This document shows, piece by piece, positions 1 through 41,533 of a stretch of 41,533 nucleotides of DNA. The notes below the pieces were generated by a model. That model saw only the letters and a list, made by a program, of their open reading frames with translations, made no database searches and was not told where the DNA came from. A program made the position numbers and the translations under genes. The DNA comes from a virus. The stretch is taken from the IMG/VR virus record IMGVR_UViG_3300008266_000279, positions 1-41,533 of that record; one strand, given 5' to 3'. Within the stretch, counting starts at the first letter, position 1. Each line of letters starts with the position of its first letter.

Positions 1-3000
1 GTATTTTGTGTATTTTCCGTTTCTTTTCCATAAACTGTAATGTTGAGCAGCACCACTTTGTCCTTGCTGCCATGCTAAATAAAAGAATAAATCAAAATCA
101 GTAGAATCCCCTGGTGTAATATCACCACCCCCACCAACAAATGTTCCTTGATTGTATGCTGCTGGAGCTGGAGGTTGAGGTTGTACTCCAACTCCTGCTG
201 ATATAATATTTTCTATAGCTATTTTAACTATTTTTGTTATATTAGAAGAATTGAAAGCTCCTTCTTCTGGTCTGTTTAGTATAACATTTAATGCTTCTAT
301 TTTTGTTGTCCAGTCTTCTTTAGAAACAACATGACTTAACCTTGTTACAGTATGAGCAATTTTAGTTCCTCCTGTTCCTGCTGTATTATATCCTTTGGGT
401 ATTAAATCTTTATCTGTTTCAAATAAAGACCCTATTAATAAACCACCAATACCATCCATTTCAAAACCAAATTTAACAGGTATAATATCTCTATTTTTTC
501 CTGGTGATGCAAGAAGAGCTTGAAAATATACTATTAAATCTCGTAGGGCATTTTTTGCTTTAGATACTAATTCACTTATATTAGCTGTATTAGGGCTATT
601 ATCTAGTGGTGCTTTTCCTAATGTACCAAACAATATAGTAACACCTGCTAAACTGTTTGCTAAAGCAGGATTATTTGGATCATTATATGCAACTGAATCT
701 CCTGTGTCTTCTTTTTCAGGGATAATTCTGTCTGTTAAAGTATCATTAAAATCATTTAAAGTACCACTTTGAACTCCTAATCTTCCACTTTTCTTTTGTG
801 AACCCATTACAATAAGAGAAGATTGATTTGGGAATATCTGTGATTCTAAAGAATACGAACGAATTATTGAATTTAAATTTTGTACTTCTAATTTAAATAA
901 GTCAGAAGGTTTGCTAGGTGATGTATATTTAACATCAATTACTCGAGCTATATTGTCTATTGGATCAACGTGTACTTCAAAACTATTTACATTACCTAAA
1001 GATGTTTGTATTTCAGACATTATACTTTTAACATAATTGTATAAACTAATTTCGTTTTTTTCTTTACTATCACTTGCTTCTAATCCTTGATTAAGTGATT
1101 GTCTATACAATAAATCTAAACTAACATATATATTTCCAATTACACCTAATTCCTTTTTAGGATTATCTTTATAAAAGAAAGATTTTTCTAAATTTTCTAA
1201 TATTTTTATAGAAGATACTGCATCTTCTGTACTGAGAACAAAGGTAGCAGCTGCTGTTGCTGCTGCACTACTTGCAGCAGCAGATATTGAATTTACAGTA
1301 ATATTATTTAGTATATATTCACCATTTAAAAGTTTTACTATATCATTATTAAAATTTAAAAAGAAAGGTTCAACAGGTCTGTTGTTTAAAAGAGCAGTAA
1401 GTGTTTTTTGTTCTGGTTGGTTATTTACTGTTACTGTTAAGTTAATTTCAATATTTACTCCTTTTGATTTAAGGTGTTGTTGTATATCATATAATCTATA
1501 TAAAGCATTAAGTTTACCGCTAGCAATTCTATTAACTCCATTTATTCTATCTATCTGTTTTATTCCGGGAGGATTTGTTATAAATTGCTCTGTTAATAGT
1601 CCAACTAAACCTTCCCCATTAGTATTTCCGGGAGCATATTTCCATTTATCTCCTTTCCCCAATGCTTGGCTAGTTGTTCCTTCTGCTAGATCTTTATTTA
1701 CTGCAAAATATTCTACTGATGTTGTTATAATGTTTTTTATAGCTGCTGTGAAAGAATCGCCATCTACTCCTGCACCTTCAGCAGCTTCTATTAAACTTTT
1801 TACTACTGTATTTGCGGTTGCTGCTAATTGAGTTGATGTTTGTGTTGTAGCGCCACCAATTTCTTTAACTATGTCTTTATACCACAGAGGGTTTTTAATT
1901 AAACAGGATGTTGGGTCAACTGATACTTGGATAGGGTGAGCAACACATAATAAATCTTCAGTAGATCCACCAACATATGTTGGTGTTTTAATTGAAAATT
2001 TAATTAAAGGATTGTCGTCTATTTCAGAACGAGCAATGATATATTCATTCATTATGTCTAAAGCAGCCTCTAAAGTAATATATGTTTTAATACCAGATCC
2101 AGGTTCTATAAATTGATTAAAATCTCCAAAACGAGTAAGTCCTTTAACATCTAATACACTATATTTATTTTCTAGGTATGTTTTTCCTTTATTTGTAAGA
2201 ACCTTCGCATTTGGATCTTTAAGTTTGAAGTTTAATTCTGCCCAAATCCCAGCTAATGTGTTTTTTTGATAATAATCAGCAAATTTTACAGAAGGATTAT
2301 TACCTTGTTTAACAAACAATTCATCCAAAAATCCACTTCCAATAGAACCTGTATCATACATTCCGTATTTAGATAAATCAGCTCGAACATAATTTACTTT
2401 AATAGATTCAACAATTTCTCCTACTGATACTAAAGTTGTTCTACAATCATATCCCCCATCAGGTCGAGCAGACCATTGATAATTTTTTATATAGCCATAA
2501 ACAGCATCATAATTACCTCCTGTTTTAAGACATCTACTATATATTTTTGAAGGAATAGTTGCTATATTAATATCATTTTTTGGTTTAAGTAATTCATCAC
2601 CTAAAAAGTCGGTAAATGTAGAAACATATGTTCCATTTTGATTTATATAAGGAACCCACCCCCATTCTATTAATGCTGTATAACCAGAGCGCATATATAA
2701 TAATTCTAAATCTTCTAGCTGGTGGATATCCCAACATTGAAACTCAACTGTTACTTCTCTTAAAGAACCATACATAGATTTAGATTGGACCTCTATAGAA
2801 GTTATACCAGGTATAGGGCGAATACCTAATCTATGACTAGTACCTCCAGGAGATTTAGTACTATATGCTTCTTTGCCTGTACCTATTCCTGATTTAAGTG
2901 TTTCATTGGGATTTAGTGTACCTCCTTGCAAAATATAGTTTTGAGCTAGATTTGATGAATCGTTAATATCTACAGCAGATGTCATTCTTATCCAAGAGTT

Positions 3001-3111
3001 GCGAGAATTAAGATATTGGAGGTTTTGAGGTGTGCGGTTAGTCATTGCCTCCTGGCGTTTTTCCAGTGAATTTTTAATTTCTTTAGGGAATGAACTATTA
3101 AATAATGACAT
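1..3111 (-). CDS. Baseplate hub paralogue 1 (partial, runs off the left edge)
   Basis: The frame is open from an ATG at 3111 to base 1 (1037 codons, no stop), so the C-terminus is missing. The first ~410 residues match the neighbouring 1388-aa hub protein almost block for block, including the FQCWDI-x-QLEDLE region, a GYTAL-x-EWGW block, the KNYQWSAR block and the CVAHP-x-QVSVDPT block. The similarity resumes after about residue 625 and continues to about residue 990. Between these blocks, at about 1250-1860, lies an unrelated ~200-residue insert with an AEGAGVDGDSFTAAI helix motif that recalls annexin-like GxGTDE repeats, followed by a Ser/Ala-rich linker. The last visible residues (YLAWQQGQSGA) begin a new C-terminal domain that may be lysozyme-like, but too little is present to say. 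I infer a baseplate hub (gp27-position) component that may carry cell-wall-active domains. It is the last gene of the unit starting at the promoter motif near 11080. Confidence 0.75.
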   Translation of the reverse strand, partial: MSLFNSSFPKEIKNSLEKRQEAMTNRTPQNLQYLNSRNSWIRMTSAVDINDSSNLAQNYILQGGTLNPNETLKSGIGTGKEAYSTKSPGGTSHRLGIRPIPGITSIEVQSKSMYGSLREVTVEFQCWDIHQLEDLELLYMRSGYTALIEWGWVPYINQNGTYVSTFTDFLGDELLKPKNDINIATIPSKIYSRCLKTGGNYDAVYGYIKNYQWSARPDGGYDCRTTLVSVGEIVESIKVNYVRADLSKYGMYDTGSIGSGFLDELFVKQGNNPSVKFADYYQKNTLAGIWAELNFKLKDPNAKVLTNKGKTYLENKYSVLDVKGLTRFGDFNQFIEPGSGIKTYITLEAALDIMNEYIIARSEIDDNPLIKFSIKTPTYVGGSTEDLLCVAHPIQVSVDPTSCLIKNPLWYKDIVKEIGGATTQTSTQLAATANTVVKSLIEAAEGAGVDGDSFTAAIKNIITTSVEYFAVNKDLAEGTTSQALGKGDKWKYAPGNTNGEGLVGLLTEQFITNPPGIKQIDRINGVNRIASGKLNALYRLYDIQQHLKSKGVNIEINLTVTVNNQPEQKTLTALLNNRPVEPFFLNFNNDIVKLLNGEYILNNITVNSISAAASSAAATAAATFVLSTEDAVSSIKILENLEKSFFYKDNPKKELGVIGNIYVSLDLLYRQSLNQGLEASDSKEKNEISLYNYVKSIMSEIQTSLGNVNSFEVHVDPIDNIARVIDVKYTSPSKPSDLFKLEVQNLNSIIRSYSLESQIFPNQSSLIVMGSQKKSGRLGVQSGTLNDFNDTLTDRIIPEKEDTGDSVAYNDPNNPALANSLAGVTILFGTLGKAPLDNSPNTANISELVSKAKNALRDLIVYFQALLASPGKNRDIIPVKFGFEMDGIGGLLIGSLFETDKDLIPKGYNTAGTGGTKIAHTVTRLSHVVSKEDWTTKIEALNVILNRPEEGAFNSSNITKIVKIAIENIISAGVGVQPQPPAPAAYNQGTFVGGGGDITPGDSTDFDLFFYLAWQQGQSGAAQHYSLWKRNGKYTKY

Positions 3112-3123
3112 AATTTTTATTTA

Positions 3124-3684
3124 TTAATCTATTCTATCTCTTATTTCATCAAATACATATCCTTCTGGGAAGTCAAATCCATCATCCCCATTATTAAAGG
3201 ATGTTGGTGGAATATATATATTATCTGTAAAATTTTTTATTCCGGGTATTTGGTTTTCTGCTTCTAATACTTCTCCTTCTATAAACCCTCCATAAAATTT
3301 TAATGATACTACAGTATATATAGGATTAGATTTAAGAGCTTTAAAAGCATTTTCATCTATTTCTACAATATTTTTGGTTATCTGATGATATGAAAAATAC
3401 CTAGTGTCTGTTTCATATTTGTATATATAAGGAACAACATTTATATTTTGAGGTAATCTTTTACCAGATATTGCTTCATATGTGTTTAATGATAAATTAT
3501 CACTAGATAAAGTTTTTATTAGTTTAGCAGCAGTAGCTGAAAATTCTTTTCCAGCATATGCTTCTCCTCCTAATTCATAATAATATCCAACATATTCTTT
3601 ATTTTCTAAAACATATTCTTTTCCATAAGTATATTTAAAATTTAAGACTCCCTTTGGAATGTTTATTTTTGGATAAATTGACAT
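3124..3684 (-). CDS. Hypothetical virion protein between the two hub paralogues
   Basis: 186 residues, starting MSIYPKINIP. I do not recognise a family. A tyrosine/glycine-rich block near residues 31-48 (YVGYYYELGG, then AYAGKEF) is of a type often seen in small structural proteins of uncultured phages. There is no signal peptide, membrane segment or cysteine motif, and the C-terminus is acidic (GDDGFDFPEGYVFDEIRDRID region). It sits 14 bases after the end of hub 2 and 12 bases before the start of hub 1, so it is almost certainly co-translated with them and may be a spacer, chaperone or spike-associated subunit of the hub. That role is inferred from position only. Confidence 0.7.
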   Translation of the reverse strand: MSIYPKINIPKGVLNFKYTYGKEYVLENKEYVGYYYELGGEAYAGKEFSATAAKLIKTLSSDNLSLNTYEAISGKRLPQNINVVPYIYKYETDTRYFSYHQITKNIVEIDENAFKALKSNPIYTVVSLKFYGGFIEGEVLEAENQIPGIKNFTDNIYIPPTSFNNGDDGFDFPEGYVFDEIRDRID

Positions 3685-3698
3685 AAAATTTTAAATTT

Positions 3699-6600
3699 TT
3701 ACATAAGTGAATTATATTTTTTAGCAAAATATTCAGGCATTGCAAAGTGATTAACATTTACACTTTCAGCGTTGCTTCCTAAAAGCTTACTTAAAGCGTT
3801 TTGACCATCTATAGTAGATTGATATTTATCTTTTGACCAGTTTGCTGTTCTATATATCATTCTAACTTTAGAAACATTATTTGATGCTATAGTAGCAGAA
3901 GCAGGTAATGCTGGGTCTATAAGTCCAATAAAACTGTATTGTGGTATAGACCCATAAGTTTTAATTCCTCCTTGGGAGAACCCAGACACTGATTTTATTT
4001 TACCTTGAGGTTGTTTATTTTGTATTTCTTTTAATAAACAATTAAGATCGTTTTCCCAATCACTGTATATAACATTTTTTCTATTTAAATAACTACCCAT
4101 AGCAGATTGCATGTAAGAAGCACCATATTTTGTACTTGGTGTTCCTCCATACACAACTGCCCACTCTGTTGAACTAGGATTACCTACAGATATAATTACA
4201 TTACTTTTACATGAAACTGCTTTTGATGGTTGTTGAGGGGGATTAGTACCTCCTCCTGTTCCTATAGGAGCAGCAAAAGAAGTAGGAATATCTAATGGTC
4301 CTAAATAATCATAGTGGTGAGATTCATTAGTAGTATTACAGTTTTTAAATCCAAATCTTTTTTGATTAGCTTGCATCCATGCCCAATATGTTGGGTTTGT
4401 TTTTGGATCTAATCCAGCTCCATTATTATCACATAAATCAAAAGCCATTCCCCAACCATGGTTTGATCCACCAGGAATAGCAGCAGGGCAACATATGCCA
4501 GGTTTTGTTTTGCATTTGCCGCTTCCAATTGCATTAGAACAATTTGATTTCCACATATATACTTGATCTTCGTATGTTCTAAAAGCATTTAATACTTTTA
4601 TTGTTAGTCCATCAGCAGTGGCTGCTTCTAATAATCTAATAAGATTATATAAAGGTGCTGCTTGAGCTCTTATTCTGTTGTTATCACGAGTATGGCTTAT
4701 ATTGTGTTTTTTATATAAGTCTGATCTTACAGTATTTAAATCGATCAGCAAATCTTCAATTTCTCCATTCTTGCGTGTTTGTCCATTAATTACCTTAGTT
4801 GTACCTCCCGTTGCTGATCCTGGGACATATCCCACATCACCTGTAAAACCTCCTGTTATTCCACCAATTATGTTTTGAAATCCTTGTATAATAGTTGTAA
4901 GAGGAAATGGAGGGTTACCTGCTCCTTGTCCTATAATAGCGTTAATAGCATCAGTAACTATTTTTTTAATATCTAATTTATTAAATGTTCCCTTTGGTCT
5001 ATCTTCTAATATGATATTTAAAGTTTCTAATCTAGTTTTCCAATCTTCACCAGAAATAGAATGTTGTATTCTTATTACTGTTTGAGCAAGTCTAGAGCCT
5101 ACTTTTCCTCCTTTATATCCTTCTGGTACCATATCTCTATCCATATCAATTAGGGATCCTATTACGATACCACCAATTCCATCCATTTCAAAAGAAAATT
5201 TAGTTGGGATTATATTTCTATTTTTTCCTGGTGATTCTATTCCTGGGAGATTTTGGAAAAATACTATTAGATCTCGTAAAGCATTTTTAGATTTAGACAA
5301 CAACTCATCAATATTTACAACACCTGGTGTTTGAGAAGCTGATTCTTTAGCTAGTACTCCAAACAATATTACTATACCTGCTAAACTAGCAGCTAATTTT
5401 GGTTCTTTTGTAGTATTTTTAGTATTAGAATTTCCTTTAGCTTCCTCTTTGTCAACTATTATTCTATCTGTTAAATTTTTATTAAAGTCAACCATAGTAT
5501 TATTCTGAATACCAAGCTGGCCTCCTTTACTTTGTGCCCCTATAGCTATAAGAGAAGTTTGGGATGGGAATATCTGGGATTGAAGTGAATATGAACGAAC
5601 TACTGAATTTGTGTTTTGTAATTTTAATTTAAATAAATTACTTGGGTTGTTTGGAACAGTATAATTAACATCAATTATTCTGGCTATATTATCAACAGGG
5701 TCAACATGTATTTCAAAATTAGTAAGACTACCTATAGCTGTTTGAATATTGTTAGCTATGTTTTTTAAATAGGTATATAAATTAATTTCATTTTTTTCTT
5801 GGCTATCGCTTGCTTCAGCTCCTGCGTTAAGGGATTGTCTATAAAGAAAGTCTAAACTAACATATATATTTCCTATGATACCTAATTCTTCATCTCCACT
5901 TTTATCTGTAAAGAAGTCTTTTTGTAAATCTTTTAATATATTAATAGTAGCTACAGCATCACCGGCATTAAGTTTGAATACTTCAGGAGTGACAAAAGTT
6001 CCACCTGCTGCTCCTCCTGATGATCCTCCTACAATGCTATCTATTTCGGCTCCTATAACTTTTACGCTTGGTGTTTTACTACTAGGATGAGATGATACTC
6101 GTCCAACTTCATTTGAAAGTACTGTTACTCCAGCATTAGTCCATTTTCTATAATATTCATCTATTCTAGGTAATATTTTATCTATTTTTTTATCATCATA
6201 TCCTTTTCCTCCATCATCAATACCCGCATATCCATAAAGTCCTTTAATAATATATATTTTAGAATTAGGGAACTTTGATTTTAAAAGAGTTACAAATTCA
6301 CTTATAGGGGTACTTTTAAATTCTATATAAGTATCATTAGTACCAATACTTATAAAAACATGAGTTACACTACTATCAACAGTAGCTTTTTCTATGTATT
6401 GTTTTAATGTTATTAATGTTATACCTTCTTTCCAATATATTTCTCTTGTATCTTTTGTGCTTTCTAATCTTTGAGAATTTTGTTGGAAAGATGGAGTTAA
6501 GCTATCTCCCATAATAATAGCTTTAGTTGTACCGGAAGGAGGAGGGGGTGGAGGGGTTGTTGTTGATGCTGGGGTGGGTGGGGATGGTGGATATTCTCCT

Positions 6601-7865
6601 AAAACAGGAGATATTTTTTCATACCATAAAGGGCTTTTAATCAGGCATGTAGTTGGATCAACTGATACTTGTGATGGGTGGGCAACACATAGTAAATCTT
6701 TAGCAGACTCACCTGTATATGTTTGTGTTTTAGTAGATAATTTTACTAATGGCTGTGCATTTTGGCCATCTTTATTAGATTTTGCTATAACATATTCATT
6801 CATTATGTCGAAAGCAGCTTCTAATGTTATGTATGCCTTGATTTTAGAATCAGGTTGAACAAATTGATTTAAATCACCATAATAAGCTAGTCCTGGGAGG
6901 GTTGGAGTAATAAATTTGTTTTCTAAAATTGATTTGCCTTTAGATGTAAGATTAACACTTCCACTATTTTGAGTTAGCTTTAAAGATAATTCTGCCCAAA
7001 CTCCTGCTAATGTGTTTTTTTGGTAATAATCAGCAAATTTTAAAGAAGAAATAGCCCCTTGATTTGTAAATAAATCATTTAAAAATCCATCTCCACTAAC
7101 AGATCCACTTTTGTACATATTATATTTAGCTAAATCTCCTCTTACATAATTAATTTTTAAGGATTCTACAAGTTCTCCTAGTGACATTATTACTGTTTTA
7201 CAGTCATAACCACCATCTTCACGAGCAGACCACTGATAATTTTTTATGTAACCATACATTGCATCATAGTTACCTCCAGTTTTAAGGCATCTATTGTATA
7301 ATTCTTGAAATATTTTTTCTTTATTATATCCTTTAGGATTTAACAACTCATCACTAAAAAAGTCAGTATATGTTGGATAATATTTTTTATCAGGACCAAT
7401 ATATGGAGCCCATCCCCACTCTACTAGGGCAGTATATCCTGTCCTCATGTAGAGTTGTTCTAAATCTTCTAATTGGCGGATATCCCAACATTGGAAATTA
7501 ACTGTTATTTCTCTCAGTGAACCATATGCTCCTAATGATTTTACATCTATCCCTGTAATACCAGGCATTGGGCGAATACCTAATCTGTGAGTTTGTCCTC
7601 CTGGGGAGGTAGTACTATACAATTCGTTACTGGTGCCTATTCCTGTTTTAAGGGTATTGTTTGAATTAAGAGTACCTCCTTGTAAAACATATTTTTTAGC
7701 TAGTTCTGCTGATCCATTAATATTAACAGCAGAAGTCATCCTTATCCAGGCATTACGAGAATTGAGATACTGAATATTTTGAGGGCTGCGATCTGTCATC
7801 GCATCCTGACGTGCTTCTAAAGAATCCCTAAGGTTTTTAGGAAGTGTATCTCTGAATATTGACAT
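3699..7865 (-). CDS. Multi-enzyme baseplate hub: hub domain with SGNH hydrolase, M15 peptidase and alpha/beta-hydrolase domains
   Basis: 1388 residues. Residues 1-420 and ~630-990 form the hub backbone shared with the gene at 1-3111. A proline-rich linker (~424-445) leads into an SGNH/GDSL hydrolase (447-612): GDS with Ser455, GTND at 508-511 and His593 in SSHP; the usual block-V Asp is replaced by Val590, so a Ser-His dyad is likely. Residues ~1033-1190 look like an M15 D,D-carboxypeptidase/endopeptidase: FRTYEDQ at 1095-1101, SNHGWGMAFD with His1136 and Asp1143, and ESHHYDY with Glu1181 and His1184. Residues ~1215-1388 look like an alpha/beta hydrolase: GFSQG with Ser1297, Asp1317 in IDPALP and His1373. 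These domains would suit cell-envelope penetration (peptide cross-links, ester groups, lipid or polymer esters). The enzymology is from motifs and the hub role from position, downstream of tape measure and LysM baseplate genes. The start has no rival; the gene begins 4 bases after its neighbour. Confidence 0.82.
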   Translation of the reverse strand: MSIFRDTLPKNLRDSLEARQDAMTDRSPQNIQYLNSRNAWIRMTSAVNINGSAELAKKYVLQGGTLNSNNTLKTGIGTSNELYSTTSPGGQTHRLGIRPMPGITGIDVKSLGAYGSLREITVNFQCWDIRQLEDLEQLYMRTGYTALVEWGWAPYIGPDKKYYPTYTDFFSDELLNPKGYNKEKIFQELYNRCLKTGGNYDAMYGYIKNYQWSAREDGGYDCKTVIMSLGELVESLKINYVRGDLAKYNMYKSGSVSGDGFLNDLFTNQGAISSLKFADYYQKNTLAGVWAELSLKLTQNSGSVNLTSKGKSILENKFITPTLPGLAYYGDLNQFVQPDSKIKAYITLEAAFDIMNEYVIAKSNKDGQNAQPLVKLSTKTQTYTGESAKDLLCVAHPSQVSVDPTTCLIKSPLWYEKISPVLGEYPPSPPTPASTTTPPPPPPSGTTKAIIMGDSLTPSFQQNSQRLESTKDTREIYWKEGITLITLKQYIEKATVDSSVTHVFISIGTNDTYIEFKSTPISEFVTLLKSKFPNSKIYIIKGLYGYAGIDDGGKGYDDKKIDKILPRIDEYYRKWTNAGVTVLSNEVGRVSSHPSSKTPSVKVIGAEIDSIVGGSSGGAAGGTFVTPEVFKLNAGDAVATINILKDLQKDFFTDKSGDEELGIIGNIYVSLDFLYRQSLNAGAEASDSQEKNEINLYTYLKNIANNIQTAIGSLTNFEIHVDPVDNIARIIDVNYTVPNNPSNLFKLKLQNTNSVVRSYSLQSQIFPSQTSLIAIGAQSKGGQLGIQNNTMVDFNKNLTDRIIVDKEEAKGNSNTKNTTKEPKLAASLAGIVILFGVLAKESASQTPGVVNIDELLSKSKNALRDLIVFFQNLPGIESPGKNRNIIPTKFSFEMDGIGGIVIGSLIDMDRDMVPEGYKGGKVGSRLAQTVIRIQHSISGEDWKTRLETLNIILEDRPKGTFNKLDIKKIVTDAINAIIGQGAGNPPFPLTTIIQGFQNIIGGITGGFTGDVGYVPGSATGGTTKVINGQTRKNGEIEDLLIDLNTVRSDLYKKHNISHTRDNNRIRAQAAPLYNLIRLLEAATADGLTIKVLNAFRTYEDQVYMWKSNCSNAIGSGKCKTKPGICCPAAIPGGSNHGWGMAFDLCDNNGAGLDPKTNPTYWAWMQANQKRFGFKNCNTTNESHHYDYLGPLDIPTSFAAPIGTGGGTNPPQQPSKAVSCKSNVIISVGNPSSTEWAVVYGGTPSTKYGASYMQSAMGSYLNRKNVIYSDWENDLNCLLKEIQNKQPQGKIKSVSGFSQGGIKTYGSIPQYSFIGLIDPALPASATIASNNVSKVRMIYRTANWSKDKYQSTIDGQNALSKLLGSNAESVNVNHFAMPEYFAKKYNSLM

Positions 7866-7869
7866 AACA

Positions 7870-8178
7870 TTATCTTGCTTGATTAAATTGGTTGTACAAT
7901 TGGTTTATATTACTTACATCAAGAGGTATTCTCAATTGAGTACCAGGTATAGGAAACATAGAACCTTTAGTTACATTATTATTAGCTACGGATATAATCC
8001 ACCATAAATTTATGTCATTATAATAAGCATAAGCGAGAGAATCAAGTCTATCTCCTATTGTTGTTATAACGTAAATATCACTAGTAGATAAAGGTATATT
8101 AGGGTATACTTTACTTTTTACATAAGGTTTACCTTGAGTGGTAAATAATACTTGGTTATTATCGTATCTATCTGCCAT
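7870..8178 (-). CDS. LysM-like baseplate protein (gp53-like)
   Basis: 102 residues. The central part reads as a LysM-type fold: ITTIGDRLDSLAYAYY, then a WWIISVANN block and a C-terminal GTQLRIP strand. Phage proteins of this shape (tail protein X, and the T4 gp53 wedge family) join hub and wedge in contractile baseplates. Here the domain probably serves assembly inside the baseplate rather than free peptidoglycan binding. The gene lies between the 834-aa baseplate protein and the multi-enzyme hub, which is the expected place. There is no signal peptide. I am fairly sure of the LysM-like fold and less sure of exact equivalence to gp53. Confidence 0.7.
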   Translation of the reverse strand: MADRYDNNQVLFTTQGKPYVKSKVYPNIPLSTSDIYVITTIGDRLDSLAYAYYNDINLWWIISVANNNVTKGSMFPIPGTQLRIPLDVSNINQLYNQFNQAR

Positions 8179-8193
8179 AAATTTGACTTTGTT

Positions 8194-10698
8194 TTAACGT
8201 GGTCTATTACTAACAGGAAGTACTCCACCAAATAACAAAGCATTTGTTGCAAAGTTTTCGCGTGAAGTAATATTTCCGTATTTTTGAGAAACATTAATAG
8301 TTGAAGTTTGAGATACAGAAGATCCAGTACTTTGTTGTTGAGGTAATGATTTATTTTGGTTTGCTTGGTTTTGAGGATTTTCTTTAGGTTTGTCTCCTAC
8401 AAGAATACCTCCTCCAATATAATTAGGTTCACCTTTTTCTGCTCCATTATAATTTTGAGCTATGTAAGAAGTATGTTGGGTATCTTTAGCTCGACGTGGT
8501 ATTTTATTTTCCTTTTGAGTTTGAGCACCAATTGGGGTAAAGGATAGTGTTACCTCTACTATATGAGGCAATATCATTTCCTTTGACCCCCCAGCTGTAG
8601 GTTCATTTATTGCTATTTCCCAAGGAGAATCTTGTGGTATTTTATAATTTAATGAAGTAATTATACCTGGTTGAGAATCAACCCAATTCCCTACTGTTAA
8701 TCGACTTAATGGGCCTCTCATTAGTCCTTCATCAGTATAATCAGGCATCATATTAGATATTAAATGATTCAATTTTTGATACATTGGTTTCATTTCCTCG
8801 GCTGATAGAGCTGCTACTTTAAAACTAACACTTATTGTACGATTAAATCCATTGTATATATAAAATTTATCACCTCTACCAACATATTTTATATCACTCC
8901 ACTCTGATGTTATATCATCTGATAAATCTGTTAGATATGCTCTGAATACCATATGAACAGATTTTGTTGGGTCTCCACCATCAATTGCTTCAATCTTAAA
9001 TTTACATAAATCGTTTACATTATATGTTGTACCTCCTATATCTATTTTAGTGTAATTTTTACCTATATCTGAACTAAATAAAGGAGTTAAATTAATTGAA
9101 TCTTGTCTTCCACTTCCTACTCTTTGTTCACGTGATACTTTTTGCCAGTCTGGATATTTAAGAGTAACAACATTACCATATGAATTTCTATACTCTATTT
9201 CTCCTATATTTGTAGAAGAATAATTTCCATTGTTTACTCCATCAGAATTAATATCTGAATTGAATATTCCATATAATGTGTTGGCAGAACCAGTAGTTAT
9301 AGCACTTGTCTGTTGGATTCTATTTGCTATATCAGCATATGTTCTTATAGGTCCTAAGGGACTTTGACCGATAGCAGCTCCTATGTTTCTTATATCTGTT
9401 TCAATACCAGGATAATCAGAAATAGGAGAATTAAGTCCAGTAAATCCTGTTGTTCCTAAATCATTTGCTATAATACTTCCAGATGTAGTAGGATCGTAAT
9501 AAGTTACAGATTCTATTTTTTCTCCTAAAGTACCTTTACCTGCAGTTGCCGATTTTTCTATAGCCTCTTTATATGCATCTCCTCTGGCAGTGTTTGTTGC
9601 ACGGAATATAATAGTTTCTCCTATTCCATAAAGAGAATCAGGTCCTCCTGGATATCTATCAATTATTACGTTTGCTGTGGTGCCTAAAGTGGGAGAAGAA
9701 GCATTTGATATTGTTCTATTACTAATAGATGCTCCTCCTCTTTTATTAAGAAAACCAGATACTATCTGTGATGGAGATTTAAAATTAAAAGTACTACTTA
9801 AAATACCTGTTACTTGACCGAGACCACTTCTATTAAAATTTCTTTCTAAATTTTTAATTTTACTAAAAACATTTTCTTTAGATGCAGCAGCTTGCTTTTC
9901 AAATTTATTTTTTTCTTTTTTCCCAGCTTGTTCTTCATTTATTTGAGCTGTTTTTGTAACTATTTTTCCTAAATTAAATTTTTGTTTTAGGCCTAATAAT
10001 CTATTGTATTCTGATGCTCTTTTTGTAGGATCAGAAGCTTCTTCTAATCCCGCATTCCAACGAACAGCTCGTTCATATGAATATCTATCACTATCATTTA
10101 GGCTTGGGAGACGACCATGTCTATCATAATTTCCTTCTCCAAAAGCATTACTTCCAACTTGAGCTAAAGTATTAACAGGACTATAAAATCGTGTTGGTTC
10201 AAAAATCTGTCTATTTGCTTGAATAGAAGTAGGAGGGAAAGAAAATTGAGATGAAGCTAATAAAATAGAAACAGGAGGAACATCTCTTTTTATTTCTAAT
10301 CTAGGATTAGAAAACTGTAAATCTTTTTGTTTTTGAATAAATAATAAACCTCTAGGGAGACTAGCCATAAAGCTACCAATACGAAGAACATCTGTAGCTG
10401 ATGATCTAGCAGCCACAGTAAATCCTCCCCTAATGTAGTTATCAGTAGATAAAGCATCATTAACAGCAGCTCCTAATGCTCCCCTAACACTACCATCTAT
10501 AAAAGCAGAAGAACGATTTACTGTTGATGGAAGATTAAGAGTGCCTAAAAGAGAAGTTACAGTATTTCTATTAGTAACAGATTGTTGAAGAGTGTTTATA
10601 TTTGTAGAAATAAACGGCTGACCACTACTTCCCCCACCAGGTCTATCCGACCCATATACTAGGGATTTTAGATTAGTTTGTAAATCAATTAAAGGCAT
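8194..10698 (-). CDS. Large baseplate structural protein (possibly tube-cap/baseplate, gp48/gp54-like)
   Basis: 834 residues. The N-terminal half is low in recognisable motifs, with a lysine/glutamate-rich, probably helical stretch near residues 245-290. The recognisable part is at about 570-710, where a globular domain has VHMVFRAYLTDLSDD, RGDKFYIYNGFNRTISVSF, then an EEM...YQKLNHLISNMMPDY helix and a TVGNW...PGIITSLNY segment followed by SPWEIAI. This type of domain occurs in tube-proximal baseplate proteins of uncultured T4-like phages. The C-terminal ~100 residues are Gln/Ser/Asn-rich and probably disordered. Its position after the tape measure and before the LysM and hub genes supports a baseplate or tube-cap role; the equivalence to gp48 or gp54 is only a suggestion. 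Confidence 0.6.
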   Translation of the reverse strand: MPLIDLQTNLKSLVYGSDRPGGGSSGQPFISTNINTLQQSVTNRNTVTSLLGTLNLPSTVNRSSAFIDGSVRGALGAAVNDALSTDNYIRGGFTVAARSSATDVLRIGSFMASLPRGLLFIQKQKDLQFSNPRLEIKRDVPPVSILLASSQFSFPPTSIQANRQIFEPTRFYSPVNTLAQVGSNAFGEGNYDRHGRLPSLNDSDRYSYERAVRWNAGLEEASDPTKRASEYNRLLGLKQKFNLGKIVTKTAQINEEQAGKKEKNKFEKQAAASKENVFSKIKNLERNFNRSGLGQVTGILSSTFNFKSPSQIVSGFLNKRGGASISNRTISNASSPTLGTTANVIIDRYPGGPDSLYGIGETIIFRATNTARGDAYKEAIEKSATAGKGTLGEKIESVTYYDPTTSGSIIANDLGTTGFTGLNSPISDYPGIETDIRNIGAAIGQSPLGPIRTYADIANRIQQTSAITTGSANTLYGIFNSDINSDGVNNGNYSSTNIGEIEYRNSYGNVVTLKYPDWQKVSREQRVGSGRQDSINLTPLFSSDIGKNYTKIDIGGTTYNVNDLCKFKIEAIDGGDPTKSVHMVFRAYLTDLSDDITSEWSDIKYVGRGDKFYIYNGFNRTISVSFKVAALSAEEMKPMYQKLNHLISNMMPDYTDEGLMRGPLSRLTVGNWVDSQPGIITSLNYKIPQDSPWEIAINEPTAGGSKEMILPHIVEVTLSFTPIGAQTQKENKIPRRAKDTQHTSYIAQNYNGAEKGEPNYIGGGILVGDKPKENPQNQANQNKSLPQQQSTGSSVSQTSTINVSQKYGNITSRENFATNALLFGGVLPVSNRPR

Positions 10699-10710
10699 TT
10701 ACTTAACTTA

Positions 10711-11055
10711 TTAATAGCGTCCGTCAGAAGGACCTAAATCTTTATAAGTTCTACCTGATTTTGATTTATATACTTGTGATACAACTCCTGTATTAGGTGT
10801 TAAATTAGGAGCTCTGTTATCTAATTCATCTAATTGAGATTCAGCACGAATAGTAGATATTCCGTTTTTATTAAAATCTTTTAACCTAATTTGTGGATTA
10901 GAATCAACAGAATATGTATTTTGTAATTTACTAACAGCCGGATCTAAATTAGCTGTAGGATCAGCATATCCCCAAGCAGCATTACCTGGTTGAGGATTAA
11001 ATCCATTACTTATTAAACCTAATTTAGAATTGTTTGCTTGATCAATGATAGCCAT
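10711..11055 (-). CDS. Hypothetical tail/baseplate protein, 114 aa
   Basis: This 114-residue protein is rich in Asn, Pro, Ser and Gly (NGFNPQPGNAAWGYADP near the N-terminus, SKSGRTYKDLGPSDGRY at the C-terminus) and looks extended or poorly ordered. I recognise no domain. It is the first gene of a unit that begins at the promoter-like motif at 11080-11089, 24 bases upstream, and continues through the baseplate and hub genes. A small linker or assembly factor of the baseplate is a reasonable guess from position alone. Confidence 0.65.
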   Translation of the reverse strand: MAIIDQANNSKLGLISNGFNPQPGNAAWGYADPTANLDPAVSKLQNTYSVDSNPQIRLKDFNKNGISTIRAESQLDELDNRAPNLTPNTGVVSQVYKSKSGRTYKDLGPSDGRY

Positions 11056-11079
11056 GGTTATTGCATTTTATTGGTTTGA

Positions 11080-11089
11080 TATAAATATT
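11080..11089 (-). promoter_or_regulatory. Promoter-like motif, baseplate/hub unit
   Basis: The minus strand reads AATATTTATA, 24 bases before the ATG of the 114-aa gene. No further copy was seen in the gaps from here to base 1, so it may drive the whole baseplate and hub set. Confidence 0.6.
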
Positions 11090-11095
11090 AGAAAA

Positions 11096-13171
11096 TTAAG
11101 CTAATCGGTATGTATTTTTAACCTGTTCTGTACCAGTTTCAGTACGTCTTCCAACCATAGTACCAACGCGTTCACCATCAAGGTAAATATTACCACCACC
11201 TCCTCCACTGTTTGTTGATGGTTTCTGGGTGGCTACTGTATTAGCTAGACTAGCAATTGCTCTTACTAGGCCAGTGTTTGAGTCTTTTTTACCTCCTAAA
11301 TTAGTACCAGCTACTACAGTATCTTTATCATTAAGAGCAACAGCTCCTTCTGGTGAAAATATCATTCGTTTACCATAACCAGGGGATATAACGTCGTCTC
11401 CTTTTGATAATAATCCTGAAAATGCAGCAAAGGCTGCTATAGCTGCTGCTACTCCTAATACAGCTCCTACTACAGGGACTTTACCTGCTTGTTTACCAAG
11501 TTCTATAGAAGCATCTGCTGCATTAGCTTTAGCCTTCTTTTTTGTTAATGCAAATTCAGCTACTTTTAACGTCATTAAGTATACTTGTCTTCCTATATAA
11601 AAAGATATGAGTCCATTTAATACTTCTGAATATTGTGTTATGCTAGCTATAAGATCTAAAGCTTTTCCAAGTGGTCCTGCTACTAAATTACCTATAATTT
11701 CTTGTAATTTCATCATAGCATTATTAAATTGTTCTTGAGCAGACTGTTGCTTACTTTGCATTTCCAGATATTGATCTACAGACATGTTTCTCTTTTCCAT
11801 ATCTTTAATCTGCTCGGCATTCAATTCAGCTGCCTTATCTCCATATTTGTTAATGGCTTCTTGTTTCATTAGCATTTCAGCCATTTGGTCGGCATTCATT
11901 CCAAAGGCTTTAGCTAATGATTCTTGAGCTATTACGTTCATATCTTGAAACTCAGCAAGTGAACCTGCTTGAGAAGCTACTTCTTGCATTAATGTAGCTT
12001 GATCACCTGTTAAAGCTGCTGCTCTTGCTCTTTCAAAATTAAGTTTTTTACCAGTAATTAATTCAGCTTCAAGTTCATTTTCAATTGAAGATTCCCAATC
12101 TAGCATTGATTTACCAATACTATCTACCTGTTCTAGGTTTAGACCTAATTTTTTAGCTTGTACTACTGCTTCAGATAATGCTTTAGGATTATTTTGGAAT
12201 TTAACAAGTATACCAGAACTTAACTTAGAAATACTTGACAACAATTCTTTATCGCTAATATGAATTTTATTAGCTTGCATTGCTGAGAATGCTCCCTTGC
12301 GTAAATCAGCAACATAGTCTTTAGTATCTTTTCCTGTTGCTGCTGAAAATTGGGCTAGTTTACCTGCTTCTTCATTTGATAAACCTACTATTTCTGTTAA
12401 ACGAGCAAACTGTTCTGCTTCTTCTCCACTAAATTTAACAGCAATACCTAATTGCTCAGTCAATCCTTGTTGCGCCTTAAGTAAACGATCTGTATTGACA
12501 AATGCATTTTTAGATGCTCTAGAATATTCGACAAATTCTTGTCTTACATCCATAGCAGCTCCTTTGCTTAATCCTAAAGATTTAGCTAAGTCTGTTGCTT
12601 GTTGATCTGCTTTAAAAGCACTGTCTATTAATAATGTAAATAAACCAGTTAAGGTAAACATTTCCTTAACTTGGTTTCGTGTAATGCCTATATTTTTTTC
12701 TAAGGATTTAGCAATATTTTCAAGTAAATCAGATTCTTTTTTTCTTTGTTCAGATATCTTTTTTTCCTCTGCTACATGTTGTTCTAAAAGCTCTAATTGC
12801 CCACGAATTAAGTTTTCAATTTTTAATTGGGTATCTATTTTTCTATTAGCATCAAGTAAAGCATCTATATCTTCTTTTTTTCTAGCTTTTGCTAATTTAG
12901 CTAAATTTTTACTTCTTTGGAATTCTAACTCTTCAATTTTTTGACCAGACTTAAGGATTTCACTGTTTAGTTGTTTATTAATATCTTTTCCCTGACCTAA
13001 AGCAGTATTAAGTTTTCTAGCATTTTCAGCAGAATCTTTAAGATTTTTTACTTCATCTCCTAAAATTTTAGATAATGATTCTAATATTCTTTCCCCCTTT
13101 AACGCCTCTTCGTTAAATCTTTTTTGTGCTTCTGCCAGTCGTTCTGCTTGTTCTGGTGTTAAATCGGCCAT
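11096..13171 (-). CDS. Tail tape measure protein
   Basis: 691 residues. The first ~170 residues are a charged, heptad-rich coiled coil; the middle is alanine-rich helix with many short Ala/Gln/Glu blocks (for example EEAEQFARLTEIVGLSNEEAGKLAQFSAATG, in parts). A strongly hydrophobic segment lies at about 566-589 (VPVVGAVLGVAAAIAAFAAF). The C-terminus has a glycine-rich linker and GNIYLDGERVGTMVGRR, an ending typical of tape measures. At about 1.5 angstrom per residue the length implies a tail near 100 nm, similar to T4 (gp29 about 590 aa). It follows the tail assembly chaperone, separated by a terminator and a promoter-like motif, as expected for a tape measure with its own transcription start. 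Confidence 0.88.
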   Translation of the reverse strand: MADLTPEQAERLAEAQKRFNEEALKGERILESLSKILGDEVKNLKDSAENARKLNTALGQGKDINKQLNSEILKSGQKIEELEFQRSKNLAKLAKARKKEDIDALLDANRKIDTQLKIENLIRGQLELLEQHVAEEKKISEQRKKESDLLENIAKSLEKNIGITRNQVKEMFTLTGLFTLLIDSAFKADQQATDLAKSLGLSKGAAMDVRQEFVEYSRASKNAFVNTDRLLKAQQGLTEQLGIAVKFSGEEAEQFARLTEIVGLSNEEAGKLAQFSAATGKDTKDYVADLRKGAFSAMQANKIHISDKELLSSISKLSSGILVKFQNNPKALSEAVVQAKKLGLNLEQVDSIGKSMLDWESSIENELEAELITGKKLNFERARAAALTGDQATLMQEVASQAGSLAEFQDMNVIAQESLAKAFGMNADQMAEMLMKQEAINKYGDKAAELNAEQIKDMEKRNMSVDQYLEMQSKQQSAQEQFNNAMMKLQEIIGNLVAGPLGKALDLIASITQYSEVLNGLISFYIGRQVYLMTLKVAEFALTKKKAKANAADASIELGKQAGKVPVVGAVLGVAAAIAAFAAFSGLLSKGDDVISPGYGKRMIFSPEGAVALNDKDTVVAGTNLGGKKDSNTGLVRAIASLANTVATQKPSTNSGGGGGNIYLDGERVGTMVGRRTETGTEQVKNTYRLA

Positions 13172-13189
13172 TATTATAATATTACATCG

Positions 13190-13199
13190 TATAAATATT
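13190..13199 (-). promoter_or_regulatory. Promoter-like motif, tape measure gene
   Basis: The minus strand reads AATATTTATA, 18 bases before the tape measure ATG and 1 base after the chaperone terminator. Confidence 0.6.
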
Positions 13200-13200
13200 G

Positions 13201-13225
13201 AAAGCGCCTATTTTTTAGGCGCTTT
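13201..13225 (-). terminator. Intrinsic terminator after the tail chaperone
   Basis: A perfect 10-base stem (AAAGCGCCTA/TAGGCGCTTT) with a T5 (plus) or A5 (minus) loop, followed on the minus strand by CAATATTTATA. It overlaps the stop codon of the chaperone extension. The U-tract is short, so termination strength is uncertain. One base separates it from the promoter-like motif of the tape measure gene. Confidence 0.7.
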
Positions 13226-13489
13226 TGCAATATAATCAGGTGAGGACGTTTTTGATGAGGCTATATTTGGTTTAATTATGTCTTTTTTACCTGCATTTTT
13301 TAGTATTTGATTTTGGTTGTCGATTTCTTCATTTTGTTTATCATAGTGTTCTCTCATTAGATTAAACGTAACTCGACGTAACCATACAGGCATATTATAA
13401 ACTGTATCCCAATCATATCCTCCTTGCCCGTGAAATACTATTTCATGAATTTGTTTGAATATGTGAGATCTATGCTCCAGCGTCAGGCC
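13208..13489 (-). CDS. Tail assembly chaperone, frameshifted C-terminal extension (GT-like)
   Basis: The frame is open from 13516 to the stop at 13208, but its first ATG is at 13393. The residues encoded upstream of that ATG look like real protein (LEHRSHIFKQIHEIVFHG, then GYDWDTVYNMPVWLRR), and there is no ATG, GTG or TTG among them. I therefore read this as the downstream half of a frameshift product that begins in the 252-aa gene at 14228. The natural crossing point is a run of seven T (13490-13496) in the overlap: after TTT TTT in the first frame, skipping one T continues in this frame with GGC (a +1 shift; -2 is equivalent). The tail of the protein is Lys/Asn/Gln-rich. Position directly before the tape measure matches lambda G/GT. 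Alternative: an independent 61-aa protein from 13393. Confidence 0.68.
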   Translation of the reverse strand, partial: GLTLEHRSHIFKQIHEIVFHGQGGYDWDTVYNMPVWLRRVTFNLMREHYDKQNEEIDNQNQILKNAGKKDIIKPNIASSKTSSPDYIAKAPKK

Positions 13490-14228
13490 AAAAAAAGTTA
13501 AGAGAAATCGGAACAGTTATGCCCTCCCCTGCATAATTTCCGTCTTCAGGAATAAATTTCATTTCGATATCTGGTTGAATTTTAGCATAATATTCACGTA
13601 AAGCTCTAGCATCTGGTGCTAACAACATAGTATCTATAAAATCACGAACATTTTTCTGATCGTAGTCACCATTGATAGAAGTGATCATATGTTTTAAACG
13701 GGTAGTAATCTCAAAGGACCCATTTGGATTTACTTTAGTTAAACCTTTAATTTCAGCTTCAATTTTCTTTTCATCACTATGAGACAATAATTTAAAAGTA
13801 ACTATATTGCCTGTTTTAGGTAAAGTAAATGTAAAACTATTCACTCCTTCTTTAACTAAAGAAGTATCTAATTCTTTTTCTTTTAATGTAGTTAAATCAA
13901 TAGTTGCTTCAACTTCTTGATTCTTATCATTAGTATATTTAAATGAATATTCAGCACCATATCCTAAAATGCGAGCAGCAATCAAAATTGCATTTTTGTC
14001 GCCAACCAATAATTCATCATAATTGATTGGAGTTACAATTAGGGATTGTAATAATTTATCAATTACTACTCCTTGACGAATGAAATTGACGTTAGTGAGG
14101 ATATCTTCTTCTCTAGCCGTCATATACTTCATTTCAATTTCACCTTTGGAAAGTGGTGATTCTTTTGGGTACAATAATCCTTTCGAAGGTAACGAAACGA
14201 TTTCTGTTGGGATTTTTAATTCTGCCAT
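13470..14228 (-). CDS. Tail assembly chaperone / T4 baseplate-family protein (G-like)
   Basis: 252 residues. The N-terminus (PTEIVSLPSKGLLYP), then EMKYMTAREEDILTN, INYDELLVGDKNAI and AARILGYG are the signature blocks of the T4 baseplate protein family (gp26-like, the Pfam family named T4_baseplate), whose members in many phages sit just before the tape measure and act in tail assembly. The C-terminus ends SLNFFWPDAGA. The last codons overlap a second frame that continues as the 13208-13489 extension. In siphophages and several myophages this place holds a chaperone made in short and frameshifted long forms that bind the tape measure. The first 13 bases overlap the membrane-protein gene upstream. 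Family assignment is by remembered motifs, so fairly but not fully certain. Confidence 0.75.
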   Translation of the reverse strand: MAELKIPTEIVSLPSKGLLYPKESPLSKGEIEMKYMTAREEDILTNVNFIRQGVVIDKLLQSLIVTPINYDELLVGDKNAILIAARILGYGAEYSFKYTNDKNQEVEATIDLTTLKEKELDTSLVKEGVNSFTFTLPKTGNIVTFKLLSHSDEKKIEAEIKGLTKVNPNGSFEITTRLKHMITSINGDYDQKNVRDFIDTMLLAPDARALREYYAKIQPDIEMKFIPEDGNYAGEGITVPISLNFFWPDAGA

Positions 14229-14578
14229 AAAACTAATATTAATGTTATTATAATTATTAAAATGTTATAGGTCCAATAACCTAATGTTTTTACTATGTTT
14301 CTAGTCAATTGATCAATAATTGAGGTAGTTGATTCACTGATGTATGTTAGTGATAATCCTCTAAAATAATTCAAAAAAGTATTAAATATTGGGATGCGCA
14401 AGAATGCTAGTCCTAGTGGTAACATCCAGTTATGGGTAAGTAAATATACTCCACCTAATAAAGCAGAGTATATTAACCCATTAATACCATGATATATTCT
14501 AATACCTTTTGCTATTTTGTTAGCATCAATTTTAGCTAACCCAATATTAATCAAAACAAATATTAAGAAATAAATCAT
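14216..14578 (-). CDS. Small integral membrane protein
   Basis: This protein has 120 residues and several hydrophobic segments: one at the extreme N-terminus (IYFLIFVLINIGLA), one or two at about 33-62 (GLIYSALLGGVYLL, then MLPLGLAFLRIPIF) and a strong one at the C-terminus (YNILIIIITLILVLW). I do not recognise the family. It lies between a lipoprotein gene 4 bases upstream and the tail chaperone, which it overlaps by 13 bases, and all three appear to form one transcription unit between a promoter motif at 15144 and a terminator at 13201. A holin-like or host-membrane function is possible, but topology alone does not show it. Confidence 0.7.
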   Translation of the reverse strand: MIYFLIFVLINIGLAKIDANKIAKGIRIYHGINGLIYSALLGGVYLLTHNWMLPLGLAFLRIPIFNTFLNYFRGLSLTYISESTTSIIDQLTRNIVKTLGYWTYNILIIIITLILVLWQN

Positions 14579-14581
14579 AGA

Positions 14582-15124
14582 TTATTTTTTAAAGCAATCG
14601 TAAGGGCCAAACACAATCTTACAGTTTTGTTCTAAACTGTCCCAAATTGGTTGTGTGGTACCTGTTTCTTGAATTGCTTTATCGAATTGTGCTTTAGGAA
14701 TCCACTTATCGTTGTTCCACATAATGTTGCTTGATTGTCCTTTAAACGAGTAAAGAGCACCTGCAGCTAATACAAACATAAAAGCACCTAATGCTTGAGG
14801 TGATACTTTAGGAAACCAACTAATGTTACTAGCAGCTCCATAAATTGTAACAGCTAATAATGATAACAATACAATTCCAATAATTACCCATGTTGTATTA
14901 TCACCACGCTTAGAGGCAAAATGATTTGCTTGTCCCCAAGTTGGTTTAATCAATACTGTGGTGTCAAGTACTTTTACAGGAGCATCATTAACTGTAGGAC
15001 CCGGTTTGAAACCGTTTTCAGTTATTTTGATGTCGTGTTGGATGTTGTCTGGTTTGTTGGGGCCGCAAGATGTTAATACAGATGTGCTAATAAGTAATGC
15101 AGCGATTAATTTAAATAATTTCAT
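14582..15124 (-). CDS. Phage-encoded lipoprotein with two membrane segments
   Basis: I place the start at 15124 rather than 15175, because MKLFKLIAALLISTSVLTSC is a clean lipoprotein signal with lipobox L17-T18-S19-C20, and because the promoter-like motif (15144-15153) lies inside the longer reading. The protein is then 180 residues. After the acylated Cys comes a polar region, then hydrophobic segments at about 79-97 (WVIIGIVLLSLLAVTIYGAA) and 111-127, and a C-terminal domain with Cys168 and Cys177 (NCKIVFGPYDCFKK). A lipid-anchored envelope protein in a tail operon could be a superinfection-exclusion protein, an outer-membrane spanin-like lysis protein or an assembly factor. The sequence does not decide between these. 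Confidence 0.75.
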   Translation of the reverse strand: MKLFKLIAALLISTSVLTSCGPNKPDNIQHDIKITENGFKPGPTVNDAPVKVLDTTVLIKPTWGQANHFASKRGDNTTWVIIGIVLLSLLAVTIYGAASNISWFPKVSPQALGAFMFVLAAGALYSFKGQSSNIMWNNDKWIPKAQFDKAIQETGTTQPIWDSLEQNCKIVFGPYDCFKK

Positions 15125-15143
15125 AGATTTTATTTTATGCGTA

Positions 15144-15153
15144 TATAAATATA
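15144..15153 (-). promoter_or_regulatory. Promoter-like motif, lipoprotein/chaperone unit
   Basis: The minus strand reads TATATTTATA, 19 bases before the lipoprotein ATG at 15124 and 11 bases after the tube terminator. Confidence 0.6.
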
Positions 15154-15164
15154 TGCAAAATAAA

Positions 15165-15186
15165 GGCGTCTGCAAAAGCAGACGCC
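15165..15186 (-). terminator. Intrinsic terminator after the tail tube gene
   Basis: A perfect 9-base GC-rich stem (GGCGTCTGC/GCAGACGCC) with a 4-base loop, followed on the minus strand by TTTATTTTG. It lies 25 bases after the tube stop codon and 11 bases before the promoter-like motif of the lipoprotein gene. Confidence 0.85.
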
Positions 15187-15211
15187 AAAAGTTGAGAAAT
15201 ATGAAGGGGAA

Positions 15212-15697
15212 TTAGAAGTTCAATATACAATAATCCATAGCAACTGTTACTGATAGGCTAATAGCAGCATCAGCACTCCAATCGTAATCACCAAAGGTTG
15301 CTGTTTTAACATAAGCACCCATAATAATCCACTCACCAACAACATCACCAACTGGGCCTAGGATTTGTAATGTTAATCTTTTCTTATAGAAGTCAGAATA
15401 ACCATCACGGCCGGTTACTGATTCGTGAGCCAAACGAGCCCATTCCATTACTGATTGGGCACCACTTGGTGTTACCGGATCGTATAATTCTAAGGTCATG
15501 TCGTTCCAACGAACTTTACCTTTAAGTTTACGATAAACGTTGATATGATCTAATATAATTTCACCAGCTTCGAATCCAGGAGCAGATGCTTTTTTAATCA
15601 AATAGCTAGGGACACCATCAATGTACATGATAAATCGATTCTGAACTTTTGGTTCAAATTCGGTAAACATGATTTCATTAGGACTTAATGTAGGCAT
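15212..15697 (-). CDS. Tail tube protein (T4 gp19-like)
   Basis: 161 residues, the usual length of gp19-family tube proteins. It has the expected pattern of an N-terminal segment on fitting the tube (FEPKVQNRFIMYIDGVPSYL), KKASAPGFEAGEI, a RKLKGKVRWNDMTLELYDP strand pair, an acidic/aromatic helix (MEWARLAHE) and a closing strand set with IMGAYVKTATFGDYDW and LSVTVAMDY. It polymerises as hexameric rings to form the inner tube inside the sheath. It lies just downstream of the sheath gene, as in T4 (18-19), with its own promoter-like motif 23 bases upstream, and is followed by the strongest terminator in the tail region. Confidence 0.9.
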   Translation of the reverse strand: MPTLSPNEIMFTEFEPKVQNRFIMYIDGVPSYLIKKASAPGFEAGEIILDHINVYRKLKGKVRWNDMTLELYDPVTPSGAQSVMEWARLAHESVTGRDGYSDFYKKRLTLQILGPVGDVVGEWIIMGAYVKTATFGDYDWSADAAISLSVTVAMDYCILNF

Positions 15698-15720
15698 TTT
15701 ATAATTGTTTAATTGCTGTT

Positions 15721-15730
15721 AATAAATATT
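15721..15730 (-). promoter_or_regulatory. Promoter-like motif, tail tube gene
   Basis: The minus strand reads AATATTTATT, 23 bases before the tube ATG and 15 bases after the sheath stop. Confidence 0.55.
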
Positions 15731-15745
15731 AGGGGCTACAATCCC

Positions 15746-17785
15746 TTATACAGGGAATGTAGCACCGGTTGGAGTTAAGTTAAAGTTCAAGATGATAAAT
15801 TCAGCAGTCTTAGTTGGTTGGATATAAATTTGACCTACTAGCTGATTTCTATCGATTACATCAGGAGTATTATTGGTATCATCCATTACTACTTTATAAG
15901 CAAATAAACCTTGACGTTGAACTACAGTATCGAGGTATGGATTAACTTGGTTTAAGAAACGGTTACGAGTAACTGCGGTATTTTGTTCGAATACTAAGTT
16001 GCGAGCAACACCACCAATGAAGTCTTTCAATGCAATCAACAAACGACGAACGTTTACACGATCGAGAGATGTTGGTTTGCGTTGTAATGTTTTCTGACCC
16101 CATACACATACCCCAGTACCTGGGAATGTAGCTAATGGATTAACATTTCCTGTGTATAATGTATCGCGATCTGTTTGAGATAAACGGAGTTGAGCTCTTA
16201 CTACTGAAGGAATACCACCACGATTTAGACCTGCTGGGGCAAACCATTCAGCACTAGATTGGTCGTTAAATGCTAATACACCACCTATTACTGTTGATGG
16301 AGGACACCATATGGTTTTACCTAAGTTATTACTAAATAATTGAACCCAAGGGAAATAGGTAGCAGCATAGTTACTAGATTGACCAGCAGCTTTTTGTACA
16401 GCTCCCGCTACAGTAGCATTGGTGTAAATACCATTATCTACAATTGCAATAGCATCACCTCTACCTTCACAAGTAGAAATCATATTATCAGCAGCTGTTG
16501 TATCTAAACCAATACCTGGGGCTAATAATACATTAAAACGATATTCGTCTTTATTTGACAATAATGTGAAAGCACGGTTATAATCGTCTGGGTGGAAACC
16601 TTGGATATTATTTATAGTGATAGTTTCATTCATTAATTTAGTAGCGGTAGTATCAGCTACACCACCTGTAAATCCACCATGTGCAGAGCCGCTACCTACA
16701 AACGGTAATGTAGTAGCATAAGAACCGGTTTTGAAATTACCATTGTTATCAATTGAATCTACGTTTGGAGTAGTTACTGAGGAGACACGAACATACAATG
16801 ATTGGTTTGGATAAGTACCTTGGAAATCAATCTGTCCTGTGTTTACATTATATACTGGTTTTAAATCACCAATAACACGAGAAATATAGTTTGGTAATTG
16901 TGGGTCTAAACTTACGTTAGCCCATGTTTCTAAGATATTCTTTTGAGAATTATTATCATCACCACGACGAACTACAATGGTAAATGTACCACCGTTACTA
17001 CCAGTATTTATATTAGTTACTTCCCAACGTATGTTTTGAGATGAACCACTTGGTAAAGCACCATTAACTACAGAACCAGAAACAACAGCAGCTGGTGTAG
17101 CAGCATCATTCATTTGATTACCCCAAGCTAATGTTTCGAGTTGGAAAGATTGAATATCAGCACCTCCAGTAAAGAGTGTAGTTGTACTACCAGAAGTGAT
17201 ATAGTAAATGTTACCAGTTGTTCCTTTAGGAATAGCGGTAAATACTACATTTGGGTTAGTAAATGAAGAAGCACTAACAACACTACTAGAAATAGCACTA
17301 TAAGCTGCAGATCCAGTAAGGCGATTATAAACTTCTTGTGGAGTAGATCCAGATAAACTTAATGTATATAATCCATTAATAGAAGCAGAATGTTGAGCTG
17401 TAGCAGCATTAGTTAAATTTAAACTAACTGTAGCAGCAGTACCGTTTGTTAAAGTGTCAATAGCAGCTACATTAGATGTAGCATAAGTATCAATACCATT
17501 AGAACCACTAATAATTCTAGTTACTAATAATGATTGACCACCATTTTGAAAGTACTCACGAGCAGTCTGTGATGTAAAGTATTCGTAATAGTAGCTACCA
17601 CTTTTAAAAATATCACCAAAAAGTGATAAATACTGTGTGTAAGTAGTAACGTACGTTGGTACGAATGGGCGACCAGCAACTGTAGGTCCTACAATAGCTG
17701 CGCCAAGTGCTGCGGGTGCTTGGGTGTATATACTTTGATCAGATTCAATCTGAAATACACCAGGGGAAAGAATTACTTCTGCCAT
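15746..17785 (-). CDS. Contractile tail sheath protein (T4 gp18-like)
   Basis: 679 residues. The N-terminus (AEVILSPGVFQIESDQS) is the typical sheath start in which the PGV segment precedes an extended arm. The C-terminal ~150 residues are the conserved sheath core: RVNVRRLLIALKDFIGGVARN, EQNTAVTRNRFLNQVNPYL, then QGLFAYKVVMDDTNNTPDVID and IQPTKTAEFIILNF, which form the interlocking strands between subunits. The middle (~100-450) holds Ser/Thr/Ala-rich surface domains. This gene makes the tail contractile, so the phage is a myovirus. A promoter-like motif lies 42 bases upstream and the tube gene follows. Confidence 0.93.
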   Translation of the reverse strand: MAEVILSPGVFQIESDQSIYTQAPAALGAAIVGPTVAGRPFVPTYVTTYTQYLSLFGDIFKSGSYYYEYFTSQTAREYFQNGGQSLLVTRIISGSNGIDTYATSNVAAIDTLTNGTAATVSLNLTNAATAQHSASINGLYTLSLSGSTPQEVYNRLTGSAAYSAISSSVVSASSFTNPNVVFTAIPKGTTGNIYYITSGSTTTLFTGGADIQSFQLETLAWGNQMNDAATPAAVVSGSVVNGALPSGSSQNIRWEVTNINTGSNGGTFTIVVRRGDDNNSQKNILETWANVSLDPQLPNYISRVIGDLKPVYNVNTGQIDFQGTYPNQSLYVRVSSVTTPNVDSIDNNGNFKTGSYATTLPFVGSGSAHGGFTGGVADTTATKLMNETITINNIQGFHPDDYNRAFTLLSNKDEYRFNVLLAPGIGLDTTAADNMISTCEGRGDAIAIVDNGIYTNATVAGAVQKAAGQSSNYAATYFPWVQLFSNNLGKTIWCPPSTVIGGVLAFNDQSSAEWFAPAGLNRGGIPSVVRAQLRLSQTDRDTLYTGNVNPLATFPGTGVCVWGQKTLQRKPTSLDRVNVRRLLIALKDFIGGVARNLVFEQNTAVTRNRFLNQVNPYLDTVVQRQGLFAYKVVMDDTNNTPDVIDRNQLVGQIYIQPTKTAEFIILNFNLTPTGATFPV

Positions 17786-17827
17786 TTTATTTGTAATTGT
17801 TTAATTTATAATTAGGGATTACCTAAC

Positions 17828-17837
17828 GATAAATATT
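17828..17837 (-). promoter_or_regulatory. Promoter-like motif, tail sheath gene
   Basis: The minus strand reads AATATTTATC, 42 bases before the sheath ATG, in an 85-base gap with no coding frame. Confidence 0.55.
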
Positions 17838-17870
17838 TACAAAAACGCACAAAACGCAGAAGTCTCTCGA

Positions 17871-18143
17871 TTAAAGCGGAGTAATTTCGCCTGTTTCTGG
17901 GTTAATTGATCCAGCGCCGTATTTTGCTTGAAGTGTACTAATTAATTCTTTTTCGCGCTCACCTAACTTTTTAATGTCTTCTAAAACATTACCTTTTTCG
18001 GTTTCGATCAATTCTTTAGTGGCTATAACATTTTGTAATTGTGCTTCAACACTACCAAGTTCAAATACAAACTTATTGTATTGTTGTTGCATTTCTTTAA
18101 TTTGCTCTAATTCTTCGGTTGTAAGTTGTTTAACTTCTGACAT
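17871..18143 (-). CDS. Small coiled-coil protein
   Basis: 90 residues, nearly all helix with heptad spacing: TTEELEQIKEMQQQYNKFVF, then ELGSVEAQLQNVIATKELIE and IKKLGEREKELISTLQAKYG. The end (GSINPETGEITPL) resembles short tails of small phage structural or scaffolding proteins. The prefoldin-like helix pair suggests a protein-binding or chaperone role, but I assign no function. It is the third and last gene of a small-protein group that starts near 18660, just before the sheath gene. Confidence 0.7.
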   Translation of the reverse strand: MSEVKQLTTEELEQIKEMQQQYNKFVFELGSVEAQLQNVIATKELIETEKGNVLEDIKKLGEREKELISTLQAKYGAGSINPETGEITPL

Positions 18144-18154
18144 ATATTTTATTT

Positions 18155-18388
18155 TTATTTTTCCCAGCGCTGATCAGGGCATGCCTGTTTGCCAGGGAGT
18201 GGACTAAATATTTTTTTACTTAATGGGCAACCACATTCCTTACAAATATAACTATTAATAGCTTCTACATAACCTCTATATGGACAATCATTACACACTG
18301 AGGCACGATATTCAGCTATAGCTTTTTGTTCAGGAGTTGGGTTAGCTGCAGCTATCCATGCTTTGGCTATTTCAACTACTTTAAGCAT
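18155..18388 (-). CDS. Small zinc-ribbon-like protein
   Basis: 77 residues. The N-terminal helix (VEIAKAWIAAANPTPEQKAIAEYRAS) is followed by cysteines at 32, 35, 49, 52, 54 and 70 in the order C-x2-C, C-x2-C-x-C, C, with NDCPYRG, CKECGCPLSKK and a final ACPDQRW. The spacing suggests a zinc ribbon that binds one or two metal ions. Such proteins are common in uncultured T4-like phages but their role is not known to me. Its ATG overlaps the stop of the upstream gene by one base (TAATG), so translation is coupled. Confidence 0.72.
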   Translation of the reverse strand: MLKVVEIAKAWIAAANPTPEQKAIAEYRASVCNDCPYRGYVEAINSYICKECGCPLSKKIFSPLPGKQACPDQRWEK

Positions 18389-18660
18389 TAGGCTTTTTTA
18401 GCTTTTTTAGGCTTAGCTTCCATTTTAGCTAATGATTCATTTTTAGCTGTGTTTTTGGAAGTTTTTTTCTTTGGCTTTGGACTAACAGCAACTGGAGCTG
18501 GTTCTTCAGTAGCAATAGAAGCAAATGAACCTGATTCGTAACCAACTGGTTCTTCTTCTTTGGTTTCAATGGGAGTTGTAGTTGTGGTTTTGCTACCCTT
18601 ATTAAGAGCCCAAACACCAATGATTACGCTTAATGCGCCCAAAATGATAAACGTTAACAT
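18388..18660 (-). CDS. Single-pass membrane protein with Lys/Pro-rich tail
   Basis: I choose the start at 18660 rather than 18738, since MLTFIILGALSVIIGVWALN begins with a membrane segment, the longer N-terminus would cross the promoter-like motif at 18683-18692, and it would overlap the upstream gene. The resulting 90-residue protein has one N-terminal hydrophobic helix (~2-17) followed by a Thr/Glu/Pro-rich region and a very basic tail (KPKKKTSKN, then KPKKAKKA). Likely topology is an anchored protein with a flexible cationic cytoplasmic tail. No function is recognised. It heads a three-gene unit with the zinc-ribbon and coiled-coil proteins. Confidence 0.65.
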   Translation of the reverse strand: MLTFIILGALSVIIGVWALNKGSKTTTTTPIETKEEEPVGYESGSFASIATEEPAPVAVSPKPKKKTSKNTAKNESLAKMEAKPKKAKKA

Positions 18661-18682
18661 ATTTTTGTTTTTATTTGTTTGA

Positions 18683-18692
18683 TATAAATATA
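18683..18692 (-). promoter_or_regulatory. Promoter-like motif, small membrane-protein unit
   Basis: The minus strand reads TATATTTATA, 22 bases before the ATG at 18660. Its presence supports that start over the one at 18738. A TTTGGTTGG stretch lies roughly 20-30 bases further upstream and could be a -33 element. Confidence 0.6.
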
Positions 18693-18722
18693 TACAAGAG
18701 GGAAGAGCCAACCAAATTTTTA

Positions 18723-18998
18723 TCAGAAAGTCTCCCAATTTCCTCCAGCATATTTAACCTTTACAACACCGTTTGCATCTTTACCAACGTGTGTTCTTTT
18801 ACAAATATTACATAATAATTCAATCATTTCACCATTTTGTAATTTTGAAGCAATATCGGCTACCTGATATATACTATAATGTTGTACATTTTCATTATAT
18901 TCAGGTATAGCTTCTAATTCACTAATATTCTCATCAAATGGTTTTATCCAACTTTGTATTTTGGTTTCAAAACACGATTTACAAACTATCATTCCCAT
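18723..18998 (-). CDS. Small protein with paired CxxC motifs
   Basis: 91 residues. CKSC (Cys6, Cys9) at the N-terminus and CNIC (Cys63, Cys66) about 55 residues later could together hold one zinc ion. The part between is acidic with a helix (YQVADIASKLQNGEMIE), and the C-terminal strand segment reads GVVKVKYAGGNWETF. I do not recognise the family; a nucleic-acid- or protein-binding accessory role is possible. The promoter-like motif at 19013-19022 is 14 bases upstream, so it may be transcribed on its own. Confidence 0.68.
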   Translation of the reverse strand: MGMIVCKSCFETKIQSWIKPFDENISELEAIPEYNENVQHYSIYQVADIASKLQNGEMIELLCNICKRTHVGKDANGVVKVKYAGGNWETF

Positions 18999-19012
18999 AA
19001 TAATATGTTTTA

Positions 19013-19022
19013 TATAAATATT
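19013..19022 (-). promoter_or_regulatory. Promoter-like motif, 91-aa CxxC gene
   Basis: The minus strand reads AATATTTATA, 14 bases before the ATG. It overlaps the stop codon of the 191-aa tip protein gene. Confidence 0.55.
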
Positions 19023-19597
19023 TAATATTCTCGATAATACAATACACTTCCATCACCCATTGTTACATCTGTTGCACCACCTGCTGCACCTTCTGATGAG
19101 ATGTTTGGAGTAAAAGATGGAGTTAATAAAGCTGCAGTTCTTACTAAGGCTCTAATAGGGCAAAAATAATAATTAGCTAAACTATTTCCACCACCAGATC
19201 CTGCTAAACAGGTTTGGTTTAATCCTAATGTTACTGCTGTTGTAGATGATGGAATTTCAATATTATAAACGTTCATAGTAATATTAGCTAATGTAACTCC
19301 TATCCTAAATCCATTTGCAGATCTGATTGTAGATGCTCGTAAATATCCTAATATTAAATATGTTTTACTATTTTCTAATCTAATAGTTAATCCTGTAACA
19401 TCTTGTTGTGTTGTACTTGTTGTTGTAAAACTATTATTAAGATATCTAGTCCGCCAAGGAGAAGTAGCAAATGTAGGTAAAACAGATCCAGTAATAAGTA
19501 GAGGAGCTCCAGTAGGAAGAGTTGTAGGAAAAGTATGTGCTGATAATGATCCTGAAAATATAGTTAGGGGTGATATGATTCTTTGATTTAGTCCCAT
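19022..19597 (-). CDS. Short fibre/tip protein with one copy of a jelly-roll-like domain
   Basis: 191 residues. After a short N-terminal segment (QRIISPLTIFSGSLSAHTFP) the protein has beta-rich sequence: LTIRLENSKTYLILGYLRAS, GFRIGVTL and YNIEIPSSTTAVTLGL, and ends GDGSVLYYREY. The same order of blocks (N-K-x-YL...GFR...SGSV.FY) is present in the second half, and more weakly the first half, of the adjacent 382-aa protein, so the two are paralogous. It is probably an adhesin tip or fibre-associated subunit at the end of the fibre region. The name jelly-roll is a guess from the strand pattern. Confidence 0.6.
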   Translation of the reverse strand: MGLNQRIISPLTIFSGSLSAHTFPTTLPTGAPLLITGSVLPTFATSPWRTRYLNNSFTTTSTTQQDVTGLTIRLENSKTYLILGYLRASTIRSANGFRIGVTLANITMNVYNIEIPSSTTAVTLGLNQTCLAGSGGGNSLANYYFCPIRALVRTAALLTPSFTPNISSEGAAGGATDVTMGDGSVLYYREY

Positions 19598-19600
19598 AGT

Positions 19601-20749
19601 TTATTCTATTACTTTATAAAATACTACGCTTCCTGATTGTGCTGTTACAGCAGTACCTGCTGTTTCACTAATTATTTGAATTAAAGGATCGGTTCCTGCC
19701 GCTTTTGTTACTATGTATTCACCATATGCTAATCTATCTGCGTTTGCTGTAGGCCAAGTACCACCACCTATATTAGTAATATTATTTCCGTCTGCAGAAG
19801 ACTGTATAGAAAAGGCTGTATTAGATGTTGGTACATATAAAGTTCCTAAGTAGTTGTTTCCGTTTATGGCTCTCATTCTAAATCCTGTACCGGTTGCTGC
19901 AGATCTTGCTACTAAGTAAAAATTAACTAAGTATCTTTTACCATTAGTTAGTGCTGCTGCTCCTGATCCTGATATAGTAAATACTGTTGTGTATACTGTG
20001 GCACTAGTTGTTGAAATATTAGTTGACAAGCTGTGTGAAAACCACTGACTAGCTGTTGGAGGCAATACGGAAGAAATTATTTTATCGCTTCCAGATATTT
20101 CTACTAAAGAACCAGAAAATAAATATAAAGGGGATTGGGAAGACTGAGTTGGTGGGAAGACAAGTGCATCTAATCCAGCAAAGCGATGACTATATAAACT
20201 ACCACTTGTTACAGTAACGTTTGTTCCTCCTGTTTCAGATTCAAGATACAAATCAGTTTCAATTAAAGAACCTATATTATTTCCTTGTATATTAGTAGGG
20301 TATGTTGTATTAGCAACTGCTAATCCACCTGCTAGAGAATAATCAAAAGGATCTTCTGTTCCTCTAGCAGCAATTGTAAAAGCAGTTAAGGTAGAAGCTA
20401 TTTTAGTAGTAAAGGTACCATTACTTACAGCATTTGCATTTATACCTATACCTACTCTAGGACCAGTAGTATTTACTGCTGTCCTAACACCTAATAAATA
20501 ATCTATAGTAAATAGAGTAGAAACAAATGGGTTTCTTCCAGCATTTTTAAACGAATATATTATAGTATCTGTTGTAATAGAACTAGATACATTAAATGAT
20601 TGAGTATAATCATAATATGGATCTGGTAAGGTTGTTGCATAGAAAGAAGCTGAGGCTGAAAGAGGGAGATGGACATAATCAATAATTTCATTACCATTTC
20701 CTGCAACTTTAATACTGCCTGTGTCTAAAAATACTGGTTTTAATTCCAT
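19601..20749 (-). CDS. Fibre/tip protein with two tandem related domains
   Basis: 382 residues. It opens with PVFLDTGSIKVAGNGNEII, a start shared with the next fibre gene (PVFYLDSGSINN). Residues ~40-195 and ~220-382 appear to be two copies of one beta-rich domain: TLFTIDYLLGVRTA...GPRVGIGINAN...GSLYSHRF in the first, and TNGKRYLVNFYLVAR...GFRMRAING...GSVVFYKVIE in the second. A single copy forms most of the neighbouring 191-aa protein. Repeated beta domains at the end of a fibre cluster suggest receptor-binding subunits. It lies 3 bases before the 191-aa gene and 15 bases after the 570-aa fibre gene. Confidence 0.6.
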   Translation of the reverse strand: MELKPVFLDTGSIKVAGNGNEIIDYVHLPLSASASFYATTLPDPYYDYTQSFNVSSSITTDTIIYSFKNAGRNPFVSTLFTIDYLLGVRTAVNTTGPRVGIGINANAVSNGTFTTKIASTLTAFTIAARGTEDPFDYSLAGGLAVANTTYPTNIQGNNIGSLIETDLYLESETGGTNVTVTSGSLYSHRFAGLDALVFPPTQSSQSPLYLFSGSLVEISGSDKIISSVLPPTASQWFSHSLSTNISTTSATVYTTVFTISGSGAAALTNGKRYLVNFYLVARSAATGTGFRMRAINGNNYLGTLYVPTSNTAFSIQSSADGNNITNIGGGTWPTANADRLAYGEYIVTKAAGTDPLIQIISETAGTAVTAQSGSVVFYKVIE

Positions 20750-20764
20750 AACTTATTTTTATAA

Positions 20765-22477
20765 TTATGTTATAATAGCAAGTTGAGGTTGGAATAATAA
20801 AGCTGTTGTAGAAACTGCTATTCCTACTTCTTGACATAATTGTCCTGTTAATGATGGGGGAGTTGTTGTAAGAGCTCCATCTATTCCTAAAAAATACCTA
20901 GCTCCTACTGTTAATCCTGAAACAGAAGTGTTTAGGCCAGAGTAAAATATTACTACTGAGTCTGTTGCAAGATAAGAAGATATTACAAATCCATGAGCTT
21001 GTTTTGAAGTATTCTCATTTGATGCTTTTCTAACTCCACCACTAAATATATTTACAAGATCACCTGCCGACAATATTTCAGAAGCAGTAAGAGAAGAAGG
21101 TGTAAATCCTGATCCAGAAGTTATTAATGCTGAACCAGATATAGTAATTATTTTATTATTATCATCAACTGTTATTTTTGTTGATTTAGAAGTATTGTTA
21201 TAATCTCCTAAAATAGTAGTTCCACTATTAGTATATAACCCTTGTCCATCTTTTTTTAATTGAAGATCATTTAAATCTATTCTTAAAATATTATCTGATG
21301 AGATACTTCCAAATATATAGCTACCATTGAAGAAATTAAAATCAAAACCATTAATAGCTCCAGTATAATCAATTTTTAAAGAAGCACCAGATTGAGAAAT
21401 ATAACTACTACCTAAAGTTGTAGGACTAGTCCATAAAGGTATAGTATCAGTTGTACCACCGGATAAACCTCCTCCTCCTCCAGGTGCCCATGAGGCAGAT
21501 ACAGCAAATGATGCTGTACCTAGTAATGAACCAGTAATTCCTTGAGTTACATTTAGTGATCCAGTAATAGTAGTACTACCACTAATATCTAAAATAGCAT
21601 TTAATGAGCCTGTTTTTCTAATACCTATTCTACTACTACTAATAGCCAAGTCAGGTGATCCCGAAGCATTAGCAAACAAGAAAAGTGATTGTTGAGTAAC
21701 AGCAGGTTGGAAAAATGCTGTGTTGTTTCCTATGTATAAATTTCCACCTGTATTATAAACATAAGCATCATTACCATTACCAAATGAGTATCCAGTAGCA
21801 ATTCCACTACTATTGATACCCATATCTATGAAACTAGAAGTTTCACTTCCATTATTAGCATAAGCAACTATATCACTTGATGCAGATACACCTGAATTTA
21901 GGTTTTGGACGTATACTTCTATATAATTGTTTTGATTACCTATAAATCCTCCTACTGATAAAGAATTGGTTATACTATCAACGTCTACTGTTAAGGCACC
22001 TGATACTATATTAACATCCTGATTTAATGTATTAATATAAGATGATGTAGATGCAAATGATGCACTAACTGCTTGTAATATATAAGAAGCAGACACAGCA
22101 TTTCTAACAAACGATGCTGTAGAAGCAAACGAAGCAGACAATGAACTAGTAGCAAACGAAGCCGTTGCTACAGACATTGATGAAGTTTGTGAGTTAGTTA
22201 CAAAGGATGATGTTTGAGCGTTTGTAACAAATGAGGATGTTTGTGAATTTAGTACGTAAGGAGCCAACATCGAAGATGTAGCACTAGTTAACAAATACGC
22301 CGGAGCAAATGATGCAGTAACGGCATTTGTAGCCCAACTAGCAGTACCTTGTAAACTACCAGTTAATCCACCAGTAGTATTTATACTACCACTAACTGTA
22401 AACGCTCCAGACACAAGCAAGCTGCTTGATATTTCTAAATTGTTTATACTTCCGCTATCTAAATAAAAAACTGGCAT
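20765..22477 (-). CDS. Tail fibre protein, 570 aa, with repeat stalk and C-terminal tip
   Basis: 570 residues. An N-terminal stretch with GSLQGTASWA is followed by dense Ser/Ala/Thr repeats (NAQTSSFVTNSQTSS, SASFASTASF) typical of trimeric phage fibres. In the middle is an ASSDIVAYANNGSETSSFID...MGINSSG...NDAYVYNTGGNLYIGN module that is also present twice in the 1195-aa fibre. The C-terminal ~110 residues (TASEILSAGDLVNIF, KQAHGFVISS, GARYFLGIDGALTTTPPS) form a compact beta domain seen at the ends of such fibres. The promoter-like motif at 22485-22494 is only 7 bases upstream, so the transcript would be almost leaderless. Host binding is the likely role. Confidence 0.75.
   Translation of the reverse strand: MPVFYLDSGSINNLEISSSLLVSGAFTVSGSINTTGGLTGSLQGTASWATNAVTASFAPAYLLTSATSSMLAPYVLNSQTSSFVTNAQTSSFVTNSQTSSMSVATASFATSSLSASFASTASFVRNAVSASYILQAVSASFASTSSYINTLNQDVNIVSGALTVDVDSITNSLSVGGFIGNQNNYIEVYVQNLNSGVSASSDIVAYANNGSETSSFIDMGINSSGIATGYSFGNGNDAYVYNTGGNLYIGNNTAFFQPAVTQQSLFLFANASGSPDLAISSSRIGIRKTGSLNAILDISGSTTITGSLNVTQGITGSLLGTASFAVSASWAPGGGGGLSGGTTDTIPLWTSPTTLGSSYISQSGASLKIDYTGAINGFDFNFFNGSYIFGSISSDNILRIDLNDLQLKKDGQGLYTNSGTTILGDYNNTSKSTKITVDDNNKIITISGSALITSGSGFTPSSLTASEILSAGDLVNIFSGGVRKASNENTSKQAHGFVISSYLATDSVVIFYSGLNTSVSGLTVGARYFLGIDGALTTTPPSLTGQLCQEVGIAVSTTALLFQPQLAIIT
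21722..21935 (-). repeat. ASSDIV-type fibre module, copy 3
   Basis: About 70 codons in the 570-aa fibre: YIEVYVQN, ASSDIVAYANNGSETS, MGINSSG, NDAYVYNTGGNLYIGN. The module is shared with the 1195-aa fibre about 9 kb away. Confidence 0.7.
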
Positions 22478-22484
22478 ATTCTAA

Positions 22485-22494
22485 TATAAATATA
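22485..22494 (-). promoter_or_regulatory. Promoter-like motif, 570-aa fibre
   Basis: The minus strand reads TATATTTATA, 7 bases before the ATG of the 570-aa fibre, so a nearly leaderless transcript would result. Confidence 0.5.
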
Positions 22495-22499
22495 GTTTA

Positions 22500-25400
22500 T
22501 TAAGTTGTTTCACCATAAGCTGTTGCAATCCAATAAGTAGTACCTGCTAATCCAACGTTACTGTTAGCATTTATTACAAAGCTACCAGCTAATTTGGATT
22601 CAATACTCCATGCTCTTGAATCTTCACCTGTTATTACTACTGCATAGTTTGTATCAGCAAATGCTGTACCAAATGTTACAGTTGCTTTTCTAGGGTTACC
22701 TGTAAACGATGTATTTGCTACAGATCCTGCTTTAGTTCTTAACCCTGTGTATGGTGCAAACGAAGCACTAGTAGCATTATTAGCCCAACTTGAAGTCCCA
22801 AATAATGAACCTGTAAAATTAGTTGCTGTTACACTTCCACTAATGTTTAATGAACCTGTTACTGTGTGTGTATCGGTAATTACATTACCTATTTTAACAC
22901 CTGTGTTTGTAACTTGGAATTCAACTGCGCTACCTGTAAATACAGTAAATGAACTTGATACTATTGTTCCTGATGTAGATACTAATCTAATAAGTGCTGC
23001 AGCTCTTGCTGTTGTATCTAATAGAATATTTCCAGCAGAAGCTCCGACAGATAATCTTAAATCTGCTAAATCAGCATTTACACTCAATGCACCATCACTG
23101 TTTCTTCCTATCCATCCTATAAATTGTGTACCTGCTGTGTTATAAAATGATATATTAGTATTTTCGGCATTTACATTTAAGGATCCTGTTATTAATACTG
23201 CTTGTACAAGTGGATTAACAAACGAAGCAGTACTAGCAAATGATGCTGATGTTACACTGCCAAGTAATGTTTGTGCTACTAAGGCATATGATGCACTAGT
23301 AGCTATAGAGGCAGTTGCAGCATATGATGCTGATGTTACACTACCGAGGAGAGTTTGTGCTGTTAAAGCATATGATGCAGTAGTTGCATTGTTTGCCCAA
23401 GACGATGTTCCGAAGAGGGAACCTGTAAAATTACCATTTATGCTACCGGTAATAGTATGAGAAGAACCAGATATATTTAATGATCCTGTTATAGTAGTAT
23501 TGCCATTTATTGTTGCTGTTGAACTAGCAAAATTACCTATGATAATATTATTAGCAGCAAGGTTACTACCAATTCTAAATGTGCCTGATGATACTCCAAG
23601 ATATGCTCCATCGTGCATTATAATACCGCCATCGGTACTATTAGCAAGTAAACTTATTGCCCCTAATCTACCCATATTAATGGTAGCTCCTGTACTTGAA
23701 ATAGTAAGCAAAGCAGTATTTCCATTACTTGCTAATACTGTAGAAGCATTACCTGTGCCTCCTTGATATATATTTCCTGATGCTGATACACCACCTGCTA
23801 TATTAACACTACCAGTAGTAGTCAAACTTCCAGTTATACTAACACTACCAGTAAACTGATGGGTGTTTGATAATAAAGAGCCAAATCTTGTTGATCCAGT
23901 TACAAAATTAGTAGACGATGTAATTGTTTGAACAACAATTGTTTGAGCAGTTAAAGTACCAGCTACTGTGAAGTTGTCAGCGTAGGAGGATGTTGCTGCA
24001 TATGATGCACTAGTAGCGCTAGTTGCACTACCGCTTAAAGAGCCGGTGAATGAGGTTGCTGTAACAGAGCCTGTTACGAGCATGTTGTTTGAGAAGCGAG
24101 AGGTACCGTTTACATCTAACTTGAAGCCAGAGTCTGTGGTTGTATTGATTAAAACATTTCGAGTTGTACCAACTACATTCAAAGATGCAGCACCATCGGC
24201 ACCAATAAACACATCACTTCCGTCATTGCCTAATACTAATCTATATTTTGTACCAGCATCATTTCTTCCATCAATGAAAGATTTTCCACTACTAACATCG
24301 TGTTGCAATCTCAATCCACTTGTTGCACTTACACCAAGATGTCCAATTACAAAATTTAAAGGTGAGTTAGTTCCATCATAAGCAAGATACATTTTACTGC
24401 CTCTAAAGTAACTATCCCCTACGACTTGTAATTTATATGCTCCCCAATCAGATATAGTATTTATTAAAACTTCACCATCATTTTTTACGTATAATGAGCC
24501 TGTTCCTACTAAGAATTGCGTAGCATTAGAACTAGATACATATAGTGATCCTGTTATTACCACATCCTGTCTAAGAGGATTTACATATGAAGCAGTACTA
24601 GCAAACGATGCACTAACAGCATTTAGAACATAAGATGCTGTTTGTGCTGTTATTATAAATGATGATGTTGAGGCAAACGATGCACTAGTTGCTATAGAAG
24701 CAGTTGCTGCAAATGATGCAGATGTAGCTGTAATAGCATTACCTGAAATAGAGGCACTAATGTATGATAAATTTTGCCATTTACCATCTACTGAGTTGTA
24801 CACTAGAGCTTGTCCGTTTGTTGGGGATGATATTAATACATCACTTAAAGCGGATAAAGCTGTGGCTCCACCTCCACCACCTGCACCACCAGTACCTCCT
24901 GCTCTAAACAAACTAGCTTGATAAATCTCGTATGATGCTGGTGCTGTGAAAGTAGCATCATTTCTAAGTATCATATAACCTATATAGAGAGCGTTTGCTG
25001 TTGTGTTGGGAGATTCAGAAAAAGGTTCTATACCTACATTAGCTAATGCTTCAGCTTCTGTAGCATATTCGGCATTACCATAATAAATAAAGAGTGCTTT
25101 AGTAGCACTATTAGGGAAATAAAATACTCTTTGAATAGACCATTTATTTGAGCCTACTGGTGTTAATGTTCCGTTTAGTGAATAGTTAGTTGGATCTATG
25201 TCAGTATATCCAGCTCCTCCATTTGTATCATATACCCAACCTGCTGAGCCCGATTGTCTATATCTAAATATTTTTGATGTTGTTATACCAGCTGCTTCTT
25301 GAATATAGCTTGGCATATTTGGATCTACTACATAGTTTCTTCCATCAACCCAAGCTGTACCTCCACTTAATACTAAACCACGTGTTGAAGAACCACTAGG

Positions 25401-28103
25401 AGCAAGTGTATATCCTGATATTTTTAATGGTCCGAATGCTTTTATAAAGTCGAATGATCTTTGTTTCCAACCATATGCTACACTAGGGAATGTTTGATAA
25501 GCATTGATTGTAGATCTATTTTGGTGAAGTATAATGCCAATAGGAATTTTAATATTATAGTCTCCATCAATATAAGGAATACCTTGAGTATGTATAGCTC
25601 CATCAGATTCTATAGCAACAAATGATTGATCATATGATGCGCTTAATGGTGCTATACTAGCTGATAAGTTACCCCAGTTTACATATTGTACTACAGGATA
25701 AGGGTTATCTGCATATGATGCATTTAAATTAACTACAACACCACTACCACTACTAATATAATATATTGTTGAACCAATACTAGCTGATATTAAACCTCCG
25801 TTTAATAAACCTGTATATAAATTACCTTCTAACCAGCGTAAACGAGTTACGTTACTATATCCCTTACCGTTTTGAGAAAAATATAAGTCATCTGTAGATC
25901 CACTTACATAAATGTAAGAGGCAGATATTGAAGTATCTATACTTCTAGCTATAGGATTAAATCTAACTACACCTGTGTGCTGGGTATCTCCAAATATTTG
26001 TATGGTAGGAGTGGATGGGTTTTCAGATCCTGAAATTATAATACTACCGGATAATGAAGTATTACCGAGTAAAGTATTATTACCTATTTGAGTAGTTGAA
26101 CCGCTTATGTTAAGACTACCTGTTAGAGTAGTAGTACCAATTAACCTATTTGAACCTGTAGTAAATAAGCTGCCAGTTACTATTTGGTTACCAATAAATG
26201 TATTTGATCCACTAGTAGATAATGAACCTGTTAATGTGTATGAGCCAGTTAATTGTTTTGAATTAATCCAAACACTACCACTTTTAACTAATAAGTCACC
26301 GTATGAAGAAGTAGTTGTACTATCAACTACATCGTGTAATTCTCCTAATTCATATCCATTATCTATTTTTACATAAATTGAACCTACAGTATTATCAATT
26401 CTTTCAGCATAACCTAATCTTACTCCATGTGCAGGAGCTACTGGAGGAATTTGAGTGTAAGCACCTGGTGTAGTACTTAAATATATTAATTGTCCTCCAA
26501 CTAATCCGACTGTATTTAATTTTCTTAAATTACCTTCAGTCATTACCCAACCTTCACCTCCGACTGCAATAGTTTCAGCTACAAAACCTAATGTGTTTGC
26601 TGAACCTTGTTCAGCAGTAGCTGAAGCTAATTTAACCGCTATTCTATTACCTTGTGATCCTGAAATATATACTACTTGGCCTAATGTTAATGGAGAAGCT
26701 GTATTGTTGTAAACATATTGATAAAGATCACTTCCTATTTTTAAAGTAACATTCCCACCATTTAATCCAAGCGTTAAAGTACCTTCTCCACTATCATATC
26801 CTAATCTACCAACAGCTGCAGCAAATGAAGCTGTAGTATCAAAATCAATATAATCAACATTATTAATTGACCCTGATATTGTAATATTTAAAGCGTATGA
26901 AGCAGTAGCTGCATTGAGGGCATATGATGCTGTTTGGGCATTTGATGCTGTTAAAGCATTAATTGCCCAACTAGAAGTTCCAAATAATGATCCTGTAATA
27001 CCATTTGTTACTGTAAGAGAACCTGTGATGGTTGTTGATCCTTCAATTTTAGTTGGTCTACTTATAGTTACTAATTCTGCTGGATCATCTATAGTTACTA
27101 AGGTTCCATTTCCTGATGAAAGTACGTCTCCTAATCTAATTAACGTATTACTTCCTTGAAAAAATTTAGTGCCCTGAGTTAGTAAGTTAATTGTACGGGC
27201 ATTATCATCAACGTATATATGAGTGTATTCATTATTGCCATTATAATCACCTAGAGAAAACTCATAATTAGCAAAATCTAGCTTTAGTCCTATTTGATTA
27301 GCGCCACTTACATATGTATTAATTACTTGGTTGCTATCATTAATTAACAAGCCAGTTCCATTACCTCTACTTCCATAATCACCTAAATCAACATATAGGT
27401 TTCCACTACCTGAATCTAAGCTAGCAGCTATTCCTGTTAAATCATCTCCTAATTGGTATAATTGATTTGGAAAATTTAGCTTTAATCCTTTTAATGAACC
27501 GCTGTTTCTTGTGTAAATCTCTTGACTTGCATCATTTACAACAAATCTCGTGTCATTTTGTGCACTTCCAATATCACCTATTGCTGCGTATTGTAAATTC
27601 TCGGTAACAAATCCAAAAGTATTATTTATGTCAGCACCATCATCTTTACCTAATGCAAAAATATTATTTACAAAATCCAGCTTTAATCCTAGATCGTTTC
27701 CACCATAAACTGTCTTTAATACACTAGCAGATTCAAATAATGAGCTAGTACCTAAACTACTAGCGCCTGTCCAAAGAGGAACATAATTTGCCGTTCCACC
27801 ACTTAATCCACCTCCACCACCAGCATTTAAAGCAAATGCTGCTGTTACAGCATATGATGCTGATAATATACTATTTGAACCAAATGGTCCGTAAACATTT
27901 GAAGAGGTAACGTAAGATGCTGTATCTGCTGTTATAGCATTTGAAATAGATCCTGAAAAATAAGATGCAGAAATTGCATTTTGAGCCCATGAAGCAGTAC
28001 CAAATAAAGATCCAGTGATACCACCGGATACACCAAGAGAACCTGTTATTGCAGAGTTATCGAGCGCAATTAGACCATTGCGCGCTACAAATTCATTAGC
28101 CAT
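22500..28103 (-). CDS. Giant tail fibre protein, 1867 aa
   Basis: 1867 residues. The protein starts MANEFVARNGLIALDNSAIT and then alternates GSLFGTASWA/TASYALNA-type repeats with beta modules. An early region is rich in D-L/GLKLDFVN repeats (~130-330). Around 450-600 there is an ordered domain (LTLGQVVYISGSQGNRIAVK, GYELGELHDV). A further stretch reads as an upper baseplate or fibre shaft with KIPIGIILHQNRS and a glycine-rich linker (~1070). The C-terminal ~85 residues (GNPRKATVTFGTAFADTNYA, GEDSRAWSIESK, TYWIATAYGE) look like a receptor-binding tip domain. One module is nearly identical in protein sequence to part of the 1195-aa fibre. No S74-type chaperone domain is seen. It would be the main adhesin or long fibre. 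Confidence 0.78.
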   Translation of the reverse strand: MANEFVARNGLIALDNSAITGSLGVSGGITGSLFGTASWAQNAISASYFSGSISNAITADTASYVTSSNVYGPFGSNSILSASYAVTAAFALNAGGGGGLSGGTANYVPLWTGASSLGTSSLFESASVLKTVYGGNDLGLKLDFVNNIFALGKDDGADINNTFGFVTENLQYAAIGDIGSAQNDTRFVVNDASQEIYTRNSGSLKGLKLNFPNQLYQLGDDLTGIAASLDSGSGNLYVDLGDYGSRGNGTGLLINDSNQVINTYVSGANQIGLKLDFANYEFSLGDYNGNNEYTHIYVDDNARTINLLTQGTKFFQGSNTLIRLGDVLSSGNGTLVTIDDPAELVTISRPTKIEGSTTITGSLTVTNGITGSLFGTSSWAINALTASNAQTASYALNAATASYALNITISGSINNVDYIDFDTTASFAAAVGRLGYDSGEGTLTLGLNGGNVTLKIGSDLYQYVYNNTASPLTLGQVVYISGSQGNRIAVKLASATAEQGSANTLGFVAETIAVGGEGWVMTEGNLRKLNTVGLVGGQLIYLSTTPGAYTQIPPVAPAHGVRLGYAERIDNTVGSIYVKIDNGYELGELHDVVDSTTTSSYGDLLVKSGSVWINSKQLTGSYTLTGSLSTSGSNTFIGNQIVTGSLFTTGSNRLIGTTTLTGSLNISGSTTQIGNNTLLGNTSLSGSIIISGSENPSTPTIQIFGDTQHTGVVRFNPIARSIDTSISASYIYVSGSTDDLYFSQNGKGYSNVTRLRWLEGNLYTGLLNGGLISASIGSTIYYISSGSGVVVNLNASYADNPYPVVQYVNWGNLSASIAPLSASYDQSFVAIESDGAIHTQGIPYIDGDYNIKIPIGIILHQNRSTINAYQTFPSVAYGWKQRSFDFIKAFGPLKISGYTLAPSGSSTRGLVLSGGTAWVDGRNYVVDPNMPSYIQEAAGITTSKIFRYRQSGSAGWVYDTNGGAGYTDIDPTNYSLNGTLTPVGSNKWSIQRVFYFPNSATKALFIYYGNAEYATEAEALANVGIEPFSESPNTTANALYIGYMILRNDATFTAPASYEIYQASLFRAGGTGGAGGGGGATALSALSDVLISSPTNGQALVYNSVDGKWQNLSYISASISGNAITATSASFAATASIATSASFASTSSFIITAQTASYVLNAVSASFASTASYVNPLRQDVVITGSLYVSSSNATQFLVGTGSLYVKNDGEVLINTISDWGAYKLQVVGDSYFRGSKMYLAYDGTNSPLNFVIGHLGVSATSGLRLQHDVSSGKSFIDGRNDAGTKYRLVLGNDGSDVFIGADGAASLNVVGTTRNVLINTTTDSGFKLDVNGTSRFSNNMLVTGSVTATSFTGSLSGSATSATSASYAATSSYADNFTVAGTLTAQTIVVQTITSSTNFVTGSTRFGSLLSNTHQFTGSVSITGSLTTTGSVNIAGGVSASGNIYQGGTGNASTVLASNGNTALLTISSTGATINMGRLGAISLLANSTDGGIIMHDGAYLGVSSGTFRIGSNLAANNIIIGNFASSTATINGNTTITGSLNISGSSHTITGSINGNFTGSLFGTSSWANNATTASYALTAQTLLGSVTSASYAATASIATSASYALVAQTLLGSVTSASFASTASFVNPLVQAVLITGSLNVNAENTNISFYNTAGTQFIGWIGRNSDGALSVNADLADLRLSVGASAGNILLDTTARAAALIRLVSTSGTIVSSSFTVFTGSAVEFQVTNTGVKIGNVITDTHTVTGSLNISGSVTATNFTGSLFGTSSWANNATSASFAPYTGLRTKAGSVANTSFTGNPRKATVTFGTAFADTNYAVVITGEDSRAWSIESKLAGSFVINANSNVGLAGTTYWIATAYGETT
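23805..23985 (-). repeat. Shared fibre module (VAGTLTAQ type), copy in the 1867-aa fibre
   Basis: About 55-60 codons with ADNFTVAGTLTAQTI, TGSTRFGSLLSNTHQFTGS and GSLTTTG, almost the same in protein as the copy at 30000-30172 but with many silent differences in DNA. Confidence 0.7.
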
Positions 28104-28111
28104 TTAGTACT

Positions 28112-28135
28112 GCCTCAGTTCACTGTCCCTAAGGC
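28112..28135 (-). promoter_or_regulatory. Hairpin just before the giant fibre start codon
   Basis: On the minus strand GCCTTAG pairs with CTGAGGC (one G-U pair) around a 10-base loop, ending 8 bases before the ATG of the 1867-aa fibre. The 43-base gap is unusually GC-rich for this genome and has no promoter-like motif. It might act on translation initiation, or be a terminator without a U-tract. Confidence 0.45.
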
Positions 28136-28146
28136 GGGGGTTTATA

Positions 28147-28431
28147 TTAAACTAAAGTTAAATTCAACTGACCAGCAGCCCATGTATAAGCCTCATCATT
28201 GATATTACCACTATCACCCCAATTATCATAATCAGTACCACTGATTGTTAAATTACCTTGTGCTAATTGTGATGAAGTTGTGTTACCATCTTGATCAGTT
28301 ACTACATTCAACAATTGATAGTAGAATGTAGCTGAAGATGATAAGTTATCATTGATGATATACATGCTAATGTTGTTAGCTTGTAATGATTGGCCATTTA
28401 CCCAAAGTGTTATTGGTTGAATTTCTTTCAT
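28147..28431 (-). CDS. Small virion-associated protein, 94 aa
   Basis: 94 residues, beta-rich and acidic: ITLWVNGQSLQANNISMYII, then FYYQLLNVVTDQDGN and a TISGTDYDNWGD segment before WAAGQLNLTLV. The pattern fits small decoration or fibre-associated proteins that occur beside fibres in uncultured phages, but I assign no family. It has its own promoter-like motif 15 bases upstream (28447-28456) and precedes the giant fibre gene. Confidence 0.65.
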   Translation of the reverse strand: MKEIQPITLWVNGQSLQANNISMYIINDNLSSSATFYYQLLNVVTDQDGNTTSSQLAQGNLTISGTDYDNWGDSGNINDEAYTWAAGQLNLTLV

Positions 28432-28446
28432 TGTTTATACGTTTGG

Positions 28447-28456
28447 TATAAATATA
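28447..28456 (-). promoter_or_regulatory. Promoter-like motif, 94-aa gene
   Basis: The minus strand reads TATATTTATA, 15 bases before the ATG of the 94-aa gene. Confidence 0.55.
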
Positions 28457-28642
28457 TTATTCTGCATCAAATGTTACTACTCTGTATTGTCTTCCTGTTG
28501 GGTCAGTATCTTGTAGTTCAGTTGCTTTAGTTTGTGCCTCGGCAAATGTGTCGTATTCGTAGATTGGATCGTTTGGGTTGAGACGTGCTACCCAAATTTG
28601 ATCATTACCAGGGATAAATTGCATTTGTACTTGATAAATCAT
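28457..28642 (-). CDS. Hypothetical protein, 61 aa
   Basis: 61 residues (IYQVQMQFIPGNDQIWVARL, then PNDPIYEYDTFAEAQTKATE and a GRQYRVVTF strand). The alternation of strand, helix and strand suggests a small alpha/beta protein. It begins 4 bases after the 1195-aa fibre gene ends, so it is co-translated with it. There is no signal or membrane segment, and no function can be given. Confidence 0.6.
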   Translation of the reverse strand: MIYQVQMQFIPGNDQIWVARLNPNDPIYEYDTFAEAQTKATELQDTDPTGRQYRVVTFDAE

Positions 28643-28646
28643 ATTT

Positions 28647-31600
28647 TTAAATTAATCTATATGTTGTTTTGATTATCCATTGGAAAGCAGTGGTTGTAGA
28701 TCTTAATAATATATTTCCACCACTTAATGCAACAGACATTGTAACGTCGTTTGTAGTTCCTATATCTAAAGTTGAATTATCTGTATATTGTACATTATTA
28801 CCATTCCAAACAGACATTACTGTACCTGCTCTTGAATTTGAACCTGAAGATACAGTATAATCAAAGAAACCAGCTGTATAAGAACCAGTTGGAACAGATA
28901 CTATTGTTGTTGTAGTTGCTGCTGATCCTGTTGCTCCTAAAGAGGAGTAAAGAGAAGAAGATATTGATAATGAACCCGAGATAATAGCTGAGCCACTAAC
29001 ATCTAAACGAGCATTTGGTGATGTTGTTCCTATACCTACTGATCCTCGTAGAATAGTTTTGGTAATGCTCGTATTACCAAGTGTAACACTATTTGCACCA
29101 TTTCCTATAGTTTGGTGTCCAATAACTATTTGATTGGCTTGATTATCAGCATCTGGTCTTGTTGATACACCTATAAAAATACTATCTGAGCCTAATGTAT
29201 TTGATGTTGTTCCAGAAGGTCCAATATATCTACCAGCACTATCACCTATGCCTATATTATTGCTACCACCAGCAGAATAAAGACTTTCTTTACCAATAGC
29301 AACAATATTGGTCCCTGAGGCTGAATTTCCGGCATATGTGCCTATTGCGACAATACCTTGTGGGTTACCCCAAGCAGCTTGGTGACCAATAACAATATTG
29401 TCATTTATAGCTGTACTAAATTTTGCCGCACCGTTTCCTAAAATTATATTTCTTGTTCCAGTAATTGTACTAGCAATATCTGCTCGGAATCCAGTATATC
29501 CTGCTCCATTAGTTTCATATCCATTAATGGTTGCTATACCAGTTCTTGCAGTCCCGTTGACATCTAACTTATAACCTGAATCTGTGGTTCCTACTCCTAT
29601 ACCAACATTTCCATTTGCAAATACGGCTGCTCTTGTTGAGCCATTTGTGCTTATTGTAAAGTTATGATTTGTTTCAGTTCCTACACCTAAACCAGCTGTA
29701 TTATCATACATCGCAACGTATCCTCTTGCAGTTGAGGATAAATTTCTTAAATATAAAGTACCACCAAAACTATCATTTCTACCAACAATATCTAATGTAG
29801 TACTACCCCCAGATAATATACTTGTAGTTCCTATTCCTATATTCCCACTGCCAGTGATAAACAATAAGTTAGATCCAACTTGTAATTGAGTAGCATTAGA
29901 GCTAGAAACAAACAATGATCCTGTTATAATTACATCTTGTCTAAGTGGATTAACATAGGATGCTGTTAATGCTTGAGAAGCAGTTATATTGCTAATTCCT
30001 GTTGCTGTTAAACTTCCAGTCATACTAACACTACCAGTAAATTGGTGAGTGTTACTTAACAAACTTCCAAAGCGAGTAGATCCAGTTACAAAATCTGTAC
30101 TAGAGGTAATAGTTTGTACTATTATAGTTTGTGCTGTAAGTGTACCTGCTACTGTAAAGTTATCGGCATAGGAAGCTGTTAGTGTATTTAGAGCCCAAGA
30201 TGCTGTACCTTGTAATGAGCCTGTAAATCCTTGAGTTGCAGTAACAGATCCTGTTACTGTTACATTATTTAAAAAATTACTAGTACCATTAACTTGAAAT
30301 TTATAACTTCCTGTTGTAGTAGTTCCTATTAAAAATTCACCTGTATTGGTAACTCTAAATCTTTCATTACCTTGGCCATCAGAAAACAACATGTAGTTGT
30401 TTAAGGTATTAAGTGAAGCACCATTATTGCCTCCTATAACAACATTGTAACTACCTGTTACTACGTTAGCACCAGCATTTCTACCTATAAAAACATTGTA
30501 ATCACCTGAAGAAAATCTACCAGCGAGAACTCCTACAGCAGTATTATTATTACCGGCATATCTTTCAAGAGCATTAGATCCTACAGCAACATTAAAACTA
30601 CCACTTAATCTATAAGCTCCAGCTCCATTACCTACAATAGTGTTATCTTCTCCACTAGTCATAGCAGGAGCTGCTCTTTCACCAATAGCCGTATTAAAAT
30701 TACCTGTTAATAGTGATTGAAGAGCATACTGTCCTACTGCAACGTTTTTGCCTCCAGTAGTTAAAGAGGAAAGTGTTAATCCTCCTAAAGAAGTATTTCT
30801 ATTAGAAGAAGAAGCAGTTACATATTGTCCTGAATTATATCCAATATATATGCTAGCTGCTGTTGGGTTTCCACCAGGTGTTATCTCATATGCTCCTCTA
30901 ACATGGAATAATAAACGACCTAAATTATCTATTGCTGTAATAAGAGAAGAAGTAGGAGCACTATCTCTTTGTAAAACTAAAGTACTACCAGAAATACCAG
31001 TAGATCCAGTAATAGATAGACTACCTGTTATTTGTACATCTTGTACAAGTGGATTAACGTATGATGCTGTTAAAGTATTAGTAGAAAAGCTAGCAGTACC
31101 AAACAATGATCCTGTAAATCCTTGAGTTGCACTTAATGAACCTGTTAATTCATGTAACCCATTAGGATTTAATTGTAGTTTTCTATTTGCATCTGAATCT
31201 AAACCACCAGCAAAAAATTGTATCGGGTAGTTTGAAGCATTTCCTATGTGAAGATGACGGGCAGTAGAATATACATAAGCATCACTAGCTGTACCAACAG
31301 CATTAGGAGTGTTATATCCACTACTATTAACACCCATATCGATATAGTAACTTGTTTCGTTACCTATATCGTTTGTAGCAACAATATCTGATGAGGCAGC
31401 AGATCCTGTACCTTTATTTGTTATATTTAATTGAAGATAACTTTCATGGATAGTACCTCTACCAATAATAAGATTATTGAAAGTATTTGTAGCACTTCCA
31501 GATAAAGGTTCTACAAGTAATGCTTCTGGATTGATTAAACTAGCATCACTAGCATTAATACCAACTGTTCCTTCTTGAGTAATATAAACACGAGCATTAT

Positions 31601-32234
31601 CTAATGCAGGAGTACCTCCATTGAATATGATTACTCTTTTATTTGTAGAGGCATTTCCTATTAATAAATCTCCACCTGTATTGAATAAGTAAGCATCATT
31701 AGAAGCACCTACACCTGTTGAGTCATTATAGCCAGAGCCGTTAATACCCATATTAACGTAATAATCATCTTCACCTCCATTATCTGCTGTAGCTACAATG
31801 TCTGAAGATGCTGTAGCAGCTGAACTAAAGTTTTGGACATTTAATTGTAGGTAGTTGTCTATAGTACCGTGTCCTGAAAGTAAATTATATGATGTTGTAT
31901 CACCAGCATCAATGAATAATCGATCTGGGTTTTCTGGATCGACTGGTGTTGTAGCACCTATAGCTGTAAATTTAACGGATGCACTGTCATAGATTGATCC
32001 TGTTACTAAAGAGCTAGTACTATTAAATACAGCAACATAATATTGTGATCCTGTTATATCAGCCCCTCCACCTCCTGATCCTGCGTTTAATGCATATGAT
32101 GCTGTAATGGCATTAAAAGCCCAGCTTGCTGTTCCTTGTAATGAGCCTGTAAATGATCCGGAAAAATTACCAGTTGTTGAACCAATAGTTACAATTTCTT
32201 CCCCGTTTGACCCTGACTTTTTCATGAAAGCCAA
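28647..32234 (-). CDS. Tail fibre protein, 1195 aa, with YadA-like head repeats
   Basis: 1195 residues from a TTG at 32234. The frame stays open to 32300, and the extra codons (IEDTGSLDFGEIALNTYDG) resemble fibre N-termini, so the true start may be upstream of the TTG, though no ATG/GTG is available; an ATG three codons downstream (32225) is the shortest choice. Residues ~28-45 have GSLQGTASWA-type repeats. Two copies of the ASSDIVAT...MGxNxSGY...DAYxxxT module lie at ~127-198 and ~264-332. Residues ~480-612 and ~905-1080 have repeated N-x-A-[VI]-G-x-x-A turns like the beta-roll head of YadA-type trimeric adhesins, the second followed by VGIGTTSPNARLDVSG. The final ~100 residues are a probable tip (AGFFDYTVSSG, FQWIIKTTYRLI). 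Confidence 0.75.
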   Translation of the reverse strand: MAFMKKSGSNGEEIVTIGSTTGNFSGSFTGSLQGTASWAFNAITASYALNAGSGGGGADITGSQYYVAVFNSTSSLVTGSIYDSASVKFTAIGATTPVDPENPDRLFIDAGDTTSYNLLSGHGTIDNYLQLNVQNFSSAATASSDIVATADNGGEDDYYVNMGINGSGYNDSTGVGASNDAYLFNTGGDLLIGNASTNKRVIIFNGGTPALDNARVYITQEGTVGINASDASLINPEALLVEPLSGSATNTFNNLIIGRGTIHESYLQLNITNKGTGSAASSDIVATNDIGNETSYYIDMGVNSSGYNTPNAVGTASDAYVYSTARHLHIGNASNYPIQFFAGGLDSDANRKLQLNPNGLHELTGSLSATQGFTGSLFGTASFSTNTLTASYVNPLVQDVQITGSLSITGSTGISGSTLVLQRDSAPTSSLITAIDNLGRLLFHVRGAYEITPGGNPTAASIYIGYNSGQYVTASSSNRNTSLGGLTLSSLTTGGKNVAVGQYALQSLLTGNFNTAIGERAAPAMTSGEDNTIVGNGAGAYRLSGSFNVAVGSNALERYAGNNNTAVGVLAGRFSSGDYNVFIGRNAGANVVTGSYNVVIGGNNGASLNTLNNYMLFSDGQGNERFRVTNTGEFLIGTTTTGSYKFQVNGTSNFLNNVTVTGSVTATQGFTGSLQGTASWALNTLTASYADNFTVAGTLTAQTIIVQTITSSTDFVTGSTRFGSLLSNTHQFTGSVSMTGSLTATGISNITASQALTASYVNPLRQDVIITGSLFVSSSNATQLQVGSNLLFITGSGNIGIGTTSILSGGSTTLDIVGRNDSFGGTLYLRNLSSTARGYVAMYDNTAGLGVGTETNHNFTISTNGSTRAAVFANGNVGIGVGTTDSGYKLDVNGTARTGIATINGYETNGAGYTGFRADIASTITGTRNIILGNGAAKFSTAINDNIVIGHQAAWGNPQGIVAIGTYAGNSASGTNIVAIGKESLYSAGGSNNIGIGDSAGRYIGPSGTTSNTLGSDSIFIGVSTRPDADNQANQIVIGHQTIGNGANSVTLGNTSITKTILRGSVGIGTTSPNARLDVSGSAIISGSLSISSSLYSSLGATGSAATTTTIVSVPTGSYTAGFFDYTVSSGSNSRAGTVMSVWNGNNVQYTDNSTLDIGTTNDVTMSVALSGGNILLRSTTTAFQWIIKTTYRLI
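30000..30172 (-). repeat. Shared fibre module (VAGTLTAQ type), copy in the 1195-aa fibre
   Basis: The counterpart of 23805-23985, with TSSTDFVTGSTRFGSLLSNT in common but for single residues. It is followed in this protein by NPLRQDVIITGSLFVSSSNA, also shared with the giant fibre. Confidence 0.7.
31239..31445 (-). repeat. ASSDIV-type fibre module, copy 2
   Basis: About 69 codons in the 1195-aa fibre: YLQLNITN, ASSDIVATNDIGNETS, MGVNSSGY, SDAYVYSTARHLHIGN. It is a diverged second copy in the same protein. Confidence 0.7.
31641..31856 (-). repeat. ASSDIV-type fibre module, copy 1
   Basis: About 72 codons in the 1195-aa fibre: a YLQLNVQN start, ASSDIVATADNGGED, MGINGSGY, NDAYLFNTGGDLLIGN. The same order of blocks occurs at 31239-31445 and 21722-21935. 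Confidence 0.7.
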
Positions 32235-32299
32235 GCCATCGTATGTGTTAAGTGCTATTTCACCAAAATCAAGTGAACCAGTGTCTTCAATTACGGGGC

Positions 32300-32339
32300 T
32301 TTAGTATTTACTAAAAATGAAATTGTAAGCTATATAGCT
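32300..32339 (-). promoter_or_regulatory. Leader with two inverted repeats before the 1195-aa fibre
   Basis: TTTAGTA/TACTAAA (32300-32315) and the 12-base palindrome AGCTATATAGCT (32328-32339) lie between the promoter-like motif and the fibre coding frame. They are AT-rich and could be a translation-control leader or protein-binding sites. Confidence 0.35.
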
Positions 32340-32343
32340 CCGT

Positions 32344-32353
32344 AATAAATATT
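32344..32353 (-). promoter_or_regulatory. Promoter-like motif, 1195-aa fibre
   Basis: The minus strand reads AATATTTATT at the end of the 71-aa gene, overlapping its stop codon. The next coding frame opens at 32300. Confidence 0.5.
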
Positions 32354-32567
32354 AATAGTCCCCTAAATCTACAGTATAGAAGCTACCTGAGTCGCCAAAA
32401 CTATCAATGTTTTGAATAGTAAGAGAACCGGTAGTTGTTGGTGTTGAAACTATTTGTGCAGAGCCAGATATGATTAAAGTATTATTACTTCCACTAATAG
32501 TAAGTTGGTTAGAACTACTATTATAAGTCATATTTGATAATACTTGTTTTAATTTTAATCGTGCCAT
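32352..32567 (-). CDS. Small fibre-linked protein, 71 aa
   Basis: 71 residues: RLKLKQVLSNMTYNSSSNQL, then TISGSNNTLIISGS repeats and the end IDSFGDSGSFYTVDLGDY. It looks like the cut-off N-terminus of a fibre: a basic amphipathic anchor followed by short ISGS strand repeats. Together with the fibre that begins after it, it may form a base-attachment subunit. It starts 1 base after the stop of the 423-aa gene. I cannot tell whether it was once fused to the fibre downstream; the 32301-32351 gap contains stops in every relevant frame. Confidence 0.6.
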   Translation of the reverse strand: MARLKLKQVLSNMTYNSSSNQLTISGSNNTLIISGSAQIVSTPTTTGSLTIQNIDSFGDSGSFYTVDLGDY

Positions 32568-32568
32568 T

Positions 32569-33840
32569 TTATTGCCATTTTCCTATTGCTATTACTTCAT
32601 CATCTGCTTCTAACGTGTATCCTAAACTAGTAGTATTAAATACAGCTGTTACAATACCACTACCAGGAGTTAGTGTTACTAATGCTGATGGTACATATTG
32701 TCCATTAATATAGAATACAAAATTGTTTACAGTTGTTGATGGTAATGTTGATCCAGCAGGTGGTTGTAATATTGCTCCTGTAAACACAGCTGTATTAGGA
32801 ACAGTAACTGTAGTTGCCTGTAGTGTTTTATTGGTGTTAAGATAAGCTAAATCACCTGCAGCAGCAGAACTAATTGTAATATTATTATTTGTCACGTTTA
32901 TTCCTCCTCCTACAAATGATGTTGAACCACCAGCGTTTTGTGCAGGTGCTTTGTTAGCAAATTTCATTGTTTCAATATCAGTAGTTTTACTACTTCCATC
33001 TACAACTTCTAAATCAAATATAACTTGTGATTTAGTATAGAATTTACTACGAGCAACCGCTAAATCTTTATTAACAGTGTCTGGGATTATATATCCATTT
33101 AATGTAATGCTAAAAGTAGATTTAGCTGCTCTGTCAGTACCTTCTTCAAGTAAAGTAGTTGTAGTAAAGGTATCTATACGAGCTCTAAATTTCCAGCGAC
33201 TTGGATCACCCCAATAAGTATCAGAAGCAAATTGAACTGCTTCTACTAATTTGTTATTTTGTTCTACAAAATCTGTAAATATAATACAATTGTAAGTTAA
33301 TGTAAGATAATCTGGTACTGTGGTTACATAATATTGCTCAGATGGTATTCTGTTGTTTAAAACAGAAAATTTATCATACTGATTTCTAGAATTGTATTTT
33401 GTACCTATTACTTGGTAATTATGTACTTTATTACCATCTAATTTATTACCTAATGATCTATCTTTTTCAAAACTTTCTCTTTTAAACATAATAAGTGGAA
33501 CCATTAATCGTCCACTATTATCACGGTAAAATCCATCAGCTTGAACTGATTTCCAACGCTCAGGAGAACCATAAATTACAGGTACTGCTATACGTTGGCT
33601 GTTTTGTATTACTGTTGGTTTAATTACATTAGTAAAATAATACATTACGGCATTATCTATATCTTCCAAACCAATACTAACATCTTTTACTTTATCTCCT
33701 TTCATTGAGATATCTTCAGCACGATTTCTAGTAAAAGAAGTTTCACTGATAGGTTTACCTTCATTAGTTAAGTAAGGAGAAATCTGTTCTTGACTAATTT
33801 GTTCAGCGTTTTTTGGTATTGGTTTAATGTCGCGAGGCAT
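32569..33840 (-). CDS. Probable tail completion / sheath-stabiliser protein (T4 gp15-like)
   Basis: 423 residues. The blocks run in the order expected for the gp15 family: a VPVIYGSPERWKSVQADGF strand-turn, VPLIMFKRESF, PDYLTLTYNCIIFTDFVEQN, YWGDPSRWKFRARIDTF, and DRAAKSTFSITLNGYIIPDT. In T4, gp15 caps the tail after the sheath is finished and joins it to the neck. Residues ~300-423 add a Ser/Thr-rich region with a VTVPN...VNNFVFYINGQYV domain not usual in T4. The start overlaps the upstream stop as TAATG with a good AAAGGAG site a few bases before. The neighbouring gp14-like gene supports the assignment, which is from motif memory and is not proven. Confidence 0.6.
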   Translation of the reverse strand: MPRDIKPIPKNAEQISQEQISPYLTNEGKPISETSFTRNRAEDISMKGDKVKDVSIGLEDIDNAVMYYFTNVIKPTVIQNSQRIAVPVIYGSPERWKSVQADGFYRDNSGRLMVPLIMFKRESFEKDRSLGNKLDGNKVHNYQVIGTKYNSRNQYDKFSVLNNRIPSEQYYVTTVPDYLTLTYNCIIFTDFVEQNNKLVEAVQFASDTYWGDPSRWKFRARIDTFTTTTLLEEGTDRAAKSTFSITLNGYIIPDTVNKDLAVARSKFYTKSQVIFDLEVVDGSSKTTDIETMKFANKAPAQNAGGSTSFVGGGINVTNNNITISSAAAGDLAYLNTNKTLQATTVTVPNTAVFTGAILQPPAGSTLPSTTVNNFVFYINGQYVPSALVTLTPGSGIVTAVFNTTSLGYTLEADDEVIAIGKWQ

Positions 33841-34175
33841 TATTCTCCTTTTTGTTGTAGTTCAACCATTTTATCTAAAGCAAAAATTAATTGAGATAAT
33901 TTACCTATCATTTTATCAGCTTCTGTTGCTACTTTAGCTATATCTGGATTAGCTGAGAATTTAAACGGTTTTATATCATTTCTTTTTTGTATAAGATCAA
34001 TACGCATTTGTTTAAACTTAGGTAAATATTGTACTGAGGTAGTTATTTTGCCTGTTTCAGGATCTACTTCAGGTTTACTAGTTGTAAATCCTTTAGAAAT
34101 TAATTCTTCAGGCGATTCACCACCAGGTAATTGAACATAAGCTGCTTCTTTTAGTAAATTAGATAGTTTTATCAT
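33840..34175 (-). CDS. Hypothetical protein of the neck region, 111 aa
   Basis: 111 residues. The N-terminus (IKLSNLLKEAAYVQLPGGES) is followed by a mid-part with TGKITTSVQYLPKFKQMRID and a C-terminal helix (IAKVATEADKMIGKLSQLIF). I recognise no family. The start (LSNLLKEA) resembles that of the 34715 gene (LANLILEG), hinting at a short shared leader. It lies 3 bases after the gp14-like gene and its stop overlaps the start of the gp15-like gene, so all are translationally linked. Confidence 0.62.
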   Translation of the reverse strand: MIKLSNLLKEAAYVQLPGGESPEELISKGFTTSKPEVDPETGKITTSVQYLPKFKQMRIDLIQKRNDIKPFKFSANPDIAKVATEADKMIGKLSQLIFALDKMVELQQKGE

Positions 34176-34178
34176 GGG

Positions 34179-34715
34179 TTATAATCTTTCTTTTGCTATT
34201 CCTAATTTTTCTGGTCTTATATAGAAGCAACTTACTATAATAGATAATGAGTTGCCAAAATTATCTGTCACAGATGAATACGAGTAAAGTGGGTCTTTAC
34301 CTACTACTAATTGGTTTTCATTTACATTGTTTATTTCATAGTAGTCATTATTCCATAATACTACATCTCCCACTTCAGGAACAATATTATAAGGAATACC
34401 TCTTTTATCATTTGTAAACTCGGTACTTAAATCTATTCCTGCTAAATCATCTCTTAAAAATCTACATTTAATAGTACGAGTAATATCCATACCAAAATCA
34501 TCTGTTTTTGGTTCAGTATCCCCTCTTTCAATCAAACAATTTATAAGTACAGGATCATTATATGTTTTCTGAGTAGATTCTCCATACATATTTGGAGAGG
34601 ATCTATCTAATTTTATTTTATAATATCCTACTTTTTGCTCAATTATATTATTAAGCAATTCTCTACTTACGTGTCTAAATAGGCTTATGTCTCTATTTTC
34701 TCCGTATAATGCCAT
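34179..34715 (-). CDS. Probable neck/head-completion protein (gp14-like)
   Basis: 178 residues. An N-terminal helix (ENRDISLFRHVSRELLNNII) is followed by a beta-rich domain with RTIKCRFLRDDL and then EVGDVVLWNNDYYEINNVNE and VGKDPLYSYS. The GD-x-V-x-x-N-x-x-YEI...GKDPLY pattern is familiar from neck proteins of the gp14 type in cyanophage-like myoviruses. Such a protein sits on the portal vertex and receives the finished tail. The start overlaps the stop of the preceding 111-aa gene (TAATG). The assignment is plausible rather than certain. Confidence 0.55.
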   Translation of the reverse strand: MALYGENRDISLFRHVSRELLNNIIEQKVGYYKIKLDRSSPNMYGESTQKTYNDPVLINCLIERGDTEPKTDDFGMDITRTIKCRFLRDDLAGIDLSTEFTNDKRGIPYNIVPEVGDVVLWNNDYYEINNVNENQLVVGKDPLYSYSSVTDNFGNSLSIIVSCFYIRPEKLGIAKERL

Positions 34716-35050
34716 TAATATTTACCTTTTGATTGAATTGTTTTATATCTTATTATAAATTGGAGTAAACCAGGAATGCGTTGAGTAATCATTGCATCTT
34801 TTTTAATAGCATCAATAGCTGCTCTTGGTTCTTCAGTTGCCAAAAATTTTAAATGAAGCATCTCATAATCAAACTGGTCTGTTGCTTTACTATCTAAAAA
34901 ATCGTTTTGTTCAACAGTTACAACTACAACATCTTTTAATGCTCTAATTTGATTATATATTTCTACTTTATTAGCTTCCTTCTTAGTTTTAATTAAGATA
35001 TCTACTAAAAATAGAGTAGTTCCTTCTAATATTAAATTTGCTAATTTCAT
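34715..35050 (-). CDS. Hypothetical protein of the neck region, 111 aa
   Basis: 111 residues with an alternating strand/helix pattern: LFLVDILIKTKKEANKVEIY, RALKDVVVVTVEQND, LHLKFLATEEPRAAIDAIKK and PGLLQFIIRYKTI. This suggests a small ferredoxin-like fold. No family is recognised. It is 1 base after the 383-aa gene and overlaps the gp14-like gene, so it belongs to the neck/connector operon. Confidence 0.62.
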   Translation of the reverse strand: MKLANLILEGTTLFLVDILIKTKKEANKVEIYNQIRALKDVVVVTVEQNDFLDSKATDQFDYEMLHLKFLATEEPRAAIDAIKKDAMITQRIPGLLQFIIRYKTIQSKGKY

Positions 35051-35051
35051 T

Positions 35052-36203
35052 TTAAAATATATAGATTGGAATAGGAATATTAGTTAAAGTTTTCTGAATA
35101 AAATCAGCCTCCATTGATTGATTTTCAAGTTGAGTTTTTCTAGAAGTTACATCTAATGTTCCTCTTAATTGTTCTAACAATTTAGCTTTTTCATCTCTAG
35201 CATCTACTAACAAGTCAGCTTGATTTAATGTTACTTCAGCACCTGGAATTGGAGTTGTTGTATATTTTCCTCTCACATATGCTAACATCTCTTTAACAAC
35301 TGCTAAAGCATATTGACGAATCCATTGGCGACCAACAGCATTAATTTGTCCATAAATCGGATTATTATAAGGTACATTACTTATATTAGTAATTAAATTA
35401 TTTTTTCCCGCTGTTGGGCCTGCTGTTACACTATTTCTTTCATCTATTAAGATATAATGAAAGTACATCCTCATATCCTGTGTTGGAATAGGAAATATTC
35501 TTAATTTATTATTATGGATGTCAAATGAATAAGCAGCTTTTCTTATTTGGTCATTCAATTCAATTGCTTGAATCTTTTGAACATCAAAATAAATAGGCAT
35601 TAATAAGAAATTAATACCAGGAGAAAATTGACCAAACCCAAATGATTCTAATAATGATTGAATACCTGTACCTGTACCAGCATAAGGATCAAAGTAACGA
35701 GCTATTGCTGGTGATTGTTCGTAAAATATTCTTTTAATTTCGGCAGATCCTGTAACTCCAGATCCAGACAATATTGCATTTAAATCATAGTCTTGAACTC
35801 CAATACTTGCTGTAAATGAAGCTGTATACCAGTTTGTATATCCACCTGCTCCTGCTTCTGAAGCATATGTTTCAGAAATGCGAATAATACTACCAAGATT
35901 TGGTGTTACTAATTGGTTATTAAAAGCAGAAGAGGTTAAGTTACCTTCCATTGATAAATAACCTTCACGAATCTTATATTGGTAAACTTCGTTGCCGTAT
36001 GTTGTTACTGCTTCTTCTAAAGCAGCATAAAAGTTAATGTCTTGTAATTCAACATTAACGATAGGATAACCTAAACGTTGAGCACACCACGTTGCAAATA
36101 ATGGACCTTCTATTTGGAAGGCAGCATCAGTATCGTAAAAACGAAATGGGGTACTACCAGATATAGGCCCCGGGTTATTATTCCAAATTGCTATGTTAGA
36201 CAT
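35052..36203 (-). CDS. Probable neck / head-to-tail connector protein (gp13-like)
   Basis: 383 residues. The conserved-looking part is N-terminal: RFYDTDAAFQIEGPLFATWC, QRLGYPIVNVELQDINFYAA and LEEAVTTYGNEVYQYKIREG, typical of neck proteins in uncultured T4-like phages. Later blocks include FDIHNNKLRIFPIPTQDMRM and WIRQYALAVVKEMLAYVRGK, and a C-terminal helix with DARDEKAKLLEQLRGTLD. A role in connecting head to tail is inferred from these blocks and from its place between capsid genes and the gp14/gp15-like genes. A promoter-like motif lies 21 bases upstream (36225-36234). Confidence 0.6.
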   Translation of the reverse strand: MSNIAIWNNNPGPISGSTPFRFYDTDAAFQIEGPLFATWCAQRLGYPIVNVELQDINFYAALEEAVTTYGNEVYQYKIREGYLSMEGNLTSSAFNNQLVTPNLGSIIRISETYASEAGAGGYTNWYTASFTASIGVQDYDLNAILSGSGVTGSAEIKRIFYEQSPAIARYFDPYAGTGTGIQSLLESFGFGQFSPGINFLLMPIYFDVQKIQAIELNDQIRKAAYSFDIHNNKLRIFPIPTQDMRMYFHYILIDERNSVTAGPTAGKNNLITNISNVPYNNPIYGQINAVGRQWIRQYALAVVKEMLAYVRGKYTTTPIPGAEVTLNQADLLVDARDEKAKLLEQLRGTLDVTSRKTQLENQSMEADFIQKTLTNIPIPIYIF

Positions 36204-36224
36204 TAATCAGTAGTATTTAACACG

Positions 36225-36234
36225 TATAAATATT
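36225..36234 (-). promoter_or_regulatory. Promoter-like motif, neck/connector unit
   Basis: The minus strand reads AATATTTATA, 21 bases before the ATG of the 383-aa connector-like gene, in the short gap after PhoH. Confidence 0.6.
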
Positions 36235-36235
36235 G

Positions 36236-36904
36236 CTATTTCCCGTATTCGTACTCAAGTATTTTGCCTACTAGGTCAGAGCGGTGGTTTTCTTTCAATT
36301 TAATCCACTTGATCTCTTCGATTTTTTTGGATAATTCGATTACGTAACTTAAACCGTTTATTTCGCCTGTATTTGATTTTATATCGGTTTGTTCGTTGTC
36401 ACCGTTGATAACGATCTTACCGGTTTTACCGAGGCGAGTCAATATGGCTAACATTTCACCTTTAGTAAGGTTTTGTGCTTCTTCTACAATTAATATATCA
36501 TCGATAGTTTTACCCCTGATGAATTGAACTGGTAGTGCTTTAACTTTGCTTTCCTCAATTAGTTTAGCTACTTCTTTTTTATCTGAACAGCATTTATTGA
36601 GGTTTTCAATAAGTGCCTCCATATATGGGTCAAATTTACCATTGATATCACCAGGTAAAAATCCTAATGATTTACCAACTTCCACAGCGGCGCGTGTATT
36701 GTAAATACACTCAATTTGTTTTTTCTTAAGGAAATCTAAAGCGGCCTGAGCACATACTAATGATTTACCGGATCCTGCTCTGCCTGTTATAATTACTACT
36801 TGGTTTTCAATTATTAATCGTTTTGCTTCTTTTTGCTCTTCGTTTAGCTGAATAGCGTTAATAGATTTGATTTCTGTTTTGCGCTCACGATTTGGTTCCT
36901 TCAT
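36236..36904 (-). CDS. phoH: PhoH-like P-loop ATPase
   Basis: 222 residues. Walker A is GRAGSGKS at 41-48, followed by the PhoH block GFLPGDINGKFDPYMEAL (~81-98) and a Walker B region IDDILIVEEAQN (~134-145), then GDNEQTD (~168-174) and an arginine-containing KENHRSDLVG segment. The usual DEAQN reads EEAQN, with Glu141 in place of Asp. PhoH proteins are RNA-associated ATPases of uncertain role and are common in phages. This one has only the ATPase core. It lies between the capsid terminator and the neck genes, with a promoter-like motif 14 bases upstream, so it is probably transcribed separately from the capsid gene. Confidence 0.88.
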   Translation of the reverse strand: MKEPNRERKTEIKSINAIQLNEEQKEAKRLIIENQVVIITGRAGSGKSLVCAQAALDFLKKKQIECIYNTRAAVEVGKSLGFLPGDINGKFDPYMEALIENLNKCCSDKKEVAKLIEESKVKALPVQFIRGKTIDDILIVEEAQNLTKGEMLAILTRLGKTGKIVINGDNEQTDIKSNTGEINGLSYVIELSKKIEEIKWIKLKENHRSDLVGKILEYEYGK

Positions 36905-36918
36905 GCAATAACGTTTAT

Positions 36919-36928
36919 TATAAATATA
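36919..36928 (-). promoter_or_regulatory. Promoter-like motif, PhoH gene
   Basis: The minus strand reads TATATTTATA, 14 bases before the PhoH ATG and 5 bases after the capsid terminator. Confidence 0.6.
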
Positions 36929-36933
36929 ACAAA

Positions 36934-36961
36934 AGAACCCGACCTTACGGGGTCGGGTTCT
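36934..36961 (-). terminator. Intrinsic terminator after the major capsid gene
   Basis: A perfect 11-base stem (AGAACCCGACC/GGTCGGGTTCT) with a 6-base loop, followed on the minus strand by TTTGTT. It is the strongest terminator in the window, as expected for a very highly transcribed capsid gene. The promoter-like motif of the PhoH gene begins 5 bases further on. Confidence 0.88.
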
Positions 36962-36967
36962 AAATTA

Positions 36968-36983
36968 TAGCCTTACAGGGCTA
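36968..36983 (-). other. Small hairpin before the capsid terminator
   Basis: A 5-base stem TAGCC/GGCTA with a 6-base loop lies between the capsid stop codon and the main terminator. It may block 3' exonuclease or assist termination. Its modest length makes this a low-confidence site. Confidence 0.4.
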
Positions 36984-36999
36984 AAGGTATATATCTAAA

Positions 37000-38640
37000 T
37001 TAGAGGGTATTTAAACCAGCAACATAGATCTTACCATAGTAATCAGGACGGATCATCTTCTTGGCGTAACGAGTCATCAAACCTTTACGTGGAGTGAAGG
37101 TATTTGGATCGTACAACAATGGAGTCATGATTAACGGTACGTATGGAGCAAATACAGCACCACACTCAAGGAATTGAGCACCTTTGTAACCCATCAAGAT
37201 TACGTTCTCAGTCATATATGGGTTCTTGTAAACCTTGTAACGACTGTTGAGAGAACCAACCTTTTGGATACCAAAGTTGAATTCCATTTTCTCACCATCA
37301 CCATCAGCAGCAAATCCAGGAATTGATTCGAGGATAGTAGCTACGGTTGGAGATACTACTAAGAAGTTAGCACCACCACGGAGAGTTAACTGATGGATCT
37401 TGTTAGAAACCTTCTGGAGTTTAGTTCCTAAAGTTTGGAACCAACCACCTTGAGTATTGTAGTAACCAGCAGTTCCTAAAGCGGTGAAAGCACCAGCAGC
37501 AGTACCACTGTATACTGAGTTGTTAACAGCAGACCAGTAATCAACTGTGAAAGCATTCTGGATCAACATATCTAAGATCTCGAGATCAATCTCCATAGAG
37601 ATATACTGAGATAAGATACCAGTCAATTCAGCTTCAGCATCTACGCTATGATAAGCGTTTAAGTCTTGAGCGAATTCTGGAGTCCATTGAGCTTTCAACT
37701 TACGAGTTTTAGCAACGATAGCTTCAGATTTCAACTGAACGTTGATTTCTGGAATAGCGATTGCAGCACCAGCACCAGCTTTAGATGAGTTGTAACTATT
37801 ACTATATCCACTAGCAGCATCTTCAAAATCACCACGAGCAGTAGAAGTTGGTTGTTCGTTGTAGTATAACAACAAAGTAGCAGCAGATGGGCTCATTACA
37901 GCGTTAACAGCAGAAGCAGTAACAATGAAAGAAGCAGTGTTGTTAGTTACAGTAGTAAAGGCTTGTAATGGACTATCAAAAGTAATAGTAGAACCAGAAA
38001 CAATAGTAAAGGCACGAACACCGAGTTGATCAGCATCAGTTGGGAGTGGAACTAAGATCTTTTTCCAAGAACTAGCAGCAGCAGAAGCTGAATAGTCAGA
38101 ATCAAAGTTAAAATCTGACCACTGAGCAGAAGCAGTACCAGCATTGGTTACAGAAGCAGAGAATTGGTTGATAGTGTAACCGAAACGACCAGCACCATAG
38201 AGGGACTGAGAAGTAATATCAGTTACGTTGGTAGTAGCGTTAGCACCATATAAAGAACCGTTGTTAGCAAATGGTTCAGGGAAATCACTACCATATTTGA
38301 AATCCAAATAGAATACGAGACCAGAAGGTAAGTTCATTGGTTGTACGCTAACGAATTCTTTAGCAGCGATTTCACCGAATACACGGCGAACTAATGGTAA
38401 AGCAACACCGTTCCAAGCTTCTTGAGAATAAGAACCTTGAGTAGCAGTACCAGTAGAAGAAGCTTCAGTTACTAATTGTTTAGCTTGGTTCTCGAGTAAC
38501 ATCGCCATTGTGTTGCGATCGTTCTCGCCTTTCAAACCTTCTAAGAGGCCTGATTTAACCCACTTGGAGTTAAGTTTTTTGGCGTCATCAGCAATAACCT
38601 TGTATTGGTTTGATGACTCTAATAATGATTGTACGTTCAT
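37000..38640 (-). CDS. Major capsid protein (T4 gp23-like)
   Basis: 546 residues. The N-terminus has the delta-domain pattern of gp23-like capsids (SKWVKSGLLEGLKGENDRNT, then AMLLENQAKQLVTEAS), where the prohead protease is expected to cut after an L/I-x-E site. LLE ending at Glu50 and sites just after it are candidates. The mature part has TGTATQGSY, LPLVRRVFGEIAAKEFVSVQ and a QPMNLPSGLVFYLDFKYG block, the usual start of the HK97-fold core in T4-like phages, and KTRKLKAQWTPEFAQDLNAY with later VSPTVATILESIPGF. A serine/alanine-rich insertion at ~150-270 may form a surface domain. The gene follows the scaffold and ends at a strong terminator, so it is the last gene of the head unit. Confidence 0.9.
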   Translation of the reverse strand: MNVQSLLESSNQYKVIADDAKKLNSKWVKSGLLEGLKGENDRNTMAMLLENQAKQLVTEASSTGTATQGSYSQEAWNGVALPLVRRVFGEIAAKEFVSVQPMNLPSGLVFYLDFKYGSDFPEPFANNGSLYGANATTNVTDITSQSLYGAGRFGYTINQFSASVTNAGTASAQWSDFNFDSDYSASAAASSWKKILVPLPTDADQLGVRAFTIVSGSTITFDSPLQAFTTVTNNTASFIVTASAVNAVMSPSAATLLLYYNEQPTSTARGDFEDAASGYSNSYNSSKAGAGAAIAIPEINVQLKSEAIVAKTRKLKAQWTPEFAQDLNAYHSVDAEAELTGILSQYISMEIDLEILDMLIQNAFTVDYWSAVNNSVYSGTAAGAFTALGTAGYYNTQGGWFQTLGTKLQKVSNKIHQLTLRGGANFLVVSPTVATILESIPGFAADGDGEKMEFNFGIQKVGSLNSRYKVYKNPYMTENVILMGYKGAQFLECGAVFAPYVPLIMTPLLYDPNTFTPRKGLMTRYAKKMIRPDYYGKIYVAGLNTL

Positions 38641-38675
38641 TTTGTTTTGAATTTAATTTGTTTTTTGTTTTTTGT

Positions 38676-39560
38676 TTATTTGATGTTTGCAAGTTTTTGC
38701 ATACGGGCAATTACATCATTAGACTCAACAATAGTTTTGTTAGGAGCTACACCAGCTGCTTTAGAAGCAAATCCTAAGGATTCTTTTATTGCTTTTTTAG
38801 GAGCAGCAGTTAAAGCAGATTGAAGAGATTCAAATACTACTTTAGCTTCTTTAACGTTAGTTGCTTTGTCGAATGAAGCAATTACTTTTACTTTTTGTGA
38901 TTCAGTCAAATTCTTAGCTTTGAAAATTTTATTAACATAAAGCAACTTAGCATTTAACAAGTTAACTTCGTTTAACTCATTGCGAAGAGTGTTGATGGTT
39001 GAGATAGCTTCTTCAAGTTCCTCGTTTTCAGCAATACCAGTGGTAGTGCTTGTTACAGATTTACCTTGGAATCCACCTTTTTCACCTTGTAAGCATTTGT
39101 CATAAAGAGCTTGAGCTTCTAAGGTTGACTTACCGGCTTTAATGTTAGCGTTATATTCTTCTACGCAATAAAGACCAAGTCCTTTTTTAAGGTTGTCAGC
39201 AACTTTTAAGAAAAAGTCTTTAAGACCTTCTTCGAGATTTTCATTCATTTTTTCTTTTTTTTCTTCTTTTTCTTTTTCTTTCTTCTTTTTAGCAGCTTCT
39301 TTCATCATTTTAACATCATTAGCATCAACATCGCCGTCACCGTCCATGTCTCTGCTAGGTTGTTCTTCAGCATACTCGTCTAAAGAATCTAATTCAGCTA
39401 ATAATTCTTCTAAATCAATCTCATCTTCGGCACCAGCATCGGCAGCCATTTCTTCGCCACCCATATCCACAGGCTCTTCAGCACCCATTTCTGGGGTTTC
39501 GTCACCCATTTCTTGAGATACGATGTCTTTGATAAGATCTTTGAGGTCTTCGATAGTCAT
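38676..39560 (-). CDS. Prohead core scaffold, C-terminal frame (gp22-like)
   Basis: 294 residues from an ATG at 39560, but the same frame continues upstream as an acidic reading of 47 codons that joins, through a one-base shift near 39702, the frame starting at 39861. The full product would be about 394 residues. The protein is very acidic at first (EEPVDMGGEEMAADAGAEDE), has an EF-hand-like loop DMDGDGDVDAND (71-82), a Lys/Glu helix (~85-108), a Cys-containing helical part and a C-terminal gp22-type segment (LRNELNEVNLLNAKLLYVNK, TESQKVKVIASFDKATNVKE). Such a protein forms the inner core on which the capsid assembles and is cut up by the prohead protease. The ATG at 39560 has an AGAGG upstream and might start a shorter form. 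Confidence 0.8.
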   Translation of the reverse strand: MTIEDLKDLIKDIVSQEMGDETPEMGAEEPVDMGGEEMAADAGAEDEIDLEELLAELDSLDEYAEEQPSRDMDGDGDVDANDVKMMKEAAKKKKEKEKEEKKEKMNENLEEGLKDFFLKVADNLKKGLGLYCVEEYNANIKAGKSTLEAQALYDKCLQGEKGGFQGKSVTSTTTGIAENEELEEAISTINTLRNELNEVNLLNAKLLYVNKIFKAKNLTESQKVKVIASFDKATNVKEAKVVFESLQSALTAAPKKAIKESLGFASKAAGVAPNKTIVESNDVIARMQKLANIK

Positions 39561-39699
39561 ATCTTTTACCTCTACTTCTTCTTCACCTTCTTCTTCAGTT
39601 TCCTCGGTTTCTTCTTCTTCTTTTTCTTCTTCTTCAGCTTCGTTTAACTCAGCTAAAATTTCAGATAAGTCGAAGTCTTCTTCGAGTTCTTCTTCTTCT

Positions 39700-39861
39700 T
39701 TACTCTTCTTCGTATTCCATTTCGTTTAACTTTGCAGCTAACATGGATTGAAGTTTTGGAGTTAAAGCTTCTTCAAGAGCGGCTTTTGCGTTTGCTAACG
39801 CAGCTTCGCGGACAGCTTTAGCGTCGGCGATAGCCTCTTTGAATAAGTTTTTGTTACTCAT
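39700..39861 (-). CDS. Prohead core scaffold, N-terminal frame
   Basis: 53 residues from ATG 39861 with the best ribosome site in the window, AAGGAG nine bases before the start, ending at a TAA at 39700-39702. The sequence (SNKNLFKEAIADAKAVREAA, then TPKLQSMLAAKLNEMEYEEE) is the usual N-terminus of acidic scaffold proteins in uncultured T4-like phages, which normally continue into long Glu-rich segments. Exactly such a segment follows in another frame, starting on the AAA that overlaps the stop. I therefore treat this as the true start of the scaffold gene. Either a +1 frameshift at GAG-TAA-A joins the halves or the raw sequence has one extra base here. Confidence 0.72.
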   Translation of the reverse strand: MSNKNLFKEAIADAKAVREAALANAKAALEEALTPKLQSMLAAKLNEMEYEEE

Positions 39862-39919
39862 TTTGTTTTTCTCCTTAAATTTGTTTTCGGAAATAAGCTT
39901 ATTAGAGAAGCTTAATGGG

Positions 39920-39935
39920 GGTTAATTGATTAACC
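39920..39935 (-). promoter_or_regulatory. Second leader hairpin upstream of the scaffold
   Basis: GGTTAAT and ATTAACC form a perfect 7-base stem with a 2-base centre. It follows the first leader hairpin and overlaps a 7-codon reading frame (ATG at 39945, encoding MVAWLIN) that could be a leader peptide. The role is unproven. Confidence 0.35.
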
Positions 39936-39955
39936 AAGCTACCATGAATAGAAGT

Positions 39956-39977
39956 GGGTAGCTATTGTAGGCTACCC
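39956..39977 (-). promoter_or_regulatory. 5' leader hairpin of the scaffold/capsid unit
   Basis: A 7-base stem GGGTAGC/GCTACCC with an 8-base loop begins directly after the promoter-like motif (39977-39986), so it would form the extreme 5' end of the transcript. No U-tract follows. Part of it could pair instead with AGCTACC at 39938-39944, giving alternative structures. A stabilising or regulatory leader is likely. Confidence 0.5.
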
Positions 39978-39986
39978 ATAAATATA
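39977..39986 (-). promoter_or_regulatory. Promoter-like motif, scaffold/capsid unit
   Basis: The minus strand reads TATATTTATG, containing the invariant ATATTTAT. It is 115 bases upstream of the scaffold ATG, the longest leader of the set. Confidence 0.5.
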
Positions 39987-40027
39987 TGTAGATACTAAAA
40001 ACCGCGAAGAATTTTTAAATAATTATA

Positions 40028-40699
40028 CTAAACTACTAATTTAGATATTAAATCAGGTAAGTTTTTAAGTAACCCTGTTCTACTTGCTAAAACATTACTA
40101 TCAATAGCAACATCACCTAATTTTACAGCATCTATTACTCCTGTAACAGAAACAGCATGTTGTGCTAATCCAATTCCACCTAAAGCTAAAGCTATTACTA
40201 AATATATAGCTTCTGCTAATTTATGTCTTTTAGATTCATCTTTTATCCAAGAAATTCTATTTACTACTGGGATTTTTGACATTACGTATAAAACTCCTTC
40301 GATAGGTTTTATGCACATATCATGCAACCAATGGGCAAAATCATCAATTTCTTTAGAAATTCCACTAGTATATTGTTTATGCCCTCCTGTTTTTACTGCT
40401 TGTTTATTATATGCTTTAATTTGGGCTATTTGTTCAGGTGTAAATTTTTTAGTAAAATATCTATTACCTTTTTCAATTAAAGTAGCTAATCCTTGCAACA
40501 AGGCAGGAATAGCTAGTACTAATCCAATTCCACCAAGGATACCTAAAGCTTCTTCTAAATTAGGATTCTGTTCTACTTTATCTTCTATTTGTTTTTTTAT
40601 AGCTTCTAAATCAAACACATCATTTTCAAGTATTTGGTTTTTATCTAAAATACCTGCTAATTCTTGTAATCGTTTTGCTTCTTGTATGAATTGTGGCAT
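40028..40699 (-). CDS. Probable internal head protein with hydrophobic helices, 223 aa
   Basis: 223 residues. The N-terminus (MPQFIQEAKRLQELAGILDK, then NQILEN) shares the pattern F/LI-x-EAKR-x-Q-x-LAGI with the next protein upstream and resembles the capsid-targeting start of T4 internal proteins; ILE at ~28-30 fits the T4 protease site rule. Two hydrophobic segments follow at about 51-73 (GILGGIGLVLAIPALLQGLA) and 168-185 (AIYLVIALALGGIGLAQHAV). The centre has KKFTPEQIAQIKAYNK and HWLHDMCIKPIEGVLYVMSK. Being beside the scaffold and protease genes, it is likely packaged inside the head. A membrane-active role on ejection is a guess. Confidence 0.62.
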   Translation of the reverse strand: MPQFIQEAKRLQELAGILDKNQILENDVFDLEAIKKQIEDKVEQNPNLEEALGILGGIGLVLAIPALLQGLATLIEKGNRYFTKKFTPEQIAQIKAYNKQAVKTGGHKQYTSGISKEIDDFAHWLHDMCIKPIEGVLYVMSKIPVVNRISWIKDESKRHKLAEAIYLVIALALGGIGLAQHAVSVTGVIDAVKLGDVAIDSNVLASRTGLLKNLPDLISKLVV

Positions 40700-40714
40700 T
40701 TTACAATTACTTTA

Positions 40715-41176
40715 TTATTGATTGTAAGATGCTGCATCTTGATATTTCCACTGAATTGTTCCGTCTTTGGCAGAAACTGAAAATTCATTTGGATGAGCTT
40801 TTACATAATCTTCTGCATAATCTCCTAAAAATTTGGCAAACTGTATAGGTGTTATTTTAGTATCAAGAGTCAATAACATATCTCTAGTTTTGTCATTTAT
40901 TTTATCCCCTAACTCTGTTTTTTGTTCATCACTCATTTTTCCAAGAGCTTTACTGAGGATATTATCATAATATTCTGTTTGGGCTTTTCTATCAGTTTCA
41001 GCTTCTTTATCCATTTGATATACTTTAACTCCACCTAATGTAGATAAAGTAATTAATCCAGCTAAAATCCAGTCTTTAAGACCCTCTTCCATAATATCTT
41101 CTTCATTTAGCTGTGATTCATTAATGATACCAGCTAAATATTGCATTCTTTTTGCTTCATTAATTAGTTGTGCCAT
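40715..41176 (-). CDS. Probable internal head protein, 153 aa
   Basis: 153 residues. It starts MAQLINEAKRMQYLAGIINE, then SQLNEED, the same N-terminal tag as the 223-aa protein; LNE after it fits the L/I-x-E cleavage rule of T4 prohead protease. The next block (MEEGLKDWILAGLITLSTLG) is a short hydrophobic helix and shares EEGLKD with the scaffold. The rest is charged and helical (KMSDEQKTELGDKINDKTRD, KFLGDYAEDYVKAHPNEFSV). It lies 12 bases after the protease gene and ahead of the second tagged protein. The internal location is inferred from the tag and the neighbours. Confidence 0.62.
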   Translation of the reverse strand: MAQLINEAKRMQYLAGIINESQLNEEDIMEEGLKDWILAGLITLSTLGGVKVYQMDKEAETDRKAQTEYYDNILSKALGKMSDEQKTELGDKINDKTRDMLLTLDTKITPIQFAKFLGDYAEDYVKAHPNEFSVSAKDGTIQWKYQDAASYNQ

Positions 41177-41188
41177 TTTATTTTATTT

Positions 41189-41533
41189 TTAACATAGTGG
41201 ACAAACACCTGTTTGTGAACAAATGATTTCGGTAATCAATTCGTTTATTTTGCTGTAATCTTTAGTTGAACCAAATTGCTTTGATTCAGCTAATTGCATA
41301 TATGCTTGTGGGGTTGATGGTACAGATACCAAATCCCAACACAACAATTCAAAATCATCTTGTACCTCTACTGTTTCACCAAGTTGACGTACTGAACCCA
41401 TACCACGAGATGAAATACCAAGTGGAATACCTGACATTACTAATGCCTTAGCAATGTTACCTGAGGGGGTGGGTAATAGTTGTAATTTACCCATTAAGTC
41501 ATTTCCTTTCCACCATACCTCAGTAATAACGTG
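41189..41533 (-). CDS. Prohead core protease (T4 gp21-like), partial at right edge
   Basis: The frame is open to the window edge (base 41533), 114 codons plus stop; an apparent ATG at 41494 is internal. The upstream codons read HVITEVWWKGNDL, and the first visible His is a candidate catalytic residue. The centre AKALVMSGIPLGISSRGMGS contains the serine of the gp21 (U9/S78-type) protease motif, followed by DFELLCWDLVSVPSTPQAYM, also typical. The C-terminus ends with CSQTGVCPLC. This enzyme matures the prohead by cutting scaffold, capsid and internal proteins after L/I-x-E sites. It lies immediately before two tagged small proteins and the scaffold, the usual gp21-gp22-gp23 order. Confidence 0.82.
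   Translation of the reverse strand, partial: HVITEVWWKGNDLMGKLQLLPTPSGNIAKALVMSGIPLGISSRGMGSVRQLGETVEVQDDFELLCWDLVSVPSTPQAYMQLAESKQFGSTKDYSKINELITEIICSQTGVCPLC

Follow-up and report, generated by a model that had tools for sequence, protein, structure and literature searches.

Hubs of contractile tails that carry a lytic domain are already known, usually with a single such domain. According to a review of virion-associated lysins (PMC5380687), most of these proteins have one lytic domain and only five with two are known, all from Gram-positive phages; this supports the claim of an earlier note on the present DNA that known hubs or spikes usually carry one. Among the described systems, Gp44, from the tail tip of Staphylococcus phage phi11, combines a peptidase and an SGNH-type hydrolase in one protein (PMC5380687), and the 'carboxypeptidase' of Flavobacterium phage vB_FspM_immuto (immuto35A_237) has a C-terminal VanY domain. 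The window considered here is a whole stretch of 41,533 nucleotides of viral DNA (IMG/VR record IMGVR_UViG_3300008266_000279), which derives from an uncultured phage that probably infects Bacteroidota. One of its predicted tail hubs, hub1, carries three separate, apparently intact hydrolase domains: two have serine esterase-type folds and the third is a cell-wall peptidase.

Organization of hub1

The hub1 protein of 1388 amino acids is read from an ATG start in one uninterrupted frame on the minus strand (the strand was not given in the earlier note). A core in two parts is interrupted by an internal slot and followed by a C-terminal slot, and the three enzyme domains, including the alpha/beta hydrolase (ABH), occupy these slots:

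3699..7865, minus strand: hub1, predicted tail hub with three hydrolase domains; open reading frame homologous to the immuto 'carboxypeptidase' and to IMG/VR relatives
6624..7865, minus strand: core part 1, residues 1-414; kept in relatives, with many invariant columns
5934..6623, minus strand: internal slot, residues 415-644, comprising a Pro-rich linker (426-443), the SGNH domain and a Gly-rich linker (613-622); 11-280 aa in relatives
6027..6530, minus strand: SGNH hydrolase domain, residues 446-613, with S455, G481, N510 and H593; sub-threshold Pfam match, family alignment, model and Foldseek
4986..5933, minus strand: core part 2, residues 645-960; kept in relatives, mean column identity 52%
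3702..4985, minus strand: C-terminal slot, residues 961-1388; 163-342 aa in relatives, longest in hub1, with relatives assigned to Pfam classes
4296..4769, minus strand: M15 (VanY-type) zinc peptidase, residues 1033-1190, with H1136, D1143, E1181 and H1184; Pfam VanY, Foldseek to VanY/LdcB
3702..4223, minus strand: ABH domain, residues 1215-1388, with S1297, D1317 and H1373; unnamed phage family, model, Foldseek to lidless serine hydrolases

The earlier note had proposed SGNH, M15 and alpha/beta hydrolase domains on one chain, and this is borne out by the VanY match, by conservation within families, and by AlphaFold2 models (of SGNH and of M15 together with ABH) whose Foldseek matches support all three folds. 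Every residue that it had named for the three active sites is in place, and the agreement goes beyond motifs that match by chance. Profile searches divide the domains: they identify the M15 peptidase outright, reach the SGNH domain only below the Pfam threshold, and return no convincing Pfam or PHROG family for ABH.

The three hydrolase domains

The M15 identity of the peptidase is certain. Pfam VanY matches residues 1074-1180 with an E-value of 8.5e-15 and 55.1 bits, above the curated cut-off of 25. Both M15 motifs, SxHxxGxAxD and ExxH, are present as SNHGWGMAFD (H1136, D1143) and ESHH (H1184), the latter also containing the expected catalytic Glu, E1181. The M15 portion of the AlphaFold2 model is of moderate confidence only, and Foldseek relates it to VanY/LdcB peptidases.

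The SGNH and ABH domains represent two unnamed phage families identified in this analysis, and both domains are almost invisible to Pfam, PHROG and PDB sequence searches; searches with either domain alone as query gave no matches. For SGNH, the match to Pfam Lipase_GDSL_2 (E 0.0013) scores 19.8 bits against a cut-off of 32.9. The family, uncovered with a DNA pattern for ISIGTND, has 17 members in which the Ser of GDS, the Gly and the GTN block are invariant (in hub1, S455 within GDSL, G481, and N510 within GTND at 508-511) and the His column is near-invariant. H593 is assigned by spacing, since MAFFT places it two columns off the family His. The Asp expected three residues before the His is absent from hub1, where V590 takes its place, followed by S591-S592 and H593; nor is this Asp invariant among the 17 members. 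Some SGNH enzymes function without an Asp partner of the His, and the domain is therefore assigned to the superfamily on its fold and the other blocks. Its AlphaFold2 model (pLDDT 76, pTM 0.76) matches sialate O-acetylesterase, PAF-acetylhydrolase and acylhydrolases in Foldseek with probability 1.00 but a TM of about 0.5, and the best of these structural matches are carbohydrate O-acetylesterases. On another contig (L228), a distant hub has an SGNH domain directly after its first half, in the same slot as in hub1.

The ABH domain contains, in order, the GxSxG nucleophile elbow (GFSQGG, S1297), the acid (LIDP, D1317) and the His (NHF, H1373). Its family was uncovered with a DNA pattern for FIGLIDP. 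Across 18 members, with identities as low as 21%, the Ser, Asp and His do not vary, and among 53 distinct members they are near-universal; conservation of the Asp is partly due to selection, since it belonged to the search pattern for most members, while the Ser and His were not part of the selection in the first member set. The AlphaFold2 model has pLDDT mostly above 90 across the domain, and Foldseek matches it to the lidless serine hydrolases 2fuk, 3trd and 2i3d, with probability 1.00 for 2fuk, 3trd and others. The ABH profile had no credible match in the PDB, none of the annotated phage records searched with ABH queries matched, and a genome scan yielded one relative, in a Bacteroidetes MAG. 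On other contigs the domain occurs with M23 and M15 (L131), with a weak M15 (L108), with M15 on a very large protein (L137/L145), with a PG-binding domain and M23 (L298), and with a PG-binding domain (L257).

Proposed role in envelope entry

We consider it probable that hub1 serves a contractile tail both as its central hub and as a multi-enzyme entry tool. The two-part core would form the hub and tolerate foreign domains in a core-internal loop, here an SGNH esterase, and at the C-terminus, where a lidless serine ABH comes after an M15 peptidase that would cut the stem peptides of peptidoglycan. We infer an order of action in which sheath contraction would drive the hub into the envelope and the peptidase would open the sacculus. 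SGNH and ABH would strip ester-linked groups, most likely acyl decorations of peptidoglycan or attached glycans, that would otherwise block the peptidase or passage.

The two esterase-type domains could instead act on lipid, deacylating outer- or inner-membrane lipid at the tip and so aiding penetration, like a lipase-bearing tail protein. Lipid esterases do occur among lidless alpha/beta hydrolases and among SGNH folds of the PAF-acetylhydrolase-like kind, phi11 Gp44 is annotated as endopeptidase plus lipase/esterase, and virion lipases are predicted in Cellulophaga phages (PMC5380687). The recurrence of ABH beside M15, M23 and PG-binding domains nevertheless points to the sacculus, and with carbohydrate O-acetylesterases as the top structural matches of SGNH, a lipid substrate appears possible but unlikely. 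A second view, that SGNH and ABH are binding modules which hold on to acylated glycans or lipids while retaining a hydrolase fold, leaving M15 as the sole cutting enzyme, draws on the missing Asp of the hub1 SGNH domain and on the existence of degenerate family members: one (L183/L207) has lost the nucleophile Ser, with GDR in place of GDS. Full catalytic residue sets are not expected in binding modules, though, and hub1 retains the Ser, Gly, Asn and His of SGNH as well as the Ser, Asp and His that are so widely kept among ABH members; we regard this view as improbable, and enzymatic stripping of ester-linked groups is retained as the preferred reading.

Gene neighborhood and hub identity

Assignment of hub1 as a contractile-tail hub is a prediction from gene order and family. 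The surrounding tail genes are as follows:

15746..17785, minus strand: contractile tail sheath; Pfam PF04984 and PF17482, E about 2e-11
15212..15697, minus strand: tail tube; PHROG_4542, E 5e-20
13470..14228, minus strand: baseplate-hub-associated protein, 252 aa; PHROG_150 'baseplate hub', E 4e-11
11096..13171, minus strand: protein of 691 aa at the tape-measure position; its place in the gene order corresponds to that of the annotated tape measure protein of immuto; no family match
7870..8178, minus strand: LysM/tail-X-like baseplate protein, 102 aa; PHROG baseplate wedge E 2.9e-12, baseplate hub E 3e-5
3124..3684, minus strand: 186-aa protein; homologues in 84 sources searched; nearly all relatives have one after their hub gene

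The hub1 gene thus comes after the sheath, tube, hub-associated, tape-measure-position and LysM-like genes, in the same order as in immuto, and so occupies the position of a hub gene. The earlier note's description of the protein as a tail hub stands on this order and on the family; similarity to described hubs is a different matter, since comparison of the core with T4 gp27 and gp5 gave an hhalign probability below 1% and the family profile matched nothing in the PDB at E up to 1. Because of this lack of detectable similarity, hub1 is called a predicted hub and not a gp27 member. The same lack, together with the immuto homologue's annotation merely as 'carboxypeptidase', could suggest some other tail-tip or fibre protein adjoining hub genes by chance. 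This is quite improbable, slightly more so than a pair of binding modules: the step from the LysM-like gene to hub1, a core shared by all relatives and lytic domains that vary at the terminus form the pattern of a contractile-tail hub, and besides hub2 (below) there is no further hub candidate from the tape-measure position to the window end.

Exchange of domains among relatives and tandem hubs

Membership of hub1 in a large cassette-swapping hub family, and the tandem repetition of hub genes, were overlooked in the earlier note. About 80 relatives share the conserved two-part core and vary in both slots. Their C-terminal slots match Pfam VanY, M23, Amidase_2, CHAP, Glucosaminidase, Phage_lysozyme, Phage_lysozyme2 and other domains; the internal slot is a short linker or a domain with no enzyme match. 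That these usual inserts are hidden SGNH domains was considered and rejected, as they lack a notable Pfam enzyme match and their profiles do not resemble that of the SGNH family. Among these hubs, an enzyme inside the core together with two consecutive enzymes at the C-terminus occurs in hub1 only, and its three-domain combination was found in no relative examined. This absence of an identical arrangement from other contigs would fit an assembly chimera joining a hub to unrelated enzymes, which was considered and is very unlikely given that all 1388 codons share a single frame, that linkers mark the junctions, that M15 sits in the slot used by relatives, and that weak M15-ABH and hub-SGNH pairings occur on other contigs.

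A second hub paralogue lies at the end of the window:

1..3111, minus strand: hub2, cut by the window end; identified by core identity to hub1; its insert is not of the SGNH type and its C-terminal cassette differs from that of hub1

Its two core parts are 65% and 57% identical to those of hub1, and a contig whose end overlaps that of the window exactly over 114 bp would add a third paralogue. The terminal cassette differs in each of the three, and those of hub2 and hub3 had no matches in the PDB. A rather doubtful possibility is that the phage has three tandem hub genes with their own enzyme sets and assembles a mixed, heterotrimeric hub, which would place at least five different envelope-cutting or -modifying domains at a single tail tip and break its three-fold symmetry.

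With exchange at two slots in hub1 and its relatives, it can be asked which envelope feature selects which enzyme. The protein also brings to light two phage enzyme families that neither Pfam nor PHROGs matches with confidence; both accompany peptidoglycan hydrolases, and both can now be assayed as esterases on peptidoglycan or attached glycans.

Comparison with known systems

The M15 domain of hub1 has its zinc-ligand motif and fold in common with VanY/LdcB and Ply500-type M15 peptidases; unlike these, it is built into a tail protein, between the hub core and a second hydrolase. The immuto protein has a core homologous to that of hub1 and the same gene order, but at 938 aa it has VanY as its sole recognised domain, with no SGNH or ABH found. 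The phi11 Gp44 pairing belongs to a phage of a Gram-positive host and comprises two domains (PMC5380687), whereas hub1 has three in a contractile-tailed, likely Bacteroidota phage. The gp5/gp27 hub of T4 resembles the predicted hub1 in belonging to a contractile tail and in carrying a cell-wall-cutting domain into the envelope. The hub1 core shows no sequence similarity to gp27 or gp5, and where T4 gp5 bears one lysozyme, hub1 bears three hydrolases of other classes on one chain.

The predicted hub and its gene neighborhood

The multidomain protein of the window (41,533 bases, an IMG/VR virus record) is the longest of its family, with Pro- and Gly-rich linkers at its domain junctions. It lies among the following features:

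3699-7865, minus strand: hub1, predicted tail hub, 1388 aa in a single frame
3124-3684, minus strand: 186-aa protein, encoded after hub1
1-3111, minus strand: hub2, cut by the window end

Upstream of hub1, in order of transcription, are genes for the sheath, the tube, a PHROG "baseplate hub" protein, proteins of 691 aa (in the tape-measure position) and 834 aa, and a LysM/tail-X-like protein. Because the order is the same in Flavobacterium phage vB_FspM_immuto, whose hub1 homologue (annotated as a carboxypeptidase) has the core in common, hub1 is predicted from its position to be the tail hub. The hub core profile did not match T4 gp27 or gp5 in profile comparison, and the family profile matched no chain of the PDB; the hub assignment of the earlier note is thus upheld by gene position and not by profile likeness to the T4 proteins. 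Elsewhere in the window, large proteins of 570, 1867 and 1195 aa (20765-32234) have many common repeats of type ITGSLFGTASWA and are probably tail fibres, and two neighboring proteins (40028-41176) have related N-terminal motifs (EAKRLQELAGILDKNQ, EAKRMQYLAGIINESQ).

Three predicted enzyme domains

All residues named in the earlier note were found in their places when the protein sequence was inspected. The three domains proposed there fared unequally in profile searches, where M15 was recovered, SGNH gave a Pfam match below threshold only and the C-terminal alpha/beta hydrolase (ABH) gave none, while structure prediction with Foldseek agreed with all three. For M15, VanY of Pfam covers residues 1074-1180 with an E-value of 8.5e-15 and a score of 55 bits, where the cut-off is 25, and the zinc motif is intact (SNHGWGMAFD, with H1136 and D1143, and ESHH, with E1181 and H1184). 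The closest solved sequences are Ply500 (weakly, E 0.0018) and VanY-like carboxypeptidases, and the model matches LdcB and VanYB; a peptidase role is predicted from this family membership.

Relatives of the SGNH domain, gathered with a DNA pattern for ISIGTND and then a three-sequence alignment search, were found at 22 loci. In the alignment of 17 members, GDS, GTN and the Gly of block II never vary, and the His column hardly does; MAFFT sets H593 two columns off the family His, and the residue was assigned through its distance to the conserved Gly. The Asp usually near this His is not conserved in the family and is absent from hub1. The AlphaFold2 model (pLDDT 76, pTM 0.76) matches, among PDB structures, sialate O-acetylesterases as well as putative acylhydrolases and PAF-acetylhydrolases with probability 1.00, at TM scores of only about 0.5. 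At one locus (L227) the domain is preceded by a segment that looks lysozyme-like by eye. In four contigs (L183, 2-1069, minus strand; L207; L229; L230) GDR replaces GDS, and the relative is therefore probably inactive.

By sequence, the ABH domain (174 residues) matches no entry of Pfam, PHROGs or the PDB, and searches of 50,697 annotated phage records with three members of its family were also without a match. The phage family opened with a FIGLIDP pattern is marked by a nucleophile elbow, in most members GFSxGG, by LIDP and by a late His; S1297, D1317 and H1373 are invariant across 18 aligned members, the Asp partly by selection since the pattern contained it, with Ser and His as independent evidence in this first set. 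A further scan returned 75 loci; across 53 distinct members these residues are kept almost throughout. The predicted domain (pLDDT mostly above 90) matches the lidless alpha/beta serine hydrolases 2fuk and 3trd. In other viral contigs ABH adjoins M23 and M15 (L131), VanY on a 2226-aa open frame (L137/L145), a weak M15 match (L108), PG-binding with M23 (L298) or PG-binding alone (L257); in L183 the segment before it is M15-like by eye only. Several ABH proteins among those of L102, L104, L108, L243, L257 and L259 have at their start a short motif resembling "ILLTESQ" or "LLITEED", which may serve in packaging or targeting.

A predicted hub family with two slots

Relatives of the hub core came from two scans of viral contigs, the second of which confirmed 211 candidate stretches. 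The core, which corresponds to hub1 residues 1-414 and 645-960, is shared by about 80 distinct proteins and encloses an internal slot of 11-280 aa. Slot lengths are bimodal (about 10-50 or 146-280 aa), and the longer inserts gave no convincing enzyme match. A C-terminal slot of 163-342 aa follows the core, for which Pfam matches are tabulated; many further ones look by eye like cell-wall enzymes.

Pfam matches in 71 C-terminal slots (further minor families also occur)
VanY: 9
M23: 5
Amidase_2: 4
CHAP: 3
Glucosaminidase: 3
Phage_lysozyme: 2
Phage_lysozyme2: 1

SGNH and ABH were found in none of these core relatives. In L228 a distant hub is divided, with SGNH behind its first half and its second half encoded by the next gene, so the same slot is used as in hub1. 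The hub gene is two ORFs, broken in or near the internal slot, in L029, L040, L066 and L228, and in L054 the break is inside the first core part.

Over the two core parts, hub2 has 65% and 57% identity with hub1; its insert is not SGNH, and its terminal cassette is different. Contig L004 begins with the 114 bases of the window end on the hub strand, exact and end to end, which suggests that it continues the window; its positions 1-5290 hold the remainder of the hub2 cassette and a third hub with a different C-terminal cassette, which appears to be the single DUF5675 match of the family scan (member assigned by eye). If L004 does continue the window, the phage has three tandem hubs, with a paralogue of the 186-aa protein after each. 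The three group together in a quick tree, their inner order weakly supported. L027 (9992-16594) has two tandem hubs whose first 820 residues are 85% identical but whose cassettes differ (M15 and another); they are read as a recent duplication after which the cassettes diverged. At almost every other locus with sufficient sequence there is a single hub.

Proposed function and known systems

In the most economical reading, the M15 peptidase and two serine esterases would reach the envelope on the hub at contraction, and the esterases would deacylate peptidoglycan or glycans attached to it. Hydrolysis of lipid by the predicted esterases is the main rival; acyl removal is favored because peptidoglycan modules accompany these domains and because of the carbohydrate-esterase matches. 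The phage is related to Flavobacterium phages, so its host is likely Gram-negative.

No described hub of this kind was found in the literature searched, which leaves out most subscription journals. That several lytic domains on one chain are rare, as the earlier note had it, agrees with a review in which virion-associated lysins mostly have one and five with two are known (PMC5380687). In the same review, phi11 Gp44 joins an endopeptidase and an SGNH hydrolase (PMC5380687), whereas hub1 has three domains; what is new in hub1 is this number, the likely Gram-negative host and a family that exchanges its domains.
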